The position numbers and the translations under genes were made by a program. This document shows positions 1 to 64,000 of a stretch of DNA of 64,000 bases, piece by piece. The DNA lies in the NCBI RefSeq assembly GCF_003402535.2, contig NZ_AP025170.1:1488001-1552000 (forward strand), written 5' to 3'. The notes under the pieces were generated by a model. The model did no database searches. It was not told where the DNA came from and saw nothing but the letters and a program-made list of their open reading frames with translations. The DNA comes from Cupriavidus sp. P-10 (lineage in GTDB: Bacteria > Pseudomonadota > Gammaproteobacteria > Burkholderiales > Burkholderiaceae). Each line of letters opens with the position of its first letter. The stretch's first letter is position 1.

Positions 1-176
1 CGCTGGAAGTGGAAGGCGAGCCGGCATTGCGGGTGATGCAGCCGGGGCAATGGCTGCATCTGCCCGCGCATTGCCGGCATCGGGTGGCGTGGACGGATGC
101 GGCGCAGCCTACGGTGTGGCTGGCCGTGCATTACGATGCCGCCGACAAGGCGGCTGCGCCTCAGCGCGCTGACTGA
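1..176 (+). CDS. C-terminal end of a small cupin-fold protein (truncated by window edge)
   Basis: An open frame runs in from the left edge and stops at 174-176. The 57 visible residues are a run of short beta strands (LRVMQPGQWLHLPAHCRHRV, then a TVWLAVHY strand), with a His-rich turn, LPAHCRHRV, of the kind that closes a cupin barrel. Small cupins bind a metal or small ligand, but the substrate cannot be told from this fragment. Its last 16 bases overlap the 3' end of the convergent CMD-family gene. Start and N-terminus lie outside the window. The cupin call rests on strand pattern and the His-turn only. Confidence 0.55.
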   Translation, partial: LEVEGEPALRVMQPGQWLHLPAHCRHRVAWTDAAQPTVWLAVHYDAADKAAAPQRAD

Positions 177-757
177 TCCGGAAACACCGGCTCCCCCAGA
201 TTCAGCATCAACCGGTTCGCCCACGCAAAGATTGCAACCGAGTGGATCAGGTCTAGGATCTCCGCATCCGACACCCCCACATCGCGCAGCGGCTTGAGCT
301 GTGCCGCCGTCACCTCCGCCGGCCGCTCCGTCAGTTCGATCGAGAACTGCGCGATCGCCTTTTCCCGCGCCGTGGTGCCCGCCGTGCGCGGGTCCTCGAA
401 CACCTCCTTGATCACGTCGTTGCGCTTGGCCAGTTGCTCGAAGCGCTGTGCATGCACCGATGCGCAATACACACAGCCATTGATGCGCGACACCACCGTG
501 GTGGCCAGCTCGCGCTCGGCGCGCGGCATGCCGCCGGGCGCGTACATGATGGCGTTGAAAGCGGTGGAACGCTGGCGCAGGATCTCGGGCTGGTGCACCA
601 GGAAGCGGTAATAGTCCTGCACCTTGGCCTTGGGATGGCTTTCTTCGAGAACGGCAATCTGCTCGGGCGTGGCCTGGTCCAGTTCGACGATATCGAGCCA
701 GGCCTTCCAGTCCAGCACTTCATTGGTAAAACCGTGGGATTGGATGATCTCGCTCAT
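161..757 (-). CDS. CMD/AhpD-family peroxidase-related protein
   Basis: A protein of 198 residues of the carboxymuconolactone decarboxylase/AhpD superfamily. The redox motif is intact: Cys95-Val-Tyr-Cys98 followed by His102, the CxxC-x3-H pattern of alkylhydroperoxidase D-like enzymes that reduce peroxides or protect a partner oxidase. It is cytoplasmic, with no signal peptide. Its start codon overlaps the stop of the upstream CMD gene (ATGA, 754-757), so the two are translationally coupled. The operon continues upstream with a flavin monooxygenase and a LysR regulator, which suggests protection against, or processing of, products of the monooxygenase. The exact substrate is unknown. Confidence 0.85.
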   Translation of the reverse strand: MSEIIQSHGFTNEVLDWKAWLDIVELDQATPEQIAVLEESHPKAKVQDYYRFLVHQPEILRQRSTAFNAIMYAPGGMPRAERELATTVVSRINGCVYCASVHAQRFEQLAKRNDVIKEVFEDPRTAGTTAREKAIAQFSIELTERPAEVTAAQLKPLRDVGVSDAEILDLIHSVAIFAWANRLMLNLGEPVFPDQSAR

Positions 758-1287
758 GCCTGGGCTCCTGCGTTGTCATTCAAGTCCTTCAGGGCGTCCA
801 GTCCGGCGACGAGGCGGACCTGGTACGACAGGAAGGCAATCAGCTGCGCCAGCGTAACCACGGCGGGCGTGCTCAGGCCCGCGGCGGGCAGCGCCTGCAG
901 CGCGGCCTGGTCGCCTTCGACGGGCTTTTCGATCAGCGTGCGGGTGAAAACGAGTATCGCGTGCAGGCGCGGGTCGGCGATGTCCTGCGGCTGCCCTTCG
1001 GCGGCGGCGCGCACCTGCGCGGCTTCGGCGCCGAGTTGTTCCAGCCGCGCGCGGTAGTGCGCCGCCAGCGCCGCGGACGGCGTCAGCCGTGCCGCGTACA
1101 GCGCGACCAGCAGGCGTTCTGCGAGCGACAGGCCGGGCAGGGCCGGGTCGAACAGGGCGTCATAGCTGCCTTGCGTGGCGGCCACGACCTTGTTGCGCTG
1201 GTGGCGCAGCGCATGGGTGGCGCTGCCGGGCGCCAGGCCGGTGAGCTGGTCGATCAGGTCGACCGCGGGGGCGGAGGTCTGGGTCAT
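754..1287 (-). CDS. Cysteine-free CMD-domain protein
   Basis: A 177-residue protein with the helical CMD fold pattern (LSLAERLLVALYAARLT near residue 53, then a second helical half). The ATG at 1285-1287 is chosen because the family-like sequence begins there (MTQTSAPAVDLIDQL); the frame is open further upstream, but only as the shadow of the monooxygenase gene. It contains no cysteine at all, so it cannot run the CxxC redox chemistry of its coupled neighbour at 161-757. It may be a structural partner in a hetero-oligomer or a diverged decarboxylase-like enzyme. Paired CMD proteins of this type occur together in other Proteobacteria (the Avi_7169/Avi_7170 type, from memory). Confidence 0.8.
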   Translation of the reverse strand: MTQTSAPAVDLIDQLTGLAPGSATHALRHQRNKVVAATQGSYDALFDPALPGLSLAERLLVALYAARLTPSAALAAHYRARLEQLGAEAAQVRAAAEGQPQDIADPRLHAILVFTRTLIEKPVEGDQAALQALPAAGLSTPAVVTLAQLIAFLSYQVRLVAGLDALKDLNDNAGAQA

Positions 1288-1327
1288 CGGACTCTCTTGG
1301 TTCGGGTATCGGTTCAAAGGGTTACGG

Positions 1328-2794
1328 TCAGGCCTGCGCGGTGCGCAGTGCCGGCGGCAGCGCCGGGGTCCATTCGTCGCCGAAGACTTCAGGTTCGGCA
1401 AAGGCCTGCAGCGCTGCGTAGTGCAGTTCGACGTCTTCCTGGTACAGCAGCGCGGCGATGCCCTGGCCGAGCCGGCGCGCGCCGTCGCTGATCGCCGGGA
1501 TATCGCCGGAAATGGTGCCGTGCGACAGCGCCGCCGGGTAGCAGAAGCAGTGGATACGCGACAGGCCCGGGCACGCGCCCGGGGTTTTTTCCTGGAATTC
1601 AAAGGATTCGCCCAGGTCCGGCGAATCGGACAGTTCGCGGTCTTCCTGCCCTGCCGGCGGCACGTAGCGGTCGCGCCAGTAGCGGATATGCGGGGCAAAG
1701 GCGGCAAATTCCCGCCGCGTATCCAGGTCAATGCGGAAGCCGGTCGAGAAGATCAGGAAATCGAGTTCGAAGGTGCCTTGCGGCGTCCTGGCGACGAGCA
1801 CGTCGCCACGCATTTCGACCGATTCCAGCGCCGCGCCCAGGTTGAAATGCGCATTGGCATGACCCGACACGCGCAGCGTGCTGCCGCGCGGCGGCGGCAC
1901 CTGCTCGGCGTTGATGTAATGGCGCAGCCGCCATTTCCAGGCATCCGGCAGGCCATAGTGGCCGTGGGTCAGGCCCGGGTTGCCGGCGCCCTTGCTCTTG
2001 TTGACGCGCGGGATGTCCTGGCGCCGAACCAGCATCTCGACGCTGGCAGCGCCGGCTTCAAGCGCGGTGGCGGCGCTGTCCATCGCCGACGCACCGGCGC
2101 CGACCACACCCACGCGCTTGCCGCGCAGCGTGGCGTAGTCCATCTCGTCGGACGAATGCGCCCACAGCTGGCGCGGCAGCGCATGCGCCAGCGGCGGCAC
2201 GTAGGCGCCGCCGAGGCCATCGCGGCCGGTCGCCAGCACCACGCGGCGCGCGAGGACAGTCAGCGGGCCGTCGGGGCCCTGCATCGACAGCGACACCAGG
2301 CCATCGGCGCGCGGCACGATCTGTTCGACGCGGTGCTCGTTGCGGATATCGAGCTCCAGCACCTGTCGATACCAGCGCAGGTAGTCCATCCACTGCAACC
2401 GCGGGATCTTGTCCAGCGCCTGCCACGCAGCGTCTCCGAACTGCGCCTCGAACCAGGCGCGGAAGGTCAGCGCCGGCAGGCCCAGCGCCGGGCCGGTCAG
2501 CTGCTTGGGCGAACGCAGTGTTTCCATGCGCGCCGTGGTGGCCCAGGGGCCTTCGAAGCCGGCCGGCGCGCGGTCGAAGGCGCGCACGCGGATGCCAAGG
2601 TGCGCCAGCGTGGCGCTGGCCGCCAGGCCAGCCATGCCGCCGCCGATCACGGCGACGTCCAGCACGTCATGGCCGTCGTGGGTACGTGGCATGGTCCACG
2701 GTTTGGCGGGTAGTTCCAGCCAGGACAGGTCCTGGCGCAGGCGTGCCTCGAGTGCGGACAGGCCGGCGGGGGTGGGAGTGGTTGGGTCAGTCAT
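1328..2794 (-). CDS. FAD-dependent NAD(P)-binding monooxygenase
   Basis: A protein of 488 residues with two dinucleotide-binding motifs. An FAD site, VAVIGGGMAGLAAS, lies near residue 48, and an NADPH site, VGVVGAGASAMDSA, lies in the middle of the chain, as in class B flavoprotein monooxygenases of the FMO/SidA type. These insert one oxygen into a nucleophilic or carbonyl substrate. The ATG at 2792-2794 is preferred over a longer start because it overlaps the stop of the LysR gene by 8 bp and gives a normal N-terminus (MTDPTTPTPAG). It is the second gene of a four-gene operon with LysR and two CMD proteins. The substrate is not visible from sequence. Confidence 0.85.
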   Translation of the reverse strand: MTDPTTPTPAGLSALEARLRQDLSWLELPAKPWTMPRTHDGHDVLDVAVIGGGMAGLAASATLAHLGIRVRAFDRAPAGFEGPWATTARMETLRSPKQLTGPALGLPALTFRAWFEAQFGDAAWQALDKIPRLQWMDYLRWYRQVLELDIRNEHRVEQIVPRADGLVSLSMQGPDGPLTVLARRVVLATGRDGLGGAYVPPLAHALPRQLWAHSSDEMDYATLRGKRVGVVGAGASAMDSAATALEAGAASVEMLVRRQDIPRVNKSKGAGNPGLTHGHYGLPDAWKWRLRHYINAEQVPPPRGSTLRVSGHANAHFNLGAALESVEMRGDVLVARTPQGTFELDFLIFSTGFRIDLDTRREFAAFAPHIRYWRDRYVPPAGQEDRELSDSPDLGESFEFQEKTPGACPGLSRIHCFCYPAALSHGTISGDIPAISDGARRLGQGIAALLYQEDVELHYAALQAFAEPEVFGDEWTPALPPALRTAQA

Positions 2795-3797
2795 GGCTGG
2801 GAAGGTCGGTATCTGGTGAAAGCAAGTCGGTGCCATCGCTGGCGTCTCCGTACAGCGATTGCAGCAGCGCGCCGTGCTCGGCCGGGTCGCGCATCAGCAG
2901 GTCAGGCAGCAGCGCCGCGGCGGCATCGGCCACCGCCTGCACCAGCCCCAGCACCGCGGTACTGGCCGGGCGCGCCTGCGGCGTGATGACGCCGAAATAG
3001 AACGGGATATCCGCGTCGATCGGGCGCACGGCAATGTCGGTCAGCGGCAGCCCGCGCGCGGTCACGGGCTCCAGCAGCGCGATGCCGAGGCCGGCGCGCA
3101 CCAGCGTCAGCGCGTTGATCGAGGTGTTGGTGTCGATCACGCCGGCCGCCGGCACGCCCGCACTGGCCAGCGCCCGGTCCACGCGGCGGCGCAGCCGGTA
3201 GGGGTTGTGCATGGTCACGATGCGGCGCGCGCGGCAATCCTGCAGCGAGACCGACGCTTGCGCCGCGAGCGCATCGCTGGCCCGCACCGCCGCCACGCAA
3301 GCCGACTGGCCAATCCAGTGCACGGTCACGCCGCGGTGCTCGAGCGGCAGGCTGTTTAGGCCGATGTCGGCGGCACCAGTCAGCACGGCATGCACCACCT
3401 GTTCCGGCGACACGCCTTGCACGGCCACCCGTTCCGGCGCGCACAGGCCGCGCTCGAACGCCAGCGCCAGCGCGGGCGGCAGCAGGCCCGCGGCCAGTGC
3501 CGGCGTGGCCGCGATGCGCAGTGGCCGGCCGTCGCCGCGCGCCAGCGCCGCGGCGCGGTTGCGGATCTGCTGCATGCCGGCCAGCGTCTGCTCGACCTCG
3601 TCGTAGAGCAGGAAGCCTTGCTCGGTCGGACTGACACGCGGGCCGCTGCGCGTAAACAGCGCAAAGCCGAGTTCGGCCTCCAGCTCCTGGATCAGGCGCG
3701 TGATGGCCGGCTGCGAGCGGCCCAGCAGGCGCCCCGCGGCGGTGACGCTGCCGGTGGTCACGACGGCGGCGAAGGCTTCCAGTTGCCGGATTTCCAT
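2787..3797 (-). CDS. LysR-family transcriptional regulator
   Basis: A LysR-type regulator of 336 residues. The N-terminal winged helix-turn-helix (residues 1-60, MEIRQLEAFAAVVTTGSVTA then GRLLGRSQPAITRLIQELE) is typical, followed by a periplasmic-binding-like effector domain. The C-terminus is about 30 residues longer than usual. Its stop codon overlaps the start of the flavin monooxygenase by 8 bp, so regulator and enzyme are co-transcribed rather than divergent, which is less common for LysR genes. It probably senses the substrate of the monooxygenase/CMD operon. The inducer is unknown. Confidence 0.9.
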   Translation of the reverse strand: MEIRQLEAFAAVVTTGSVTAAGRLLGRSQPAITRLIQELEAELGFALFTRSGPRVSPTEQGFLLYDEVEQTLAGMQQIRNRAAALARGDGRPLRIAATPALAAGLLPPALALAFERGLCAPERVAVQGVSPEQVVHAVLTGAADIGLNSLPLEHRGVTVHWIGQSACVAAVRASDALAAQASVSLQDCRARRIVTMHNPYRLRRRVDRALASAGVPAAGVIDTNTSINALTLVRAGLGIALLEPVTARGLPLTDIAVRPIDADIPFYFGVITPQARPASTAVLGLVQAVADAAAALLPDLLMRDPAEHGALLQSLYGDASDGTDLLSPDTDLPSHD

Positions 3798-3937
3798 TGG
3801 CGTTGGCTATGTATGTGTAAATTGGATTCTGACGTGCTCATCATGCAAATGGCAAATACTATTTCGGGATATGGCTATGCCGCAGCTATGATGTAGAGAT
3901 GCCGGGCGCACACCGGCCCACCAAAGTGACCCCACAG

Positions 3938-4000
3938 AAGGACCCCACCAAAGGACCCCACCAAAGGACCCCACCAAAGGACCCCACCAAAGGACCCATT
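3938..4000. repeat. 13-bp tandem repeat, four exact copies plus a degenerate fifth
   Basis: The unit AAGGACCCCACCA is repeated exactly at 3938-3950, 3951-3963, 3964-3976 and 3977-3989, followed by a degenerate copy (AAGGACCCATTA). A related sequence also lies just upstream at 3923-3937. The period of 13 is not a multiple of three, and the array sits in the spacer between a divergent LysR gene and the ABC transporter gene that starts at 4058. It ends about 60 bp before that start. Confidence 0.9.
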
Positions 4001-4057
4001 AAAAGGACGGATGTTTTGGCCTGGCTCCGTGGCAATCAGCAGAAGGACGGCACGCCC

Positions 4058-5581
4058 ATGCTCTGGCGCATCGCGCTTTGGGTGCTCGCCGCGGCACTCG
4101 CTGGCGTGGGGCCAGCCAAGGCGGCCGACCCCTTGCGGGTCGGCTCCAAGCGCTTTACCGAGTCCTACATCCTTGGCGAACTGCTGACGCAGGCCGCCGG
4201 ACCGCGCGGCATCGCGCAGCACCAGCAGGGGCTGGGCAATACTGCGATCGTGTTCGAGGCGCTCAAGGCCGGCAGCATCGACCTGTATCCCGACTACACC
4301 GGCACGCTCGCTGCCGAGATTCTGAAGCTGCCGCCGGGCGCCGGCCTGGATGCAATCCAGCGGGCACTGGCCCCGCTGGGGCTGGGCGCCGCGATCCCGC
4401 TCGGCTTCGAAAACACCTATGCACTGGCCGTCTCCGATACCCGCCCGCCCCACCTGCGCCGTCTCAGCGACCTGGCCGCCCAGCCGCGGCTGCGGCTGGG
4501 CCTGTCGCACGAGTTCCTCGGCCGGGCGGACGGCTGGCAGGGCCTTGCCAGCCGCTATCGCCTGCCGCAGCATCCGATCGGGCTGGACCACGGCGTTGCC
4601 TATGAGGCGCTGGCTGCAGGGCAGGTCGATGCGATCGACATCTATTCGACCGACGCCAAGATCCTCAAGTACCGGTTGCGCGTGCTGGAGGACGACCGGC
4701 GCTATTTCCCGCGCTATGACGCCGTGGTGGTGTACCGCCTGGACCTGCCGCAGCGCTTCCCGCAGGCGTGGCAGGCGCTGCAGCGCTTGTCGGGCCGCAT
4801 CAGCGCGGCCGACATGGTGGCGATGAACGCGGCGGCGGAGATCGACCGCAAGCCGTTCGATGCCGTCGCGCGCGAGTTCCTGGCGCATGGCTCGAATCCC
4901 GGCAACCCGGCCGCAGTGCCGGCGTCCGCGGCTTCAGGCAGCAACGATCGCCGCCTGCTGGGCGCGCTGCTTGGCCCCGACACCAACCGGCTGGCACGGC
5001 GCCATGTCGGCCTGGTGGCCGGTGCGGTCGGCGCTGCCACGCTGGCCGGCGTGCCGCTGGGCATTTTGGCCGCGCGCCGCCGGCGCACCGGGCAAGTGGT
5101 GCTGGGCGCCGTCAGTGTGCTGCAGACCGTGCCGTCGCTGGCCTTGCTGGCGATGCTGATCCCGCTGCTGGGCCGCATCGGCGTGTGGCCGGCGCTGGTG
5201 GCGCTGTTCCTGTATGCGCTGCTGCCGATCGTGCGCAACACCGCCACCGGACTGGAGCAGGTGTCGCCGGGCATGCGCGACGCGGCGCGCGCGCTGGGCC
5301 TGCGCAGCGGCCAGGTATTGCGCTATGTCGAATTGCCGCTGGCGCTGCCGGTGCTGCTGGCCGGCGTCAAGACCGCCGCCATCATCAGCGTGGGCACGGC
5401 CACCATCGCGGCTTTCGTCGGCGCCGGCGGATTTGGCGAGCGCATCGCCACCGGGCTGGCGCTTAACGACACCACGCTGCTGCTGGCCGGCGCGATCCCG
5501 GCGGCGGCGCTGGCGCTCGTCGTGCAGGCCGCGTTCGAGACGCTGGAATGGGCGCTGCGCCGCCACCGCGACGCGCGCTGA
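4058..5581 (+). CDS. Fused substrate-binding/permease ABC transporter protein (OpuC/osmoprotectant type)
   Basis: A 507-residue fusion. After a signal peptide (MLWRIALWVLAAALAGVGPA) comes an OpuAC/ProX-like binding domain (residues 25-290; FTESYILGELLTQ, YPDYTGTLAAEILKL) typical of glycine betaine, choline or carnitine uptake. It is followed by a five-to-six-helix permease domain (330-500) with the EAA-like loop ARALGLRSGQVLRYVELPLA. The ATG at 4058 is chosen because it opens the signal peptide; the frame is open to 3899, but that part only encodes the 13-bp repeat. No ATP-binding subunit is present on either side, so it must borrow one from elsewhere. It converges on a MocR-type regulator. 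Confidence 0.88.
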   Translation: MLWRIALWVLAAALAGVGPAKAADPLRVGSKRFTESYILGELLTQAAGPRGIAQHQQGLGNTAIVFEALKAGSIDLYPDYTGTLAAEILKLPPGAGLDAIQRALAPLGLGAAIPLGFENTYALAVSDTRPPHLRRLSDLAAQPRLRLGLSHEFLGRADGWQGLASRYRLPQHPIGLDHGVAYEALAAGQVDAIDIYSTDAKILKYRLRVLEDDRRYFPRYDAVVVYRLDLPQRFPQAWQALQRLSGRISAADMVAMNAAAEIDRKPFDAVAREFLAHGSNPGNPAAVPASAASGSNDRRLLGALLGPDTNRLARRHVGLVAGAVGAATLAGVPLGILAARRRRTGQVVLGAVSVLQTVPSLALLAMLIPLLGRIGVWPALVALFLYALLPIVRNTATGLEQVSPGMRDAARALGLRSGQVLRYVELPLALPVLLAGVKTAAIISVGTATIAAFVGAGGFGERIATGLALNDTTLLLAGAIPAAALALVVQAAFETLEWALRRHRDAR

Positions 5582-5587
5582 CGGGGC

Positions 5588-7003
5588 TCAGGCGGACTGT
5601 TGCGCGATCAGCCGCCCGAGCGTGGCAATCGCCGCCTCCGCCTCGTCGTTCCACAAATGCCCGTAGTTGAGCCGGATGCAGTTGCGGTAGCCCTGCCGCG
5701 CCGAGAAGATCGGCCCCGGCGCCAGCCCGATGCCGGCCTCCAGCGCGGCATGGTGCAGCGCCAGCGCGTCAAAACCCGGCGCAAACTCGACCCACAGGAA
5801 GTACCCGCCATCCGGACGCGACACGCGCACGCCTTCCGGAAAATGCCGGCCGATGGCGTCGAGCATCTGGCCCTGCTGCATCTCCAGCACATGGCGCAGG
5901 CGGCGCAGGTGCTTGTCGTAGCCGCCGTGCTGCAGGTACTCGGCCAGCGCCACTTGGGTCGGCACGCCGGCCGACAGCGTGGTCATCAGCTTGAGCCGCT
6001 GGATCGCCTCGCCGAAGCGGCCCGGCGCCACCCAGCCGATGCGGAACCCTGGCGACAGCGTCTTCGAGAACGAACTGCAATGCATGACGAGCCCTTGCGT
6101 ATCGAAGGCCTTGGCCGGCAGCGGGCAGCGGTTGCCGAAGTAAAGCTCGCCATAGACGTCGTCCTCGATCAGCGGCACCTGGTGGCGCGCGAGCAGGGCT
6201 ACCAGCGCCTTCTTCTTGTCTTCCGACATGCTGGCGCCGAGCGGATTCTGGAACTGCGTCATGAACCAGCAGGCCTTGATCGGGTGGCGCGACAGCGCGT
6301 TGTCGAGCGCGCCCAGGTCGATGCCCTCGGCCGGATCGACCGGGATCTCCAGCGCCTTGAGCCGCAGCCGCTCCAGCGCCTGCAGCGCGGCATAGAAGCC
6401 CGGCGACTCGATCGCGACCACGTCGCCCGGCTGGGTCACGGCCATCAGGCACAGGTTCAGCGCCTCCAGCGCGCCGTTGGTGACGACCAGGTCTTCGGCT
6501 GGCTGCGGCGCGCCCGCGCCGAGGTAGCGCAGCGCGATCTGCCGGCGCAGCGCGGTGTTGCCGGGCGGAAGGTCGTTGACCGAATACCACGGATCCAGCG
6601 CACGGCCGGCGCGCGCCAGCGACTTGCCCAGCCGCTCCCACGGGAACAGCTCGGGCGACGGGAAGGCCGAGCCGAACTGCACCAGCTTGCGGTCGCGCGC
6701 GCCCTCCAGCACCGCGAACACCAGCTTGGAGATGTCGACCTGGGTCGAAACCTGCCGCGACGGCCGCGCCTGCGGCTGTGGCATATCGCGCCGTGCCGGC
6801 CCCGCCACGTAGTAGCCGGAACGCTCGCGCGCGCGCACCAGGCCGCGCTCCTCCAGCCGGTAGTAAGCCTGGAACGCGGTGGAGGGGCTGACGCCGTATT
6901 GCGCCACGGTCTTGCGGATCGATGGCAGGCGCGTGCCTGGGGGCAGGCTGCCGTTGCGGATATCGGCGGCCAGGGTCTCGGCGAGGGCTTCGTACCGTTT
7001 CAT
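5588..7003 (-). CDS. MocR/PdxR-type regulator (GntR HTH fused to aminotransferase domain)
   Basis: A protein of 471 residues. Residues 1-70 form a GntR winged helix (LPPGTRLPSIRKTVAQYGVS and STAFQAYYRLEERGLV), and residues 100-465 form a fold-type I aminotransferase domain. The PLP lysine is visible in the SSFSKTLSPGFRIGW motif. MocR proteins use PLP, often with an amino acid or GABA/taurine, as effector. The ATG at 7001-7003 gives the standard MKRYEALAETLAADI start. It ends 7 bp from the convergent ABC fusion gene and is divergent from the DUF2970 gene. Target genes are not evident from sequence; the ABC protein is one candidate. Confidence 0.92.
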   Translation of the reverse strand: MKRYEALAETLAADIRNGSLPPGTRLPSIRKTVAQYGVSPSTAFQAYYRLEERGLVRARERSGYYVAGPARRDMPQPQARPSRQVSTQVDISKLVFAVLEGARDRKLVQFGSAFPSPELFPWERLGKSLARAGRALDPWYSVNDLPPGNTALRRQIALRYLGAGAPQPAEDLVVTNGALEALNLCLMAVTQPGDVVAIESPGFYAALQALERLRLKALEIPVDPAEGIDLGALDNALSRHPIKACWFMTQFQNPLGASMSEDKKKALVALLARHQVPLIEDDVYGELYFGNRCPLPAKAFDTQGLVMHCSSFSKTLSPGFRIGWVAPGRFGEAIQRLKLMTTLSAGVPTQVALAEYLQHGGYDKHLRRLRHVLEMQQGQMLDAIGRHFPEGVRVSRPDGGYFLWVEFAPGFDALALHHAALEAGIGLAPGPIFSARQGYRNCIRLNYGHLWNDEAEAAIATLGRLIAQQSA

Positions 7004-7156
7004 GGAGCGCTGTCGGGAGCGGAGGGCGGTCGTGCCATTATCGCCGCGTGCGGCCAACTGATACGTAAATTTTCCCGGTATCTGATGCTGTTACGGCTGG
7101 CGCCTGACGGCCATAATCGGTCCTGACCGCCAGAGGCATTTCTGCAAGGAGAGGCA

Positions 7157-7381
7157 ATGAACCCATTCAGGCTGTTGCGGACCGTGCTGTGGGGCTTCTT
7201 TGGCCTGCGCAAGGGCCAGGAGCACCAGCGCGACCTGGAAAACCTGCGTCCCGTCCCGCTGATCCTGACCGGCGTGGCCGTCGCCGCCGGGCTGGTGGTC
7301 TGCCTGGTGCTGGCCGCCAACTGGGCCGTTTCCACGGCATCATCAGCGGCAACCGCGGTGCCGACGGTGACGATGGCCTGA
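7157..7381 (+). CDS. DUF2970 small membrane protein
   Basis: A protein of 74 residues preceded by a good ribosome site (AAGGAGAGG, 6 bp before the ATG). The N-terminus is amphipathic and basic (MNPFRLLRTVLWGFFGLRKG), followed by one transmembrane helix at residues 37-58 (TGVAVAAGLVVCLVLAA). This matches the DUF2970 family, small inner-membrane proteins common in Betaproteobacteria and of unknown role. It stands alone, 50 bp before the cytochrome gene. Confidence 0.85.
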   Translation: MNPFRLLRTVLWGFFGLRKGQEHQRDLENLRPVPLILTGVAVAAGLVVCLVLAANWAVSTASSAATAVPTVTMA

Positions 7382-7431
7382 GCGGCAGCGTCACGCGACT
7401 TATCCACCACAACGAAAAACTGACTGTCCCC

Positions 7432-8757
7432 ATGTTTCGCCCGACCGGGCGGCATCGCGCCGCCGCATTGCTGCCGGCGCAATGGCTGCCCTGGCTGTGG
7501 CTATCCCTCGCACTGCTGCTTGCGTGGCCGGTCCGCCCGGCACTGGCTGCCGGCGCCACCGATGCACAGCAGGTCGAGCGAGGCCGCTACCTCGCGCGCG
7601 TCGCCAACTGCGCCGCATGCCATACCCGCGAAGGCGGCAAGCCGTTTGCCGGCGGCTTGCCAATCCGCACCGCCGTCGGCACCCTCCACTCGACCAATAT
7701 CACCCCCGACGCCACCACCGGCATCGGCGCCTATACCTTGGCCGAATTCGACCGCGCGCTGCGGCAGGGCGTGGCGCGCGACGGCAAGCGCCTTTATCCG
7801 GCCATGCCGTACCCGTCCTACGCGCGCATGCGCGCCGACGACGTGGCCGCGCTGTATGCCTACCTGCGCGCGGAAGTCGGGCCGGTGGCGCAGACCAACA
7901 CGGCGCCGCAGCTTCGCTTTCCGTACGGCATGCGCTCGCTGCTGTCGGTGTGGAACCTGCTGTTCCTTGACGATGACCCGGTGCGCACCGAGCCCGCGCG
8001 CGGAGACGCATGGAACCGCGGCGCCTACCTGGTGCAGGCGGTGGCCCACTGCGGCGCCTGCCATACGCCGCGCGGCCGGCTGTTCGCGGAGAAGGGCCTG
8101 GACGAGCGCAGCCGCCACTTCCTGTCCGGCGCCAGCGTGGAAGGCTGGTCCGCGACCAACCTGACCGGCGACCAGATCACCGGCCTGGGCGCCTGGTCGC
8201 GCGCGGACATCGCCGAGTTCCTGCGCACCGGGCGCAACGGTCATGCGACCTCGTTCGGGCCGATGTCCACCGTCATCTCCACCGCCACGCAGTACATGAG
8301 TCCGGCCGACCTCGATGCCGTGGCGGCCTACCTCAAGTCGCTGCCCGGCGCGCGTGGGGAGGACAAGCCGTTCCGCCCCGATCCGGCCACCGCGCGGCAA
8401 TTGCAGCAGGGCCGCTTCGACTTGCCGGGCGCGCGCCAGTACGCGGTGTACTGCATGCCGTGCCATGGCGCAGACGGCAAGGGCTTCGCGCGCGTGTTCC
8501 CGCCGCTGGCCGGCAACCCGACCGTGGCCGATCCCGATCCGGCCTCGCTGGTCAACCTGCTGCTCGATGGCGCCGTGACCGCGCGCGTCGGCACCGCCGC
8601 CACCGACTACCACATGCCCGGCTATGGCTGGACGCTGGACGACCAGGAACTGGCCAGCGTGCTGACTTTTATCCGGGGCGGCTGGGGCAACCGTGCCGGC
8701 CCGGTGACCGAAGCCGAAGTCGCCGCGCGGCGCAAGGCGCTGGCGGCACAGCGCTGA
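7432..8757 (+). CDS. Tri-haem c-type cytochrome, dehydrogenase electron acceptor
   Basis: A protein of 441 residues with a hydrophobic signal region (residues 17-42) and three haem c sites: CAACH at 60-64, CGACH at 207-211 and CMPCH at 341-345. This is the layout of the cytochrome subunits of membrane-bound alcohol, gluconate and related dehydrogenases, which pass electrons from a periplasmic flavin or PQQ enzyme to the quinone pool or an oxidase. The ATG at 7432 is taken as the start because it directly precedes the signal sequence. The next gene, 42 bp downstream, is a Tat-exported flavoprotein that is the obvious electron donor. Confidence 0.9.
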   Translation: MFRPTGRHRAAALLPAQWLPWLWLSLALLLAWPVRPALAAGATDAQQVERGRYLARVANCAACHTREGGKPFAGGLPIRTAVGTLHSTNITPDATTGIGAYTLAEFDRALRQGVARDGKRLYPAMPYPSYARMRADDVAALYAYLRAEVGPVAQTNTAPQLRFPYGMRSLLSVWNLLFLDDDPVRTEPARGDAWNRGAYLVQAVAHCGACHTPRGRLFAEKGLDERSRHFLSGASVEGWSATNLTGDQITGLGAWSRADIAEFLRTGRNGHATSFGPMSTVISTATQYMSPADLDAVAAYLKSLPGARGEDKPFRPDPATARQLQQGRFDLPGARQYAVYCMPCHGADGKGFARVFPPLAGNPTVADPDPASLVNLLLDGAVTARVGTAATDYHMPGYGWTLDDQELASVLTFIRGGWGNRAGPVTEAEVAARRKALAAQR

Positions 8758-8799
8758 GGCCAGGCGTTCCGGCACGCACCGATTACCGATGAGCATCCG

Positions 8800-10647
8800 A
8801 TGACGATCACGCGCAGAGACTTCCTCAACGGCACCGCGTTGACCATTGCCGCCGGGCTGGCCCCGGTGCAATGGGTGAATGCACAGCAGGGCGGGGCGGC
8901 CAGCCCTGGCTACCCTCCGTCACTGACTGGCCTGCGCGGCAATCACGAGGGGACTTATACGCTGGCCCACAGCCTGGCGCGCGAGGGGGCGAAGTATCCC
9001 GTGGTGCTGGCGCGCGAGGCCTTCGACCTGGTCGTGGTCGGCGGCGGACTGAGCGGACTGGCCGCGGCGTGGTTCTACCGGCGCCGCTTCGGCGCCGCCC
9101 GGCGCATCCTGATCCTGGACAACCACGACGACTTCGGCGGCCATGCCAAGCGCAATGAATTCACGGTGCGCGGCAAGCGGCTGGTGACCTACGGCGGCAG
9201 CGCCGAGATGCCGCCCGGCGCGGTCAGTGACGCCGCCATGCGTGAGTTGCTGGCCGGCATCGGCCTCGATCCCGCGCGCCCGCCGGCGGGCACGCCGTCA
9301 GACCCATATGCCGCACTGGGCATGGGTCGCGCGGTGTTCTTCGATGCCGAGCATTTCGGCCGCGACCAGTGGGTCGGCGGCGATCCCTTCGGCGAGCTGT
9401 TTGATGCACGCAGTGGCCTGCGCGCGCAGGGCGCTGACGCCGTGGCCCTGCAGCGCTTCCTCGACCTGGCGCCGCTGCCCGCGGCGGACCGCGCCGCGCT
9501 GTCCCGCCTGGCTGCCGGCACCGCCGACTACTTGCCCGGCCTGGAAGGCACTGCCCGCGCCGCTGCGCTGCGCACCATGCGCTACGCCGCCTTCCTGCGC
9601 GACAAGGCCGGACTCGGCCTGCCAGGGCTGCGCTTCCTGCGCAGCCGCAGCAACGACGCCTATGCGCTCGATGCCGACGGCATATCGGTGGCTGACGCCA
9701 TCGCGATCGGGTTGCCCGCCGGCGCCAGCATGCCCGCGCCGGCGGGCAACCCCAGGCTGGGCAAGTCGCCCGCCTCGCGGCTGTGGTTCCCGGATGGCAA
9801 CGCCTCGCTGGCGCGGCTGCTGGTGCACAGCCTGATTCCCGGCGTGGCGTCGTTTGGCACCCCGGTCGACGTGGCCGGCGCCGCCTTCGACTACAGCCGG
9901 CTGGACCGCGACGGCGCGCCGGTGCGGCTGCGCCTGAACAGCACCGCGATCGCGGTCGAGCCCGACGGCAACATCACCCGGGTGACCTACGGATGGAGCG
10001 GCAACCTGCATCGGGTCGAGGCGCGCCATGTGGTGCTGGCCGGCTACAACATGATGATCCCGCACCTGCTGCCGTCGCTGCCAGCGGCGCAGAAGGCGGT
10101 GCTGCGCGACGAGGCCAAGGCGCCGCTGGTCTACACCAAAGTGGCGCTGGACCACTGGCAGGCCTTCGCCACACTGCGCACGCGGCGCATCCATGCACCC
10201 GCCATGCCGTACAGCGACCTGTGGCTGGAGCCGCCCGCGGGCACCCGCCCGTCCGACCCCGCGGTGCTGCACATGCTTTATGTGCCAACCGTGCCCGACA
10301 GCGGCATGCGCGCGCGCGAGCGCTTCCGCGCCGGGCGGGCCTTCCTGCTCGGCACGCCGTTCGACGCGCTGGAGCGCGACATCCGCACGCAGCTGGACCG
10401 GATGCTGGCGCCGGCCGGCTTCAGCGCCAGCAAAGTGATCCGCGGCATTACGGTGAACCGCTGGGCGCACGGCTACAGCTATATGCCGGACAGCGTGGCC
10501 GGCGAAAACGTGGCTGCCGATGCGGCCTGGCCGAATCTGGCGGGGCTTGGCAACGTCAGCATTGCCAATAGCGACAACGCCGGGAGCCCGTCGGTGACGG
10601 CGGCGGTCAGCCAGGGCAAGCGGGCGGTGGAGCGGCTGCCGGGGTAA
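8800..10647 (+). CDS. Tat-exported FAD oxidoreductase, spermidine dehydrogenase-like
   Basis: A protein of 615 residues beginning with a twin-arginine signal (MTITRRDFLNGTALTIAAGL) and an FAD Rossmann motif near residue 70 (LVVVGGGLSGLAAAW). The mature N-terminus YPPSLTGLRGNHEGTY and the DNHDDFGGHAKRNEF motif resemble the spermidine dehydrogenase (SpdH) family as I remember it. SpdH cleaves spermidine to diaminopropane and 4-aminobutanal, giving electrons to an acceptor other than oxygen. The preceding tri-haem cytochrome would be that acceptor in the periplasm. The substrate assignment is by family resemblance; another polyamine or amine is possible. Confidence 0.8.
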   Translation: MTITRRDFLNGTALTIAAGLAPVQWVNAQQGGAASPGYPPSLTGLRGNHEGTYTLAHSLAREGAKYPVVLAREAFDLVVVGGGLSGLAAAWFYRRRFGAARRILILDNHDDFGGHAKRNEFTVRGKRLVTYGGSAEMPPGAVSDAAMRELLAGIGLDPARPPAGTPSDPYAALGMGRAVFFDAEHFGRDQWVGGDPFGELFDARSGLRAQGADAVALQRFLDLAPLPAADRAALSRLAAGTADYLPGLEGTARAAALRTMRYAAFLRDKAGLGLPGLRFLRSRSNDAYALDADGISVADAIAIGLPAGASMPAPAGNPRLGKSPASRLWFPDGNASLARLLVHSLIPGVASFGTPVDVAGAAFDYSRLDRDGAPVRLRLNSTAIAVEPDGNITRVTYGWSGNLHRVEARHVVLAGYNMMIPHLLPSLPAAQKAVLRDEAKAPLVYTKVALDHWQAFATLRTRRIHAPAMPYSDLWLEPPAGTRPSDPAVLHMLYVPTVPDSGMRARERFRAGRAFLLGTPFDALERDIRTQLDRMLAPAGFSASKVIRGITVNRWAHGYSYMPDSVAGENVAADAAWPNLAGLGNVSIANSDNAGSPSVTAAVSQGKRAVERLPG

Positions 10648-10681
10648 CAGGGAAGGCGTTTGCCGGGCAATGCGCGCGCGG

Positions 10682-11674
10682 TCAGCCAGCGCGCCCGGTC
10701 GTCAAGTCCTCGATCTCGTCGTCCTTGTCCTGCCACTGCTGTGCCAGCCAGTGATGGAACTCGGTGCGGAACGCCTTGTTGGTGGCGTAGTCGGCCTCGC
10801 AGAACGAAGGCGGCACCGGCAACTGGTGCATGCGCACCACCACCATGCCGGCGCGGCCGCAAGCCAGGTCCCAGAAGCTCGGCACGCCGTCGGGATAGGC
10901 GATGGTCACGTCGATCATCGAGCGGAAGCGCGTTCCCATTGCATTCAGCGCCACCGCCAGCCCGCCTGCCTTGGGCTTCAGCAGGTGGCGGTATGGCGAG
11001 GCCTGCGCCGCACGCTTGGCCTCGGTAAAGCGCGTGCCTTCGGCAAATACCATCACACTGGTCGGCACCAGCGAAAATTTCTCGCACGCGCGCCGCGCCG
11101 TTTCCTGGTCCTGGCGCCGCAGCGCAGGGTTGCGGCGCAGTTCCGCCTTGCCATGCCGTTTCATGAACGGGAAGTCCAGCGCCCACCAGGCCAGCCCGAT
11201 CACCGGCACGTAGATCAACTGCTGCTTCAGGAAAAACTTCAGCAACGGGATGCGCCGGTTCAGCGCGCGCTGCAGCACAAAGATATCGGCCCACGACTGG
11301 TGGTTGCAGTTGACCAGGTACCAGTCCGCATAGCGCAGCCCGGTATTGCCCTGGATATCCCACGGCGCCTGCTGGATGCGCGCGAACCAGCCGGACGTAC
11401 AGGAAATCCACGCCGTGGCAATCCCGTTCAGCATGGGATCGATGCGCCGGCGGACCGCGGCGAACGGCAGCGCCAGCTTCAGCAGCGCCAGCGGGAACAA
11501 CAGCGCGCACCAGAACAGGGTGCTGGCAACCAGCACGATCCAGCTGACGATGCCGGTGATCCACCCAAAGCGGCCGCGCGGCAAGGGCAGGGTGCGATGA
11601 GACCCGGAGGATGCGCTGGATTGACCAGCATCGGCGGCACGGGGCGTGCCGGATGGCGAGGTAGGAAAAGTCAT
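10682..11674 (-). CDS. PlsC-type lysophospholipid acyltransferase (YihG-like)
   Basis: A protein of 330 residues with an N-terminal membrane helix (around 36-62). It has the acyltransferase signature NHQSWADIFVLQ (the NHx4D catalytic pair), the glycerophosphate-binding motif FAEGTRFTEAKR, and the later VTIAYPDGVPSFWD block. These motifs identify a 1-acyl-glycerol-3-phosphate acyltransferase acting at the inner membrane, in the longer YihG-like subgroup. A charged and Ser/Pro-rich N-terminal stretch of about 30 residues precedes the membrane helix, so a shorter start is possible but less likely. It is convergent with the flavoprotein gene and has no operon partner. Confidence 0.88.
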   Translation of the reverse strand: MTFPTSPSGTPRAADAGQSSASSGSHRTLPLPRGRFGWITGIVSWIVLVASTLFWCALLFPLALLKLALPFAAVRRRIDPMLNGIATAWISCTSGWFARIQQAPWDIQGNTGLRYADWYLVNCNHQSWADIFVLQRALNRRIPLLKFFLKQQLIYVPVIGLAWWALDFPFMKRHGKAELRRNPALRRQDQETARRACEKFSLVPTSVMVFAEGTRFTEAKRAAQASPYRHLLKPKAGGLAVALNAMGTRFRSMIDVTIAYPDGVPSFWDLACGRAGMVVVRMHQLPVPPSFCEADYATNKAFRTEFHHWLAQQWQDKDDEIEDLTTGRAG

Positions 11675-11989
11675 GGATGCCAGTTTGCTAGCTCTCGGCG
11701 GATAAAGGCTTGAGCAGAGTCAAGGCGGGCAGTACGAATCTGGAGCCGCAGGACACAGTTGTGACGCCAGTGTGACGTCAGTGCCTAGTGTACGACAGGA
11801 TGCGCGCCGGAAATGGCGCCGGGGGCACCTGCAATGCTGGGGCAGCCCGTCTGGACGGCGCGCTGCGGAGGAAGTCCCGGATCAACGCGGCGTGGAAGGA
11901 CTATGCTTTGAGAACGGGCATGCCGGACGCAATGCGGGCTACGCTGGCATCACGGCCCCAGCCACGCACAACCGTATGGCGGTGACGAC
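11675..11989. other. Intergenic region, no gene seen
   Basis: This 315-bp gap separates the divergent acyltransferase and lipoprotein genes. Short open frames exist but show no family-like sequence or ribosome site. Two adjacent 11-bp direct repeats, GTGACGCCAGT at 11761-11771 and GTGACGTCAGT at 11772-11782, could be a regulator site. No terminator or RNA gene is visible. Confidence 0.5.
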
Positions 11990-12373
11990 ATGAAGCGTGT
12001 TCACGCCCTGATCGCGGCCAGCGCAATGCTGGCTGCCTGCGTTTCGACGGGCGTCGACGTCCGGCAGGAGCATCTGGAAAACTTCATGCTCGGCTTCTCC
12101 ACGCTTGACGACGTGACCGGGCAACTCGGCAAGCCGACCTCGGAGACGACGCTGAGCAACGGGTCGATCATCCTGGTCTATTCCTTCGCGGCCTCCCGGC
12201 CGCATCCAGAGAGCTTCATCCCCTTCATCGGCCCGCTGTTCGCCGGCGGCTCCATCCGCTCGTCGATGGTGCTGTTCGAGTTCGACGAAAACGGTGTGCT
12301 CAGGAGCCAGCGCAGGAGCATGTCGACCAGTGCGTCGGGGCTGAGCGTATTGCCGGCGGATGCTTTGCCGTAG
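11990..12373 (+). CDS. BamE/SmpA-like outer-membrane lipoprotein
   Basis: A protein of 127 residues with a lipoprotein signal: a hydrophobic N-terminus ending in the lipobox LAAC with the acylated cysteine at residue 17. The mature part has a segment (FMLGFSTLDDVTGQLGKPTS, followed by a tyrosine-containing strand, ILVYSF) that resembles the small alpha-beta fold of SmpA/OmlA proteins. In those proteins a GxSxxxVxxxLGxP motif is typical. It is likely anchored in the outer membrane, with a role in envelope assembly or stress inferred from the family only. It converges on phnM and has no operon partner. Confidence 0.75.
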   Translation: MKRVHALIAASAMLAACVSTGVDVRQEHLENFMLGFSTLDDVTGQLGKPTSETTLSNGSIILVYSFAASRPHPESFIPFIGPLFAGGSIRSSMVLFEFDENGVLRSQRRSMSTSASGLSVLPADALP

Positions 12374-12399
12374 CGATGTCCTCGCGGACACCGCCTTGG

Positions 12400-12449
12400 G
12401 TCGCTTCCGGTCGCTTCCTGTCGCTCCAGGCCGCTTCAGGCTGCTTCGG
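12400..12449. repeat. Degenerate 10-bp tandem repeat across the phnM stop codon
   Basis: Five successive 10-bp units can be read: GTCGCTTCCG, GTCGCTTCCT, GTCGCTCCAG, GCCGCTTCAG, GCTGCTTCGG. The phnM stop codon lies inside the fourth unit, so the repeat encodes the last residues of PhnM and continues into the spacer. Confidence 0.7.
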
Positions 12450-13644
12450 GCACGGATTCCGGCCGGGTTGCCGCGCCGGCCTCGGCCCGGCCCGTGGGAT
12501 ACCCTGCCGCAAACACCATCCGCCCCGCCGACCACGTATGGGTGACCAGCGGCTGGCCGGCCACGCTGGCCACGGCAATCACGTCGGCGCGCAGTCCCGG
12601 CGCCAGGCGCCCGCGGTCGCGCAGCAGGCAGGCTTCCGCCGGGTTTGCCGTCACCAGCGCCAGCGCTTCGTTCAGTGGCAGTTCAGCCTGCCGTGCCGCG
12701 GCATAGGCGGCGGCGATCAGCGTAGAGGGCTGGTAGTCCGAGCACAGGATGGTGCCGACGCCGGCGTGGATGGCGTCGATCGCCCGCATCGAGCCGCTCT
12801 GGCTCTTGCCGCGCAGTACGTTGGGTGCGCCCAGGATGGTCGGCAGCGCTTGCGCGCAGGCGGCTTGCGCAGTCTCCAGGTTGATCGGGAACTCGCTCAT
12901 GCGCACGCCCAGCGCCTGCATGGCTGCGATGCGCTGGGGCGAATCGTCGTCATGGCTGGCCGTGGGGATGCCGAGACGGTGCGCCTGTGCCACCAGCCGG
13001 TTGACGCGCTCGTGCGCGCCGTCCAGTGCGGCAGCTTTCTTGTCGGCGGCATCGGCGGCTTCCTCGCGGGTCATGCCGTGGTTGCCCATCATGTAGGCAA
13101 GGTAGGCGTCCAGCGTCTTGAACTGGCCCTGGCCCGGCGAATGGTCCATCACCGACAGCAGGTCGACCACGCCCTCGGCCATCAGCATTTCCAGCACCGG
13201 CACGGCGCCGGCGTCGGTCACTTCATAGCGGCAGTGGATGCGGTTATCGACCAGGCTGTGGCGGCGGAACGCGGCTAGGGTACGCACCAGCGTGGCGGCG
13301 GTGTCGACGTTGCGCACGCCGAAGTGGTTGCCGGCAAAGGACAGCGCATGGTACGGCGTGGTGATGCCGGCGGCGGCGTTGCGGCGGTCGACCTGGGCCA
13401 CGGCGAAGTCCAGCGGAAACAGCACGTTGGCGCGCGGCTCGACCTCTTTCTCGATGGCATCGCAATGCACGTCGACCAGCCCCGGCATCAGGGTGTGGCC
13501 GCGCAGGTCGATCACCTCGGCGTGCGCGGGCGCGGCGGCAGGCTCGATGGCGGCGATATGGCCGTCATCGATCAGCAGCGCGCTGTCGTGCAGCACGCGG
13601 TCGGGCAATACCACGGTGGCGTGCGTGAGGTAGGTTGCAGGCAT
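12436..13644 (-). CDS. phnM: PhnM, alpha-D-ribose 1-methylphosphonate 5-triphosphate diphosphatase (copy 1)
   Basis: A protein of 402 residues of the amidohydrolase superfamily. The metal site motif DVHCDA appears after the LPGLVDV-type strand, along with PhnM signatures SVMDHSPGQGQF, TASHDDDS, GAPNVLRG and CSDYQPSTL. PhnM removes pyrophosphate from the ribose triphosphate phosphonate made by the PhnGHL complex, giving the substrate of C-P lyase. The ATG at 13642-13644 starts a normal N-terminal strand (MPATYLTHATVVLPD). It is the last gene of the phnGHIJKLM operon, 23 bp after phnL. It resembles E. coli PhnM more closely than the second copy at 19.3 kb does, since it keeps the MDHSPGQ motif. 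Confidence 0.95.
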   Translation of the reverse strand: MPATYLTHATVVLPDRVLHDSALLIDDGHIAAIEPAAAPAHAEVIDLRGHTLMPGLVDVHCDAIEKEVEPRANVLFPLDFAVAQVDRRNAAAGITTPYHALSFAGNHFGVRNVDTAATLVRTLAAFRRHSLVDNRIHCRYEVTDAGAVPVLEMLMAEGVVDLLSVMDHSPGQGQFKTLDAYLAYMMGNHGMTREEAADAADKKAAALDGAHERVNRLVAQAHRLGIPTASHDDDSPQRIAAMQALGVRMSEFPINLETAQAACAQALPTILGAPNVLRGKSQSGSMRAIDAIHAGVGTILCSDYQPSTLIAAAYAAARQAELPLNEALALVTANPAEACLLRDRGRLAPGLRADVIAVASVAGQPLVTHTWSAGRMVFAAGYPTGRAEAGAATRPESVPEAA

Positions 13645-13667
13645 GTCCGGCTCCGTTGTTCTGACAG

Positions 13668-14399
13668 TTACTGGCCGGCGAGGGCAGTGGCAGGCTGCAG
13701 CGGCAGCAGGCGCGTGGCCACGGCGTCGCGTACCGCCTCGTCGTGGAAGATGCCGATCAGCGCGCGGCCTTCGGCCAGCGCCTCGCGGATCAGTTCGACC
13801 ACGACCGCGCGGTTGTCGGCATCGAGCGAGGCGGTGGGCTCGTCGAGCAGCAGGATGGGGTGCCCGCCGATCAGGCCGCGTGCAATGTTGACGCGCTGCT
13901 GCTCGCCGCCGGAGAACGTGGCCGGCGGCAGTTCCCACAGCCGGCGCGGCAGATTCAGGCGTCCCAGCAGCACCTCGGCGCGGGCGCGGGCTTCTTCATG
14001 GCTGGTGCCGCGCTGTTGCAGCGGATCGGCCACCACGTCCAGCGCCGACACGCGCGGGATGGCGCGCAGGAACTGGCTGACATAGCCGATAACATCGCGG
14101 CGCAGCTTCAGTACGCGCTGTTCGGGGGCGTTGTTAAGCTCGACCCACGGCTCGCCGTCGGCGCTGGTGTCGCGCAGGCGGATGCTGCCTTCGGTCGCCA
14201 GGTAGTTGCCGTACAGGCAGCGCAGCAGCGTGCTCTTGCCCGTGCCGGACGGACCCGACAGTACCAGGCATTCGCCGCGCGCGGCGTCGAAGTCGATCGC
14301 GCTCAGCACCGGCAGGCGGATGCCCCCCTGGTTGTGCAGCGTAAACATCTTGCCGAGGCCGCGGACCTCGACCAGTTTCTGTGCATTGTCTGCTTGCAT
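13668..14399 (-). CDS. phnL: PhnL, ABC-type ATPase of the C-P lyase complex
   Basis: A protein of 243 residues with Walker A (SGPSGTGKSTLL), signature motif (FSGGEQQRVNIARGL) and Walker B (PILLLDEPTASLD). PhnL is an ABC-type NTPase that works in the cytoplasm with PhnG, PhnH and PhnI in attaching phosphonate to the ribose of ATP, not in transport. It follows phnK by 4 bp and precedes phnM. Length and gene order match the family. Confidence 0.95.
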   Translation of the reverse strand: MQADNAQKLVEVRGLGKMFTLHNQGGIRLPVLSAIDFDAARGECLVLSGPSGTGKSTLLRCLYGNYLATEGSIRLRDTSADGEPWVELNNAPEQRVLKLRRDVIGYVSQFLRAIPRVSALDVVADPLQQRGTSHEEARARAEVLLGRLNLPRRLWELPPATFSGGEQQRVNIARGLIGGHPILLLDEPTASLDADNRAVVVELIREALAEGRALIGIFHDEAVRDAVATRLLPLQPATALAGQ

Positions 14400-14403
14400 G
14401 TCG

Positions 14404-15180
14404 TCAGCCTTGCAGGATGGAGGAGACCAGCAACTGCGTGTACGGGTGCTGCGGGTCGTCGAGGATCTGGTCGGTCAGGCCTTGCTCGACCACGCGGCCG
14501 CCCTGCATCACCAGCGTGCGGTGCGCGAGCAGGCGCGCCACGGCGAGGTCGTGCGTGACCAGCACCGCGGCCAGGCCCAGGTCGGACACCAGCCGGCGCA
14601 ACAGGTCGAGCAGGCGCGCCTGCACCGAGACATCGAGCGAGGCAGTAGGCTCGTCCATGAACACCAGCCGAGGATGCGTGACCAGGTTGCGCGCGATCTG
14701 CAGGCGCTGCTGCATGCCGCCCGAGAACGTGCCGGGCACGTCGTCCAGGCGCGCGAGGTCGATCTCCATTTTCTCGAGCCAGCTTCCGGCGACTTCGCGC
14801 AGGTTGCCGTAGTGTCGCTCGCCCACGGCCATCAGCCGCTCGGCGATATTGGCGCCCGCGCTGACCTGCATGCGCAGGCCGTCGCGGGCATGCTGGCGCA
14901 CGAAGCCCCAGTCAGTGCGGGCCAGCAGCCGCATGCGCGCGCTCGACAGCGTGGCGAGGTCGGCCAGGCCGGACTCGCGCATGTCGTAGCTGACGCTGCC
15001 GCGCTGCGGTGGCGCCTGCATCGACAGGGCCTGCAGCAGCGTGCTCTTGCCAGAGCCGGATTCGCCGACCACGCACAGCACCTCGCCGGGATAGAGGTCG
15101 AAGCTGACGTCATGGCAGCCATGCAGGCCGTCCCAGGTGCGCGTCAGGTCGCGCACCGACAGCAGCGGGGTCGCGCTCAT
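14404..15180 (-). CDS. phnK: PhnK, ABC-type ATPase subunit of C-P lyase
   Basis: A protein of 258 residues with Walker A ([11 protein letters not shown]), signature FSGGMQQRLQIARNL, Walker B (RLVFMDEPTASLD) and the switch histidine region LVTHDLAVA. PhnK binds the PhnGHIJ core complex and drives turnover. Its ATG (15178-15180) overlaps the phnJ stop (ATGA), so translation is coupled. Sequence further upstream in this frame belongs to the phnJ shadow and is not used. Confidence 0.95.
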   Translation of the reverse strand: MSATPLLSVRDLTRTWDGLHGCHDVSFDLYPGEVLCVVGESGSGKSTLLQALSMQAPPQRGSVSYDMRESGLADLATLSSARMRLLARTDWGFVRQHARDGLRMQVSAGANIAERLMAVGERHYGNLREVAGSWLEKMEIDLARLDDVPGTFSGGMQQRLQIARNLVTHPRLVFMDEPTASLDVSVQARLLDLLRRLVSDLGLAAVLVTHDLAVARLLAHRTLVMQGGRVVEQGLTDQILDDPQHPYTQLLVSSILQG

Positions 15181-16079
15181 CGTGCACCTCCTGCGGCGGC
15201 CTTGAGGGCTTGCTCGGCCTGGCGGTCCGCGCAGTACTCGGTGTCCGAGCACACGAACATGCGCGTGCCGGCATCGTCGGTGATGATCTCGTCCAGGTAG
15301 CTGTCGGTGGCGCCGCACTGGGCGCAGCAACTGGTCCACTTCTCGACCGTGAACGGGTGGTCGGCGAAGTCCAGGCTCTTTACCGAGGTGTAAGGCGGCA
15401 CGGCATAGACGCGCTTCTCGCGCCCGGCGCCGAACAGCATCAGCGCAGGGCTGCGGTCGAGCTTGGGGTTGTCGAACTTGGGAATCGGCGACGGCCGCAT
15501 CATGTAGCGCTGGTTGACGATCACGGGATAGTCGTAAGTGGTGGCGATATGCCCGTGATGGGCGACGTCTTCATAGAGCTTGACGTGCATCGCGCCGTAC
15601 TCCGACAGCGCGTGCATGGTGCGGGTCTCGGTCTCGCTCGGCTCCAGCCAGCGCAGCGGCTCGGGGATCGGCACCTGGAACACCATGGTCTGGCCCGCGC
15701 GCAACGGCGTTTCCGGAATGCGGTGGCGGGTCTGGATGATGGTGGCCTCGGCGGTGCGCTCGGTGGTCTGCACGCCGGTCACGCGGCCGAAGAAGCGGCG
15801 GATATTGATGGCGTTGGTGGTGTCGTCGGAACCCTGGTCGATCACCTTGAGCATGTCAGGCTTGCCGATAATGGCCGCGGTGACCTGGATGCCGCCGGTG
15901 CCCCAGCCATAGGGCAGCGGCATTTCGCGGCTGCCGAACGGGACCTGGTAGCCGGGAATCGCCACGGCCTTGAGCAGCGCGCGGCGCAGCATGCGCTTGG
16001 TCGATTCGTCGAGGTACCCGAAGTTGTAGTGTTCGTCGCGGGCGATGCCCGTGGTGGCGGATGCGTTCGCGGTGGTCAT
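15177..16079 (-). CDS. phnJ: PhnJ, carbon-phosphorus lyase (radical SAM)
   Basis: A protein of 300 residues, the radical-SAM enzyme that cleaves the C-P bond of ribose 1-alkylphosphonate 5-phosphate, releasing alkane and a cyclic ribose phosphate. The cluster cysteines are present with the family spacing: C-A-Q-C, then a Cys 22 residues later (MFVC), then a further Cys 6 residues on (SDTEYC). This matches the three [4Fe-4S] ligands and the catalytic thiyl cysteine of E. coli PhnJ. It overlaps phnI and phnK by 4 bp on each side. Nothing suggests loss of function. Confidence 0.97.
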   Translation of the reverse strand: MTTANASATTGIARDEHYNFGYLDESTKRMLRRALLKAVAIPGYQVPFGSREMPLPYGWGTGGIQVTAAIIGKPDMLKVIDQGSDDTTNAINIRRFFGRVTGVQTTERTAEATIIQTRHRIPETPLRAGQTMVFQVPIPEPLRWLEPSETETRTMHALSEYGAMHVKLYEDVAHHGHIATTYDYPVIVNQRYMMRPSPIPKFDNPKLDRSPALMLFGAGREKRVYAVPPYTSVKSLDFADHPFTVEKWTSCCAQCGATDSYLDEIITDDAGTRMFVCSDTEYCADRQAEQALKAAAGGAR

Positions 16080-17224
16080 GCCAGCGACTCCTCTTGCGGC
16101 TGGGGCCGGGGTTGCGATTCAGGTTGCGACCCCGCCGGCGCTGCGGTTGTGATCGTGCCTGCCTGCTCGCCGCGCAGGCGGCGCAGCAGTTCCAGGTTGG
16201 CCTGGAAGTCCACGTAGTGCGGCAGCTTCAGGTGTTGCACGAAGCCGGAGGCCTCGACGTTGTCGCTGTGGTACAGCATGAATTCGATATCGTTGGCCGG
16301 GGCGTCGGCGGCTTCGCCCAGTTCGGCGGCGCGCATGGCGCGATCGGTCAGCGCCATCGACATGGCCTTGCGCTCGTTGTAGCCGAACACCAGGCCGTAG
16401 CCACGCGTGAAGCGCGGCGCTTCGTCGGCGTTGCCGGCGAACTGGCTGACCATCTGGCATTCGGTCAGTTCGATCTCGCCGATCGTCACCGCGAAGCCGA
16501 GCTCTTCGACAAACAGTTCGACCTCGGCGGTGCCATAGCGGATTTCCGCCGCGAACGGGTGCGAGTTGCCATAGCCGCGCTGCGTGGAATAGCCCATCGA
16601 CAGCAGGAAGCCTTCATCGGCGCGCGCCAGGTTCTGCAGGCGCGCGGCGCGGCTGGCGGGGAAGGTCAGCGGTTCGCGCGTCAGGTCGGGCGGGGCGGGG
16701 TCGCCCACGGGGATCTCGTCGGCTTCGACCAGTTGTTCCGCTTCCAGCAAGCCGGTCACGCGCGGCATGCTGGCGGGCAGCGGCTCGGCCGATGGCGGCA
16801 GCGGCGCGGGCTCGCGGCCGGCTTCGAGTGAAAAGTCCAGCAGGCGCTGCGTGTAGTCATAGGTCGGCCCGAGTACCTGGCCGCCGGGCACGTCCTTGAA
16901 GGTCGACGAAATCCGGCGCTGCAGGCGCATCGCGCCGGTATCGACAGGCACCGTATAGCCAAAGCGCGCCAGCGTGGTCCGATACGCGCGCAACAGGAAC
17001 ACCGCCTCGATCTGGTCGCCGGCGGCCTGCTTCAGCGCCAGCGCGGCCAGGTGCGGGTCGTACAGCGAGCCCTCGGCCATCACGCGCGACACGGCCAGCG
17101 GCATCTGCTCGCGGATCTGCGCCAGCGTCAGCTCCGGCAGCGCCGTGTCGCCGCGGCGGTAGGCGTCGAGCATCTGGTAGGAATTCAGGATGGCGCGTTC
17201 GCCACCTTTGACGGCTACATACAT
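16076..17224 (-). CDS. phnI: PhnI, nucleosidase core subunit of C-P lyase
   Basis: A protein of 382 residues starting MYVAVKGGERAILNSYQMLD, the highly conserved PhnI N-terminus. PhnI exchanges the adenine of ATP for the phosphonate together with PhnG, PhnH and PhnL. The C-terminal 25 residues are Gln/Pro-rich and probably disordered. The start is 2 bp after the phnH stop and the end overlaps phnJ by 4 bp. Confidence 0.96.
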   Translation of the reverse strand: MYVAVKGGERAILNSYQMLDAYRRGDTALPELTLAQIREQMPLAVSRVMAEGSLYDPHLAALALKQAAGDQIEAVFLLRAYRTTLARFGYTVPVDTGAMRLQRRISSTFKDVPGGQVLGPTYDYTQRLLDFSLEAGREPAPLPPSAEPLPASMPRVTGLLEAEQLVEADEIPVGDPAPPDLTREPLTFPASRAARLQNLARADEGFLLSMGYSTQRGYGNSHPFAAEIRYGTAEVELFVEELGFAVTIGEIELTECQMVSQFAGNADEAPRFTRGYGLVFGYNERKAMSMALTDRAMRAAELGEAADAPANDIEFMLYHSDNVEASGFVQHLKLPHYVDFQANLELLRRLRGEQAGTITTAAPAGSQPESQPRPQPQEESLA

Positions 17225-17225
17225 G

Positions 17226-17852
17226 TCAGGCCTCCATCTGCGTGGTGCGCGTCAGCGCGCAGAACCGGTCGCCGCTGGCGAGCAACAGGTCGACGCCCAG
17301 CGGAAAGCCGGCGTTGTTGGCGCGCCAGGCGCCGCGGAAGTCCGCCGGCAGGCCGGCCACGCGCAGCGTTTGCGTGTGCTCGATGCCGGGGCCGCACAGC
17401 GTGAAGGTGTCGCCGTCGTCCAGCGAAGCGACTTCCACCAACAGCGTGGCCGAGCGGTCCGGGAAAGCGGACTCGCCCTGCGCGCACTCTGCCAGCGCCG
17501 GCATGGCGTGGCCGGCGGGCACGCACACGAAGGTGGCGGCGCGGAGGTCGTCGGTCAGCGGACAACCGCAATGGAAGCGCAGGAACGCGCGCGCCGCGGC
17601 GGGCACGCCCGCGGGCAACCACACCGGGGTATCGGGATCGGCCAGCGTCAGCAGCAGCGCGGCCAGCGCCGGCGACAGGCCGTCGGGCAGGCCGCTGGTC
17701 ACCGGCAGGGACTGGATTTGTCCGGGATGGGCGAAGGCATGCAGCGTGGCGCGGAATACCTGCTGTGCATCGTCGACCGGGTTGTCAAAGCCAGGCACCA
17801 GCGAGGTGGCGGCGGACAGCACCGGCGTTGCGGAGGATTGGGCGGATGTCAT
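17226..17852 (-). CDS. phnH: PhnH, core subunit of C-P lyase
   Basis: A protein of 208 residues with the PhnH features PGFDNPVDDAQQVFRATLHA near the N-terminus and a C-terminal FPLGVDLLLASGDRFCALTR block. PhnH is a PLP-transferase-like fold without cofactor that forms the PhnG2H2I2J2 core. The ATG at 17850-17852 follows the phnG stop immediately, so expression is coupled. Confidence 0.95.
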   Translation of the reverse strand: MTSAQSSATPVLSAATSLVPGFDNPVDDAQQVFRATLHAFAHPGQIQSLPVTSGLPDGLSPALAALLLTLADPDTPVWLPAGVPAAARAFLRFHCGCPLTDDLRAATFVCVPAGHAMPALAECAQGESAFPDRSATLLVEVASLDDGDTFTLCGPGIEHTQTLRVAGLPADFRGAWRANNAGFPLGVDLLLASGDRFCALTRTTQMEA

Positions 17853-17853
17853 G

Positions 17854-18351
17854 TCAGTCCTCTCCCCGGACCATGGTGAAGAACTCCACGCGCGTCTGCG
17901 CGGCGACGGCGGCCTGCTGCGCCGTGCGCGCGGCATGGGCGTCGGCCAGCGGCGCCAGCACGGCGTCGTGCACGCGCCGGTGCCACGCCGGGCGCTGCAG
18001 CAGCGCATCCAGCACCGCGGCATGCTGCGCGTGCTGTGTGCTGCGGCCTTGTACATAGGCAACACCCACGGTGCCGCCGGCATCGCCGTCTTCCAGCACG
18101 ACCGCGCAGCGCGTGACCGTGATCTCGCCGAGGTTGAACTGCGCGCCGGTGCCGCCGGCACGCGCCCGCACCATCGCCATGCCGGACTCCGGCTTGCGCA
18201 GCAGGCGCCACGCGGGCAGGGCCGCTGACTGGCCCAGTCGCGCGTAGGCCGCATCGAGCGCCTCGGTTGGCGCCATCGCCAGGATTCGCAGCCAGGCAGC
18301 GCGGGCCGCGTTCGCATCGGTCGTTGCCGGACCGGCGTTTTCGCTTTGCAT
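17854..18351 (-). CDS. phnG: PhnG, core subunit of C-P lyase
   Basis: A protein of about 165 residues, first gene of the phnGHIJKLM operon. PhnG-like sequence covers the whole chain (WLRILAMAPTEALDAAY, FNLGEITVTRCAVVLEDG, VGVAYVQGRS). Three in-frame start codons lie together (GTG 18357, ATG 18354, ATG 18351). The last is chosen because it sits about 5 bp behind the GGGG ribosome site, but the others would only add one or two residues. The upstream region holds a HutC-type operator and a Pho-box-like sequence. Confidence 0.93.
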   Translation of the reverse strand: MQSENAGPATTDANAARAAWLRILAMAPTEALDAAYARLGQSAALPAWRLLRKPESGMAMVRARAGGTGAQFNLGEITVTRCAVVLEDGDAGGTVGVAYVQGRSTQHAQHAAVLDALLQRPAWHRRVHDAVLAPLADAHAARTAQQAAVAAQTRVEFFTMVRGED

Positions 18352-18359
18352 CATCACCC

Positions 18360-18380
18360 CTATACGTCTATACGTTTAGA
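18360..18380. promoter_or_regulatory. Putative PhnF (GntR/HutC-type) operator before phnG
   Basis: The 8-mer GTCTATAC at 18366-18373 fits the HutC-subfamily consensus GTMTAKAC exactly. The surrounding sequence holds a tandem CTATACGT/CTATACGT pair (from 18360 and from 18368) and an imperfect further copy (GTTTAGAT). It lies 15-22 bp upstream of the phnG start, where a repressor would block transcription or initiation. phnF, a HutC-type regulator, is divergently encoded next to it. Confidence 0.55.
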
Positions 18381-18419
18381 TGTCACAACGTGAACACGCC
18401 GCTACTAGACCACAGGCAG

Positions 18420-18437
18420 ATGAACGTTTCGTGACGG
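18420..18437 (-). promoter_or_regulatory. Pho-box-like sequence upstream of phnG
   Basis: Read on the minus strand the sequence is CCGTCAC-GAAA-CGTTCAT: two 7-mers separated by 4 bp. It matches the two halves of the E. coli Pho box (CTGTCAT repeated) at 11 of 14 positions when CTGTCAC is allowed for one half. It lies about 70-86 bp before the phnG start, a fitting place for PhoB activation under phosphate limitation. No phoB gene is in the window. Confidence 0.4.
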
Positions 18438-18527
18438 TGTGCGGCACTAGTCGGGCAACACGCCATGCCGGCATAACTCGGGCACAATCGCATGGCACCA
18501 ATGAACGCTTGATGACAAGAGGGCAGG

Positions 18528-19262
18528 ATGTCTGATCGGGAAGTAGAACGGGGTTCCGGCGTGGCAGTCTGGCGCCAGATCGGCGAGGCGCTGGCGGACG
18601 ACATCCGCAACAAGCTGTACCAGCCCGGTGAGCAACTGCCGCCGGAGCCGGAGCTGGCGACACGCTTCGCCGTGAACCGGCACACCATCCGGCGCGCCAT
18701 GGGCGAGCTGGAACTGAGCGGGCTGGTGCGCATCGAGCAGGGGCGCGGCACTTTCGTGCAGGAGCATGCGATCGACTACGCGATCGGGCGGCGCACGCGC
18801 TTTTCGCGGAACCTGGCCGCGCAGGGGATGCGCGGGCATACCGAGATCATCGGCTGCCAGGAACTGCGCGCACCGGAGATCGCACGCCACCTGGGGCTGG
18901 CGCGCACGGCGCCGGTCTTGCACGTGCAGATGCGCGGGCAGGCCGAGGCCCGCACCATCGACGTTGCCGAGCACTATTTCGATCCGAAGCGCTTCCCGGG
19001 CCTCGACGAGGTGCTGCGCGCGCAGCAATCGGTGTCGCGCGCGCTCGCGCACTTCGGCATCGCGGACTACACGCGCAAGTGGTCGCGCATTACCGCCGCC
19101 ATGCCCAGCGCTCCGGTGGCACGGCTGCTGAACCAGCCCAAGACTCGCCCGGTGCTGCAGGTGGAGGCGCTCAACGTCGATATCGACGGCGCGCCGGTGC
19201 AGTACAGCGTGACACGCTTCGCCGGCGACTGGGTCCAGCTGACGGTTTCCGACAGCGACTGA
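18528..19262 (+). CDS. phnF: PhnF, GntR-family (HutC subfamily) phosphonate regulator
   Basis: A protein of 244 residues. The N-terminal GntR winged helix (VWRQIGEALADDIRNKLYQP, LPPEPELATRFAVNRHTIRR) is followed by a UTRA ligand domain (residues 90-240) as in HutC-type regulators. It is divergent from phnG and upstream of a second phn operon, the usual place of the PhnF repressor. HutC-type half-sites are found on both sides of the gene, which suggests it represses both operons and possibly itself. Confidence 0.93.
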   Translation: MSDREVERGSGVAVWRQIGEALADDIRNKLYQPGEQLPPEPELATRFAVNRHTIRRAMGELELSGLVRIEQGRGTFVQEHAIDYAIGRRTRFSRNLAAQGMRGHTEIIGCQELRAPEIARHLGLARTAPVLHVQMRGQAEARTIDVAEHYFDPKRFPGLDEVLRAQQSVSRALAHFGIADYTRKWSRITAAMPSAPVARLLNQPKTRPVLQVEALNVDIDGAPVQYSVTRFAGDWVQLTVSDSD

Positions 19263-19298
19263 GGCTGGACTGAGGCCGCACGGACGCTGCGCGCATTG

Positions 19299-19319
19299 GT
19301 CTAGACATCTGTCTGTCAT
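19299..19319. promoter_or_regulatory. Overlapping PhnF-type operator and Pho-box-like sequence before phnM2
   Basis: GTCTAGAC at 19299-19306 is a perfect match to the HutC consensus GTMTAKAC and is fully palindromic. Overlapping it, TAGACAT-CTGT-CTGTCAT at 19302-19319 has the 7-4-7 layout of a Pho box, with a perfect second half (CTGTCAT, 19313-19319) and 4 of 7 in the first. The pair sits 24-44 bp before the ATG of the second phnM, so repressor and activator would compete. Such closeness to the start implies a very short leader. Confidence 0.5.
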
Positions 19320-19342
19320 CTGCCGGCGCTAACGTGCTGACC

Positions 19343-20545
19343 ATGCATACGATCATTCCTACCCAAGCGCCGCAACTGAGCGGCATCACGGGGCGCCGCG
19401 TGCTTGGCGCAGCGGGCCTGGGCCCGGCCACGCTCGGCTGGCACGACGGCATCGTTGCCCCGCATCCGCCCGCATCCGGCCTGTGGCTTGACGCAGGCGA
19501 CCTGCTGGTGCTGCCCGGCATCGTCGATATCCACGGCGACGCGTTCGAGCGCGCGGTGATGCCGCGCCCGGGCGTCAGCTTCCCGTACGCGGGTGCGCTG
19601 CTCGACGTGGACCGCCAGTTGCTGGCCAACGGGATTACCACCGAGTTCCATGGCGTGACCCTGTCATGGGAAGGCGGGTTGCGCGGCGAAGCGTATGCGC
19701 TGCGCATGTTCGAAGCGCTCGCACAGGCAGCTCCCGTGCTTGGCGCCGGGCACAAGGTACACCTGCGCTTCGAGGCATTCCACCTCGCCGGCGTCGAAAC
19801 CGCGCTGGCCTGGATCGCCGAAGGCCGTGTCGGGCTGCTCGCCATCAACGACCACCTGCCGATGATGGCGCGCCGCATGGCGGACGAAGGCAAGTTGCGG
19901 CAATACGCCGAACGCGCCGAGTGTGACGTCGAGACCTTCCGCCGGCGGCTGCGCGCAGCCAGCGCCAATGCGCAGGAAGTGCCGGAGGCGATGGCTCGCC
20001 TTATCGCCGCGGCGCGCGCGGCCGGGCTGCCGGTCGCGTCGCATGACGACCCGGACGTGGCCACGCGCCAGCACTATCACCGCCGTGGCTGCCGCATTGC
20101 CGAGTTTCCGCTGACCATCGACGCTGCCACGCTGGCGCGCCAGCTCGGCGACGACATCGTGTTTGGCGCGCCCAACGTGGTGCGCGGCACCAGCCACACC
20201 GGCGCGCCCAACGCGACCGAGATGGTGGCCGCCGGCCTGTGCACGGTGCTTGCCTCCGACTACTACTACCCGGCGCCGCTGCAAGCCGCGCTGCGCCTGG
20301 CGCAACTGGGCATGCTCGACCTGCAGGGTGCGTGGCAACTGGTGTCGCGCAATCCCGCGCGCGCCGCCGGACTGCGCGATCGTGGCATGCTGGCCGCGGG
20401 CCTGCGGGCCGATGCGATCCTGGTCGATGACCGCCAGCCGGGCGCGCCGCGCGTCTGCGCCACTATCGTCAATGGCGAGCTGAAGCATGCGGCGGCGATG
20501 CCACTGCTGGTCGATCTTGCCGACGCCGGTACACTGGCGGCATGA
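19343..20545 (+). CDS. phnM: Second PhnM-type diphosphatase (copy 2)
   Basis: A protein of 400 residues of the PhnM family of amidohydrolases: metal motif DIHGDA after LVLPGIV, then LPVASHDDPD, FGAPNVVRGTSHTG and LASDYYYPAP. It lacks the MDHSPGQ segment of copy 1 and has AINDHLPMMA instead, so the two are distant paralogues. Expected activity is hydrolysis of ribose 1-phosphonate 5-triphosphate, but a different triphosphate substrate is possible. A GTG at 19334 could add three residues. Its stop overlaps the start of the next gene by 4 bp, placing it first in a phnM-DUF1045-phnN operon behind phnF. Confidence 0.88.
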   Translation: MHTIIPTQAPQLSGITGRRVLGAAGLGPATLGWHDGIVAPHPPASGLWLDAGDLLVLPGIVDIHGDAFERAVMPRPGVSFPYAGALLDVDRQLLANGITTEFHGVTLSWEGGLRGEAYALRMFEALAQAAPVLGAGHKVHLRFEAFHLAGVETALAWIAEGRVGLLAINDHLPMMARRMADEGKLRQYAERAECDVETFRRRLRAASANAQEVPEAMARLIAAARAAGLPVASHDDPDVATRQHYHRRGCRIAEFPLTIDAATLARQLGDDIVFGAPNVVRGTSHTGAPNATEMVAAGLCTVLASDYYYPAPLQAALRLAQLGMLDLQGAWQLVSRNPARAAGLRDRGMLAAGLRADAILVDDRQPGAPRVCATIVNGELKHAAAMPLLVDLADAGTLAA

Positions 20546-21264
20546 CCATGCATGCACACCGTTACGCGATATACCTGGCGCCGGCTGAGCCGTTTCGTAC
20601 CTTCGGCAACCAGTGGCTTGGCCGCGATGCCGATACGGGCGCGGCTCCGCTGGTGCCTGCCGCATTCACTGCGCCGCCTCCGGAGTGGGTGCGGGCGCCG
20701 GCCCACTACGGCCTCCATGCCACGCTGAAGCCACCATTCCGGCTTGCCGACGGCATCGACGCCACGCAGCTCGACGCCGCAGCCCGCGCTTTCGCGCGCG
20801 GCCGCGAAGCGTTCGACGCGCCGTTGGCGCTGCACTCGCTGCGTGGCTTTGTCGCATGGTGCCTGGCCGAAGCTTCCTCGCCGATGCAGGCGCTGGCCGA
20901 TGACAGTGTGCTGGCATTCGAGCGCTTCCGGGCGCCGCCCGGCGCGGCGGAACTGGCACGGCGCAAGCCGGAACAGCTGAACGAGGCGCAACGCCGGATG
21001 CTCGATGCGTGGGGCTATCCGTACGTGTTCGAGACCTTTGTCTTTCATATCACGCTGACCGGCATGCTTGATGCCGCCAGCGAGGCCGCTGCACTGGCAC
21101 GCCTGTCCGCTGTGGTGGGCAAGCTGCCGGAAGTGCCGCTGCATGTCGACGGCATCAGCGTGTTCGTGCAGCCGCAGGCTGGCGATGACTTTATCGTCGG
21201 GCGCCACTATGGCTTCGATGGCAGCATCAACGATGGCGCCGGTGCGGCGTACCTGGACGCATGA
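20542..21264 (+). CDS. DUF1045 2H-phosphoesterase of the phosphonate operon
   Basis: A protein of 240 residues with the two HxT motifs of the 2H phosphoesterase superfamily: His59-Ala-Thr61 in HYGLHATLKPPF and His169-Ile-Thr171 in FVFHITLTGML. Members act on 2',3'- or 1,2-cyclic phosphates. In C-P lyase operons this DUF1045 family often replaces phnP. E. coli PhnP opens the 5-phosphoribosyl 1,2-cyclic phosphate made by PhnJ, and no metallo-beta-lactamase PhnP is present in this window. The gene overlaps phnM2 and phnN by 4 bp each, so the three are coupled. Function is inferred from motif and context. Confidence 0.88.
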   Translation: MTMHAHRYAIYLAPAEPFRTFGNQWLGRDADTGAAPLVPAAFTAPPPEWVRAPAHYGLHATLKPPFRLADGIDATQLDAAARAFARGREAFDAPLALHSLRGFVAWCLAEASSPMQALADDSVLAFERFRAPPGAAELARRKPEQLNEAQRRMLDAWGYPYVFETFVFHITLTGMLDAASEAAALARLSAVVGKLPEVPLHVDGISVFVQPQAGDDFIVGRHYGFDGSINDGAGAAYLDA

Positions 21265-21836
21265 GTACGCGAATCAAAACTGACGGCAGTGGCCTGTTTT
21301 ACGTGATGGGGCCGTCCGGCAGCGGCAAGGATTCGCTGCTGCGCGCGTTGCGCGAGCGGTTGGGGCCTGATGATCGCGTCGTGGTGGCGCATCGCTATAT
21401 CACGCGGGAGGCAGATGCCAACGAAGCGTCGGTGGCACTTAGTCCTGATGAGTTTCAGCGCCGGCGGGCGCTTGGGTGCCTGGCGCTGAACTGGCACAGC
21501 CATGGGTTGCATTACGGGATTGGGGTCGAGATCGAGCAGTGGCTGGCTGCGGGACTGACGGTGATCGTCAACGGCTCGCGGGAGTATCTGCCGCAGGCGG
21601 TGGCGCGCTATCCCAAACTTTGCGCTATCCATGTGCGGGTCAAGCCGGAGGTGCTGGCTGCGCGCCTGCGTCAGCGCGGGCGTGAGTCAGAGGAGGCCAT
21701 CGCACGGCGGCTTGTGCGGGCCGGGCAGGCGTTTGATGTTCCTGATGGATGTTTGTTGGTAGAGATTGATAACAGTGGGGCGTTGCGGGCGTCGGCGGAT
21801 GATTTGGCGCGGGTGGTGGGGGTGGGAGGGGATTAG
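21261..21836 (+). CDS. phnN: PhnN, ribose 1,5-bisphosphate phosphokinase
   Basis: A protein of 191 residues with a guanylate-kinase-like fold: Walker A GPSGSGKDSLL at residues 17-27, the YITREA motif, and a C-terminal CLLVEIDNSG strand. PhnN phosphorylates ribose 1,5-bisphosphate to PRPP, the last step that returns the ribose of the C-P lyase route to nucleotide metabolism. It is the third gene of the phnM2 operon, overlapping the phosphoesterase by 4 bp. The 3' end lies 29 bp before the large inverted repeat element. Confidence 0.93.
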   Translation: MSTRIKTDGSGLFYVMGPSGSGKDSLLRALRERLGPDDRVVVAHRYITREADANEASVALSPDEFQRRRALGCLALNWHSHGLHYGIGVEIEQWLAAGLTVIVNGSREYLPQAVARYPKLCAIHVRVKPEVLAARLRQRGRESEEAIARRLVRAGQAFDVPDGCLLVEIDNSGALRASADDLARVVGVGGD

Positions 21837-21864
21837 CTCGGTCCTGCCACTGTGGCTCAAGGTT

Positions 21865-22608
21865 GTGACATGCTGTCGGGCTTTGAAGCGCCGGGGTCGC
21901 TGCTGGTGACATGCTGTCGGCCTTTGAAGCGCCGTGATCGCTGCTGGTGACATGCTGTCGGCCTTTGAACCGCCTGGTTCCGCCCTGCTGGGCGGGTCAC
22001 TTTTTGGCCGAGCGCCAAAAAGTAACCAAAAAGCGCGTCGCCTGAGCGGCTGGCTATCAATTTGGCGGCGTGGGTGGTTCGGGCGGTGGTGATTTCCGTT
22101 TAGCTTGGGTGCCCGTTCGAACCTGCTAACGCTATGTGAGTTAGGGATCGTGCCTGCGTTAACCGGCTCTTGAACAATCCCCATGCCGGGCGTAGGCCGC
22201 CTGCTGCATGCGATATTGGTGGGACGCCTTCGGCTGCGCTACGCGCGGGCCCTAACGTGGCAGAGCGGCCGATCTCTCTCTGGTCATTGCCGTCGCCGCC
22301 TAGCGAGCGAAGCGATGCGTTCGTGCCAGGGCACCTCATCCGCGAGACTGAGCCGCGCGCAGCGCAGCCGTAGGCGATGATGCGATACCGCAGGCAGCAG
22401 GCGGCCTACACCCGTCCTGGGGATTGTTCAAAAGTGGGTATTCGCCAGGCACCGACATTCACTCACCTGGCGTAGCAGGCTGGCACCGCGACCGCCCAGG
22501 AGGGCGGAACCGGGCGGTTCAAAGGCCGACAGCATGTCACCAGCAGCGATAACGGCGCTTCAAAACCCCCAGCAGCGACCCCGGCGCTTCAAAACCCGAC
22601 AGCATGTC
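21865..22608. mobile_element. 740-bp mirror-symmetrical repeat element (MITE-like), gene-free
   Basis: On the left, a 41-bp unit starting GTGACATGCTGTCGG and centred on CTTTGAAGCGCC occurs at 21865-21905 and 21906-21946, with a third variant from 21947 that ends in GAACCGCC. The same units occur on the right in opposite orientation and mirrored order: variant unit at about 22490-22540, a shortened unit at 22541-22569, and a full unit to 22608. Inside lies a second inverted pair, about 22171-22214 against 22386-22430, 40 bp with few mismatches. No convincing gene is inside. It separates convergent phnN and the acetyltransferase gene, and resembles a non-autonomous transposable element or multi-copy chromosomal repeat. 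Confidence 0.7.
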
Positions 22609-22629
22609 ACCAACATCCACAGCCGCGCC

Positions 22630-23115
22630 TCAAAGCCCAACACTAAAACTAACGCCATGCTCAATAAACCCAAGCCCCCGATAAAACCGATGCGCCTGTA
22701 ACCGCCGCGCATTGGACGAAAGCGCCAGCTTCCCAGCCCCAGCCTCACGCGCCAGCCGCATAGCCTGCTGCATCATCGCCTTGCCAACTCCCATGCCACG
22801 CGCGTGCGGCGCGACCACCACGGCCTCGACAATCGCCTCTGGCCGCCCGTCATGAACGATCACAGGAAACACCAGCAAACAAAACGTGCCAAGTGGAATC
22901 TCGTCAGCATCCACCATCATGTAGCAGCGATAGTCCGGATAGCGCCGCATGGTCGCATAGCGCTCACGCATCGTCGCCAGAGACAACGGCGGCTCGCCAT
23001 CCATTGAGGCAAGCAGTGCGGAAAGGTGCCGCAACTCCGCATCGGACCCCCGCACCTCGCGCAAGGCAAGGGCAGGAGCAGCGGAACAGTCCTCGGAGCG
23101 GGAACGCATCAGCAT
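22630..23115 (-). CDS. GNAT acetyltransferase, PhnO-like
   Basis: A protein of 161 residues of the GNAT fold. The acetyl-CoA motif is visible as VVVAPHARGMGVGKAMMQQA, followed by LALSSNARRLQAHRFYRGLG, which resembles the equivalent block of E. coli PhnO (aminoalkylphosphonate N-acetyltransferase) as I recall it. PhnO acetylates aminomethyl- or aminoethylphosphonates before C-P cleavage. The ATG at 23113-23115, 4 bp after the phnE stop, makes it the fourth gene of phnCDE, which supports the role. The stop codon lies inside a partial copy of the neighbouring repeat (CTTTGAGGCG). General GNAT identity is sure, substrate less so. Confidence 0.8.
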   Translation of the reverse strand: MLMRSRSEDCSAAPALALREVRGSDAELRHLSALLASMDGEPPLSLATMRERYATMRRYPDYRCYMMVDADEIPLGTFCLLVFPVIVHDGRPEAIVEAVVVAPHARGMGVGKAMMQQAMRLAREAGAGKLALSSNARRLQAHRFYRGLGFIEHGVSFSVGL

Positions 23116-23119
23116 AGGA

Positions 23120-23932
23120 TTACACCAGCACCTTGCGGATCTGCGCAGAAATAATATCGATGGCCGACACAAACAGGATGATGATGATCATCACCGCGCA
23201 GGTCTGCCCATACTGGAAGCTGCGGATGATTTCCCAAAGCACGGTGCCGATGCCGCCGGCGCCGACAATGCCCACCACCGAAGCCGACCGTACATTCGAC
23301 TCGAAGCGATACAGCGCAAACGACAGCCACAGCGGCAACACCTGCGGAATCACACCGTAGACGATCTCTTCGATCGGACCGGCGCCGGTGGCGCGCACGC
23401 CTTCGACCGGCCGCGGGTCGATCGCCTCGACCGCTTCGGCAAAGAGCTTGGCCAGCACGCCCGTGGTGTGGATCCAGATCGCCAGCACACCAGCGAACGG
23501 CCCCAGGCCGACGGCGACGATAAACAGCATCGCGAACACCATCTCGTTGATGGCGCGGCAAGCGTCCATGATGCGGCGCGCCGGCTGGTAGACCCACACC
23601 GGCACAATATTGGCCGAGCACAGCAGGCCCAGCGGCACCGCCAGCGCGACCGCCATGGCCGTGCCCCACAAGGCGATCTGGACAGTAACCAGCATCTCGT
23701 CCAGGTAGTGGCGCCAGTCGCGGAAGTCGGGCGGGAAGAAATCGGCGGCGAATTTCGCCATGTTGTCGGAATCGCGCAGCAGGTCCATCGGGCGCATGTC
23801 GGCGCCTTGCCAGGACAGCGCAAGCAAGGCCAGCACGACCGCCCAGGTCAGCATCATGGCAAGGGACGTGCGCGGCGGCCGGACAGGATTTTGACGCGAG
23901 GGGGGCAGGCCGGGCGTGGCGGTGGCGGTCAT
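23120..23932 (-). CDS. phnE: PhnE, phosphonate ABC transporter permease
   Basis: A protein of 270 residues with about six transmembrane helices and the inner-membrane permease loop [20 protein letters not shown]. The C-terminal part [15 protein letters not shown] ([20 protein letters not shown]) is typical of PhnE. It forms the channel for phosphonates with PhnC and PhnD. The ATG at 23930-23932 is taken because the hydrophobic N-terminus starts soon after it. A 74-bp spacer separates it from phnD. Confidence 0.93.
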
Positions 23933-24006
23933 GGGCAATCCGGTTTGAAGCATGTGAGGAAGTAGCGGCCTTGGGTCGGCAACAAGCCGGCCCAAGGCAA
24001 AACAGC

Positions 24007-24996
24007 TTATTGCGCGCTGGTCGCGGCAGCGGCCTTGTCCAGCTCGGCCAGGCGGCGCGAGACGTCGGCGAGGCGCTTGTCCTTGTCGGCGGCGGCCAGC
24101 GTGGTGTCGGTCTCGATCTTGGCCTTCTCGCGCGCCAGTTCGATCTGGCGGATCGGCACCAGCTGCGCGTCGCTGGAGGTGCGGAAGCCCTGGTAGGTCA
24201 GCGTGGCCAGCACCTGCTTTTCGCGCGCGGCGTCGGTACCTTTGCCATAGTTGACGAAGAAGGTCTGGATCTTCTTCTTCAGCTCGGGCGACAGGTCCTT
24301 GCGGTAGACCATCGGATCGGCCGGGATCAGCGGCGACTTCCACAGCACGCGTACCTGGTCATAGGGATTCTTGCCCGTGTTGATGCGGTAGCGCTCCATG
24401 TTCTCGGTGTTGTTCACCGCCACGTCAACTTGCTTGTTCAGCACCGACAGCAGGTTGGCTTCGTGGTTGCCGATGCGCACCGCCTTGAACAGCGTTTTCG
24501 GCTCGACCTTGTTGGCGGTCCACAGGTAGAAGCCCGGCACCGCGGTACCGGAGGTAGAGTTGGGATCGCCGGCGCCGTAGCTCAGCTCCTTGCCGCGCTT
24601 GATCACGTCCTCGACGCTCTTGATGTCGCTGTCTTTGTTGACGATCAGCAGCGACCAGTAGCCCGGGTTGCCGTCCTTGTCGATCACCGAGGCGAACACT
24701 TCGCCGTTGGCGCGGTCCACCGCTTCCATCGCGGACTTGTTGCCGAACCAGGCGATCTGGACCTTGTTGAAGCGCATGCCTTCGATGATGCCGGCATAGT
24801 CCGAGGCGAAGAACGGCTTGACCGTCACGCCCAGCGTCTTGCTGAGATCGTCGATCAGCGGCTGCCAGGCGCTTTTCAGGTTCGAGGACGATTCCGTCGA
24901 GATAAAGCCGATGCTCAGGCTCTTGGCGTCCTGGGCGAAGGCGGGCAGGGCGACCAGGCCAGAAGCGACGACGGCGACAAAGGTTCTGCGAAGCAT
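24007..24996 (-). CDS. phnD: PhnD, phosphonate-binding periplasmic protein
   Basis: A protein of 329 residues with a Sec signal peptide ([21 protein letters not shown]). The PhnD-type binding fold includes the motifs [34 protein letters not shown] and [16 protein letters not shown]. It captures phosphonates for the PhnCE transporter. The C-terminus is a charged, probably coiled-coil helix (residues 285-325; rich in Lys, Glu and Ala), as in E. coli PhnD. Second gene of the phnCDE operon. Confidence 0.95.
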
Positions 24997-25051
24997 GGAT
25001 AACTCCGATTGGGAAGCTTGGGGGGAGAAGACTGCGTGGGCGGGGCGGCGC

Positions 25052-25900
25052 TCAGGCCGCCGCCAGGTTCATCGTGACCATCGCGGGCGCGGGCATTGCC
25101 GGGGCGGTTTCGTCCGCATCCGTTGCGGCATCGTGCAGCAGCTCGTCGGCCTCGGTGCCGTACAGGTCGCGCAGCATGGCCGGCGTCAGCGCCGCCGAGG
25201 GGCCGTCATAGACCACCTTGCCGTGGCGCAGCGCCACCACGCGCGGGCAGTAGCGCATGGCCACGTCCACCTGGTGCAGCGATACCACCACCGCCACCTT
25301 GCGCGTGCGGTTGATCTGCGTGAGCAGCGACATCACGCGGCGCGACGATTCCGGGTCGAGCGAGGCAATCGGCTCGTCGGCCAGGATCACGCGCGCGTTC
25401 TGCACCAGCGTGCGCGCGATGGCCGCGCGTTGCTGCTGGCCGCCCGACAGCGTCGAGGCGCGCTGAAACGCATAGTCGTCTATACCAACCTGGGCAAGCG
25501 CATCGAGGCCGGCGCGTAGTTCATCGGCCTTGAAGATACGGAACAGGCTGCGCCATTTGGGGATGCGGGCCAGCATGCCGACCAGCACATTGGTGATCAC
25601 CGGCAGCCGGCCCACCAGGTTGAACTGCTGGAAGACGAAGCCGATCTCGCCGCGCACCTGGCGCACGTTGCGGGCCAGGCGGCCATTGCGCTGCACCGGG
25701 CGGCCGTTGACCAGGATCTCGCCGGCATCGGCGGTGACGAAGCCGGCCATATGGCGCAGCAGCGTCGACTTGCCCGATCCCGAGGCACCCAGCAGTGCAA
25801 CCATTTCGCCGGGGGCAACGCGCAGCGTGACCTCGTCAAGCGCCTTGCGGTCCGCGCGGAACGATTTGGAGAGCCCGCGGACTTCAATTGTGTGGGTCAT
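25052..25900 (-). CDS. phnC: PhnC, phosphonate ABC transporter ATPase
   Basis: A protein of 282 residues with Walker A ([11 protein letters not shown]), the signature [15 protein letters not shown], Walker B ([15 protein letters not shown]) and switch histidine ([10 protein letters not shown]). The LFRIF segment and the [15 protein letters not shown] helix fit PhnC rather than a general amino-acid ATPase. A 30-residue acidic and Ala-rich tail is longer than in E. coli. It is first in phnCDE, with a Pho-box-like sequence about 47-64 bp upstream. Confidence 0.94.
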
Positions 25901-25946
25901 GACGACTCCGTGGCTTGAATGACGTCACGGATTCTGGCGGGCGTAT

Positions 25947-25964
25947 ATGTCAGACAGATGAAGA
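25947..25964 (-). promoter_or_regulatory. Pho-box-like sequence upstream of phnC
   Basis: On the minus strand the sequence is TCTTCAT-CTGT-CTGACAT: two 7-mers with a 4-bp spacer, matching the Pho-box halves at 4 of 7 and 6 of 7. It lies 47-64 bp before the phnC start, inside the 77-bp spacer after the DUF1345 gene. This position would allow PhoB control of phosphonate uptake. It is weaker than a consensus box. Confidence 0.35.
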
Positions 25965-25977
25965 TGGACGTCCCGTG

Positions 25978-26628
25978 CTACAAGCCGCCGAGCGCGTTCA
26001 CGGTGAACGCCAGGATTCCCATGTTGAACAGGAACGCGGCCATGCAGTGCGCCAGCGCCACCTTGCGCATATGCGCGCCGTGGATAGTGATGTCCGACGT
26101 CTGGAACGTCATGCCCAGCGTGAAACTGAAATACAGGAAGTCCCAGTAGCTGGGCTCCCGCACGCCGGGCACCTCCAGCCCGCGCCGGTCGCCGGTGGGA
26201 GACTGCAGGTAGAAGAGATGCGCATAGTGCAGCGTGAAGACGGTATTGGCGAAGAGCCAGGACAGGATCAGCGTGGCGACGATCAGCGCGACATCCATCC
26301 AGTGTGGCGTCTCCGGGCGCGCGACCAGCGTGCCGATCGATACCAGGATGACCATCGACAGCAGCACGGTGATGGCCAGCAGCGCGGGCCGGTTGGCGTC
26401 GTTGAGCTCTGCGGTGCGCCGCATCGCGGCGGCATCGGCACGCAACAGCGGCAGTGCTGCGCCAAGGAAGACCAGGGCGGCGATATCGAAGCCGATCAGC
26501 AGCGCGATGCGCAGCTGCGCGCCGAGCGCTGCCGCGGCGCCGGTCGCGACGATCAGGATGGCGCCGCACACCAGGAAGCGCGGCGGCGCGAGGCGTTTGC
26601 CGATGGCAATGGAAGAAGGTGTGTGCAT
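25978..26628 (-). CDS. DUF1345 membrane protein
   Basis: A protein of 216 residues with about five transmembrane helices (near 18-38, 42-60, 84-104, 116-140 and 185-212). It carries the DUF1345 hallmark YWDFLYFSFTLGMTFQTSDI before the last helix. The family is widespread in Proteobacteria and Actinobacteria with no established function. The TFQTSD loop resembles ion-channel filter regions, which is only a resemblance. It stands 77 bp upstream of phnC in the same direction, but nothing links it to phosphonate use. Confidence 0.88.
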   Translation of the reverse strand: MHTPSSIAIGKRLAPPRFLVCGAILIVATGAAAALGAQLRIALLIGFDIAALVFLGAALPLLRADAAAMRRTAELNDANRPALLAITVLLSMVILVSIGTLVARPETPHWMDVALIVATLILSWLFANTVFTLHYAHLFYLQSPTGDRRGLEVPGVREPSYWDFLYFSFTLGMTFQTSDITIHGAHMRKVALAHCMAAFLFNMGILAFTVNALGGL

Positions 26629-26984
26629 GGCTGGAGCTGGTGTCCGTAATCAGGCCTTGACTGCCGGCGATCAAGCCGCGGGCGCGGCGGGAAATCGCAT
26701 ACCGACCAATCGGTCGCACATAGCCCTTGCGTCGCCATGTTGCGCCGCGACGCGCGAGCGCCGGCTGGCAGGGCAATGTGAGGATATGCAGCGGTCAGCC
26801 ATTCCGCATCTGGTATTGAACAGTCCCGGCTGACCGACTAAGATGGACTTTCGCGGCGCAAACGGTAAGCGCCGCCAGCCAGTCCCTCGCCCCGGCAACG
26901 ACGTCTGCACCACCAGACCGGCTTCCGGCGGCGTTAGCGCAGTCCCGTTGCAAGACACTACCCCTGTTTGCCGAGGAGACGCCT
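26629..26984. promoter_or_regulatory. Intergenic region with a TetR-type palindrome, no gene seen
   Basis: This 356-bp gap lies between divergent genes (DUF1345 and a small GTG-started gene). The sequence ACCGACCAATCGGTCGC at 26701-26717 contains the inverted arms CGACC and GGTCG around AATC, similar to many TetR-family operators. No TetR gene lies in the window. No coding frame with a ribosome site was found. Confidence 0.35.
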
Positions 26985-27206
26985 GTGCTGAGTCATCACG
27001 AGTTTGCCACCCTGGTCCTTGTCAACGACAGCATCGACCCGCCCGAACTGGAACGAACCGACGTGGAAGCGCTGCTCGCGCACCAGCTGATTACGCTGGA
27101 ACGGGTCGGGCCCAGCGTCAGCCGGCCGCAGGTCACGCTCCAGGGTTACCGTTTCCTCAAGGCGCTTGGGCGCATCCGGGCGAAAGAGCCTCGCGCCTGC
27201 CAGTGA
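26985..27206 (+). CDS. Small conserved-looking protein of unknown function
   Basis: A protein of 73 residues starting at GTG with a ribosome site GAGGAG 8 bp before it. It is acidic to neutral, mostly helical, without signal or membrane segment (MLSHHEFATLVLVNDS, DVEALLAHQLITLERV, VTLQGYRFLKALGRI). The repeated LLAHQLITLE and LQGYRFLKAL pattern suggests a small winged-helix-like or helical bundle protein. I do not recognise a family. It stands alone before the first Bug gene; coding is supported by the start context and balanced composition. Confidence 0.6.
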   Translation: MLSHHEFATLVLVNDSIDPPELERTDVEALLAHQLITLERVGPSVSRPQVTLQGYRFLKALGRIRAKEPRACQ

Positions 27207-27392
27207 CGCCCTGCCATGCGCGGCTTGCCGCCGCGGCATGCTTGCCAGTCCCCCGATGTCCGCCGTGCATTCGGTTTTGCCATATGGCCCTTTCGGGAAA
27301 TCCGGATAGCCAGCCGTAGCCTTGTCCTGCAATCTGGCGGCCGATCGATAACAGACCGGCGCGCAGGTGCCGGCAGCATGGAGACGGCAACG

Positions 27393-28403
27393 ATGGCGAC
27401 GCAAGCAATGCAGGTACAGGGCAAGGGCAAGGGTTGGCAATGGATGGTGGTCGGAGCGCTTGGCCTGGCGTTCGCCGGCGGGGTGCAGGCTGCGGATGCC
27501 TATCCGTCCAAGCCGATCACGCTGGTGGTGCCGTTCTCGGCAGGCGGGCCCACCGATGTCGTGTCGCGCGCACTCGGCCAGGCGATGTCCAAAGACCTGG
27601 GCCAGAGCGTGGTGGTGGAAAACCGCCTGGGCGCTGGCGGGACCGTCGGGGCGGCGTTCGTGGCGCGCGCGCAGCCGGATGGCTACACCATCCTGATCCA
27701 TCACAACGGCATGGCCACCGCGCCGGCGCTGTACAAGAAGCTGTCGTACAGCCCGCTGAAGGATTTTGAATATATCGGACAGGTTGCCGATGTGCCGATG
27801 ACGCTGCTCGGCCGCAAGGACCTGCCGCCGGCCAATGCGGCCGAACTGGTGAAGTACGTGTCGCAGAACAAGGACAAGGTGTCGCTGGCGAATGCCGGCC
27901 TCGGCGCCGTGTCGCAACTGTGCGGCCTGTTGTTCGAGGAAGCGTTGCACGTCAAGATGACCGCTGTCCCGTACCAGGGGACGGGGCCCGCGATGACGGC
28001 CCTGCTGGGCGGCCAGGTCGACCTGCTGTGCGACCAGACCACCTCCACGTTGCCGCATATCAACGCCAACCGCGTCAAGCTGTATGGCGTGACGACCCCC
28101 AATCGCATCAAGGCGCTGCCCAATGCGCCGACGCTGCAGGAGGGCGGATTGAAGGGCTTTTCCATGAAGGTCTGGCATGGTGTCTACGCGCCCAAGGGCA
28201 CGCCGCCGGCCGTGGTGGCGCGGCTGAACAAGGCATTGCAGCAGGCACTGAAGGATCCGGTGGTCGCCAAGCGCCTCGATGACCTGGGCGCCGAGATCGT
28301 GCCCGCCGACAAGCAGACGCCGGAGGGGCTGAAGACCTGGCTCAAGGCCGAAAGCGACAAGTGGCAGCCGCTGCTGAAGACGATGAAGATCGAGGCCGAC
28401 TGA
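27393..28403 (+). CDS. Bug-family (TTT) solute receptor 1
   Basis: A protein of 336 residues of the Bug/TctC periplasmic receptor family: signal region WQWMVVGALGLAFAGGVQAA, then YPSKPITLVVPFSAGGPTDV, the family ligand loop, and GLGAVSQLCGLLFEE in the second lobe. Bug receptors bind carboxylates or amides for tripartite tricarboxylate transporters, but most copies, as here, have no TctA/TctB genes nearby. An ATG at 27378 could add five residues. 27393 is preferred because a GGAG lies 9 bp before it. A strong hairpin 55 bp downstream ends the unit. Confidence 0.88.
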   Translation: MATQAMQVQGKGKGWQWMVVGALGLAFAGGVQAADAYPSKPITLVVPFSAGGPTDVVSRALGQAMSKDLGQSVVVENRLGAGGTVGAAFVARAQPDGYTILIHHNGMATAPALYKKLSYSPLKDFEYIGQVADVPMTLLGRKDLPPANAAELVKYVSQNKDKVSLANAGLGAVSQLCGLLFEEALHVKMTAVPYQGTGPAMTALLGGQVDLLCDQTTSTLPHINANRVKLYGVTTPNRIKALPNAPTLQEGGLKGFSMKVWHGVYAPKGTPPAVVARLNKALQQALKDPVVAKRLDDLGAEIVPADKQTPEGLKTWLKAESDKWQPLLKTMKIEAD

Positions 28404-28455
28404 GTCGGAGGCCGACTGAGCGCGCCCGGCCTCGGCCAGCGCACGCAGGCAACCA

Positions 28456-28494
28456 GCATGCCGCACGGCGAAAGCCGTGCGGCATGCTTGCATT
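28456..28494 (+). terminator. Rho-independent-type terminator after Bug gene 1
   Basis: A perfect 14-bp stem (GCATGCCGCACGGC pairing with GCCGTGCGGCATGC, 28456-28469 and 28474-28487) closes a GAAA loop. It is followed by a short T-rich stretch (TTGCATTT). It lies 52 bp after the stop of the first Bug gene and before the second. Confidence 0.75.
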
Positions 28495-28692
28495 TGCGGC
28501 CTGCCGAGGCCATGTTTGCGCCCACGGACCCATTACGGGTAAACACGGCAGTACAAGCCCCAGGCATGCCGGCGCGTGATGGCAGCAGCGGAATTTTCTA
28601 TTTCACCATCCGAAAGCTAGCTCGCTACCATCGTCTCAACGGGTGCCGCCATGCCGCGACACGCCTGACCATAACTACCCGTGGAAGAGACA

Positions 28693-29658
28693 ATGAAACG
28701 CTTGCTTGCCCAAGTGGGGATCGGTGCGCTCGTCGTATCCGGTGCGCCTGCCGATGCCGCTTATCCTGACCACCCCGTGCGCATGGTCGTCGGCTTTGCC
28801 GCCGGCGGCAGCACCGATGTCGTGGCGCGGCTGGTTGCCAACAAGCTTGGCGCGCTGCTCGGCCAGCCGATCGTGGTCGAGAACAAGGCCGGCGCCGGTG
28901 GCACCATCGCGACCGAGGCCGTGGCCAAGAGCCCGGCGGACGGCTACACGCTGCTGTTCGGCACCAGCTCGCATGCCATCAATGCCACGCTGTACAAGAA
29001 GCTGCCCTACGACTCGGTCAATGACCTGGTGCCGGTCTCCGTGGTCGCGGCCGTGCCGATGGTGCTGGCGGTGAACCCGTCGGTGAAGGCCAATACCGCG
29101 AAGGAGCTGGTCGAGGACATCAGGAAGAACCCCGGCAAATACAGCTACGGCTCGGCGGGCAAGGGCAGCGCGGTCCATATGGCGGTCGAGCTGCTGCAGT
29201 ACCAGGAGCACCTCAGCCTCACCCACGTGCCGTTCCGCGGTGCAAGCCAGGCGATCCAGTCAGTGATCTCGGGCGATGTGCAGTTCATCACCGATGGCGT
29301 GTCTACCGCCGCGCCGATGATCCAGTCGGGCCGGCTCAAGGCACTGGCGGTGACCACGTCGACGCGCTCCAGCGTGCTGCCGAACGTGCCAACGATGAAG
29401 GAGGCCGGCTATGGCAACTACGAGACGTCGCTGTGGAACATGGTGATGGTGCCGCGCGGCACGCCCGCCCCTGTCATCCACAAGATCAGCACAGCCTTGC
29501 AGGCGACCGTCAAGGATCCGGAGGTGCGCCAGCGTATGGAAAAGATCGGCGTGCAGCCGATCACCGATTCCACGCCGGACAAGGCGGCGAAATTCGTCCA
29601 GGCGGAAACGCGCCGCTGGGCCGAGGTGATCAAGGCGGCGAATATCGAACTCGACTGA
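28693..29658 (+). CDS. Bug-family (TTT) solute receptor 2
   Basis: A protein of 321 residues with a short Sec signal (MKRLLAQVGIGALVVSGAPA) and the Bug signature YPDHPVRMVVGFAAGGSTDV, then VVENKAGAGGTIATEAVAKS and the SYGSAGKGSAVHM ligand loop. The ATG at 28693 follows a GGAAGAGA ribosome site. It is separated from the first Bug gene by a terminator, so the two are independent units despite being tandem. No transporter membrane subunits are near. The ligand is unknown; members of this family bind carboxylates. Confidence 0.88.
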   Translation: MKRLLAQVGIGALVVSGAPADAAYPDHPVRMVVGFAAGGSTDVVARLVANKLGALLGQPIVVENKAGAGGTIATEAVAKSPADGYTLLFGTSSHAINATLYKKLPYDSVNDLVPVSVVAAVPMVLAVNPSVKANTAKELVEDIRKNPGKYSYGSAGKGSAVHMAVELLQYQEHLSLTHVPFRGASQAIQSVISGDVQFITDGVSTAAPMIQSGRLKALAVTTSTRSSVLPNVPTMKEAGYGNYETSLWNMVMVPRGTPAPVIHKISTALQATVKDPEVRQRMEKIGVQPITDSTPDKAAKFVQAETRRWAEVIKAANIELD

Positions 29659-29713
29659 CGGGGGGTAATGTCGGGCGTCCACCGAAGCCGGGGCAGGTTC
29701 CGGTTGGCGTGAG

Positions 29714-29731
29714 GCGATAGCCTTCTATCGC
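29714..29731. terminator. Possible hairpin between convergent genes
   Basis: GCGATAG pairs with CTATCGC around a CCTT loop. It lies between the stop of Bug gene 2 and the stop of the convergent ceramidase-like gene. No T-tract follows on the plus strand, so its terminator role is uncertain. Confidence 0.3.
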
Positions 29732-29810
29732 ATGCCAGCCGCGCACGACCAGCGGTGCATGGCAGGCGGGAGCGGACAAAGCGATTCAATCGCCAAAGGG
29801 CAGCTTGATT

Positions 29811-30614
29811 CTAGGCCGCAGCAGTTCCTTCCTCCACGATGCGGCGCCGTTTCAGCCGAAGCACGACGCCATAGACGGCCAGCGCTGCGATGACGTGCTT
29901 GAGGGTGTGTCCGCTGACCAGTCCCGTCAGCGCAGCGATCTGGTGGTCCAGTACATCGCAAACCAGTGCCAGCACATAGCAGCCGGTGATGGCCAGCACG
30001 TCCCGGTCGCCCGTGTAGCGCGGTGCATAGAGGCAGAGCAGCAGCGGTACCACCAGAATGGCGCAGGCCTGGACCAGGAGGTAAGGGCGCAGGTCGCCGC
30101 TGCCGCGGGCTTCGCTCCATGCCCAGTAGCCGACGCTGGCCGGCCCCACGATCAGCAGCAGCGGCAGCAGCCGCAAGCCGGCCTTCAGGCTGGCGCGCTC
30201 GCACACGTTGGCGCCCAGCCAGGCCATCAGCGCGAGTGCCAGCGGAGCGCGGTCCCACACCAGCCGCTGGTTGTCCGGTGCCAGGTGGTAATAGCCCGAG
30301 CCCAGGCCCACGAGGAATACGGCCAGAAAAAGCACCCGGTAAGGCCAGGCTTCGGCCGGAGCGATAAACGCGCGGCTGGCAGCGGTGACGCCCAGATAGC
30401 GCAGGCCGGCCGCGCCCGCGAGCAGGAACAGCAGGTTCGAGCCGATGTCGAGGCAATGGGGCGTGCCGAAGCAGACGTAGGGGTCGGCAAAACGATGATA
30501 TTGCGGCGGCTGCGCGATGCGCGGCACCAGCCAGGCCCCGGCGGCCATGGCCGCCACCAGCAACCAGACCCCGGCGGCCCTGGCGGCAGGGCGGGCTTGC
30601 CGGCAGGCGCGCAT
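29811..30614 (-). CDS. CREST-superfamily membrane hydrolase, alkaline ceramidase-like
   Basis: A protein of 267 residues with about seven transmembrane helices. Residues typical of the alkaline ceramidase/PAQR/Per1 (CREST) metal-hydrolase superfamily are present: GSGYYHLAPDNQRLVWDRAP in the middle (His, and an Asp a few residues on) and SGHTLKHVIAALAVY near the C-terminus (two His). An upstream motif CFGTPHCLDIGSNLLF fits the first helix. CREST enzymes hydrolyse amide bonds of lipids with a Zn2+ held by three His. The start at 30612-30614 has a GAAGAGAG ribosome site. Bacterial substrates are not known to me. The gene stands alone. Confidence 0.72.
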   Translation of the reverse strand: MRACRQARPAARAAGVWLLVAAMAAGAWLVPRIAQPPQYHRFADPYVCFGTPHCLDIGSNLLFLLAGAAGLRYLGVTAASRAFIAPAEAWPYRVLFLAVFLVGLGSGYYHLAPDNQRLVWDRAPLALALMAWLGANVCERASLKAGLRLLPLLLIVGPASVGYWAWSEARGSGDLRPYLLVQACAILVVPLLLCLYAPRYTGDRDVLAITGCYVLALVCDVLDHQIAALTGLVSGHTLKHVIAALAVYGVVLRLKRRRIVEEGTAAA

Positions 30615-30788
30615 GATGGCTCTCTTCAGCTCGTTGGCATCCGTGACTGCAATGCAGGTTACGACGGTAGCACGATCTGGGCGCGACAAGATTCAATCGC
30701 CGCCGCGCACTGGCCGTTCGTGCCGAGGGACGTAGTGATTGCTACATCGCCGGTCCGTGTAGCCGCGCTTGCCGATGAAACATCGCGC

Positions 30789-32012
30789 TCAGTCCGTGCA
30801 CTGCTGGATGAACTGCGTAATGGCCGGCAGGATGGATTGCCGGAAGCCCTGGCCGGCGAACGTCCCATAGTGGCCCACGCCGTCAACGACCAGGTGTGCG
30901 CGCCTGTCGGCGGCAAGGCCTGGGCAGAGTGCGTGGGCCGCTTCGGTCTGGCCCCGGCCGGTGATGTCATCCTCGCCGCCTTCGATGGTCAGCAGCGAAA
31001 CATTCGTGATTGCCTCGGGGTGGACACGGCGCTGGCCGATTTCCATGCAGCCGCGGCACAGGTGATGCTCAAGGAAGACCTTCTGGATGGTTTCCAGATA
31101 GTACTCGGCCGGCACGTCAAGCACGGCGTTGTACTCGTCATAGAACTGGCGATGCCTGGCGGCTTCGTGCTGCCTGCCATCGACCAGGTGGCAGTAATAG
31201 TCAAGGTGAGCACCAGCGTGGCGTGCGACGTTCATCGAGATAAAGCCCGCAAGCTGCAGGAAGCCGGGATAGACCCGGCGCCCCCGTCCGGGGTAGCTGT
31301 CGGGTACCCGTTCGATGACATTCGACTCGAACCATGACAACGGATATTTCTGCGCGAACTGGTCGACCGCAGTCGGGCTGACGCGGGTGTCGATCGGCGC
31401 GGCGATAAGCGTCATGGAGCGGGGCTGGGCGTGCTCGTTGTCCTCGGCCATCTGCGCGACCGCACAGAGCAGCGGGACGCCCGGCTGGCATACCGCTACC
31501 ACATGCGTGCCGGCGCCGAGGTATCGCATGAACTGCTTGAGGTAGTCGACATAGCTGCCAAGGTCGAAGTCGCCGGCGTGAAGTGGGACCAGGCGCGCAT
31601 CGGCCCAGTCGGTGATGTAGACATCATGCTCGGCCAGCAATGCTTCGACCGTCGGGCGCAGCAGCGTGGCGTAGTGGCCCGAGAGCGGCGCCACCAGCAG
31701 CACACGGGGACCGGGGCTCGGCATGTCCTTCCTGAAATGCAGCAGCCGGCAGAAGGGCGCCTCAATCAGCACGGTCTCGGTGACAGCCACCCGTTGCCCA
31801 CACGCGATGACGTGGTCGATGGCGAAGCCAGGTTTCCCGTAGGACTTGGTCAGACGCGTGAATAAATCAAGCGCGGCGCCGGCCTCGCGCATCCCTGGCA
31901 CCCACGCGAGGGACTCGCCCCAGAAACCGACTGCACGCTGGCCTGCCTCGATCATGGCCCCGAGCGGCCCGACCGACTGCAGCGTGAGTTCACGCAGAGC
32001 ATAGAGCGCCAT
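30789..32012 (-). CDS. phaZ: Intracellular polyhydroxyalkanoate depolymerase
   Basis: A protein of 407 residues resembling the intracellular PhaZ of Cupriavidus necator along its length: FCRLLHFRKD, VLLVAPLSGHYATLLRPTVE, VYITDWADARLVPL, the nucleophile region VVAVCQPGVP with Cys175 in place of a lipase serine, VYPGFLQLAGFISMN, FYDEYNAVLD, and GVGHYGTF with the likely catalytic His. It mobilises stored PHB granules in the cytoplasm. An ATG 36 bp further upstream is possible. The start at 32010-32012 is preferred because GGGG precedes it and the N-terminus then matches the family start. Its 5' side faces a long non-coding stretch. Confidence 0.9.
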   Translation of the reverse strand: MALYALRELTLQSVGPLGAMIEAGQRAVGFWGESLAWVPGMREAGAALDLFTRLTKSYGKPGFAIDHVIACGQRVAVTETVLIEAPFCRLLHFRKDMPSPGPRVLLVAPLSGHYATLLRPTVEALLAEHDVYITDWADARLVPLHAGDFDLGSYVDYLKQFMRYLGAGTHVVAVCQPGVPLLCAVAQMAEDNEHAQPRSMTLIAAPIDTRVSPTAVDQFAQKYPLSWFESNVIERVPDSYPGRGRRVYPGFLQLAGFISMNVARHAGAHLDYYCHLVDGRQHEAARHRQFYDEYNAVLDVPAEYYLETIQKVFLEHHLCRGCMEIGQRRVHPEAITNVSLLTIEGGEDDITGRGQTEAAHALCPGLAADRRAHLVVDGVGHYGTFAGQGFRQSILPAITQFIQQCTD

Positions 32013-32651
32013 GGCAATCCCCGTCTTCTGAAAAAATGGTTGCTGCATTGTTCCGAGGCCGGGAGCTGCAAACCGCGCGTGGCCTCTTGCTGGCGCGATG
32101 CCGCGATCGCTTCAGCGCACAGGGTGCGCCGGACAGCGGCAGGACCGACTTCGTTCAAGGTGGACGGGCGGGCGGCAGGCTTGTAACGCGGCTCGGCCGG
32201 AGGGAGGTGGGCAGTGCGCCGCGAGGTGCCGCGCACGGCCAAGGTGTCGTCGATGCCGAATTGCCTGGGCGCGGGTAGCGTGCGCCTTGCCGGGACGGCT
32301 GGTCCGGCAGCTGCGGCCGGATGCAAGCGCACGGCTCAGGCCGCACGCGAATCGATTGGAATGCTGCATGACGTCCCCACGACTCAGGGCTACCGGCATT
32401 GCGTCGCAATACCGGTGCAACAACATGCATTTAAGTTACGCGATTTACATTCAGTAACATATTCGATCTAACCCTACTGCAACGCCTTGCATGCTTTTTC
32501 TCGGGGAAAGTGACTCGGGTGACATCGCTTGTTCGCAACTCGGATTCAAGGGTTCTCGCGAAGTGATGCTTGAATTCCAATGCGCTGCTGCAGCTAGCGC
32601 TGGCTGCCGTGCAATTTGTAAATCTTTGCAAACAGGGGGCCTGTTGCTGGG
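32013..32651. promoter_or_regulatory. Gene-free region with a 25-bp palindrome upstream of phaZ
   Basis: No open frame in these 639 bp shows family-like sequence. A near-perfect palindrome lies at 32392-32416: ACCGGCATTGCG, a central T, then CGCAATACCGGT (one mismatch in twelve). A second dyad, TGCAA-N11-TTGCA, lies at 32610-32630. Both look like regulator sites, the first about 380 bp upstream of phaZ. An unannotated small RNA is possible. Confidence 0.45.
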
Positions 32652-33581
32652 TCAGTCACTGATCCACGTTGCCCCCGGCCAGGCGCCATCGAGCACCAGC
32701 CGCTTCATCAGCGCGACCAGTTCCGCGGCAGCGAAACTGGTCGCGGGCGTCAGCCGCCGTGTGGCGGCGTGGGCCAGCACGATGCGCCGGGCGAGGTTCG
32801 GCGAGACGACCGGCGCGCCCGCAAGGACGCCATCCTCCATCTCTCCCGAAACCGCCGAACTCGGCAGCACGGTAAAACCGAAGCCCTTCGCCACGAGGTT
32901 CTTCTGCACCGCCAGCGAGTTGGTTTCGACGGCGATGGTCGGGCTGAACCCCGCCACTGCGCACGCATGCTCCACCACGCTGCGCAGCCCGTGCGGGGCA
33001 TTGGGCAGGATCAGGGGCAGGTCGCGCAGGCGCTCGACGGTCTCGTCCTCGCCGGGCGACAGGCTGCCGGCCGGTCCGATCAGGTAAAGCTGTTCATCGA
33101 GCAGCGGCTCCACCTGCAGGCCGGGGGACGCCTTGGTGTCGTAGAGCAGGGCGACCTCGACGTCGCCAGCCTCCAGCCACTGCAGCAGGTTGCCCGCATA
33201 GCCCACGTTGAGGCGTATTCCGAGTTGCGGGTGCCTGGCCTTGACGGTCGCGACCAGTTCGGCCGCAAGCAGCTCGCAAGTGCTGGGAAGCAGCCCGATC
33301 ACCGCGGTGCCTGAAATCGCGCCTGCCGCCGGCTTGATTTCCGCACGGGCCCGGTCGAGTTCCTGCAGCGCCCGGCGTCCGTATTCGACCAGGGTGCGGC
33401 CCGCGTCGGTCAGGACCATGCCATGGCGCTCGCGCTCGAACAGCTCGACGCCCAGTTCTTCCTCAAGCAGGCGCACATGCCGCGACACGGCAGGCTGCAC
33501 GATGCGCAGCAACTCGGCCGCCTTGGTGGCGCTGCCGGTCTCGGCGATGGCTAACAGGGCGCGCAGTTGCTTGATGTCCAT
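32652..33581 (-). CDS. LysR-family regulator of the TPP decarboxylase operon
   Basis: A LysR-type regulator of 309 residues with N-terminal HTH (MDIKQLRALLAIAETGSATK, LLRIVQPAVSRHVRLLEEEL) and a two-lobe effector domain. It is divergent from the two-subunit TPP enzyme and aldehyde dehydrogenase genes. A textbook LysR site, ATTG-N7-CAAT, lies in the shared 145-bp spacer. It most likely activates that operon in response to its substrate. Confidence 0.9.
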   Translation of the reverse strand: MDIKQLRALLAIAETGSATKAAELLRIVQPAVSRHVRLLEEELGVELFERERHGMVLTDAGRTLVEYGRRALQELDRARAEIKPAAGAISGTAVIGLLPSTCELLAAELVATVKARHPQLGIRLNVGYAGNLLQWLEAGDVEVALLYDTKASPGLQVEPLLDEQLYLIGPAGSLSPGEDETVERLRDLPLILPNAPHGLRSVVEHACAVAGFSPTIAVETNSLAVQKNLVAKGFGFTVLPSSAVSGEMEDGVLAGAPVVSPNLARRIVLAHAATRRLTPATSFAAAELVALMKRLVLDGAWPGATWISD

Positions 33582-33617
33582 GCGTCGGGGAGTGGCTGGT
33601 TGGCATGCAGGTTTGTG

Positions 33618-33632
33618 ATTGCAGGCATCAAT
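33618..33632. promoter_or_regulatory. LysR-type box ATTG-N7-CAAT
   Basis: ATTGCAGGCATCAAT is a perfect 4-bp dyad around seven bases, with the T-N11-A core that LysR regulators bind. It lies 37-51 bp before the LysR start and 95-109 bp before the TPP enzyme gene, the usual place for the recognition site. Confidence 0.55.
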
Positions 33633-33726
33633 TTATTGTATTTCATGGCGCCAGCTAATCAACTCTATGATAGCAAACGTTCCCGCCGCAGTTCTCCATG
33701 TCGCAATTCTCTATCCATGTCCCGCT

Positions 33727-34260
33727 ATGACTACTCCCCACGCTGACCCCCTTGCCTGGCAGGAAGACATCTTCCAGGCCCTCAAGCAAAACGACATTCG
33801 CCAGGTGGCCTACGTGCCGGATGCCGGCCACTCGCATGTGATCCGGCGCGCCAGGGCCGATCCTGATATCCGTGACGTGGTGCTGACCACCGAGGAAGAA
33901 GGTGTTGGCGTCGTCAGCGGCGCCTGGCTGGGCGGCCAGCGCGCCGTGCTGCTGATGCAGAGCAGCGGAGTCGGCAACTGCGTGAACATGTTCTCGCTGC
34001 TGGGAAGCTGCCAGTTCCCGTTCTTCACGCTGGTCACCATGCGCGGCGAGTACGCCGAGTTCAATCCCTGGCAAAACCCGATGGGCCTGGCTACCCAGCA
34101 GGCGCTGGAGCTGATGGGGATCACCGTCTACCGCGTGAACTCGCCGGAAGACGCCGCCGAGCTGGTCGACGCCGGCCTGGCCTCTGCCTTCGACGCTGGC
34201 AACCGCGTTGCCGTTCTCCTGTCCCAGAGCCTGATCGGCCGCAAAAAGTGGATGCGCTAA
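33727..34260 (+). CDS. TPP-dependent decarboxylase, PYR-domain (alpha) subunit
   Basis: A protein of 177 residues that forms only the pyrimidine-binding half of a TPP enzyme: VAYVPDAGHSHVIRRA, then VVLTTEEEGVGVVSGAWLGG with the conserved Glu that activates TPP, and LLMQSSGVGNCVN. The partner half is the next gene. Such split enzymes include sulfopyruvate decarboxylase (ComDE) and phosphonopyruvate decarboxylase-like proteins. They decarboxylate a 2-oxo acid to an aldehyde. The ATG at 33727 was chosen over an upstream in-frame start because family-like sequence starts there. First gene of the three-gene operon under the divergent LysR. Confidence 0.85.
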   Translation: MTTPHADPLAWQEDIFQALKQNDIRQVAYVPDAGHSHVIRRARADPDIRDVVLTTEEEGVGVVSGAWLGGQRAVLLMQSSGVGNCVNMFSLLGSCQFPFFTLVTMRGEYAEFNPWQNPMGLATQQALELMGITVYRVNSPEDAAELVDAGLASAFDAGNRVAVLLSQSLIGRKKWMR

Positions 34261-34264
34261 ACCC

Positions 34265-34870
34265 ATGACTACCTCGACCTCCAAGCACGCCCATCCCGGC
34301 CTTGACCGCCGCAAGTTCGTCGCCGAACTGCTCAAGCAATTTCCTGACGCCCTCGTCGTCACCGGCCTCGGCTCGCCTTCGTACGACGTGTTTGCCGCCG
34401 GCGACCGCCCTGGCAACTTCTACCTGTGGGGGGCGATGGGCGGCTCCACCTCGCTGGCGCTGGGCCTGGCCATCGCGCAGCCGGAAAAGACGGTGATCGC
34501 CATCACCGGCGACGGCGAGCAGCTGATGGGCATCGGCAGCCTGGCTACGGCCGCGGCGCAAGGGCAGAAGAACCTGAATATCATCATCCTGGACAACGGC
34601 CACTTCGGCGAGACCGGCATGCAGCAGAGCCACACCAGCCTGGGTACCAACCTGGCCCAGGTGGCGAAGGCCGTCGGTGTGCCGACCACGCTGGAAATCA
34701 CGGATATCGAGCAAGTGGAACAGCTCGCACACCAGATCAGGAAGGCCGACGGCATGACCGTGGCGCAGGTCTATATCTCGACGGACGAGCCGCAGCGCGC
34801 ACTGCCGCCGCGCGATGGCACTTACGTCAAGAACCGCTTTCGCCAGCATCTCGGCTTCGCACCGTTCTAG
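34265..34870 (+). CDS. TPP-dependent decarboxylase, PP-domain (beta) subunit
   Basis: A protein of 201 residues forming the diphosphate-binding half of a split TPP enzyme. The Mg/TPP motif is ITGDGEQLMGIGSLATAAAQ followed by IIILDNGHFGETGM (the GDG...N pattern), with WGAMGGSTSLALGLA before it. Together with the alpha subunit, 4 bp upstream, it makes a 2-oxo acid decarboxylase. The following aldehyde dehydrogenase would take the aldehyde product. The substrate is unknown. Sulfopyruvate, phosphonopyruvate or a simpler 2-oxo acid are all compatible with the fold. Confidence 0.85.
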   Translation: MTTSTSKHAHPGLDRRKFVAELLKQFPDALVVTGLGSPSYDVFAAGDRPGNFYLWGAMGGSTSLALGLAIAQPEKTVIAITGDGEQLMGIGSLATAAAQGQKNLNIIILDNGHFGETGMQQSHTSLGTNLAQVAKAVGVPTTLEITDIEQVEQLAHQIRKADGMTVAQVYISTDEPQRALPPRDGTYVKNRFRQHLGFAPF

Positions 34871-34914
34871 CCTGCCTACCCGAACCAGAATTCGAACCCG
34901 GACCGCATCGCGCC

Positions 34915-36381
34915 ATGAAGCAGTATCAAATGTTCATCGACGGGGCCTTCGTCAATGCCGACGACGGCCGCTGGTTTGAAACCCAGAATCCCTATACCGG
35001 CAAAGCCTGGGCCGAAGTGGCCCGCGGCACCGCAGCGGATGCCGACCATGCCGTCCAGGCGGCCGACCGGGCGTTCCGCGCCGGCCCGTGGCCGGAGATG
35101 ACAGCGACGCAGCGTGGCGCCTTGCTGCGCAAGCTCGGCGACCTGATCGCGCGCGACGCCGAGCGGCTGGCCGAGTTCGAAGTGCAGGACAACGGCAAGC
35201 TGCTGGCGGAGATGAGTGCCCAGCTGAAATACCTGCCGCAGTGGTTCTACTACTTCGGGGGGCTGGCCGACAAGGTCGAGGGCTCGGTCATCCCGCTCGA
35301 CAAGCAGGGCTACTTCAACTACACGCGGCGCGAACCGCTGGGCGTGGTGGCGGCCATCACGCCGTGGAACTCGCCGCTGATGCTGCTGGCGTGGAAGATC
35401 GCGCCCGCGCTGGCGGCGGGCTGCACGGTGGTGGTGAAGCCGTCGGAATTCACCTCCGTGTCGACACTGGAGCTGGCGCTGCTGTTCGAGGAAGCCGGCT
35501 TCCCCGCGGGGGTGTTCAACGTGGTGACCGGGTTTGGCGCCGAAGTTGGCTCGCCGCTGGTGACGCATCCGCTGGTCAGGAAGGTCACCTTCACGGGATC
35601 CGATGCCACCGGGCGCGTCATCAACCAGCAATGCGCGGCGCAGTTCAAGCACGTCAGCCTTGAGCTGGGGGGCAAGTCGCCGAACATCGTCTTCAGCGAT
35701 GCAAAGCTGGACGATGCCGTCAACGGCGCCGTCTCGGGCATCTTCGCCGCGAGCGGCCAGACCTGCATCGCGGGTTCCCGGCTGCTGCTGCAGGAAGATA
35801 TCCACGACGTCTTTGTCGAGAAACTGCTGGCGCTGGCGCGGACCGCCAGGCTCGGCAACCCGATGAATGCCACCACGCAGGTGGGGCCGATCACCACGCC
35901 CGCGCAGTACGACAAGGTGCTCTCGTATATCAAGATCGCGCAGGAAGAGGGCGCGGAGCTTCTGCTCGGTGGCAAGCCCGCATCCTGCCAGGGATGGTTT
36001 GTCGAACCGACCATCTTCGCCGGCGTTTCCTCCGCCATGCGCATCGCCCGGGAGGAGGTCTTCGGGCCGGTCCTGTCGATCCTGAAGTTCCGCGACGAAG
36101 ACGATGCCATCGCGATCGCCAACGACAGTTGCTACGGGCTGGGTGCCGGCGTATGGACGTCCGATATCGGCCGCGCTTTCCGCATGTCCGAGCGGATCCA
36201 GGCGGGGACGGTGTGGGTGAACACCTATCGCGCAGTCAGCTTCATGTCGCCGTTCGGTGGCTACAAGGACTCGGGCCTCGGCCGGGAAAACGGCAGCGCC
36301 GCCATCGACTCGTACCTGCAGACCAAGAGTGTGTGGATCAACACGGGGGCGGCCACCGGCAATCCTTTCACCATCCGCTAA
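34915..36381 (+). CDS. NAD(P)-dependent aldehyde dehydrogenase
   Basis: A protein of 488 residues with all ALDH hallmarks: PWNSPLMLLAWKIAPALAAG, the general base Glu250 in LELGGKSPNI, the nucleophile Cys284 in ASGQTCIAGSR, and EEVFGPVLSILKF. It oxidises an aldehyde to the acid, cytoplasmic, NAD(P)-linked. As third gene after the split TPP decarboxylase it very likely consumes the aldehyde formed there, so the operon converts a 2-oxo acid into a carboxylic acid one carbon shorter. The start at 34915 gives the usual MKQYQMFIDGAFVNAD opening. Confidence 0.92.
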   Translation: MKQYQMFIDGAFVNADDGRWFETQNPYTGKAWAEVARGTAADADHAVQAADRAFRAGPWPEMTATQRGALLRKLGDLIARDAERLAEFEVQDNGKLLAEMSAQLKYLPQWFYYFGGLADKVEGSVIPLDKQGYFNYTRREPLGVVAAITPWNSPLMLLAWKIAPALAAGCTVVVKPSEFTSVSTLELALLFEEAGFPAGVFNVVTGFGAEVGSPLVTHPLVRKVTFTGSDATGRVINQQCAAQFKHVSLELGGKSPNIVFSDAKLDDAVNGAVSGIFAASGQTCIAGSRLLLQEDIHDVFVEKLLALARTARLGNPMNATTQVGPITTPAQYDKVLSYIKIAQEEGAELLLGGKPASCQGWFVEPTIFAGVSSAMRIAREEVFGPVLSILKFRDEDDAIAIANDSCYGLGAGVWTSDIGRAFRMSERIQAGTVWVNTYRAVSFMSPFGGYKDSGLGRENGSAAIDSYLQTKSVWINTGAATGNPFTIR

Positions 36382-36468
36382 TTCGCGTCTTGCCGAAGCC
36401 TCCTCGCCTGCAGGCGGGGAGAGTGCCTTGCCTCGGCAGTTGCGCAGTCTGCAAACTGCGCTCGCGGG

Positions 36469-37395
36469 TCACCGTGAAAGCGCGTCTTCCGGGCTCCCGC
36501 CCGCGGCCTGCGCCACTTCGATCAGCTCATCGATCAGCGCCTTCGCGCAGCCGGGCAGGCCGTCCAGTTCCCGCACGATCACCGCGCGCTCGCGAACCGC
36601 CCACGCTTCCGGCAGTTCGATGATGTCGATCTTCATCGTCTGCCGATGGCGCAACGCTGCCGACAATGGCACCACGCCGATCCCCACCCCGGCCTCGATC
36701 ATCCTGCACATCGCCTCGAAGCTGCGGATCTGGATGCGGATCTGCAGCTTGCGCCGTTGGTCGCGCACGAGTTCGGTCAGGAAGGCATGCAGCGTGCTCC
36801 CTTCATGCAGGCTGACGTGCTCGTAGTCGAGCGTGTCGTCGAAGGTGACGTTTTCCTTCCGCGTGAGCGGATGCCCTATCGGCGTGGCCAGCACCAGCTT
36901 GTCGGTACTGAAGTGGATGACCTCCAGCCCATCCGGGTTCAGCGGCCCGGAAATGATGCCGAGATCCGCGCTGCCATCCAGCACGCCGCGAATGATGTCG
37001 CGCGTCAGGCGCTCCTGCAGGTCGACAGTGACCGCCGGGCGTTCGGCCATGAAGCGCGCCAGCACCTCGGGCATGAATTCGGTGACGGCCGTGGTGTTCG
37101 CAAAGATGCGGATATGGCCGACGGAGTCTTTCGAATACTCCTCGAACTCGCTCCGGACATGCTCGAACTGCCGTTCGATCACGCGGGTATGCCGCAACAG
37201 GCGCTCGCCGGCTGGAGTCAGCGCCAGGCCCTTGCTTTCCCGGTAGAAGAGGCGGGTGCCGAGCTGGTCTTCCAGCGCCTTGAGCCGGGCGCTGGCGGCG
37301 GCTGGCGACAGAAATGCCTTTCTCGCCCCGCGCGACAGGTTTTCCTCTTCGGCGATGCGGGCAAACAGCCTGAGGTCGGCAAAATCGAAATGCAT
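36469..37395 (-). CDS. LysR-family regulator of the CoA-transferase operon
   Basis: A LysR-type regulator of 308 residues (HTH: FADLRLFARIAEEENLSRGA and KAFLSPAAASARLKALEDQL). It is divergent from the CoA-transferase / lyase / hydratase / acyl-CoA dehydrogenase genes, the classic arrangement for activation of the neighbouring catabolic operon. A dyad CCTTG-N13-CAAGG lies just before its own start. It also converges on the aldehyde dehydrogenase operon, with an 87-bp spacer. Confidence 0.9.
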   Translation of the reverse strand: MHFDFADLRLFARIAEEENLSRGARKAFLSPAAASARLKALEDQLGTRLFYRESKGLALTPAGERLLRHTRVIERQFEHVRSEFEEYSKDSVGHIRIFANTTAVTEFMPEVLARFMAERPAVTVDLQERLTRDIIRGVLDGSADLGIISGPLNPDGLEVIHFSTDKLVLATPIGHPLTRKENVTFDDTLDYEHVSLHEGSTLHAFLTELVRDQRRKLQIRIQIRSFEAMCRMIEAGVGIGVVPLSAALRHRQTMKIDIIELPEAWAVRERAVIVRELDGLPGCAKALIDELIEVAQAAGGSPEDALSR

Positions 37396-37402
37396 GGGGG
37401 CT

Positions 37403-37425
37403 CCTTGGCCGTAACTCTATCAAGG
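37403..37425. promoter_or_regulatory. Dyad CCTTG-N13-CAAGG upstream of the LysR gene
   Basis: The arms CCTTG (37403-37407) and CAAGG (37421-37425) form an exact inverted repeat starting 8 bp before the LysR start codon. LysR proteins commonly bind such dyads to repress themselves and activate the divergent genes. The 238-bp spacer to the CoA-transferase gene holds no coding frame of interest. Confidence 0.35.
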
Positions 37426-37633
37426 CACTTCAGGTGGCGCAAACCGCGGCTGGCCGTTGTGCGGCGGTGCTTTCGGCCCGAGCGAACGGCTGCTTCGAGA
37501 AAACGAGATTTACCGCGCCGGCCCGTGCTGCGAGACTTGATGCATTGGCGGCCGGCACAACGGGCCGCAACCGGATCACCGTTGTTTGCGCGCGCTGTGG
37601 CGGTGCAAACGCAATCTTCACGAAAAGGCTGCT

Positions 37634-38812
37634 ATGCGTCCTCTTGATGGCATTACCGTGGTTTCCCTGGAGCATGCGATTGCTGCGCCGTTCTGCACCC
37701 GCCAGCTGGCAGACCTGGGCGCTCGGGTCATCAAGATCGAACGGCCCAAGGTCGGCGATTTCGCGCGCGGCTACGACGAGCGCGTTGACGGGATGTCGTC
37801 CCACTTTGCCTGGACCAACCGCTCCAAGGAAAGCCTGGCGCTGGACCTGAAGCACCCGGAAGCCCCCGCCATCCTGCAGAAGATCCTGGACCAGGCCGAT
37901 GTGCTGGTGCAGAACCTGGCGCCGGGCGCGGCCGACCGGCTGGGCTTGTCGTACCAGGCGCTGTCGCAACGCTATCCAGGCATCGTCGTCTGCGACATCT
38001 CCGGCTACGGCAACGACGGCCCATACCGCGACAAGAAGGCCTATGACCTGCTGATCCAGGCGGAGTCCGGTTTCGTCTCGATCACCGGCACGCCGGAGAG
38101 CCCGTCCAAGGCTGGCTGCTCGATCGCGGATATCGCGGCCGGCATGTATGCCTACACCAATATCCTGGCGGCGCTGCTGCAGCGCGGCAAGACGGGGAAG
38201 GGCGCCCATATCGATGTGTCCATGCTGGAAAGCATGGCCGAGTGGATGAGCTTCCCGCTGTACTACGCCTTCGACGGCGCCACGCCGCCGCCGCGCGCCG
38301 GCGCCTCGCATGCCACCATCTTCCCGTATGGCCCGTTCACCGCCGGAGACGGCAAGACCATCATCCTGGGGCTGCAGAACGAGCGCGAATGGGAGGCTTT
38401 CTGCCGTGTGGTGCTGGAGCGGCCGGAACTGGCCACCGACGCGCGTTTCGTCACCAACTCGCTGCGCTCGAAGAGCCGGGCCGAGCTGACGCAGATCATC
38501 ACCGATGTCTTCGCCGCACTGACAATCGACGACGTGGTCGGGCGGCTGGAGCGCGCCCAGATCGCCAACGCGCGCATGAACGATATGCGGGACCTGTGGA
38601 ATCACCCGCAGCTCAAGGCACGCGAGCGCTGGACCTCGGTCCAGTCCCCGGTCGGCGTGATACCCGCGTTGCTGCCGCCGGGGCAGTCGAATGCCTTCGA
38701 GCCGCGCATGGACGCCATCCCGGCGCTGGGCGAGCACAGCGAAGCGATCCTGCGCGAACTCGGCTACACCGGCGACGACGTCGCGCGCCTCCATTCGGAA
38801 GGCGCCATCTAG
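37634..38812 (+). CDS. CaiB/BaiF family III CoA-transferase
   Basis: A protein of 392 residues of the formyl-CoA transferase (class III) family: MRPLDGITVVSLEHAIAAPF, QLADLGARVIKIERP, and Asp138 in KAYDLLIQAESG as the catalytic aspartate that forms the acyl anhydride. It moves CoA from a donor, such as succinyl-CoA, to a carboxylic acid. The ATG at 37634 has an AAAAGG site and the standard family start. The next genes encode a CitE-like lyase, a MaoC-like hydratase and an acyl-CoA dehydrogenase, so the acid is most likely a C5 dicarboxylate such as itaconate, mesaconate or methylsuccinate (inference). Confidence 0.9.
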   Translation: MRPLDGITVVSLEHAIAAPFCTRQLADLGARVIKIERPKVGDFARGYDERVDGMSSHFAWTNRSKESLALDLKHPEAPAILQKILDQADVLVQNLAPGAADRLGLSYQALSQRYPGIVVCDISGYGNDGPYRDKKAYDLLIQAESGFVSITGTPESPSKAGCSIADIAAGMYAYTNILAALLQRGKTGKGAHIDVSMLESMAEWMSFPLYYAFDGATPPPRAGASHATIFPYGPFTAGDGKTIILGLQNEREWEAFCRVVLERPELATDARFVTNSLRSKSRAELTQIITDVFAALTIDDVVGRLERAQIANARMNDMRDLWNHPQLKARERWTSVQSPVGVIPALLPPGQSNAFEPRMDAIPALGEHSEAILRELGYTGDDVARLHSEGAI

Positions 38813-38922
38813 CCCGCGCCGCTCGCTTTTCCCCACCATGTCTTGCCGCCACCATGTCTTGCCGCTCTACGCCCGCCTGTCGGCGGGAAGGCGGCGCTCG
38901 CCCGTACGCCAGCAGGGTTCCC

Positions 38923-39738
38923 ATGACTACCACCGCCATTGCCCGCTCTTACCTCTTCGTCCCGGCCAACCGGCCTGAGCGCTTTGCCAAGGCCCATGCA
39001 TCCGGTGCCGACCGGGTCATCCTGGATCTGGAGGATGCGGTTTCCGAAAGCGACAAGGACCGCGCCAGGCACCTGCTGGCTGAATACCTGGCAGCAGGCG
39101 GCACCGGGCTGGTCCGCATCAACGCCACGCAGACGCGCTGGTTCGAGGACGACATGCGTGCCTGCCTCAGTCCTGGCGTGCAGGGCGTGGTGCTGCCGAA
39201 AGCCGAGAGTGCCGGGCAGGTTGCGCAGGTGACGCGGCACCTGCCACCGCAGGTCAAGGTGCTGCCGCTGATCGAAACCGCCGCGGGCATGACCAACGTG
39301 GCGCAGATAGCTGCGGCGCCAGGCGTGGAGCGGCTGATCTTCGGCACCGTGGACTTCCGCACCGAGCTGGGCATCGAGGGCGACGACGAAGAACTGCTGT
39401 TTTTCCGCTCGATGCTCGTGCTGGCGTCGCGCACGGCGGGCATCGCGGCGCCGGTGGACGGCGTGACCGTGTCCATTGCCGATGCGGATGAGCTTGGCGC
39501 CGCCAGCGTGCGCGGACGCCGGCTGGGATTCGGCGCCAAGCTGTGCATCCATCCCTCGCAGGTGGAAGCCGTGAATGCGGCGTATCGGCCCTCTGACGCC
39601 CGGGTGGCGTGGGCCGAGCGCGTCATCGCGGCTGCCAAGACCAGCCCAGGCGCATTCCAGCTCGACGGCGAGATGGTAGACGCCCCGGTAATCGCCCGTG
39701 CCACGGACCTGCTGCGCCAGGCGGGGCGCAATCACTGA
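38923..39738 (+). CDS. CitE-like CoA-ester lyase (citramalyl/malyl-CoA lyase type)
   Basis: A protein of 271 residues of the HpcH/HpaI/CitE family: RSYLFVPANRPERFAKAHAS, ADRVILDLEDAV, VLPKAES, PLIETAAGM and IFGTVDFRTELGI, the last three carrying the metal-binding Glu and Asp. It is of the shorter, stand-alone type that cleaves (S)-citramalyl-CoA, malyl-CoA or a relative to acetyl-CoA or propionyl-CoA plus an oxo acid. The ATG at 38923 lies about 110 bp after the CoA-transferase stop. With the neighbouring hydratase it would finish a C5 acid pathway. Confidence 0.88.
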   Translation: MTTTAIARSYLFVPANRPERFAKAHASGADRVILDLEDAVSESDKDRARHLLAEYLAAGGTGLVRINATQTRWFEDDMRACLSPGVQGVVLPKAESAGQVAQVTRHLPPQVKVLPLIETAAGMTNVAQIAAAPGVERLIFGTVDFRTELGIEGDDEELLFFRSMLVLASRTAGIAAPVDGVTVSIADADELGAASVRGRRLGFGAKLCIHPSQVEAVNAAYRPSDARVAWAERVIAAAKTSPGAFQLDGEMVDAPVIARATDLLRQAGRNH

Positions 39739-39850
39739 GAACACCTTTCCGTGCGAGCGAATGGCTCGTTCAGAACTTTCGAATGGGAACCGGCCGCGCC
39801 AGCAGGCATAGTGGAACCACGCAATCAACACCAGAGACCAGAGAGACGTG

Positions 39851-40699
39851 ATGGACGTTGTTAAGTTGAAGGAATGGATCGGCAAGACCACGGAAAGCCA
39901 GGACGAGATCACCGCGTATCCCGTCAAGGCGCTGTCGGCAACACTCGACTATGAACACGCCGCGGCGACGCGCGGCGACGGCATCCCGCCCCTCTGGCAC
40001 TGGCTCTACTTCCTGCCGCTGCACCGCCAGTCAGAGATCGGCGCGGACGGCCACGCCAGCCGCGGCGGCTTCCTGCCGCCGGTGCCGCTGCCGCGCCGCA
40101 TGTGGGCGGGCGGCCGCCTCTGGTTCCACCAGCCGCTGCGCGTTGGCGATGCGGCGTCCAAGGTATCCCGCATCCTCGATGTCAGTGCAAAGACCGGCCG
40201 CACGGGTTCGCTTGCATTCGTCACAGTGGAGCATAAGTACTCGGGCCCCAATGGCCTCGCGGTCACGGAAGAGCACGACATCGTCTATCGCGAAAGCGCT
40301 TCGCCGGATGCGCCCGCACCGGCCCCGGTTCCCGCGCCGACGGACGAAGAGTGGGCGCAGGAGGTGGCAACCGATCCCGTGCTGCTGTTCCGCTTTTCCG
40401 CACTGACCTTCAACGGCCATCGCATCCACTATGACAAGCCGTACGTGAGCACGGTCGAGCATTACCCGGACCTGATCGTCCACGGCCCGCTGCAGGCGAT
40501 GTTGCTGCTGGAGCTGGTGCGCACCAACCTGCCGGACGCCGTGGTCAAGACCTTTTCGTTCCGAGGCGTGCGTCCCACCTTTGTGCCGCAGCGCATTTTC
40601 GTCTGCGGCAAGCGCAGCCCGGACGGCAAGACCGTCGAGTTGTGGATCCGCCATGAAGACGGCGCCCTCGCGATGAGCGCGACGGCAGAACTGAACTAA
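39851..40699 (+). CDS. MaoC/FAS1-like double hot-dog acyl-CoA hydratase
   Basis: A protein of 282 residues with two hot-dog halves. The N-terminal half is FAS1-dehydratase-like (PLWHWLYFLPLHRQSEIGAD). The C-terminal half has the hydratase pattern FRFSALTFNGHRIHYDKPYV and VHGPLQAMLLLELV. Such proteins include mesaconyl-C4-CoA and itaconyl-CoA hydratases. The ATG at 39851 is used; a GTG directly before it would add one residue. The position between the lyase and the dehydrogenase supports hydration of an unsaturated C5-dicarboxylyl-CoA to citramalyl-CoA (inference). Confidence 0.87.
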   Translation: MDVVKLKEWIGKTTESQDEITAYPVKALSATLDYEHAAATRGDGIPPLWHWLYFLPLHRQSEIGADGHASRGGFLPPVPLPRRMWAGGRLWFHQPLRVGDAASKVSRILDVSAKTGRTGSLAFVTVEHKYSGPNGLAVTEEHDIVYRESASPDAPAPAPVPAPTDEEWAQEVATDPVLLFRFSALTFNGHRIHYDKPYVSTVEHYPDLIVHGPLQAMLLLELVRTNLPDAVVKTFSFRGVRPTFVPQRIFVCGKRSPDGKTVELWIRHEDGALAMSATAELN

Positions 40700-40724
40700 C
40701 CCCCAGGAAGTTGGAGACCAGGCT

Positions 40725-41885
40725 GTGCAGAACCGAATCGATGAATACCAGGAAATCCGTGAGGCCGTCCGCGACCTGTGCGGGCAGTTCTCATCGGAGT
40801 ACTTCCGCAAGGTCGACGAAGTGCGGGGCTACCCCGAAGACTTCGTCAATGCGCTGACCGAGGCCGGCTGGCTGGCGGCGCTGATTCCGGAAGAGTACGG
40901 CGGCTCAGGCCTCGGCCTGACGCAGGCCTCCGTGATCATGGAGGAAATCAACCGTGCCGGCGGCAACTCGGGCGCCTGCCACGGCCAGATGTACAACATG
41001 GGCACGCTGCTGCGCCACGGCTCCGCCGAGCAGAAGAAGCTGTACCTGCCCAGGATCGCCAGCGGCGAACTGCGCCTGCAATCGATGGCCGTGACCGAGC
41101 CGACCACCGGAACCGATACCACCAGGATCAAGACCACCGCAGTGCGCAAGGGCGACAAGTATGTCGTCAACGGCCAGAAAGTGTGGATCTCGCGCGTGCA
41201 GCATTCTGACCTGATGATCCTGCTGGCGCGCACCACGCCGCTGGCCGAGTGCACGAAGAAGTCGGAAGGCATGTCGATCTTCGTCGTCGACCTGCGCGAG
41301 GCGATCGGCAAGGGCCTGACTGTCCAGCCGATCCTCAACATGGTCAACCACGAGACCAATGAGCTGTTCTTCGACAACCTGGAGATCCCGGTCGAGAACC
41401 TGATCGGCGAGGAAGGCAAGGGCTTCAAGTACATCCTCGACGGGCTCAACGCCGAGCGCACGCTGATTGCCGCCGAGTGCATCGGCGACGGCTACTGGTT
41501 TATCGACAAGGTGACCAAGTACGTCAACGAGCGCGTGGTTTTCGGCCGTCCGATCGGCCAGAACCAGGGCGTGCAGTTCCCGATCGCCAAGGCCTTCGTC
41601 AACGTCGAGGCCGCCAACCTGATGCGCTTCAAGGCGGCAAAGCTGTTCGACGCGCACCAGCCATGCGGTGCCGAAGCCAATATGGCGAAGATGCTGGCGG
41701 CGGATGCGTCGTGGGAAGCCGCCAATGCCTGCCTGCAGTACCACGGTGGCTTTGGCTTTGCGGCGGAGTACGACGTCGAGCGCAAGTTCCGTGAGACGCG
41801 CCTGTACCAGGTGGCGCCGATTTCGACGAACCTGATTCTTTCCTACGTAGGCGAGCATATCCTGGGGATGCCGCGCTCGTTCTGA
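40725..41885 (+). CDS. Acyl-CoA dehydrogenase with a displaced catalytic base
   Basis: A protein of 386 residues starting at GTG after a GGAAGTTGGAG site. FAD-binding motifs are normal (LQSMAVTEPTTGTDTT, VNGQKVWISRVQHSD, and LQYHGGFGFAAEYDVERKFR). At the site where medium-chain enzymes carry Glu in YxxYEGTS, this protein reads YQVAPISTN, so the residue is Pro365. Glu244 in LNAER lies where isovaleryl-CoA and long-chain dehydrogenases keep their base. It could oxidise a branched dicarboxylyl-CoA such as methylsuccinyl-CoA. Last gene of the operon. Confidence 0.9.
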   Translation: MQNRIDEYQEIREAVRDLCGQFSSEYFRKVDEVRGYPEDFVNALTEAGWLAALIPEEYGGSGLGLTQASVIMEEINRAGGNSGACHGQMYNMGTLLRHGSAEQKKLYLPRIASGELRLQSMAVTEPTTGTDTTRIKTTAVRKGDKYVVNGQKVWISRVQHSDLMILLARTTPLAECTKKSEGMSIFVVDLREAIGKGLTVQPILNMVNHETNELFFDNLEIPVENLIGEEGKGFKYILDGLNAERTLIAAECIGDGYWFIDKVTKYVNERVVFGRPIGQNQGVQFPIAKAFVNVEAANLMRFKAAKLFDAHQPCGAEANMAKMLAADASWEAANACLQYHGGFGFAAEYDVERKFRETRLYQVAPISTNLILSYVGEHILGMPRSF

Positions 41886-41929
41886 GGCTGGGCGAGAACG
41901 CTTGCCTGTGCCGCCACCTCTGGCAAACG

Positions 41930-41961
41930 CTCCCCTCTCCCGCGCGCGGGAGAGGGGAGCA
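41930..41961. terminator. Perfect 32-bp palindrome between convergent operons
   Basis: GCTCCCCTCTCCCGCG followed by its exact complement CGCGGGAGAGGGGAGC forms a strong hairpin 45 bp after the acyl-CoA dehydrogenase stop and 50 bp before the end of the convergent BCCP-like gene. It is symmetrical and lacks a clear T-tract. It probably acts as a two-way transcription stop, and similar GC-rich palindromes tend to be multi-copy in such genomes. Confidence 0.6.
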
Positions 41962-42011
41962 AACCGGCAGCGTGCCGGGCTTGATCGGTTCTGGCAACGC
42001 GCTGTCGTTAC

Positions 42012-42428
42012 CTACAGCACCCTCTCAAACGCAAACAACGCCTGTCCATAGCCGACCAGGCTGCCGCAGTCAGCGGCCTGCTCGCCCAGGATTAAGCGTT
42101 CCCCCGCGAGCACGGCGCTCAGTACAGCGCCCACCTGCAAATAGCCGACTGGCTCCCCGGCCTCGATGACGAGGCGTGCCGGTTCAAAGGTTTCGTCCGC
42201 CAGTGGATGACTGGCGTGGAAGATGCCTGCTGCTGGCGCCCGTATGAAATCTTCATCGCAGCCACGCAGTTGGGGCTGGGTTGCAGCCTGGGACACTATC
42301 GCGGTCTTGTCTTGCGCCACCACGGGCCCGCTCAACACCAGGCGCTTGCCGCCCAGTTCGAGTTCCAGGAGTTCCATGGTGCCGGATCGCATCCGCTCGG
42401 CCAGCCGCTCGATCGTTTCAAGGTTCAT
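42012..42428 (-). CDS. BCCP-like protein without the biotin lysine
   Basis: A protein of 138 residues whose second half aligns with a biotinyl domain (IRAPAAGIFHASHPLAD, VIEAGEPVGYLQVGAVLSA, GYGQALFAFERVL). The biotin acceptor motif EAMKM is replaced by QVGAV, so the modified lysine corresponds to Ala101. The only lysines are at 28 and 41, outside the domain. It therefore cannot carry biotin. The N-terminal 35 residues resemble the start of the true BCCP two genes upstream, which points to gene duplication. It begins 2 bp after the biotin carboxylase stop and is the last gene of the operon. A structural or regulatory role is possible. Confidence 0.78.
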   Translation of the reverse strand: MNLETIERLAERMRSGTMELLELELGGKRLVLSGPVVAQDKTAIVSQAATQPQLRGCDEDFIRAPAAGIFHASHPLADETFEPARLVIEAGEPVGYLQVGAVLSAVLAGERLILGEQAADCGSLVGYGQALFAFERVL

Positions 42429-42429
42429 G

Positions 42430-43788
42430 TCAGGCGCGCTCCCCAAGCCCTTGCTCCAGGCACCGTTCCAGGTGGTGAATGTCATAGCCGCCCTGCACGA
42501 ACCCAGGTTCGTCCATCAGCACCCGGTGCAGCGCCACTGTTGAGTCGATGCCTCCCAACACGATTTCATCCAGCGCCACGCGCATGCGTGCGATCGCTTC
42601 TTCGCGCGTGGCACCATGCGCGAGCAGCTTGGCGACCAGGGAGTCATAGTTCGGCGGTACCGCGTAGCCTGCATAGAGATGGGATTCCACGCGTATGCCG
42701 GGACCGCCGGGCGGCACCCAACCGGTGACACGGCCGGGAGCCGGGGTGAACCGCCACGGGTGTTCGGCGTTGATGCGGCATTCCACGGCATGCCCGCGAA
42801 GCACTACGTCTTCCTGTCGGAAGGAGAGCGGCTCGCCGCGGGCGATACGGAGTTGCTCGGCGACGATGTCGATCCCGGTGACCAGTTCGGTGACCGGATG
42901 CTCCACCTGTACCCGGGTATTCATCTCGATAAAGAAGAAGGCGCCGTCCTCATAGAGGAACTCGAAGGTGCCGGCGCCACGGTAGCCGATATGCAGGCAC
43001 GCCCTGGCACATTGCTGACCGATCCTCGCAATCGCCTCGCGGGGAATGCCCGGCGCCGGCGATTCCTCGATGACCTTCTGATGGCGCCGCTGCATCGAGC
43101 AGTCGCGCTCGCCGAGCCAGACGGCATTGCCATGGGCGTCCGCCAGCACCTGGATTTCGACATGGCGGGGACGTTCGAGGAATTTCTCCAGGTAGACGTG
43201 CGGGTTGTTGAATGCCCGTGCGGCTTCCTCGCGGGTCATGGCGATTGCCTGGGCAAGCTCGGCCGGTTCGCGCACGATGCGCATGCCGCGCCCGCCGCCA
43301 CCACCTGCCGCCTTGACGATCAGCGGGTACCCGACCTTGTCGGCGAGCACCGCCGTGGCTTGCATGTCGTCCGTCAGCGCGCCCTCGGAGCCGGGAACGC
43401 AGGGAACGCCGGCTTCGATCATCGCGCGCTTGGCGCTGACCTTGTCTCCCATGCGCCGGATCGAGGCCGCGGTGGGGCCGATGAAGACCAGCCCGGCATC
43501 CTCCACCGCCTGCGCAAAGTCCGCGTTTTCCGACAGGAAGCCATAGCCGGGATGGATCGCATCGGCACCTGACAGGCGTGCTGCCAGCAGCAATTCGTTC
43601 TGGTCCAGGTAGCTTCGGCCCGCGGGTGCCGGACCGATGCACAAGGCCTGGTCCGCCAGCGCGACGTGACGCAGGTTGGCATCGGCCTCGGAATGCACGG
43701 CTACCGTGCGGATGCCAAGCTTGCGGCAGGCCCGCAGTACCCGCAGCGCAATTTCGCCACGGTTGGCGATCAACACAGTCTCAATCAT
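42430..43788 (-). CDS. Biotin carboxylase (AccC-like)
   Basis: A protein of 452 residues with the biotin carboxylase fold: [20 protein letters not shown], the ATP-grasp glycine loop [14 protein letters not shown], and [20 protein letters not shown] with the catalytic Glu/Arg. It carboxylates biotin on BCCP using ATP and bicarbonate. In this operon it is an accC paralogue linked to the pxp genes rather than to fatty acid synthesis; the latter normally has its own accBC. Its start overlaps the BCCP stop by 8 bp. Confidence 0.93.
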
Positions 43789-44239
43789 GGTCGTCTCCCG
43801 CAGGCTCGATCACGAAGAGCGGCGCGCCGGCTTCCACCGAGGCGCCATCCGTGGCGACGATCCGGACAACGCGGCCCTTGTGGTCGGCCTCGACCGTGTT
43901 CAGCATCTTCATGGCTTCGATGATGGCAAGCTGTTGTCCTGCTTCCACGAGGTCGCCTACCGCCACGAACGCAGGCTGGCCAGGCGCGGGGGCGCCGTAG
44001 AACATGCCGGAAAGGGGCGCCGAGACGGTTTGGGTCCTGTCCTGCGGGGCAATGGCTGCGGCAACAGGAGCAGGCGCATCCTGCACTGGCGTGGCAAGCG
44101 TGGCGGTAGCGTCGGCCTCCGGCGCACCGGAGCGGACCAGCCGGACGCGCCCGCTATCCTCGGCGTACTCCAGTCCTGACAAGGCCGAACGCTCCAGGAT
44201 GCCAATGAGCTGCTCTATGAAGTCGATATCGATCGGCAT
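43781..44239 (-). CDS. Biotin carboxyl carrier protein (BCCP)
   Basis: A protein of 152 residues with N-terminal helix ([15 protein letters not shown]), Ala/Pro-rich linker (residues 45-72) and C-terminal biotinyl domain containing the acceptor Lys111 in [11 protein letters not shown]. It would carry carboxybiotin between the neighbouring biotin carboxylase and the PxpB/PxpC carboxyltransferase-like pair. It starts 7 bp after the pxpA stop. Confidence 0.92.
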
Positions 44240-44246
44240 GCTCACC

Positions 44247-45026
44247 TCAGCTGAAGGCCCGTACCGCGACGCCAGCCTCCTCGAGGGTGCGCCGCACCTG
44301 CGCGGCCATGGCGATTGCCCCCGGGGTATCGCTGTGCACGCAGATCGACTCGATCGGCGCGGGAAGCAGCTTGCCCGAGATGGTTTCGATCGCGCCGGCA
44401 CGCACCATTCGCAGCATCCTTGCAGCGGCCTCGTGCGCGTCGTGCAGCACCGCGCCGGGGATCTTGCGATGCACCAGGTGACCCTCGTCGGTGTAGGCGC
44501 GGTCGGCGAACACTTCGGCACATACCCGCAACCCCATCTCCTTGCCGATGCGCTCGAGATGGCCGTTGGCAAAGGTCAGGCAGACCAGGTTGGCATCCAC
44601 TGCCTTGATGGCGCGGGCAATGGCGGTGGAGACGTCGGCATCGGTCTGGGTCAGGTTGCCGAGCGCGCCATGTGCCTTGACGTAGGTGATGGGGTGGCCC
44701 GCGTAGGCGGAAAGCGCTTGCGCGGCACCGATCTGGTAGGCAACCAGCCGTTCGATCTCGCCGGTGCTGAACGGGATGATGCGCCGGCCGAAGCCCCAGA
44801 GGTCGGGGAAACCGGGGTGCGCACCCACGGCGACGCCACGTTCCCTGGCCAGGGCGAAGGTGCGGGCCATGATCTCCGGATCGCCGGCGTGCAGGCCGCA
44901 GGCGATATTGGCGGAGCTGACGATATCGAGGATGGCTTCGTCGTCGCCCATGCGGTAGGCGCCGAATCCCTCGCCCATGTCGGAGTTCAGGTCGACGCGC
45001 AAGGCTGCTGCATTCTGTGTGGTCAT
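44247..45026 (-). CDS. pxpA: PxpA/LamB-YcsF family protein
   Basis: A protein of 259 residues of the LamB/YcsF family: VDLNSDMGEGFGAYRMGDDE at the N-terminus, SSANIACGLHAGDPEIMART, and VKAHGALGNLTQ. In E. coli and B. subtilis, PxpA with PxpB and PxpC forms an ATP-dependent 5-oxoprolinase that opens the pyroglutamate ring. Here it sits between pxpC and BCCP, so it may act with a biotin-dependent partner on pyroglutamate or another lactam. The start has the normal family N-terminus. Confidence 0.92.
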   Translation of the reverse strand: MTTQNAAALRVDLNSDMGEGFGAYRMGDDEAILDIVSSANIACGLHAGDPEIMARTFALARERGVAVGAHPGFPDLWGFGRRIIPFSTGEIERLVAYQIGAAQALSAYAGHPITYVKAHGALGNLTQTDADVSTAIARAIKAVDANLVCLTFANGHLERIGKEMGLRVCAEVFADRAYTDEGHLVHRKIPGAVLHDAHEAAARMLRMVRAGAIETISGKLLPAPIESICVHSDTPGAIAMAAQVRRTLEEAGVAVRAFS

Positions 45027-45059
45027 GGTTGCTTATGTCGATGTGGTTTGGGGGAGGCT

Positions 45060-46058
45060 TCAGCGGCGTTGCGCCATCAGCGCGAGATTGCTGCGCAGTG
45101 ACGCGCGTTCTTCGGATTGCGCCTGCGATGCGGCAAGGGCCTGGTCCTGGCCGACCGCCATGAATCGCACGCGGCAGCCGACAGGCGCCTGGGCAAGCCG
45201 CCACAGATCAGCCTCGATCACGGTGGCGATCTTGGGATAGCCGCCGCAGGTGTTGGCCTCCGCGAGCTGGATGATGGGTTGGCCTGAGGGCGGGACCTGT
45301 ACGGTTCCGGGCACGATGCCATGCGACAGCAGTTCCAGCGGCCAGGTCAGCGTCAGGGCTTCGCCGGCCAGGCGGTATCCCTGGCGGTTGGCGTCGGGTG
45401 TCACCTTGTACTCGGTGCCGGTGAAGGCGGTCCTGGCCTGCTCGCTGAACTGTTCGTACTCGGCAGCCGGGACGGCCCGTACCGTCACGCAGCCCTGGGA
45501 CAATTCCTGCCAGAACGCGGGAATGTCGTTGGGGATCAGGCCGAGCCCTGAGCCTTGCAGCGCGGGTTTTGCCGCGGGCGTCGCCTCGGGGGTCGCATTG
45601 GCGAGCGGCAGCACGTCGCCACGCCGCAGGCCACGTCCCTCCCAGCCGCCGAATCCGCCTTTGAGGTCGGTCGATCTGGAACCTAGAACGGGCGCGACAT
45701 CGATGCCGCCGGCGAAGGCCAGGTAAGCACGCGCGCCCCGGCGGGGGCGCTCCACCACCAGCACCTGGCCAGCGCGGGCGCGTTTGCTCCACCACGGCGC
45801 CAGTACGCGCTCGTCGAGCAGCACGCGGCTGTCCGAACCCGTGCAAGCGAAGACCGTGTCGGACTGGAAGCGCATGCGGAACGGGAACAGGCTGATCTCG
45901 ATCCCGGCCGCGCCATCGTCGTTGCCGGCCAGCGCATTGGCAAGGGACAGCGCCATGGCATCCATCGCGCCGCTGCGGCCCACCCCGATACCAAGGTGGC
46001 CACGCCGGCCCAGGTCCTGGACGACGTTGGGCGCTCCGGTGGAGAGGATTTCGATCAT
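45060..46058 (-). CDS. pxpC: PxpC/KipA family carboxyltransferase-like subunit
   Basis: A protein of 332 residues of the AHS2 (KipA/PxpC) family: MIEILSTGAPNVVQDLGRRG, GRSGAMDAMALSLANALAGN, AYLAFAGGIDVAPVLGSRST and the C-terminal EANTCGGYPKIATVIEADL. AHS1/AHS2 domains form the carboxyltransferase of urea carboxylase and the PxpBC part of 5-oxoprolinase. The ATG at 46056-46058 overlaps the pxpB stop (ATGA). It contributes the partner active site to PxpB. Confidence 0.92.
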   Translation of the reverse strand: MIEILSTGAPNVVQDLGRRGHLGIGVGRSGAMDAMALSLANALAGNDDGAAGIEISLFPFRMRFQSDTVFACTGSDSRVLLDERVLAPWWSKRARAGQVLVVERPRRGARAYLAFAGGIDVAPVLGSRSTDLKGGFGGWEGRGLRRGDVLPLANATPEATPAAKPALQGSGLGLIPNDIPAFWQELSQGCVTVRAVPAAEYEQFSEQARTAFTGTEYKVTPDANRQGYRLAGEALTLTWPLELLSHGIVPGTVQVPPSGQPIIQLAEANTCGGYPKIATVIEADLWRLAQAPVGCRVRFMAVGQDQALAASQAQSEERASLRSNLALMAQRR

Positions 46059-46765
46059 GATGCGATGCCCTCCACCCTGAAGTGCACACGGTCTCCCGGC
46101 GCCAGCAGGCAAGGCACGCTGCGGTGCGGGTCGAACGTATCCAGCGTCGTCATGCCGACGAGATGCCAGCCGGACGGGGCCGTGCATGGCATTACCCCGG
46201 CGTGGCTGCCACCGATCGCCACGGAGCCTTTCGCCACCTTCGTCCTTGGCACCTGCCGGCGCGGCGTGGCAAGCCTGGCCGGCAGGCCCGTCAGGAAGGC
46301 AAAGCCAGGGTATGCGCCGATGCAGGCGACCGAGTACACTGCGGCGCTGTGCAAGCCGACGAACGCTTCGATGGTCAGTCCGGCGCCTGCCGCCAGGGCC
46401 GGCAGGTCTTCACCGGCGTCTGCGCCATAAAGCACCGGAACCTCGATATCCCGGCCCGGTCGTGCCTTGACCTCAAGCGTCTCCCAGAGGCCGACCAGGC
46501 GAGCGCGGGCGCTGGCAGGCTGCAGCAGCACAGGATCAAACACCACGAGCAGATTGTTGACGCCCGGTACGGTTTCCCGAACCCCGTCAAGCACCTTGCC
46601 CCCCGACAGCAGGGCGGAAAGCGCCCAGATGCGTTCCTGTATCGCCTGGTCGAATTCGCCGGCTGCGGCATCGAGCAGCAGCGCGGTGGTTCCTGCGGCG
46701 TGGATCCTGGGCATCCTGTCGGCGCTGTCCACGTGGCCCGCAGGCTGTTCTTCAATGGCATGCAT
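46055..46765 (-). CDS. pxpB: PxpB/KipI family subunit
   Basis: A protein of 236 residues of the AHS1 (KipI/PxpB) family: the VNNLLVVFDPVLL strand, the PVLYGADAGEDLPALA block, CIGAYPGFAFLTGLPARLAT, and GSVAIGGSHAGVMPC with TAPSGWHLVG. It pairs with PxpC. The start at 46763-46765 leaves 17 bp to the Bug gene stop; about 30 residues before the core family sequence are extra or poorly conserved. Confidence 0.9.
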   Translation of the reverse strand: MHAIEEQPAGHVDSADRMPRIHAAGTTALLLDAAAGEFDQAIQERIWALSALLSGGKVLDGVRETVPGVNNLLVVFDPVLLQPASARARLVGLWETLEVKARPGRDIEVPVLYGADAGEDLPALAAGAGLTIEAFVGLHSAAVYSVACIGAYPGFAFLTGLPARLATPRRQVPRTKVAKGSVAIGGSHAGVMPCTAPSGWHLVGMTTLDTFDPHRSVPCLLAPGDRVHFRVEGIAS

Positions 46766-46782
46766 GGTCGTATCCACGGGAT

Positions 46783-47754
46783 TCAGTCGAGCTTGATGCC
46801 AGCGTCGTCGACCACCTTCTTCCACTTGGCGGTTTCGCTCTTCATCACCGCACCCAGCTGCTCCGGGCTGCCTCCGGCCGGATCCAGCCCCATCTCGACC
46901 AGCTTGCTGCGGATTTCCTTGTCGCGGAGGATTTCATCGATCGACTGGTTCAGCCTGGCAACGATCTCCCTGGGCGTGCCCGCCGGCGCGACAAAGGCCT
47001 GCCAGAAAATCATCTCGAACCCCTGCATGCCGGACTCGGCGATGGTGGGCAGTTCGGGGTATTCGGCGGAGCGCTTTGCCGTGGTGATGGCCAGCGCCTT
47101 CAGCTTGCCGGCCTTGACCAGCGGCATCGCCTCGGGCAGCAGCGCCATCATGATCTGCACCTGGCCCGCCATCAGGTCCTGCAGCGCGGGCGCGCCGCCC
47201 TTGTACGGCACATGGACGACATTGGCGCCGGTGACGCGCTTGTACAACTCCATGCCGAGGTGGCTGGGCGTGCCGTTGCCGGCCGAGGCGTAGCCTTCGC
47301 TGCCGGGCTTGCCCTTCAGGAACCTGAGCAGGTCCGGCATCGACTTCGCCGGTACGTTCGGGTTGACCACCAGCACGCTGGGGATGGTGGTGGCCTGGAT
47401 GACAGGCGCGAAGTCCTTGCGCGGATCGTAGGCAAGCTTGCTGTACAGGCTCGGGTTGACCGACAGGCCGGTCATCGTGGCCAGCAGGATGTTGTAGCCG
47501 TCGGGCGCGGATTTCGCCACGAAGCTCGCGGCGATTGCCTCGCTGGCGCCGGGCCGGTTATCGACGACCACGGGCTGGCCAAGTTTCACCGAAAGTTTCT
47601 GCCCGACCATGCGCGCCACCGCATCGGTGGAACCACCGGCCGGGTAGGGCACGACGAGGCGAACCGGTTTGGTCGGATAGTCGGTGGCGCTTGCCGTGGA
47701 GATGTCGGAGGCAAACGTCAGGCAGGCAACCAGGCAGGCAATAGCGAACTTCAT
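46783..47754 (-). CDS. Bug-family (TTT) solute receptor 3, in the pxp operon
   Basis: A protein of 323 residues with a signal peptide (MKFAIACLVACLTFASDIST) and Bug signatures YPTKPVRLVVPYPAGGSTDA, VVDNRPGASEAIAASFVAKS and the YASAGNGTPSHLGMELYKRV ligand loop. It lies 17 bp upstream of pxpB in the same direction, so it very probably captures the substrate of the PxpABC/biotin enzyme. No TctA/TctB membrane subunits are near. The association of a Bug receptor with pxp and biotin genes is the best clue to the ligand class, an amide or carboxylate (inference). Confidence 0.9.
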   Translation of the reverse strand: MKFAIACLVACLTFASDISTASATDYPTKPVRLVVPYPAGGSTDAVARMVGQKLSVKLGQPVVVDNRPGASEAIAASFVAKSAPDGYNILLATMTGLSVNPSLYSKLAYDPRKDFAPVIQATTIPSVLVVNPNVPAKSMPDLLRFLKGKPGSEGYASAGNGTPSHLGMELYKRVTGANVVHVPYKGGAPALQDLMAGQVQIMMALLPEAMPLVKAGKLKALAITTAKRSAEYPELPTIAESGMQGFEMIFWQAFVAPAGTPREIVARLNQSIDEILRDKEIRSKLVEMGLDPAGGSPEQLGAVMKSETAKWKKVVDDAGIKLD

Positions 47755-47871
47755 GACAGTCTTCCTTCAAGGGGGGCAGGAACAACATCGTGGAAACACG
47801 CAGCGCGCAAAGGCATGGCGGCGCCGCGACAAGTCTTGGTGCTGGCGTTGGATATCGGTGCCACTGCCGCG

Positions 47872-48681
47872 CTATGTGCCCGACAACCGCGCCAGGAACC
47901 CGGAAATCCGCGCCCACATCTCCGGCGGGTTCGAGTACATGGGGAAATGCCCGCACCGCGGAATCTCCGCGAGTTCCACGCCATGGCGTTCGAGATGGGC
48001 CAGGTAGGACAGCGAGGCGTTCTGCGCGCCGTACATGAACATCTTCGGGCAAGGCAGGCCGAGGAATTTCGTCATCAGGTCGCCGTTGTCGGAAAGGTCG
48101 ACCATCGACTCGAAGATGCCGCGGACGGCGCCGGCGCGCACCTTGTGCCGCAGGCTGGCCGCATATAGCGGGCTGGAGAAGTACGAGGAGTGCCAGGTGC
48201 GCTCGATGAACGCTTCAAAGAAGCGGTCCGCGTCGTCGGTGCGATGCGAGACGATCTGCCGGCTGAGGAAGCAATCCTCGGGGGCCACATTGCCCTCGAT
48301 GTCGATAAAGCTCAGCACGCGTTCGGGGGCGCGGTGGGCCAGCATCAGAGCGGTCAGGCCGCCCATGGAATGGCCGACCAGGTGAAAACGTTCCATGTCG
48401 AAGTGGTCGAGGGCGGCAAGCGCCGTTTCGACCAGGAAGGGGATCGAGATCCGGGACAGGTCCCCGCAACGCGTCTCGCCGCAACCGGGCGCATCGTAGG
48501 CCAGTACTGCGCGGCCGGCGAGTGCGGGCTGCAGGACGATGTCCGCGTAATCCTCCTTGGTCGAGCCGAAGCCGTGCAGGAAGACAAGGGGAGGGTATTC
48601 GCCGGGGCAATGGAGCGTGGAGAGCTCGATTGGCGCTCTGCTTACGGTTAGTGGAATGCGTTGCCTGGTGAGTGGTGACAC
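47872..48681 (-). CDS. Alpha/beta-hydrolase
   Basis: A protein of 269 residues. The GTG at 48679-48681 is chosen as start because GGAGG lies 8 bp before it and the frame upstream runs into the aminotransferase end. The nucleophile Ser sits in LVGHSMGGLTALML, the oxyanion region in LVFLHGFGSTKEDY, and the acid and His near the C-terminus (CGHFPMYS). It cleaves an ester, amide, thioester or C-C bond of the pathway substrate. Genes on both sides run in the same direction (68 and 117 bp spacers), so it belongs to the 42-51 kb operon. Confidence 0.88.
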   Translation of the reverse strand: MSPLTRQRIPLTVSRAPIELSTLHCPGEYPPLVFLHGFGSTKEDYADIVLQPALAGRAVLAYDAPGCGETRCGDLSRISIPFLVETALAALDHFDMERFHLVGHSMGGLTALMLAHRAPERVLSFIDIEGNVAPEDCFLSRQIVSHRTDDADRFFEAFIERTWHSSYFSSPLYAASLRHKVRAGAVRGIFESMVDLSDNGDLMTKFLGLPCPKMFMYGAQNASLSYLAHLERHGVELAEIPRCGHFPMYSNPPEMWARISGFLARLSGT

Positions 48682-48749
48682 GTTGGAGCCTCCAGATGTG
48701 GGACGAAGACAGCCCAGCTTGAGCAGCCGGCAAGCCGAAGGGCCGGCGC

Positions 48750-49967
48750 TCAATCCCTCAGCGCACCGCAAAACCCCGCGATCGCCTCGCACGCCTGCCG
48801 CAGCGATTCCGTATCCAGCGCATACGCAATCCGGATATACGGCCCCAGCCCAAACGCGCTGCCGTGCACGACCGCGACATTGGCTTCATCCAGCAGCGCG
48901 CCAGCGACATCCTCGTCGGTCTGCAGCAGCGTGCCGGCCGCCGTACGCCGGCCCAGCAACCCCGCGCACGAGGCAAACGCATAGAACGCGCCGCCAGGCA
49001 CCGGGCATTCCAGCCCCGGCGTATCGTTGAGCATCCGGATCATCAGGTCCCGTCGCTCCTCGAACACGGCACGCGATTCCGTAATGAAGTCCTGCGGCCC
49101 GGTCAGCGCAGCCAGCGCGGCATGCTGGGAGATGGAGCAGGCGCCCGAAGTCTGTTGCCCCTGCACCTTCTCCATCGCTTCCAGCAGCCAGCGCGGCCCG
49201 GTGCCGAAGCCGATGCGCCAGCCGGTCATCGCATACGCTTTGGATACCCCGTTCATGGTCAGCGTGCGCGATGCGAGGCGTGGTTCCACAGCGGCCAGCG
49301 TGTGGAAGCGGGCGCCGTCGAACGTCAGGTGTTCATAGATATCGTCCGACAGCACCAGCACATGCGGGTGCGCCAGCAGCACTTCGGCCAGCGCGGCCAG
49401 CTCTTCGCGCGTATAGACCGCACCGGTCGGGTTCGACGGCGAATTCAGTATCAGCCAGCGCGTCTTTTCTGTGATCGCCTGCGCCAGCGCGGCAGGGGTC
49501 AGCTTGAAACCGGCTTCCGCACCGCACGGAACAATCACCGGGATGGCGCCCGACAACTGCACCATCTCCGGATAGCTGACCCAGTATGGCGCCGGCACGA
49601 TGACCTCGTCGCCCACGTTCAGCGTCGCCGACAGGGCGTTGTAGATCACCTGCTTGCCGCCGGTGCAGACAATGGTGTCCTGCCAGTCCACGTCCAGGCC
49701 GTTTTCATGGCGGAACTTGGCGGCGATGGCTTCGCGCAGCGCACGCATGCCGGCCACCTGCGTGTAGCGCGTGTGGCCGGCGCGGATCGCTTCGATGGCG
49801 GCATCGCGGACATGTGCCGGGGTATCGAAGTCGGGCTCGCCGGCACTCAGCGAGATGATGCTGGCACCGGATGCCCGCCGGGCTGCCACCCGGTCCATGA
49901 TCCGGTAAGTCGCGGAGGCCCGGGCGCAGGCCAGGTTGACGTTCAGGCGCTGGATATCGGCGTGCAT
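48750..49967 (-). CDS. Class I PLP aminotransferase (aspartate-type)
   Basis: A protein of 405 residues of fold-type I: SLSAGEPDFDTPAHVRDAAI, LNSPSNPTGAVYTREELAAL, the PLP lysine in NGVSKAYAMTGWRIGF, and AFGLGPYIRIAYALD near the C-terminus with the carboxylate-binding arginine. It resembles aspartate/prephenate aminotransferases and would transaminate the amino acid freed in this pathway. Its first base overlaps the stop of the upstream RraA gene (TGATG). Confidence 0.92.
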   Translation of the reverse strand: MHADIQRLNVNLACARASATYRIMDRVAARRASGASIISLSAGEPDFDTPAHVRDAAIEAIRAGHTRYTQVAGMRALREAIAAKFRHENGLDVDWQDTIVCTGGKQVIYNALSATLNVGDEVIVPAPYWVSYPEMVQLSGAIPVIVPCGAEAGFKLTPAALAQAITEKTRWLILNSPSNPTGAVYTREELAALAEVLLAHPHVLVLSDDIYEHLTFDGARFHTLAAVEPRLASRTLTMNGVSKAYAMTGWRIGFGTGPRWLLEAMEKVQGQQTSGACSISQHAALAALTGPQDFITESRAVFEERRDLMIRMLNDTPGLECPVPGGAFYAFASCAGLLGRRTAAGTLLQTDEDVAGALLDEANVAVVHGSAFGLGPYIRIAYALDTESLRQACEAIAGFCGALRD

Positions 49968-50629
49968 CAGGACTTCCTCTGCAGGGTGTGGTAGCCAAGG
50001 GCCGCACGGGCCTCGCCGAGCGTCTTGCCGCTGGCGATGTGCTCACGGATCTGCGCTTCGACCGCTTCGATGCTGCGCGCCAGTTCCGCCACCTCGCGCG
50101 CCCGCTCGCGCGGCACCACCACCACGCCGTTGGCATCGGCGACGACGATGTCGCGCGGGCAGACGCGCGCTGTGCCGACGGATACGGGAGCGTTGACCGC
50201 TTCCACTTGCACGCGATCCTTGCCGGTGCGCATGAAGCGGCCGCGCGAGAACAAGGGATACCCGTCGCCCAATGCCCTGGCGACGTCGCGGCAGACGCCG
50301 TCGATGACGGTGCCGGCAATGCCGCGCGCGCCGGCATACTGGGTCATGATGTCGCCCCAGACGGTGCAGTCGGTGCGGCCATCGTTGTCGATGACGACCA
50401 CGTCGCCCGCGGCTACGTCATCGATGAAATCGCCAACGGTGCCGGGCGGTGTGCTTGCCGGCACATACCTGACCGTGTACGCCGGCCCGACGACCACCTG
50501 GCGATAATTGTCCAGCGGCGCGATGCCGAGGCATTGGCCGGGCAGGCCCAGCCGGTCCATCGCATCCGATACTCCGGGGGTATCCAGTCCCTCGAACAGG
50601 GCAACCAGTTCCTTGTCTTGCGCGCTCAT
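49967..50629 (-). CDS. RraA-family aldolase-like protein 1
   Basis: A protein of 220 residues of the RraA/HMG-aldolase superfamily: AMDRLGLPGQCLGIAPLD, VIDNDGRTDCTVWGDIMTQY, and GTVIDGVCRDVARAL with the catalytic pair Arg114-Asp115 of 4-hydroxy-4-methyl-2-oxoglutarate aldolases. Such enzymes split 4-hydroxy-2-oxo acids to pyruvate and also decarboxylate oxaloacetate. Overlaps of 1 and 4 bp tie it to the aminotransferase and to RraA protein 2, so it is coupled to transamination. The substrate is inferred only from family. Confidence 0.88.
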   Translation of the reverse strand: MSAQDKELVALFEGLDTPGVSDAMDRLGLPGQCLGIAPLDNYRQVVVGPAYTVRYVPASTPPGTVGDFIDDVAAGDVVVIDNDGRTDCTVWGDIMTQYAGARGIAGTVIDGVCRDVARALGDGYPLFSRGRFMRTGKDRVQVEAVNAPVSVGTARVCPRDIVVADANGVVVVPRERAREVAELARSIEAVEAQIREHIASGKTLGEARAALGYHTLQRKS

Positions 50630-51294
50630 TTTGCTGCTCCGGTGTGGATGGCGTCGAATTCCTTGTCGTGCATGACCGCTTCCCCGGAACGGCCCGTGCG
50701 TACGGCCTGCACCATGCCGTCCTGCCGGCGCGCGATGTGCTCGGCCAGGTCGAGCACCGTTTCGATCCGCGCCGCCGGGACGAACACCGTGCCGCAGCGG
50801 TCCGCGATCACATAGTCGTCCTGGTGCACCACGACGCCAGCAAAGGCCACGGGTTCGCCAGAGCCGGTCTGCACCACGCGGTTGCGCGCGCTGATCATGG
50901 TCACGCCGCGGCCGAAGACGGGATAGCCGATCGATTCGCTGCCTTCGATATCGCGGCTGAGGCCGTCGATCACCGAGCCGCGCACTTTGCGGGCCGTGGC
51001 GGCATTGGCGAGGATGTCGCCCCAGCAGGAGATGCCGTCGAGGCCGCCGGCGATCACCAGTACGCGGTCGTCGCTGTCGATCGCCGCGACAACGGGTGTG
51101 ATCAGGTGCGCCGTCGGCGCGGCGTCGGTCTTGGGACCCAGCTGGACGGTGCTGGCGCGGCCCGCGATCCTGGGGCAGTCCCACAGCGGGCGGATGCCAT
51201 ACGTGGCCCCTGGCAGTTCCAGGAAGTCGAGTGCGTCAGACACCGTGTTGGTATCGAGCGCGGCAAGGCGGTCAAGCAGGGTAGGAGAAGTCAT
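50626..51294 (-). CDS. RraA-family aldolase-like protein 2
   Basis: A protein of 222 residues of the RraA superfamily: ALDFLELPGATYGIRPLWDC, GLDGISCWGDILANAATARK, and GSVIDGLSRDIEGSE with Arg114-Asp115 present. The ATG at 51292-51294 is the first gene of the long minus-strand operon, divergent from the LysR gene at 51.4 kb. Its end overlaps RraA protein 1 by 4 bp. The two are clear paralogues with different C-termini, and may form a mixed trimer or hexamer or act on different substrates. Confidence 0.88.
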   Translation of the reverse strand: MTSPTLLDRLAALDTNTVSDALDFLELPGATYGIRPLWDCPRIAGRASTVQLGPKTDAAPTAHLITPVVAAIDSDDRVLVIAGGLDGISCWGDILANAATARKVRGSVIDGLSRDIEGSESIGYPVFGRGVTMISARNRVVQTGSGEPVAFAGVVVHQDDYVIADRCGTVFVPAARIETVLDLAEHIARRQDGMVQAVRTGRSGEAVMHDKEFDAIHTGAAK

Positions 51295-51346
51295 TGCGGC
51301 TTCCAGAGTGGTTGCTTGGCCTGCACTATCGGCGCTAGAGTCTGAT

Positions 51347-51361
51347 CCGTAAATTTCGAAG
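51347..51361. promoter_or_regulatory. Element shared by both flanks of the RraA cluster (site A)
   Basis: On the minus strand the sequence CTTCGAAATTTACGG lies between the divergent RraA gene 2 and the LysR gene, 53-67 bp and 38-52 bp from their starts. Its first 13 bases recur as CTTCGGAATTTAC, with one change, in front of RraA gene 3 (52369-52381). The overlapping region of TTCGAA symmetry suits LysR binding. Confidence 0.5.
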
Positions 51362-51398
51362 AACAGAACCTTTCCATACGCCAAAGCTATCAACCATC

Positions 51399-52340
51399 AT
51401 GATCAACTTCAGACTGGTAAGGCACCTGTGGCTGTTCCTGGCCGTGGCCGAGGAAGAGCACTTCGGGCGCGCGGCGAAGCGGCTGGGGATGTCGCAGCCC
51501 CCGCTGACCGAGCAGATCCAGGTGCTCGAACATGCGCTGAAGGTCCGGCTGTTCGAGCGCTCCCGGCGCGGCGCGAAGCTGACCGCCGCCGGCGCGGCGA
51601 TCCTGCCGGCGGTGCGCAAGTTCGCCGAGCAGCTGGAGCGGCTGGAGCTGGCGGTGCGCGAGGCGGTGCAGGGCCAGAGCGGCGTGCTGACCATCGGCGC
51701 CATCTCATCGGCAATGGTCGAGACCCTGCCAGCGCTGATCGAGCACCTGAAGGCGGAGTATCCGCAACTCACGGTATCGGTGAAGGAAATCGACAGCGTC
51801 GAGGCCGTGCCGGCGCTGGAGCAAGGCGATGTCGATCTCGCGTTCGCGCGCCTGGAAGGCGACCTTGGGCCGTCGATCCAGTCCATCGCGCTGAAGCAGG
51901 AGCGGCTGGCGGTGGCGCTGCCAAGGTCCCACCGCCTGGCGGAACTGCCCCGGATTCGCCTGGCGTCGCTGGCGGAAGAGGCCTTTGTGATCTTCTCCCG
52001 GCATGTGAGCCCGGTCTACTACGACAGCCTGATTGCCACCTGCCGGGCCGCCGGCTTTTCACCCCGCATCCTGCATGAGGTGCGGACCGTGTCGTCGCAG
52101 ATCGCCTTTGTCAGGTGCGGGCAGGGGATCGCGCTGGTACCGGCTTCACTGAAGAAGGCGGCCTCGGACAATGTGGTCGTGAAGCCGCTGAAGGAGGCCG
52201 TCAACGTGGTCACGACCGCCATGGCATGGTCGACCAGCCGGGAGAACCCGATGGTGCAGGCGGCCGTGGCGGCCTTGTCGGCCGGCAAGATCGCGGAGCG
52301 CAAGCCGCGCCGGCGCGCGACCGCACCGCCTGCCGGCTGA
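51399..52340 (+). CDS. LysR-family regulator of the RraA/pxp operon
   Basis: A LysR-type regulator of 313 residues: HTH (LVRHLWLFLAVAEEEHFGRA, LGMSQPPLTEQIQVLEHALK) and effector domain with FSRHVSPVYYDSLIATCRAA. It belongs to the CbbR/BenM-like subgroup (AEEEHFGRAAKRLGMSQPPL). It is divergent from the 9-kb operon that starts with RraA gene 2, and RraA gene 3 follows it. A common element in both promoter regions suggests it controls both. Confidence 0.92.
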   Translation: MINFRLVRHLWLFLAVAEEEHFGRAAKRLGMSQPPLTEQIQVLEHALKVRLFERSRRGAKLTAAGAAILPAVRKFAEQLERLELAVREAVQGQSGVLTIGAISSAMVETLPALIEHLKAEYPQLTVSVKEIDSVEAVPALEQGDVDLAFARLEGDLGPSIQSIALKQERLAVALPRSHRLAELPRIRLASLAEEAFVIFSRHVSPVYYDSLIATCRAAGFSPRILHEVRTVSSQIAFVRCGQGIALVPASLKKAASDNVVVKPLKEAVNVVTTAMAWSTSRENPMVQAAVAALSAGKIAERKPRRRATAPPAG

Positions 52341-52368
52341 TAGGTTTGGCAGAACGAAACGATCCTGT

Positions 52369-52381
52369 CTTCGGAATTTAC
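52369..52381. promoter_or_regulatory. Element shared by both flanks of the RraA cluster (site B)
   Basis: CTTCGGAATTTAC, one base different from the minus-strand reading of site A, lies 91 bp before the GTG start of RraA gene 3. Flanking bases give a short CTTC...GAAG dyad. Confidence 0.45.
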
Positions 52382-52471
52382 AGAAGGATCACGGAGGCAG
52401 AAAGTTGGCGGACTGGTGCGTCGCCACGGAAGGACCGTGAGGCGCGATGTCTTTCCGTACCGGAGCCTGCC

Positions 52472-53140
52472 GTGGCGTCAAACTTTGCCATCCACCCCGT
52501 TCCCCAACTTGCTCCGGCCGCGCTGGTCGAGGCCTTTCGCGAGGTCGTGACCCCGCATATCAGCGACAACCTGCAGCGCCTGTCCGGCGTGACCGGGCTG
52601 ACGCGGTTTCACCGCAGCAAGAAGCTGGTCGGTACAGCCTTCACGGTGAAGGCCAGGCCCGGCGACAACCTGCTGATCTACAAGGCACTGATGGAACTCC
52701 AGCCCGGCCACGTGCTGGTGGTGGATGGTGGCGGCGATTGCACCAATGCGCTGATCGGCGAACTGATCATGCTCTACGCGCAGCAGCGCGGTTGCGCCGG
52801 ATTCGTGCTCGATGGCGCGATCCGCGACACTGCGGCGTTCTACGAAGCCGATTTTCCCTGCTATGCGCGCGGCACCAGCCACCGCGGGCCGTACAAGCTC
52901 GGGCCCGGTGCGATGAACGTGCCGGTATCGATCGGCGGGCAGGTGATTTCGCCCGGCGACCTCATCGTCGGCGATGAGGATGGCGTGGTGTCGTTTCCGG
53001 CGGCCCAGGCGACTGCGCTGCTTGAAGCCGTGCAGGCCACCGTCTCGAAGGAAGACGCCATCAAGGACGAGATTGCAACCGGTCGGCGCGAGCAAGGCTG
53101 GCTTGAAGCCGTACTCGCGCCACACGGGCTGCTGGGGTAA
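52472..53140 (+). CDS. RraA-family aldolase-like protein 3
   Basis: A protein of 222 residues of the RraA superfamily, on the plus strand: VTPHISDNLQRLSGVTGL, VVDGGGDCTNALIGELIMLY, and GFVLDGAIRDTAAFYEAD with Arg118-Asp119 kept. The GTG at 52472 is chosen as start because a GGAG lies 6 bp before it and family-like sequence begins there. It is closer to typical 4-carboxy-4-hydroxy-2-oxoadipate aldolases than the other two (GHVLVVDGGGD). It follows the LysR gene and converges on the TonB receptor gene. Confidence 0.86.
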   Translation: MASNFAIHPVPQLAPAALVEAFREVVTPHISDNLQRLSGVTGLTRFHRSKKLVGTAFTVKARPGDNLLIYKALMELQPGHVLVVDGGGDCTNALIGELIMLYAQQRGCAGFVLDGAIRDTAAFYEADFPCYARGTSHRGPYKLGPGAMNVPVSIGGQVISPGDLIVGDEDGVVSFPAAQATALLEAVQATVSKEDAIKDEIATGRREQGWLEAVLAPHGLLG

Positions 53141-53194
53141 GCCGGGCTACTTGTCCGCCACTGGCCCCGGGCGCCGCTTCCTGAGGGCCATCCC

Positions 53195-55624
53195 CTACAT
53201 CCGGTACACCAGCCCCACCCAGACACTGCGCGGCGCCCCCGGCGCCACGAACAACGCCGTCGCGGCATCGCCGGGCGCCATGTGCGGCTGCACCAGGCTG
53301 CCGCCGGGAAACACGTTGTTCGCCACTTGCCCGTAGGTTTCGTAGCGCCGGTCGAACAGGTTGGCCACGCGCGCATAGACCTCGAAGCGCTTGTTCACCT
53401 TGTACGCGGCGCGCAGGTTGACGGTGGCGTAGCCGGGCACGTGCCAGTCGGCGGTCCTGGGCGGCTGGCCCGGCTGCGGATCGCTGCGCAGGCCGTCCTC
53501 GTTGCCGCTGGCGACGCTGCCGGACACGGCGACCAGGTCGGCGCCGAGCGTCAGCCCGGCCAGCGCCTGCCAGTCGGCGCCAAGCTTGAGCGTGTGGCGC
53601 GGCAGGCCGGCCATGCGCATGCCGGGCTGGACCTCGATGGTGCGCTCGCCGGCCGCCAGTTGGCCGGCCGCCTGGTAGGTAGCATGCAGGTAGCTGTAGG
53701 CCAGCCGCAGCGTGATATCGCCAGCGCGCTGGCGCGCGCTCAGGTCGAGCCCCTGGTTGCGGGTGCGGTCGAAGTTGGCGAAATAGCCGAGCTGGGTGTT
53801 GGGCGCGCGCAGGAACAGGATGTCGTCGTGGTTGTCGATGCGATAGAGCGCGGCGGTGACCTCGGTGTCCTTGCCGGGGCGCCAGCGCACGCCGGCTTCA
53901 TAGGCGTGCGAGACCACCTGCTTCAGGTAGGGATCGGCCTGCAGTCCGGCCGGCAGGCGGCACGGGCGCGTGGGATCGGCGCAGCCGAGTTCGAGCACGG
54001 TGGGCACGCGGTTGTTCTGCGCGTAGCCGCCGAATACCGTGACGCCGCCGCCCAGTTTCTGGGCCAGCCCCACCGCCGGGTTGAGGCGGCGGTAGGTAAA
54101 GCTTTCGCGCGGCTGCTCGCTGCCGTCGCTGTTGCGCAGCGTATTGCTGACGGTGGCGAGATTCCACCTCGCCGACGCCGTCAGGAAGGTGCTGGGTGTC
54201 AGCGACCACGTATCGGACAGGTAGGCGCCGAAGGTGCGCGCGTTGCCGCTGACGCCGGAGAACAGCGCATTCGGCTCGGCCGGGTCGGCCACGGCGCCCC
54301 GGTCCGCGGTGAACGTGCCGGGCTGCTCGAACTGGGAATAGGTCAGCCGGCTGCGGTCCAGGCTGACGCCGGCGTTGAGCACGTGGCGATCGGTCTCTTT
54401 TGCCAGGCTGAGCGCCACGCCGACGGTCTGCTGCCGCATATGGGTGGTGTTGACCACGGCGGGATGCAGCGCGGCGCCTTCGGCGCGGGTCACGCCGCAG
54501 TCGCCGCCGCGCGGGCTGCCGTCGGCGTTGAAGCCGTCCTCGCAGGCTTCCGCATATTCCTCGTAATCGGGATTGACGTCGCCGTTGGTGGTGTCGCGGC
54601 GGCTGTTGCGCACATAGGCGAGGGCGGCGGCGCTGGTCTTGTCGTCGAACCAGTGGCGGCCGTTGGCGGCGACCTGGGTCACCTGGTTGCGGGTCTGGTC
54701 CGGGTAGGTATAGACGGCGCGACGGTTCGCCTGATAGATGTCGGGCAGCGTCGCGCTGCCGTCGGCGCGGTAGGACGGCACCAGCCCGTTGCCGGTCAGC
54801 GTGCTGCGGCCGTGCAGCAGCGAGACGTCGACGCTGCTGGTATCGCCCGCGTAGCCGGCCTTGGCGAAGATATTGCCGAGGCGCCCCGACGAATGGTCGC
54901 GCCAGCCGTGCTCCTGGAACAGGGTGCCGGCGGCGAAGGCGTGCCAGCCACCGTCGCTGCGCACGCCGCCCGACAGGTCCGCGCGCTTGCGGCTGCCGCT
55001 GCCATAGGACAGGTCGGCGGTGACGCCGGGCGAGTCCAGCCCGGAGCGGGAGGTCATGGCCAGCGCGCCGCCCAGGCTGTTCAGGCCATAGGCCGGGTTG
55101 GCGCTGGAGACCAGCGATACGCTGGCAAGCGCGGCCTCCGGGATCATGTCCCAGCTGACCACGTCGCCAAAGGGCTCGTTGACCCGAATGCCGTCGAGAT
55201 AGACCGAGAGCCCCTGCTGCACGCCCGGGATCGATGAGGCGCGGAAGCCCCGGTAGGTGATATCGCTCTGGAAAGGGCTGCCCTGGATGTCGTTGACGTT
55301 GACGCCGGCCAGGTTGCGGGCCAGGTAGTCGGCCAGGTTGCTGGCGCGGGTGCCGTCCAGTTCATCGCCGCGCACGGTCTGCACGGTGTAGGGCACGAGG
55401 TCGCTGGCGACGCCGATGCCCGGCAGCGGCGCCGCGGCGACTACCAGCACTTCAGGCAGCACCGCACTGTCCTGATTTTGAGCAGCGGTGTCCAGTTGTG
55501 CAACAGCGGGACGCTGGAGCTGCATCGCCACGGCCATGGCGATGGCCGTGGCGATGCAGCGGCGGCGCGCGGCTGCGTGGCGGAATGCCTGCTTTTGCGG
55601 GACAGGGAACGGGCTGGCTGGCAT
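53195..55624 (-). CDS. TonB-dependent outer-membrane receptor
   Basis: A protein of 809 residues: signal peptide (residues 1-43, with the Ala-Ile-Ala-Met repeat), TonB-box-like LPEVLVVAAAP, plug domain (NLADYLARNLAGVNVNDIQG, GLSVYLDGIRVNEPFGDVVS) and a long beta-barrel ending in VWVGLVYRM with the terminal aromatic-x-Met/Phe expected. The frame is open for 500 more residues upstream, but GAGGAG 7 bp before the ATG at 55622-55624 and the signal peptide mark the start. It is divergent from the two-component genes of the PQQ module, so its ligand may be a metallophore, PQQ or a lanthanide complex (inference). Confidence 0.92.
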   Translation of the reverse strand: MPASPFPVPQKQAFRHAAARRRCIATAIAMAVAMQLQRPAVAQLDTAAQNQDSAVLPEVLVVAAAPLPGIGVASDLVPYTVQTVRGDELDGTRASNLADYLARNLAGVNVNDIQGSPFQSDITYRGFRASSIPGVQQGLSVYLDGIRVNEPFGDVVSWDMIPEAALASVSLVSSANPAYGLNSLGGALAMTSRSGLDSPGVTADLSYGSGSRKRADLSGGVRSDGGWHAFAAGTLFQEHGWRDHSSGRLGNIFAKAGYAGDTSSVDVSLLHGRSTLTGNGLVPSYRADGSATLPDIYQANRRAVYTYPDQTRNQVTQVAANGRHWFDDKTSAAALAYVRNSRRDTTNGDVNPDYEEYAEACEDGFNADGSPRGGDCGVTRAEGAALHPAVVNTTHMRQQTVGVALSLAKETDRHVLNAGVSLDRSRLTYSQFEQPGTFTADRGAVADPAEPNALFSGVSGNARTFGAYLSDTWSLTPSTFLTASARWNLATVSNTLRNSDGSEQPRESFTYRRLNPAVGLAQKLGGGVTVFGGYAQNNRVPTVLELGCADPTRPCRLPAGLQADPYLKQVVSHAYEAGVRWRPGKDTEVTAALYRIDNHDDILFLRAPNTQLGYFANFDRTRNQGLDLSARQRAGDITLRLAYSYLHATYQAAGQLAAGERTIEVQPGMRMAGLPRHTLKLGADWQALAGLTLGADLVAVSGSVASGNEDGLRSDPQPGQPPRTADWHVPGYATVNLRAAYKVNKRFEVYARVANLFDRRYETYGQVANNVFPGGSLVQPHMAPGDAATALFVAPGAPRSVWVGLVYRM
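55520..55559. repeat. Perfect 18-bp inverted repeat inside the TonB signal-peptide codons
   Basis: CTGCATCGCCACGGCCAT at 55520-55537 is followed by a GGCG loop and its exact complement ATGGCCGTGGCGATGCAG to 55559. In the mRNA (minus strand) this gives a very stable hairpin 65-105 bases after the start codon. It encodes the alternating Ala-Ile/Val-Ala-Met part of the signal peptide. Confidence 0.9.
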
Positions 55625-55753
55625 CTTGCATCTCCTCGGGCGTACGGGGGTGCTGCCTGCATCGGGCGGCACCTGAAATCGAACTAGCTGAGGGGGTGGG
55701 GAGCAGGTTCCGTACCTCGGGCATCGGGAAAAACTCCCGACCTGGACCGGAGC

Positions 55754-55792
55754 GTCGACCACCAACGTCGACCGCCAACGCCGACCACCATC
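55754..55792. repeat. Three 13-bp direct repeats before the histidine kinase gene
   Basis: The units GTCGACCACCAAC, GTCGACCGCCAAC and GCCGACCACCATC follow one another at 55754-55792, ending 5 bp before the GGAGGAG ribosome site of the kinase gene. The spacer is shared with the divergent TonB receptor gene, so this may be an iteron-like regulator site. Confidence 0.75.
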
Positions 55793-55810
55793 CCCCGGAG
55801 GAGCACTGCC

Positions 55811-57175
55811 ATGACGATGTCGCACTTCCTGGCCAGCCGGGCCCTGTGGCTGTCCTGCGCATGCCTTGGCTGCGCGCTGCTGGCGGCGCTGTGGCAGGCA
55901 CGGCAGGCGCTCGGCGAAGAGCGCAGCGGCGCTGCCGCCACGGCGCAGGCGATGGCGCGGCTGTCGGCGCTGCAGGCCGCGGGGCCGGCGGAGCGCGCGG
56001 CGCACCTGGCCGCGCTGCGCGCCATCAACCAGTCGGCGCAGATGCGCCACCTGCGGCTGCATGTGGAGGACGCCGCGGGCGGCGTGCTGGTGGGGGCCAC
56101 GCCGCATGGCGACCCGGCGCATGCGGAAAGCCAATGGGACATCCGCGCGCGCGACGGCACCGTCTACCGGGCCGCGCTGCGCTGGAACCCGGACAGCGAA
56201 CTGCGCGAAGCGCGTGGCGACGTGGCGGGCAACCTGGCTATGCTGGCCGCGTACAGCGTGCTGTTGCTGTGCTGCCTGTGCTGGGCCGCCCGCCGCGCCT
56301 TCGCGCCGCTGCAGCAGATCCTGGACGCCATCGGCCACTATGAACGCAAGGATTACAGCGTGCGGCTGCCCGCCATGCGCATCCATGAACTGGAGCTGGT
56401 GCGCCGCGCGCTGAACCACCTGGCGGGCGCGCTGGCGCAGCACCAGGCCGAACGCCGCGCACTGAGCCGCAAGCTGCTCGACGCGCAGGAATGCGAGCGC
56501 GCCCGGCTGGCGCGCGAGCTGCACGACGAGTTCGGCCAGGTGCTGACGGCCATGCGCGCGGACGCCGCCTATCTTGTCCGCAAGAGCGCGCATGCGCCGA
56601 TGCTGCAGATCGTGGCCAACGACCTGGCCGGGCATTGCGCCAGGATCCAGGACGAAGTCCGCCACCTGCTGCACCGCCTGCGTCCGCATGGCGCGCAGCC
56701 CGACGGGCGCGTCGCCTGCCTGGCGCGGCTGCTGCAGGACCTGGTGCGCTGCTGGCGCGACCAGCCCGGCCAGTCGGTGCGGCTCGATTGCGAGGTCGAC
56801 CTCGGCGGCGCCGCGCTGGGGCCGGACCTGACGCTGACGCTGTACCGGATGACGCAGGAGGCGCTGACCAATGTCATGCGCCACGCCGGCGCGGGCCAGG
56901 TGGCGGTCCGCATCGCCGCCACCGGCAACGCCGTCCACTGGTGCGTGCAGGACGACGGCAGGGGCATCGACGATATCGGCGCGGCGCTGCAGCGCAGCCA
57001 CGGCCTGCGCGGCATGCAGGAGCGCGCCTGGGCGCATTGCGCCACGCTGCACGTGGGGCCGGCGCCAGGCATGCGCGGCTGCCGCTTGCGCGCAAGCTTT
57101 CCGGTGCCGGTGCCGGTGCCGGCGCAGGATGCCACGCAACTAGCCAACGTACCGGCAGGGAGCCAGCCAGCATGA
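55811..57175 (+). CDS. NarL-type sensor histidine kinase
   Basis: A protein of 454 residues with an N-terminal membrane helix (residues 10-31), a sensor stretch of about 110 residues in the periplasm, a second helix (around 143-165), a HAMP-like linker, and a HisKA_3 dimerisation/phosphoacceptor motif RARLARELHDEFGQ with His238. The HATPase includes TQEALTNVMRHAG, DDGRGIDDI and GLRGMQERA. It would sense a signal outside the cell and phosphorylate the response regulator encoded next, with which it overlaps by 4 bp. By context it may control PQQ alcohol oxidation, as PedS2 does in Pseudomonas putida. SD GGAGGAG precedes the ATG. Confidence 0.92.
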   Translation: MTMSHFLASRALWLSCACLGCALLAALWQARQALGEERSGAAATAQAMARLSALQAAGPAERAAHLAALRAINQSAQMRHLRLHVEDAAGGVLVGATPHGDPAHAESQWDIRARDGTVYRAALRWNPDSELREARGDVAGNLAMLAAYSVLLLCCLCWAARRAFAPLQQILDAIGHYERKDYSVRLPAMRIHELELVRRALNHLAGALAQHQAERRALSRKLLDAQECERARLARELHDEFGQVLTAMRADAAYLVRKSAHAPMLQIVANDLAGHCARIQDEVRHLLHRLRPHGAQPDGRVACLARLLQDLVRCWRDQPGQSVRLDCEVDLGGAALGPDLTLTLYRMTQEALTNVMRHAGAGQVAVRIAATGNAVHWCVQDDGRGIDDIGAALQRSHGLRGMQERAWAHCATLHVGPAPGMRGCRLRASFPVPVPVPAQDATQLANVPAGSQPA

Positions 57176-57792
57176 ACACGATCGATGTGGTGATTGCCGA
57201 CGACCATGCCGTGGTGCGCACGGGCTACCGGCGCCTGCTCGAGCTGGACGACGGCATGCGCGTGGTGGCGGAGTTCGGCGATGGCGATGCCGCCTACGCC
57301 TGGCTCTCGCAGCACCGGGCCGATGTGCTGATCCTGGACTTGTCGATGCCGGGCCGTGGCGGCCTGGAGATGCTGCAGCGGCTGGGCGCACGCGTGCCGT
57401 CGCTGCGCACGCTGGTGTTCAGCATGCATGACAGCGCCGCCATCGTGCTGCAGGCCATGCGCGCCGGCGCGGCCGGCTACCTGACCAAGAACAGTGCGCC
57501 GGAGGCGCTGGTGGATGCGGTGCGCCGGGTGGCAGGCGGGGAGCAGGTGTTGTCCGCCGACGTCGCGGGGCTGGTGGACATGGGCCAGCCGCCGCCGCAC
57601 CTGGCGCTGTCGCCGCGCGAGTTCGACCTCTTCCGCCAGTTCGCGCGGGGCACGGCGCTTGAGGACGTGGCCGCGTGCTTCTGCCTGAGCACCAAGACCG
57701 TGGCCAACTACCAGACCCTGATCCGCAAGAAAATGGGGTTGGCCAACCGCGTCGAGATGCATCGCTACGCAGTGGAGCATGGCTTTGGCTGA
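57172..57792 (+). CDS. LuxR/NarL-type response regulator
   Basis: A protein of 206 residues. The receiver domain (residues 1-120) has the acidic pair Asp10-Asp11 (VIADDH), the phosphoacceptor Asp56 in LILDLSMPG and the conserved Lys of LTKNSAPE. The C-terminal LuxR-type HTH is LSPREFDLFRQFARG and CLSTKTVANYQTLIRKKMGL. It is coupled to the kinase gene. Binding sites may include the 13-bp repeats upstream of the kinase and the inverted repeat before the PQQ dehydrogenase. Confidence 0.93.
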   Translation: MNTIDVVIADDHAVVRTGYRRLLELDDGMRVVAEFGDGDAAYAWLSQHRADVLILDLSMPGRGGLEMLQRLGARVPSLRTLVFSMHDSAAIVLQAMRAGAAGYLTKNSAPEALVDAVRRVAGGEQVLSADVAGLVDMGQPPPHLALSPREFDLFRQFARGTALEDVAACFCLSTKTVANYQTLIRKKMGLANRVEMHRYAVEHGFG

Positions 57793-58603
57793 CATGACCG
57801 CTACCCAGGCGCCGCTGGCGCTGCGCTGCGAGGCCGTGCGCAAGGCGTTCGGCGCCCGCGTGGCGCTGGACGGGGTTTCGCTCACCGTGCGGCGCGGCGA
57901 GTTCGTGGCGCTGCTCGGGCCCAACGGGGCGGGCAAGACCACGCTGTTCCAGATCCTCAGCGGCCTGTTCGTTGCCGATGCCGGGCGCGTGACGGTGCTG
58001 GACAGCGATATGCACGAGCACGACATGCGGCGCGATCCGGTGCGCGCGCTGGCGCGCCTCGGCATCGTGTTCCAGCAGCCGGCCATCGACCTGGACCTGC
58101 CGGTGCTGGCCAACCTGCGCTTCCATGCGGATTTGCACGGGCTGACGCGCCGCGTGGCCACGCAGCGCATCGCCCGGCTGCTCGACGCCTTTGGGCTGGC
58201 CCCGCGGGCGCATGCCCCGGTGCGCGAGCTGTCCGGCGGCAACCGGCGCAAGGTGGAGCTGGCGCGCGCGCTGCTGCACGAACCGGCGCTGCTGCTGCTG
58301 GATGAGCCCACCGTCGGGCTCGATCCGGCTTCGCGGGCGCAGCTGGTCAGCGATGCCAGACGGCTGACCGCGCAGGCGCAGGCCGGTGTGCTGTGGGCCA
58401 CGCACCTGGTGCAGGAGGTGGAGCACGCCGACCGCGTGATCGTGCTGGACCGCGGCACCGTGCGCTTCGACGGCACGCCGGCGGCGCTGCGCGGCGCCGC
58501 CGGGCGCGACGACCTTGAAAACGCTTTCCTGGCTATGACGCGGGCACCGGCCGCTTCTGCCGCCACTTCCGCCAACAACACCGAAAGGAGCGTACCAGCA
58601 TGA
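57779..58603 (+). CDS. PQQ-associated ABC transporter ATPase
   Basis: A protein of 274 residues with Walker A (LLGPNGAGKTTLFQIL), signature variant LSGGNRRKVELARAL and Walker B (ALLLLDEPTVGLDPAS). It matches the ATPase type that occurs next to PQQ alcohol dehydrogenases (the PQQ-dependent catabolism ABC family, TIGR03864-like). The start at 57779 overlaps the response regulator by 14 bp; an ATG at 57794 (MTATQAPLAL) would avoid the overlap. Homologues of this system in P. putida (PedA1A2BC) are linked to lanthanide-dependent growth. Confidence 0.88.
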   Translation: MALADMTATQAPLALRCEAVRKAFGARVALDGVSLTVRRGEFVALLGPNGAGKTTLFQILSGLFVADAGRVTVLDSDMHEHDMRRDPVRALARLGIVFQQPAIDLDLPVLANLRFHADLHGLTRRVATQRIARLLDAFGLAPRAHAPVRELSGGNRRKVELARALLHEPALLLLDEPTVGLDPASRAQLVSDARRLTAQAQAGVLWATHLVQEVEHADRVIVLDRGTVRFDGTPAALRGAAGRDDLENAFLAMTRAPAASAATSANNTERSVPA

Positions 58604-59604
58604 ACGAGATGCCATCGCCGAGGTGGCTTGCCATCACGCTGCTGCTGGTGACGGCATTGCTGGTGGCCGCCGGACTGGCCGAAGCGGCGCGCGTGGCCAG
58701 TGGCCAGGTGTTCGTGTCGAGCGAGAAGGATGATGCAATTGCCGCCTTCGATGCGCGCAGCCGGCAACTGCTTGCCGTGTGGCGCCAGTGCAAGCGGCCG
58801 CGCCACCTGCAGCTCTCGCCCGATCGCGCGCGCCTGTATGTGGCCTGCAGCGATGACCACCGCGTCGACGTGGTCGACGTGGCCAGCCGCAAGACGCTGG
58901 CTTCGCTGCCGGTAGGGGACGACCCGGAGTTGTTCGACCTGAGCCATGACGGCCGCATGCTCTATGTCTCGAACGAAGAGGATGGCCTGCTGTCGGCCTA
59001 CGACACCGCTTCGGGCAAGCGCGTATTCGCCGTCAAGGTTGGCGAGGAGCCGGAGGGCGTCAAGGTCAGCGCGGATGGCAAGCGGGTATACGTGACCTCG
59101 GAGGTGGCCAACCTGGTCCATGTGATCGACGTGGCCAAGCACAAGGTGGTCGGCAATATCCAGGTCGGCAACCGGCCACGCCGGCTGCTGCTGTTGCGCG
59201 ACGGCAAGGAACTGTGGGTCTCGAACGAGCTGTCCGCCAGCGTCAGCGTGATCCGCACCGATACGCTGGAGGTGGCCCATACCATCCACTTCACGCCGCG
59301 GGGCTTCCGCGCCGGGGATGTGACCCCGGTGGGGATGGCGGCCAGCAGTGATGGCACGCGTGCCTATGTCGGGCTTGGGCGTGCCAACCACGTCGCGGCG
59401 GTGGACGTGGCGTCGCGCCGGGTGCTGGACTATGTGCTGGTCGGCCGGCGCGCATGGGGGCTGGCGCTGAGCCGCGACAACGCCAGGCTCTATGTCGCCA
59501 ACGGCCTGTCGGACGACGTCAGCGTGGTGGATACCGCCAGCAGCAAGGCGACGGCAACCCTCAAGGCGGGCCGGGTGCCGCACTCGGTGGCGATCGATGA
59601 CTGA
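58600..59604 (+). CDS. YVTN-type beta-propeller protein, PQQ-associated
   Basis: A protein of 334 residues with an N-terminal membrane/signal helix (MPSPRWLAITLLLVTALLVA) and repeats of the YVTN type (VFVSSEKDDAIAAFDARSRQ, LYVSNEEDGLLSAYDTASGK, VYVTSEVANLVHVIDVAKHK, LYVANGLSDDVSVVDTASSK), about seven blades. Such propellers lie between the ATPase and the binding protein in PQQ-associated ABC operons and are probably periplasmic accessory proteins. It overlaps the ATPase gene by 4 bp and the next gene by 8 bp. Confidence 0.9.
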   Translation: MNEMPSPRWLAITLLLVTALLVAAGLAEAARVASGQVFVSSEKDDAIAAFDARSRQLLAVWRQCKRPRHLQLSPDRARLYVACSDDHRVDVVDVASRKTLASLPVGDDPELFDLSHDGRMLYVSNEEDGLLSAYDTASGKRVFAVKVGEEPEGVKVSADGKRVYVTSEVANLVHVIDVAKHKVVGNIQVGNRPRRLLLLRDGKELWVSNELSASVSVIRTDTLEVAHTIHFTPRGFRAGDVTPVGMAASSDGTRAYVGLGRANHVAAVDVASRRVLDYVLVGRRAWGLALSRDNARLYVANGLSDDVSVVDTASSKATATLKAGRVPHSVAIDD

Positions 59605-60793
59605 ACGCGTGCGCTGCTGCCGCTCGCTCGTTGCCGCGCTAGGCCTGTTCGCGGGTGCGGCCGGGGTGGCCGACTCCGCCGAGGTGCGCATGGCGGTGGT
59701 GTCGCTGGCCGGCGACCCGCGCCATGAGGCCCGCCGCCTTGCGCAGCGCTATCCCGGGCAGCCGCAGGGCCGCGCACTCGATGGCGCGCAGGTGGCGGCA
59801 GCGGAGGCCCGCTTCGCGCTGGAGGCAGCGGGCCAGTCGCTCAGGCTCGATGCCCAGGAAGCGCGCAGCGAAGCGGAAGTCGGGCCGATGGTTGCGGCGC
59901 TGGCGCGGCAGGGCACGCGCTTTATCCTGCTCGACCTGCCATCCGCGGCAGTGAGGCAGGCGACGGCCGCCATCAAGCCGGGCGAGGCCCTGCTGTTCAA
60001 CGTCTCGGCCGATGACGACGACTTGCGCGGCGCCGCCTGTTCGCCGGTGCTGCTGCACACGCTGCCCAGCCTGCGCATGCGCGCCGACACCCTGATGCAA
60101 TACCTCGCGCTGCGCACGTGGCGCCGCGCGCTGCTGCTGAGCGGGCCGTCGGCGGGCGACGCGGCGCAGCGCGATGCGCTGGTCAAGTCCGCGCGGCGCT
60201 TCGGCATTGCGTGGTCGGTGCAACGGACGTTCAGGCTGTCCAACGACCCGCGCGAGCGCGACCTGGCCAACGTGAACCTGCTGACCAATGGCACCGACCA
60301 TGACGTGGTGGTGGTGGCAGATGCCGACGGCGAGTTCGCCCGCGGCGTGCCCTATGCCACGCAGCTGCCGCGCCCAGTGGTGGGCGCCAGCGGCCTGGGC
60401 GCGCAGGCCTGGCACTGGGCCTGGGACCGCAATGGCGGGCCGCAGCTCAACCGGCGCTTCACGCGTGCGGCGGGGCGCCCGATGACGGGCCACGACTGGG
60501 CCGCCTGGGTGGCGGTCAAGGCGATAGCGGAAAGCGTCGCAAGGCAGCCCAGGGCCGGCTTTGCCGCGCAGGCACAAGCCCTGGTCACCGGCAAGGTGGT
60601 GGTGGACGGCTTCAAGGGCCCGCCGCTGTCGTTCCGTCCCTGGGACCGCCAGTTGCGCCAGCCCGTCATGCTGGCTCACCCGGATGGCGTCGTTGCCGTG
60701 GCGCCGGTGGAAGGCGTGCTGCATCCGAAGAACAACCTCGACACCCTGGGCGCGGACGAAGCCGACACCGCGTGCCGCGCCCCGTCCTCGTAA
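59597..60793 (+). CDS. PQQ-associated ABC transporter substrate-binding protein
   Basis: A protein of 398 residues with a signal peptide (CCRSLVAALGLFAGAAGVAD) and a type I periplasmic-binding fold: EVRMAVVSLAGDPRHEARRL, RFILLDLPSAAVRQATAAIK, DVVVVADADGEFARGVPYAT, then KVVVDGFKGPPLSFRPWDRQ at the C-terminus. It matches the binding-protein family linked to PQQ alcohol dehydrogenases. Expected in the periplasm, feeding the ABC permease. The ligand is unknown; a lanthanide or its chelator is proposed for relatives. It overlaps the propeller gene by 8 bp. Confidence 0.88.
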   Translation: MTERVRCCRSLVAALGLFAGAAGVADSAEVRMAVVSLAGDPRHEARRLAQRYPGQPQGRALDGAQVAAAEARFALEAAGQSLRLDAQEARSEAEVGPMVAALARQGTRFILLDLPSAAVRQATAAIKPGEALLFNVSADDDDLRGAACSPVLLHTLPSLRMRADTLMQYLALRTWRRALLLSGPSAGDAAQRDALVKSARRFGIAWSVQRTFRLSNDPRERDLANVNLLTNGTDHDVVVVADADGEFARGVPYATQLPRPVVGASGLGAQAWHWAWDRNGGPQLNRRFTRAAGRPMTGHDWAAWVAVKAIAESVARQPRAGFAAQAQALVTGKVVVDGFKGPPLSFRPWDRQLRQPVMLAHPDGVVAVAPVEGVLHPKNNLDTLGADEADTACRAPSS

Positions 60794-60803
60794 GGCGCAA
60801 CCC

Positions 60804-61613
60804 ATGGCCACCGTGCTGATCCATCGCTGGCGCGCGCTGCGCGCCGTCTGCGGGCGCGAACTGCGCAAGTACCTGCGCCAGCCCGGGCGTCTGCTGTCGT
60901 CGCTGGTGCGGCCGCTGCTGTGGCTGCTGGTGTTCGCGGCCGGCTTCCAGAATGCGCTCGGCGTCGCGATCGCGCCGCCGTATGAGACCTACATCGAATA
61001 CAAGGTGTACGTCGCGCCCGGCCTGCTCGGCATGATCGCGCTGTTCAACGGCATGCAGTCGTCGCTGGCGATGGTGTACGACCGCGAGATGGGCGTAATG
61101 CGCCTGCTGCTGACCGCGCCGCTGCCGCGTGGCTGGCTGCTCGGCTGCAAGCTGGCCGCGAGCACGGTGCTGTCGCTGCTGCAAATGGCCGCGTTCCTGC
61201 TGGTGGCGATAAGCTTCGGCATCCGGTTCGAGCCGTTGCACCTGCTGCCCGCTTGCGGCGCCATGGCGCTGGCGGCGCTGATGCTGGCTGCGCTGGGACT
61301 GCTGCTGTCGGTGCATGTGCGCCAGCTGGAGAACTTTGCCGGCACCATGAACTTCGTGATCTTTCCGATGTTCTTTGTCAGCTCGGCGCTGTATCCGCTG
61401 TGGAAGCTGCAGGAGTCAGGTGCCGAGATCGTCTATCAACTCGCGCGCTTCAACCCCTTCACGCATGCGGTCGAGGCCATACGCTTCGCGCTGTATGGGC
61501 AGGTGGCCCCCGTGAGCCTGGCCGTGGTGGCAGGCTGTGCTGCAGTGTTCTTTGCGCTGGCGCTGCGCGGCTACGACCCGCAGCGCGGCATGGCCCGCCA
61601 GGGGCAGGCGTGA
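60804..61613 (+). CDS. PQQ-associated ABC transporter permease
   Basis: A protein of 269 residues of the ABC-2 type with about six transmembrane helices and the inner-membrane motif [21 protein letters not shown]. The ABC-2 C-terminal signature is [20 protein letters not shown]. It partners the ATPase two genes upstream. ABC-2 permeases usually export, so import is not assured. The start at 60804 follows the binding-protein stop by 10 bp. Confidence 0.9.
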
Positions 61614-61670
61614 ACTGGGCTGCGGCCGCCACGCATGGCTGTTCAGATCTGGAGCAGATGCAACGCAGTG

Positions 61671-61700
61671 TTGCGTGCTGACACGGCCGCCGGCACGCAA
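61671..61700. promoter_or_regulatory. Inverted repeat TTGCGTGC-N14-GCACGCAA upstream of the PQQ dehydrogenase
   Basis: The arms 61671-61678 and 61693-61700 are exact complements separated by 14 bp, with a further GCAACGC at 61660-61666. It lies 140-170 bp before the ATG of the PQQ alcohol dehydrogenase. A two-arm site of this size fits a LuxR-type dimer such as the response regulator encoded at 57.2 kb. Confidence 0.5.
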
Positions 61701-61839
61701 TGCGGCCGCTTTCGGCGTGCTAGCGCGGCAATCCGATTGGCATGGGAATTGCCGTAAGTGCGGGTCCGGTGCCTGGTGGGTGCCTGGTATCGGCGCACTG
61801 GCGCATCGGTGGGAAACCAAAACAAGAGAGGAGAAGGCA

Positions 61840-63591
61840 ATGAGGACGTTACGAGCAGTGATGGCGATCGCGGCAGTCGCGACTGCCGCGGCCAGCCTAG
61901 CGGCGCAGGCGGCAGTGACCGACGCCATGATCGAGAACGACGCAAAGAGCCCCGGCGACGTGCTGTCGTGGGGCATGGGCCCGCAAGGGCAACGCTATTC
62001 TGCGCTGACGCGCATCAATACGAAAAATGTCGGCAACCTCGTGCCGGCGTGGTCGTTCTCGTTCGGCGGCGAGAAGCAGCGCGGCCAGGAAGCGCAGCCG
62101 CTCATACACGACGGCAAGATGTTCGTGACGGCATCGTATTCGCGCATCTACGCGCTCGACCTGAAGACCGGGGCCAAGCTGTGGAAGTACGAGCACCGCC
62201 TGCCCGAAGGCATCATGCCGTGCTGCGACGTGGTTAACCGCGGCGCGGCGCTCTACGACAACCTGGTCATCTTCGGCACGCTGGATGCACAGCTGGTGGC
62301 GCTGGACCAGAAGACCGGCAAGGTGGTGTGGAAGGAGAAGCTGGAGGACTATGCCGCCGGCTACTCGTACACGGCTGCGCCGCTGATTGTCAAAGGCATG
62401 GTGCTGACCGGCATCTCGGGCGGCGAATTCGGCGTGGTCGGCCGCGTCGATGCGCGCGATGCCAAAACGGGGCAACTGGCGTGGTCGCGCCCGGTGGTGG
62501 AAGGCCACATGGGCTACAAGTACGACAAGGACGGCAACAAGACCGAGATCGGCGTGACCGGCGCCGAGAACGCCAGCTGGCCAGGTGAGACCTGGAAGAC
62601 CGGCGGCGCTGCCACCTGGCTGGGCGGCACCTATGATCCGGCCACCGGGCTGGTGTACTTCGGCACGGGCAACCCGGGGCCGTGGAACAGCCATATCCGC
62701 AAGGGCGACAATCTCTACTCCGCGTCGACGGTGGCGATCGATCCGGCCACCGGCAAGATCGTCTGGCACTACCAGAACACCCCGAACGATGGCTGGGACT
62801 TCGACGGGGTCAATGAGTTCGTGACCTTCGACCTCGATGGCAAGCGCATGGGCGGCAAGGCCGACCGCAATGGCTTCTTCTACGTCAACGACGCGCGCAA
62901 CGGCAAGCTGGTCAACGCCTTTCCCTTCGTCAGGAAGATCACCTGGGCCAGCGGCATCGACCTGAAGACCGGGCGGCCCAACTTCATCAGCGAAGGCCGG
63001 CCCGGCGACCCGGCCGCCGGCACCGACCCGAAGAAGGGCAAGTCCGTGTTCGCCGCACCCGGCTTCCTGGGCGGCAAGAACCAGCAGCCGATGGCCTACA
63101 GCCCGCAGACCGGCCTGTTCTATGTGCCGGCCAACGAGTGGGGCATGGATATCTGGAACGAGCCGGTCAGCTACAAGAAGGGCGCAGCTTTCCTGGGCGC
63201 GGGTTTCACCATCCAGCCGCTGAACGAGGACTACATCGGCTCGCTGCGCGCGATCAATCCCAAGACCGGCAAGATCGTCTGGGAGGCTAAGAACGGTGCG
63301 CCGCTGTGGGGCGGTGCGATGACCACTGCCGGAGGACTGGTGTTCTGGGGCACGCCGGAGGGCTATCTGAAGGCAGCCGACGCCCGGACCGGCAAGGAAC
63401 TGTGGAAGTTCCAGACCGGCAGTGGCGTGGTGGCGCCGCCGGTCACCTGGGAAGACAACGGCGAGCAGTACGTGGCCGTGGTGTCGGGCTGGGGCGGCGC
63501 GGTGCCGCTATGGGGCGGGGAAGTCGCCAAGCGGGTGAATTTCCTGGAGCAGGGCGGATCGGTGTGGGTGTTCAAACTGCACAAGAGCTGA
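61840..63591 (+). CDS. PQQ-dependent alcohol dehydrogenase, lanthanide-type
   Basis: A protein of 583 residues: signal peptide ([20 protein letters not shown]), eight-bladed propeller with tryptophan-docking repeats ([27 protein letters not shown]), the vicinal disulfide Cys128-Cys129 (IMPCCDVV), and the active-site segment [11 protein letters not shown] with Asp320 and Asp322. Asp two residues after the catalytic Asp is the marker of lanthanide enzymes (XoxF, ExaF, PedH); calcium enzymes carry Ala or Ser there. It is periplasmic, oxidises primary alcohols, and passes electrons to a cytochrome c. Ribosome site AGAGGAGAAGG precedes the ATG. The substrate (ethanol, methanol or others) is not fixed by sequence. 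Confidence 0.93.
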
Positions 63592-63670
63592 ACACGGGCC
63601 GGTCGATGGACATGCACGCTGGCATTGCGATGCCGGCGTGCGCGCATAACAAAACAGTGAGACCAATGGT

Positions 63671-63991
63671 ATGAAGAAGGAATGGATGGCGCTGGCGGCT
63701 GCGGTGCTGCTGCCTTGCGCGGCGCAGGCGGGCACGGCGGCCGATATGCAGGCACTGGCTGACAAGAACGGCTGCTTCGCCTGCCACGGCATGCAGTCGA
63801 AACTGGTGGGGCCGGGCTTCGCCGAGGTGGCGGCCAAGTACAAGGGGGATAGCCAGGCAGCCGGGCGGCTGGCCAGGAAGATCCGTGAAGGTGGCAAGGG
63901 GGCGTGGGGGCCGGTGCCGATGCCGGCGCATGGCAATCTTGGCGAGGCGGATGCGAAGAAGCTCGCGGAGTGGGTGCTGGATGTAGGGTAG
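63671..63991 (+). CDS. Small c-type cytochrome, electron acceptor of the PQQ dehydrogenase
   Basis: A protein of 106 residues: signal peptide (MKKEWMALAAAVLLPCAAQA) and a single haem site CFACH at residues 35-39. The distal methionine is in the GPVPMPAHGNL segment, and LAEWVLDVG ends the chain, as in class I cytochromes c551/c550. Placed 79 bp after the PQQ alcohol dehydrogenase gene, it most likely takes electrons from it (ExaB-like role). The reading frame is complete inside the window. Confidence 0.9.
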   Translation: MKKEWMALAAAVLLPCAAQAGTAADMQALADKNGCFACHGMQSKLVGPGFAEVAAKYKGDSQAAGRLARKIREGGKGAWGPVPMPAHGNLGEADAKKLAEWVLDVG

Positions 63992-64000
63992 GAACGCGGT

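Follow-up and report, generated by a model that had tools for sequence, protein, structure and literature searches.

A PxpABC-type operon of Cupriavidus with biotin carboxylase, BCCP and a BCCP homologue lacking the biotinyl lysine

Background

The closest described relative of the operon reported here is the 5-oxoprolinase PxpABC, encoded by ybgJKL in E. coli and, according to the available part of PMC13274462, by pxpTABC in C. glutamicum. The E. coli pxpABC cluster includes no biotin carboxylase (BC), so biotin need not be what activates an enzyme of this kind. The urea carboxylase/urea amidolyase of K. lactis (PDB 3va7/5i8i; described in the accessible portion of PMC5770610) contains BC, BCCP and an AHS2-AHS1 carboxyltransferase, while M. 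smegmatis entry 9yx5 combines acyl-CoA carboxylase alpha3, of the BC-BCCP type, with "Allophanate hydrolase" subunits 1 and 2, which are homologues of PxpB and PxpC. BADC is a BCCP homologue that lacks the AMKL/AMKM motif and is 25-30% identical to BCCP; the available text of PMC11926652 calls it unique to the plant enzyme. The RraA family includes the HMG/CHA aldolase of P. putida (3noj; accessible part of PMC5065237), and RraA-fold enzymes carry out other chemistry too, a dehydratase/decarboxylase being described in the available part of PMC8563752. In the literature searched, which left most subscription journals outside, no description was found of a BC/BCCP-linked PxpABC or of a bacterial lysine-less BCCP.

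The operon lies in a 64,000-nucleotide stretch, referred to below as the window, of the genome of Cupriavidus sp. P-10, a soil-type bacterium. Like E. coli ybgJKL it encodes all three Pxp subunits in the order B-C-A, but it adds BC, BCCP and a further carrier homologue, here called X. It has BC, BCCP, AHS2- and AHS1-type subunits as the putative carboxyltransferase, and the PxpC fold in common with urea carboxylase, though as separate subunits, with PxpA replacing the allophanate hydrolase and with the extra non-biotinyl carrier; in 9yx5, by contrast, BC and BCCP are in one chain, common to other acyl-CoA carboxylase entries. As BADC is described in the available text of PMC11926652, X resembles it in standing beside BC and BCCP without a biotinyl motif, though X is bacterial and belongs to a PxpABC-type operon.

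Results and Discussion

Operon organization

The operon runs on the minus strand between 51294 and 42012, from RraA1 to X. Pfam and NCBIfam place in it ten genes of named families (two RraA, an aminotransferase, a hydrolase, a Bug receptor, PxpB, PxpC, PxpA, BCCP and BC), and X is the eleventh gene. This bears out the gene content of the first-pass annotation, though its description of "many" overlaps was slightly generous, since four of the ten junctions overlap (by 4, 1, 4 and 8 bp) and the other six are gaps of 1-117 bp, with 68 bp separating the aminotransferase and hydrolase genes. The 117-bp gap ahead of the Bug gene leaves room for an internal promoter.

A LysR regulator gene (51399..52340, plus strand; Pfam and synteny) diverges from the operon, and beyond it on the plus strand lies a third RraA gene, RraA3 (~52448..53140, exact start uncertain), of the PRK06201 type (NF004850, 278.5 bits; cut-off 231). 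The two products are 74% and 80% identical, respectively, in locus L186. Neither this third RraA nor the nature of X as a lysine-less BCCP homologue had been remarked on in the earlier annotation.

The carrier homologue without a biotinyl lysine

X (42012..42428, minus strand) is matched by neither Pfam nor NCBIfam at E<=0.001, and its close homologues that bear a source name are annotated "hypothetical protein". It is nevertheless a full-length BCCP homologue: X profiles match BCCPs in profile comparison, the AF2 model is confident (pLDDT 83), and its structural matches in the PDB are BCCP domains. The column of the biotinyl lysine holds Ala in the window protein, and Lys is absent from it in all 31 X proteins of the 31 clusters studied (the window plus 30, mostly chosen via X); 28 of the 31 clusters also encode a Lys-bearing BCCP. 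X thus shows the features of a BADC-type paralogue: BCCP homology and fold, no biotinylation motif and a place adjoining BC and BCCP. To the X of Cupriavidus necator the window protein is 55-56% identical, but its identity to the other 19 members of alignment A1 is just 18-28%. The frames are open, and the alignment shows conserved Gly, His-Pro and G-x-G positions.

At the loose threshold of E<=1e-6 the A1 profile matches 344/349 order genomes and 363/398 phylum genomes; since what is presumed to be the housekeeping AccB is also matched, this setting is unusable for counting X, and the family-level count was therefore made at E<=1e-25, a setting that overlooks the X genes present at the loci of G243 and G374 at least. 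X was present in all 14 family genomes with a PxpA at least 62% identical to that of L111 (a set chosen by PxpA), and in six (L174-L179) of 11 candidate loci from the phylum list, being absent from the other five (L180-L184).

PxpA, PxpB and PxpC

The PxpB-like CT_C_D (AHS1) subunit (46055..~46765, start uncertain; PF02682), the PxpC-like CT_A_B (AHS2) subunit (45060..46058; PF02626) and the PxpA-like LamB/YcsF subunit (44247..45026; PF03746), all on the minus strand, score above the cut-offs of TIGR00370, TIGR00724 and NF003814, respectively. TIGR00724 is the broader 5-oxoprolinase/urea amidolyase family; against the PxpC equivalog model the same protein scores 296.8, below the cut-off of 500. 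The operon subunits fall far under the cut-off of 1303.85 of urea carboxylase model TIGR02712, which represents a single fused chain. The AF2 model of PxpC (pLDDT 90.5) is matched by Foldseek to YbgK and to urea carboxylase (3va7/5i8i), and PxpC shows homology with the CT region of urea carboxylase; that of PxpB is weak by sequence, and a counterpart of KlUA K1605 was not located in it, the second-domain alignment being too weak.

PxpA has Gly123 (VKAHGALGN) at a position that is Tyr in E. coli and six other types and mostly Tyr elsewhere, and PxpC carries the module-type residues P59, F60 and Q264. The same genome encodes a separate, E. coli-like pxpBCA (L114). In the trees of PxpC and PxpA the E. 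coli proteins join this L114 set rather than the window, with the module proteins in separate clades. The PxpC tree and the PxpB and PxpC comparisons leave out parts of L109 and L099 (length limits) and the L092/L116 readings; L192-L197, added later, are absent from the trees.

Biotin carboxylase and BCCP

The BC gene (42430..43788, minus strand) encodes an AccC-type enzyme (TIGR00514, 699.8 bits; cut-off 626.5), and the BCCP gene (43781..44239, minus strand; PF00364) a carrier with the motif EAMKM, its lysine present, that scores 110.4 against TIGR00531, just below the cut-off of 115.2. All 13 BC catalytic positions inspected (E. coli numbering) hold the expected residue. A separate accB-accC pair lies elsewhere in the genome, at L191, and the BC of the operon shares 68% identity with this genome's own AccC. 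In the BC tree the module BCs form a clade of 23 rows (support 100/99) joined to betaproteobacterial AccC even though it includes alpha- and gammaproteobacterial members, so the BC seems to have travelled, and to have been inherited, together with the module. Both the separate accB-accC pair and this clade uphold the earlier view that BC and BCCP belong with PxpABC and are not a stray acetyl-CoA carboxylase. Further BC lineages occur near Pxp genes (L115/L064; L116/L092/L099, with only a PxpA match at L099), as if Pxp loci had gained biotin partners more than once. L021, a duplicate of L105, was left out of the BC tree, of the PxpA/PxpB/PxpC residue comparison and of the aminotransferase and RraA counts given below.

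Conservation of the module

The six-gene module BCCP-BC-X-PxpB-PxpC-PxpA is found again in other genomes of beta-, gamma- and alphaproteobacteria, where an aminotransferase of the window's family usually accompanies it and an RraA often does so too. BC, BCCP and X accompany PxpABC in 28 of the 31 clusters, the exceptions being L109, L177 and L179. X and Pxp genes for which no dedicated BC was found are present in G1150 (L179) and in G1132, whose cluster is truncated by a contig end; these would consequently have to borrow AccC. G1150 encodes an AccC-like BC (63%) on a different contig and a 44% BC within a 1207-residue frame.

An aminotransferase at least 45% identical occurs at 19 of 25 module loci and at none of 82 other loci, and RraA at 14/25 against 2/82; these counts, made in related genomes with query proteins drawn from module loci, lack independence. 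RraA is absent from some module loci even when the neighbourhood is extended. In three relatives RraA1 (78-83%), RraA2 (81-86%), the aminotransferase (74-80%) and the hydrolase (64-68%) are all kept, at 64-86% identity overall; in one of them the hydrolase gene lies across the LysR gene from the operon, and in all three an MFS transporter stands at or near the place of the Bug receptor. With the recurrence of aminotransferase and RraA in the clusters, this agrees with the conserved, catabolic-looking unit that had been proposed.

Putative transport and downstream enzymes

The Bug/TctC periplasmic receptor (46783..47754; PF03401, 3.7e-80) and the alpha/beta hydrolase (47872..~48681, start uncertain; PF12697) and the class I aminotransferase (48750..49967; Pfam/NCBIfam) are all encoded on the minus strand. 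The last is PRK06107-like, scoring 527.9 bits, below the cut-off of 617, which its counterpart in related cluster L110 exceeds (674.3); its nearest PDB entry is 6f77, "Aspartate aminotransferase A" (E 2.3e-148).

RraA1 (50626..51294, minus strand; PF03737, 3.1e-29, and the RraA alignment) gave no NCBIfam match at E<=1e-20. RraA2 (49967..50629, minus strand; PF03737) is nearest to PDB 3k4i (7.7e-52), compared with 1.5e-11 for the HMG/CHA aldolase 3noj. Both are only distant relatives of that aldolase, and RraA2 and RraA3 lie below the LigK/PcmE and PRK09262 cut-offs (for PRK09262, 92.2 and 132.1 against 179). The RraA fold and the catalytic Arg-Asp pair are common to them and the P. putida enzyme, the pair (its Arg-123/Asp-124) being kept in all 16 aligned RraA proteins, including the window's three. 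Of the three, it is RraA3, outside the coordinates given in the earlier annotation, that comes closest to the RraA proteins which most other clusters encode, and it is about 40-53% identical to nine RraA of related clusters; RraA1 and RraA2 are not close kin of the former. That the route of the operon ends specifically at an HMG aldolase is thus weakly supported.

Proposed mechanism and alternatives

The reading that we favour, at a probability of about 0.5, sees in the operon a ring-opening enzyme of the PxpABC/urea-carboxylase type that works with biotin, along with the subsequent steps, and in X its structural glue or cap. A substituted 5-oxoproline-like lactam would be taken up via Bug (in relatives, via MFS or an ABC system for amino acids). 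BC would charge the biotin on BCCP with CO2, PxpC-PxpB would act as the carboxyltransferase, carboxylating the ring amide, and PxpA would open the activated ring by hydrolysis, giving an amino acid that resembles glutamate and releasing CO2. The aminotransferase could then yield a 2-oxo acid, which an RraA-type class II aldolase would cleave to pyruvate. We infer that the proteins form a complex and that the steps follow in this order; X, unable to carry biotin, may hold together or cap the BC-BCCP-PxpBC assembly, like plant BADC in plastid acetyl-CoA carboxylase. Our best guess at the substrate, from the chemistry of the family, is a 4-hydroxylated or otherwise C4-substituted oxoproline. Relatives carry 2-hydroxyacid dehydrogenase and sugar-acid-like SDR genes, which brought an agropinic-acid or opine substrate to mind; this idea was given up because evidence for it was lacking.

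An open or ureide-like nitrogen compound could instead be the substrate of a true carboxylase, as with urea or guanidine carboxylase, PxpA hydrolysing the N-carboxylated product with no lactam involved. BC, BCCP, CT_A_B and CT_C_D are indeed the parts of urea carboxylase, the PxpC fold matches 3va7/5i8i, and the module PxpA departs at its otherwise mostly Tyr position; however, NF003814 and TIGR00370, which PxpA and PxpB pass, are models of 5-oxoprolinase subunits, while the cut-off for urea carboxylase is reached by none of the proteins, and the nearness of the aminotransferase to 6f77 suggests a dicarboxylic amino acid product, so that we think this rather improbable. It also seems quite unlikely that PxpABC in this operon hydrolyses lactams in the ordinary way, with ATP only, and that BC, BCCP and X merely share the operon as a separate, second half of an acetyl-CoA/acyl-CoA carboxylase. 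The operon BC does pass the AccC model and is 68% identical to its own AccC, E. coli pxpABC has no BC, and at two Elusimicrobia loci lysine-less carriers stand by BC with no PxpABC; against this are the 28 of 31 clusters that hold BC, BCCP and X with PxpABC, the single-module descent seen in the BC tree, the other BC lineages near Pxp genes and the pairing of carboxylase alpha with PxpBC homologues in 9yx5, and among the genes identified no AccA/AccD-type partner was seen.

For X itself, a role as an inhibitor or regulator competing with BCCP for BC or PxpBC, which is the older view of BADC, would suit the presence of a normal carrier beside the lysine-less one in 28/31 clusters. The accessible part of PMC11926652 reports both views of BADC and argues against the inhibitory one, and a place within the enzyme operon across beta-, gamma- and alphaproteobacteria probably fits a structural subunit better, making regulation unlikely, if worth keeping in mind. 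That X is a decaying, functionless BCCP duplicate is hardly credible: the low identity of the window X to the 19 others in A1 (18-28%) would suit decay, but the open frames, the conserved Gly, His-Pro and G-x-G positions, the confident fold and the recurrence in 31 clusters all speak for a maintained protein. A plain AccB duplicate serving acetyl-CoA carboxylase was likewise thought unlikely, as X keeps to PxpABC loci among the clusters that were analysed, the Elusimicrobia loci excepted.

Wider significance

The conserved module unites PxpABC lactam opening and biotin carboxylation, kinds of enzyme that are usually apart, and genes automatically named "acetyl-CoA carboxylase" and "5-oxoprolinase" may form one uncharacterised catabolic enzyme. 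More tentatively, X might be a bacterial BADC, a dedicated, never-biotinylated BCCP paralogue that is structurally obligatory in a biotin enzyme of six proteins (BC, BCCP, X, PxpB, PxpC and PxpA) in which the lactam is activated by transient carboxylation; if so, a 5-oxoprolinase would have been built into a hydrolase that depends on biotin and uses CO2 catalytically. X suggests that BADC-like non-biotinyl carriers, called unique to the plant enzyme in the available text of PMC11926652, are also found in bacteria, where a small operon offers an easier test bed for their role. Such carriers are not bound to PxpABC alone, since at the Elusimicrobia loci L066 and L075 a lysine-less BCCP homologue adjoins BC with PxpABC absent, a hint that the idea of a non-biotinyl carrier may extend further.

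Gene X, a relative of BCCP

The most notable part of the operon is its unlabelled last gene, here called X (window positions 42012-42428), whose 138-aa product has no match in Pfam or NCBIfam at E <= 0.001. Its close relatives that carry a name from their source are filed as "hypothetical protein", and the nearest named ones come from Cupriavidus, at 55-56% identity. A profile made from eight X seeds matches true BCCPs, and one made from 20 X proteins (A1) matches 344 of 349 genomes of the order, mostly at what we take to be the housekeeping AccB; X is therefore a BCCP homologue across its full length. An AlphaFold model of the window's X, made with 20 sequences, has a pLDDT of 83.2. Its best PDB match is an acyl-CoA carboxylase chain, 9yx1, followed by the single domains 9a87 (Arabidopsis BCCP1), 1bdo and, lower, 4hr7; all of the best matches are BCCP-containing chains, and target-normalised TM is 0.84-0.86.

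What X does not have is the biotinyl lysine. A1-profile matches were aligned from 31 clusters (the window and 30 loci), most of them selected for holding X. In 28 proteins, all from different clusters, the biotinyl-lysine column is Lys. The remaining 31 proteins, one per cluster, have E, P, S, Q, H, A, R, L, G, F, V or N there; given how the clusters were selected, this count shows loss of the lysine to be general in X but does not show it to be universal. A Lys-bearing BCCP is missing from three clusters, L109, L177 (at a contig end) and L179. Within A1, G68 and G126 never vary, and H74, P75, V88, G122 and G128 hardly do.

In kind, X would be a bacterial counterpart of BADC, the plant non-biotinyl BCCP homologue of plastid acetyl-CoA carboxylase, with no common descent implied. 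According to PMC11926652, BADC has no AMKL motif, holds BC and BCCP together like glue, and is unique to the plant enzyme.

Distribution of X

The window's X alone, used as query, detects X in 15 of 249 family genomes, and the profile (E <= 1e-25) in 18 of 248, from 9 of 25 genera, which is a lower bound because the loci of G243 and G374 also hold X. All 14 family genomes whose PxpA shares at least 62% identity with the PxpA of locus L111 have X, 13 by the profile and G243 from its locus; G374 is a further carrier beyond the profile count. The single-sequence search of a 229-genome class sample found only the own genome. From a profile search of 398 phylum genomes, six of the 11 candidates fetched hold X (L174-L179), making at least seven with the own genome included. 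Among 80 loci collected through BC, X accompanies Pxp genes at six, which come from Pseudomonas japonica, Pandoraea iniqua, Chelatococcus asaccharovorans, a Reyranella MAG and two more MAGs of alphaproteobacteria. Two Elusimicrobia loci of the same 80 have a lysine-less match of 127-128 residues beside BC and no PxpABC nearby (1325-1711 in L066 and 8525-8908 in L075, about 1.1-1.3 kb upstream of BC), so that lysine-less carriers are not bound to PxpABC alone; these two are possibly BADC-like, serving another biotin enzyme.

The operon and its relatives

The first-pass annotation had grouped these genes rightly, and the gene families that it named were borne out with Pfam and NCBIfam. The reading order is RraA1, RraA2, a class I aminotransferase (AT), an alpha/beta hydrolase, a TctC-type (Bug) receptor, PxpB, PxpC, PxpA, BCCP, biotin carboxylase (BC) and X. 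Genes overlap at four of the ten junctions (by 4, 1, 4 and 8 bp) and are spaced 1-117 bp apart at the rest; promoter- and terminator-like matches are no commoner than chance at positions 41800-51500 of the window. A third RraA gene, RraA3 (about 52448-53140, plus strand), lies beyond the LysR gene and should be counted with the operon. Its PRK06201 score of 278.5 exceeds the cut-off of 231, and so does the score of the L110 RraA (301.5). With nine cluster RraA proteins it shares about 40-53% identity, and less with those of L176 (35%) and L032 (29%) and with an extra one in L188 (37%).

Fifteen of the 31 clusters are ordered BCCP-BC-PxpB-PxpC-X-PxpA, and in 13 of these, SDR and ABC amino-acid transporter genes come next; a divergent AT is usual in this layout, and RraA, a GhrB-like dehydrogenase and a porin are frequent. 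The order PxpB-PxpC-PxpA-BCCP-BC-X is seen in four, the window, L101, L104 and L106. Stretches from three relatives (L186 with L104, L187 with L106, L188 with L101) also keep RraA1 (78-83%), RraA2 (81-86%), AT (74-80%) and the hydrolase (64-68%). L186 retains LysR (74%) and RraA3 (80%) and carries Bug and MFS genes, while L187 (about 4419-5010) and L188 (15195-15839) have an additional RraA between RraA2 and AT, that of L188 being near but below the cut-off of PRK09262 (CHA aldolase; 167.9 vs 179).

Linkage was compared between 25 X loci, the duplicate L021 being left out, and a control of 82 other loci whose median length is similar and 80 of which carry BC. AT (at least 45% identity) is present at 19 X loci vs none of the others, the SBP3 receptor at 16 vs none, SDR at 18 vs four and RraA at 14 vs two, counts that are not independent because they come from related genomes and from queries drawn from loci with the module (BCCP, BC, X and PxpBCA). 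Longer stretches reveal both AT and RraA for L101 and L105, and RraA for L104; AT was not found in the stretches examined of L020, L022, L109 and L177, and several module loci lack RraA.

A dedicated BC and BCCP are not universal, since none of the former was found in genome G1150, whose locus L179 has X, PxpBCA, AT and RraA. Its BCs are one AccC-like protein (63%) on another contig, which the complex might borrow, and one of 44% in a long frame. At L177 (G1132), where X and Pxp genes are present, no dedicated BC was found in a locus cut by the contig end. L109 (G470), judged by its reading frames, is a decaying module copy: PxpA has an internal stop, BC is a 280-residue piece in open frame, the X frame is open, and no BCCP was found.

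Descent of the module

The window spans positions 1488001-1552000 of contig 1 in a 9.08-Mb genome, which has four PxpB-type loci: the window, the E. coli-like L114 (C1:74000-93500) without BC, and L115 (C2:2612500-2632000) and L116 (C1:1593000-1612500), each with a BC of another lineage nearby and neither with an X match. In a 43-row BC tree, the 23 module BCs form one clade (100/99). Because this clade joins the AccC of the own genome and of Nitrosospira, yet includes alpha- and gammaproteobacterial members, we infer that module BC seems to derive from a betaproteobacterial AccC and then to have moved with the module. BCs near other Pxp genes (L115/L064 and L116/L092/L099) are placed elsewhere, some on long or weakly supported branches, as if PxpABC had met biotin carboxylase more than once.

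Module PxpC (28 of 33 tree rows) stands apart from E. coli and L114 at 94/85 and from L115/L180/L064 at 98/97, and module PxpA (26 of 33) from all seven others at 96/90, the midpoint roots of both trees being only a drawing aid. PxpC has P59 in 27/27 and Q264 in 26/27 module rows vs 0/5 others for each. PxpA position 123 is Gly in 25/25 module rows and Tyr in 7/7 others, with Asn in an eighth non-module protein (L193); the KPHG lysine is retained in the window (VKAHG) and missing from the ABC-type clusters (MSFHG).

Proposed chemistry

All 13 inspected positions of the operon BC, which we take to be its catalytic residues, are kept, and BCCP retains AMKM. PxpC shares homology with the carboxyltransferase region of urea carboxylase, to which PxpB aligns only weakly by sequence. 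PDB 9yx5 holds the alpha3 chain of an M. smegmatis biotin-dependent acyl-CoA carboxylase together with matches to PxpB and PxpC, entered there as Allophanate hydrolase subunit 1 and 2, and may already answer how biotin meets PxpBC. Given these features, and with the pairing of urea carboxylase and allophanate hydrolase as the analogy, biotin would most likely deliver CO2 to a ring amide, PxpA would hydrolyse the activated amide, and the CO2 would then be released. The nearest PDB entry of AT, 6f77, suggests a dicarboxylic amino acid as what AT would act on, and the Arg-Asp pair present in the RraA proteins (PMC5065237) suggests that these would then release pyruvate. A guess that fits all of this, including the glyoxylate-reductase-like enzyme of clusters of the L110 type, is 4-hydroxy-oxoproline as substrate.

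Other genes in the window

A convergent plus-strand set at 37586-41885 encodes a CoA-transferase III, an HpcH/HpaI lyase, a FAS1-type dehydratase and an acyl-CoA dehydrogenase; such parts are frequent in C4/C5-dicarboxylyl-CoA routes. An adjacent pair of TctC/Bug receptors lies at 27216-28403 and 28681-29658 (plus strand). In the regions 53195-57139 (minus strand) and 57779-63591 (plus strand), a long frame with a TonB-dependent receptor domain in its C-terminal half overlaps a histidine kinase on the opposite strand, and is followed by an ABC ATPase and a PQQ-type dehydrogenase region.
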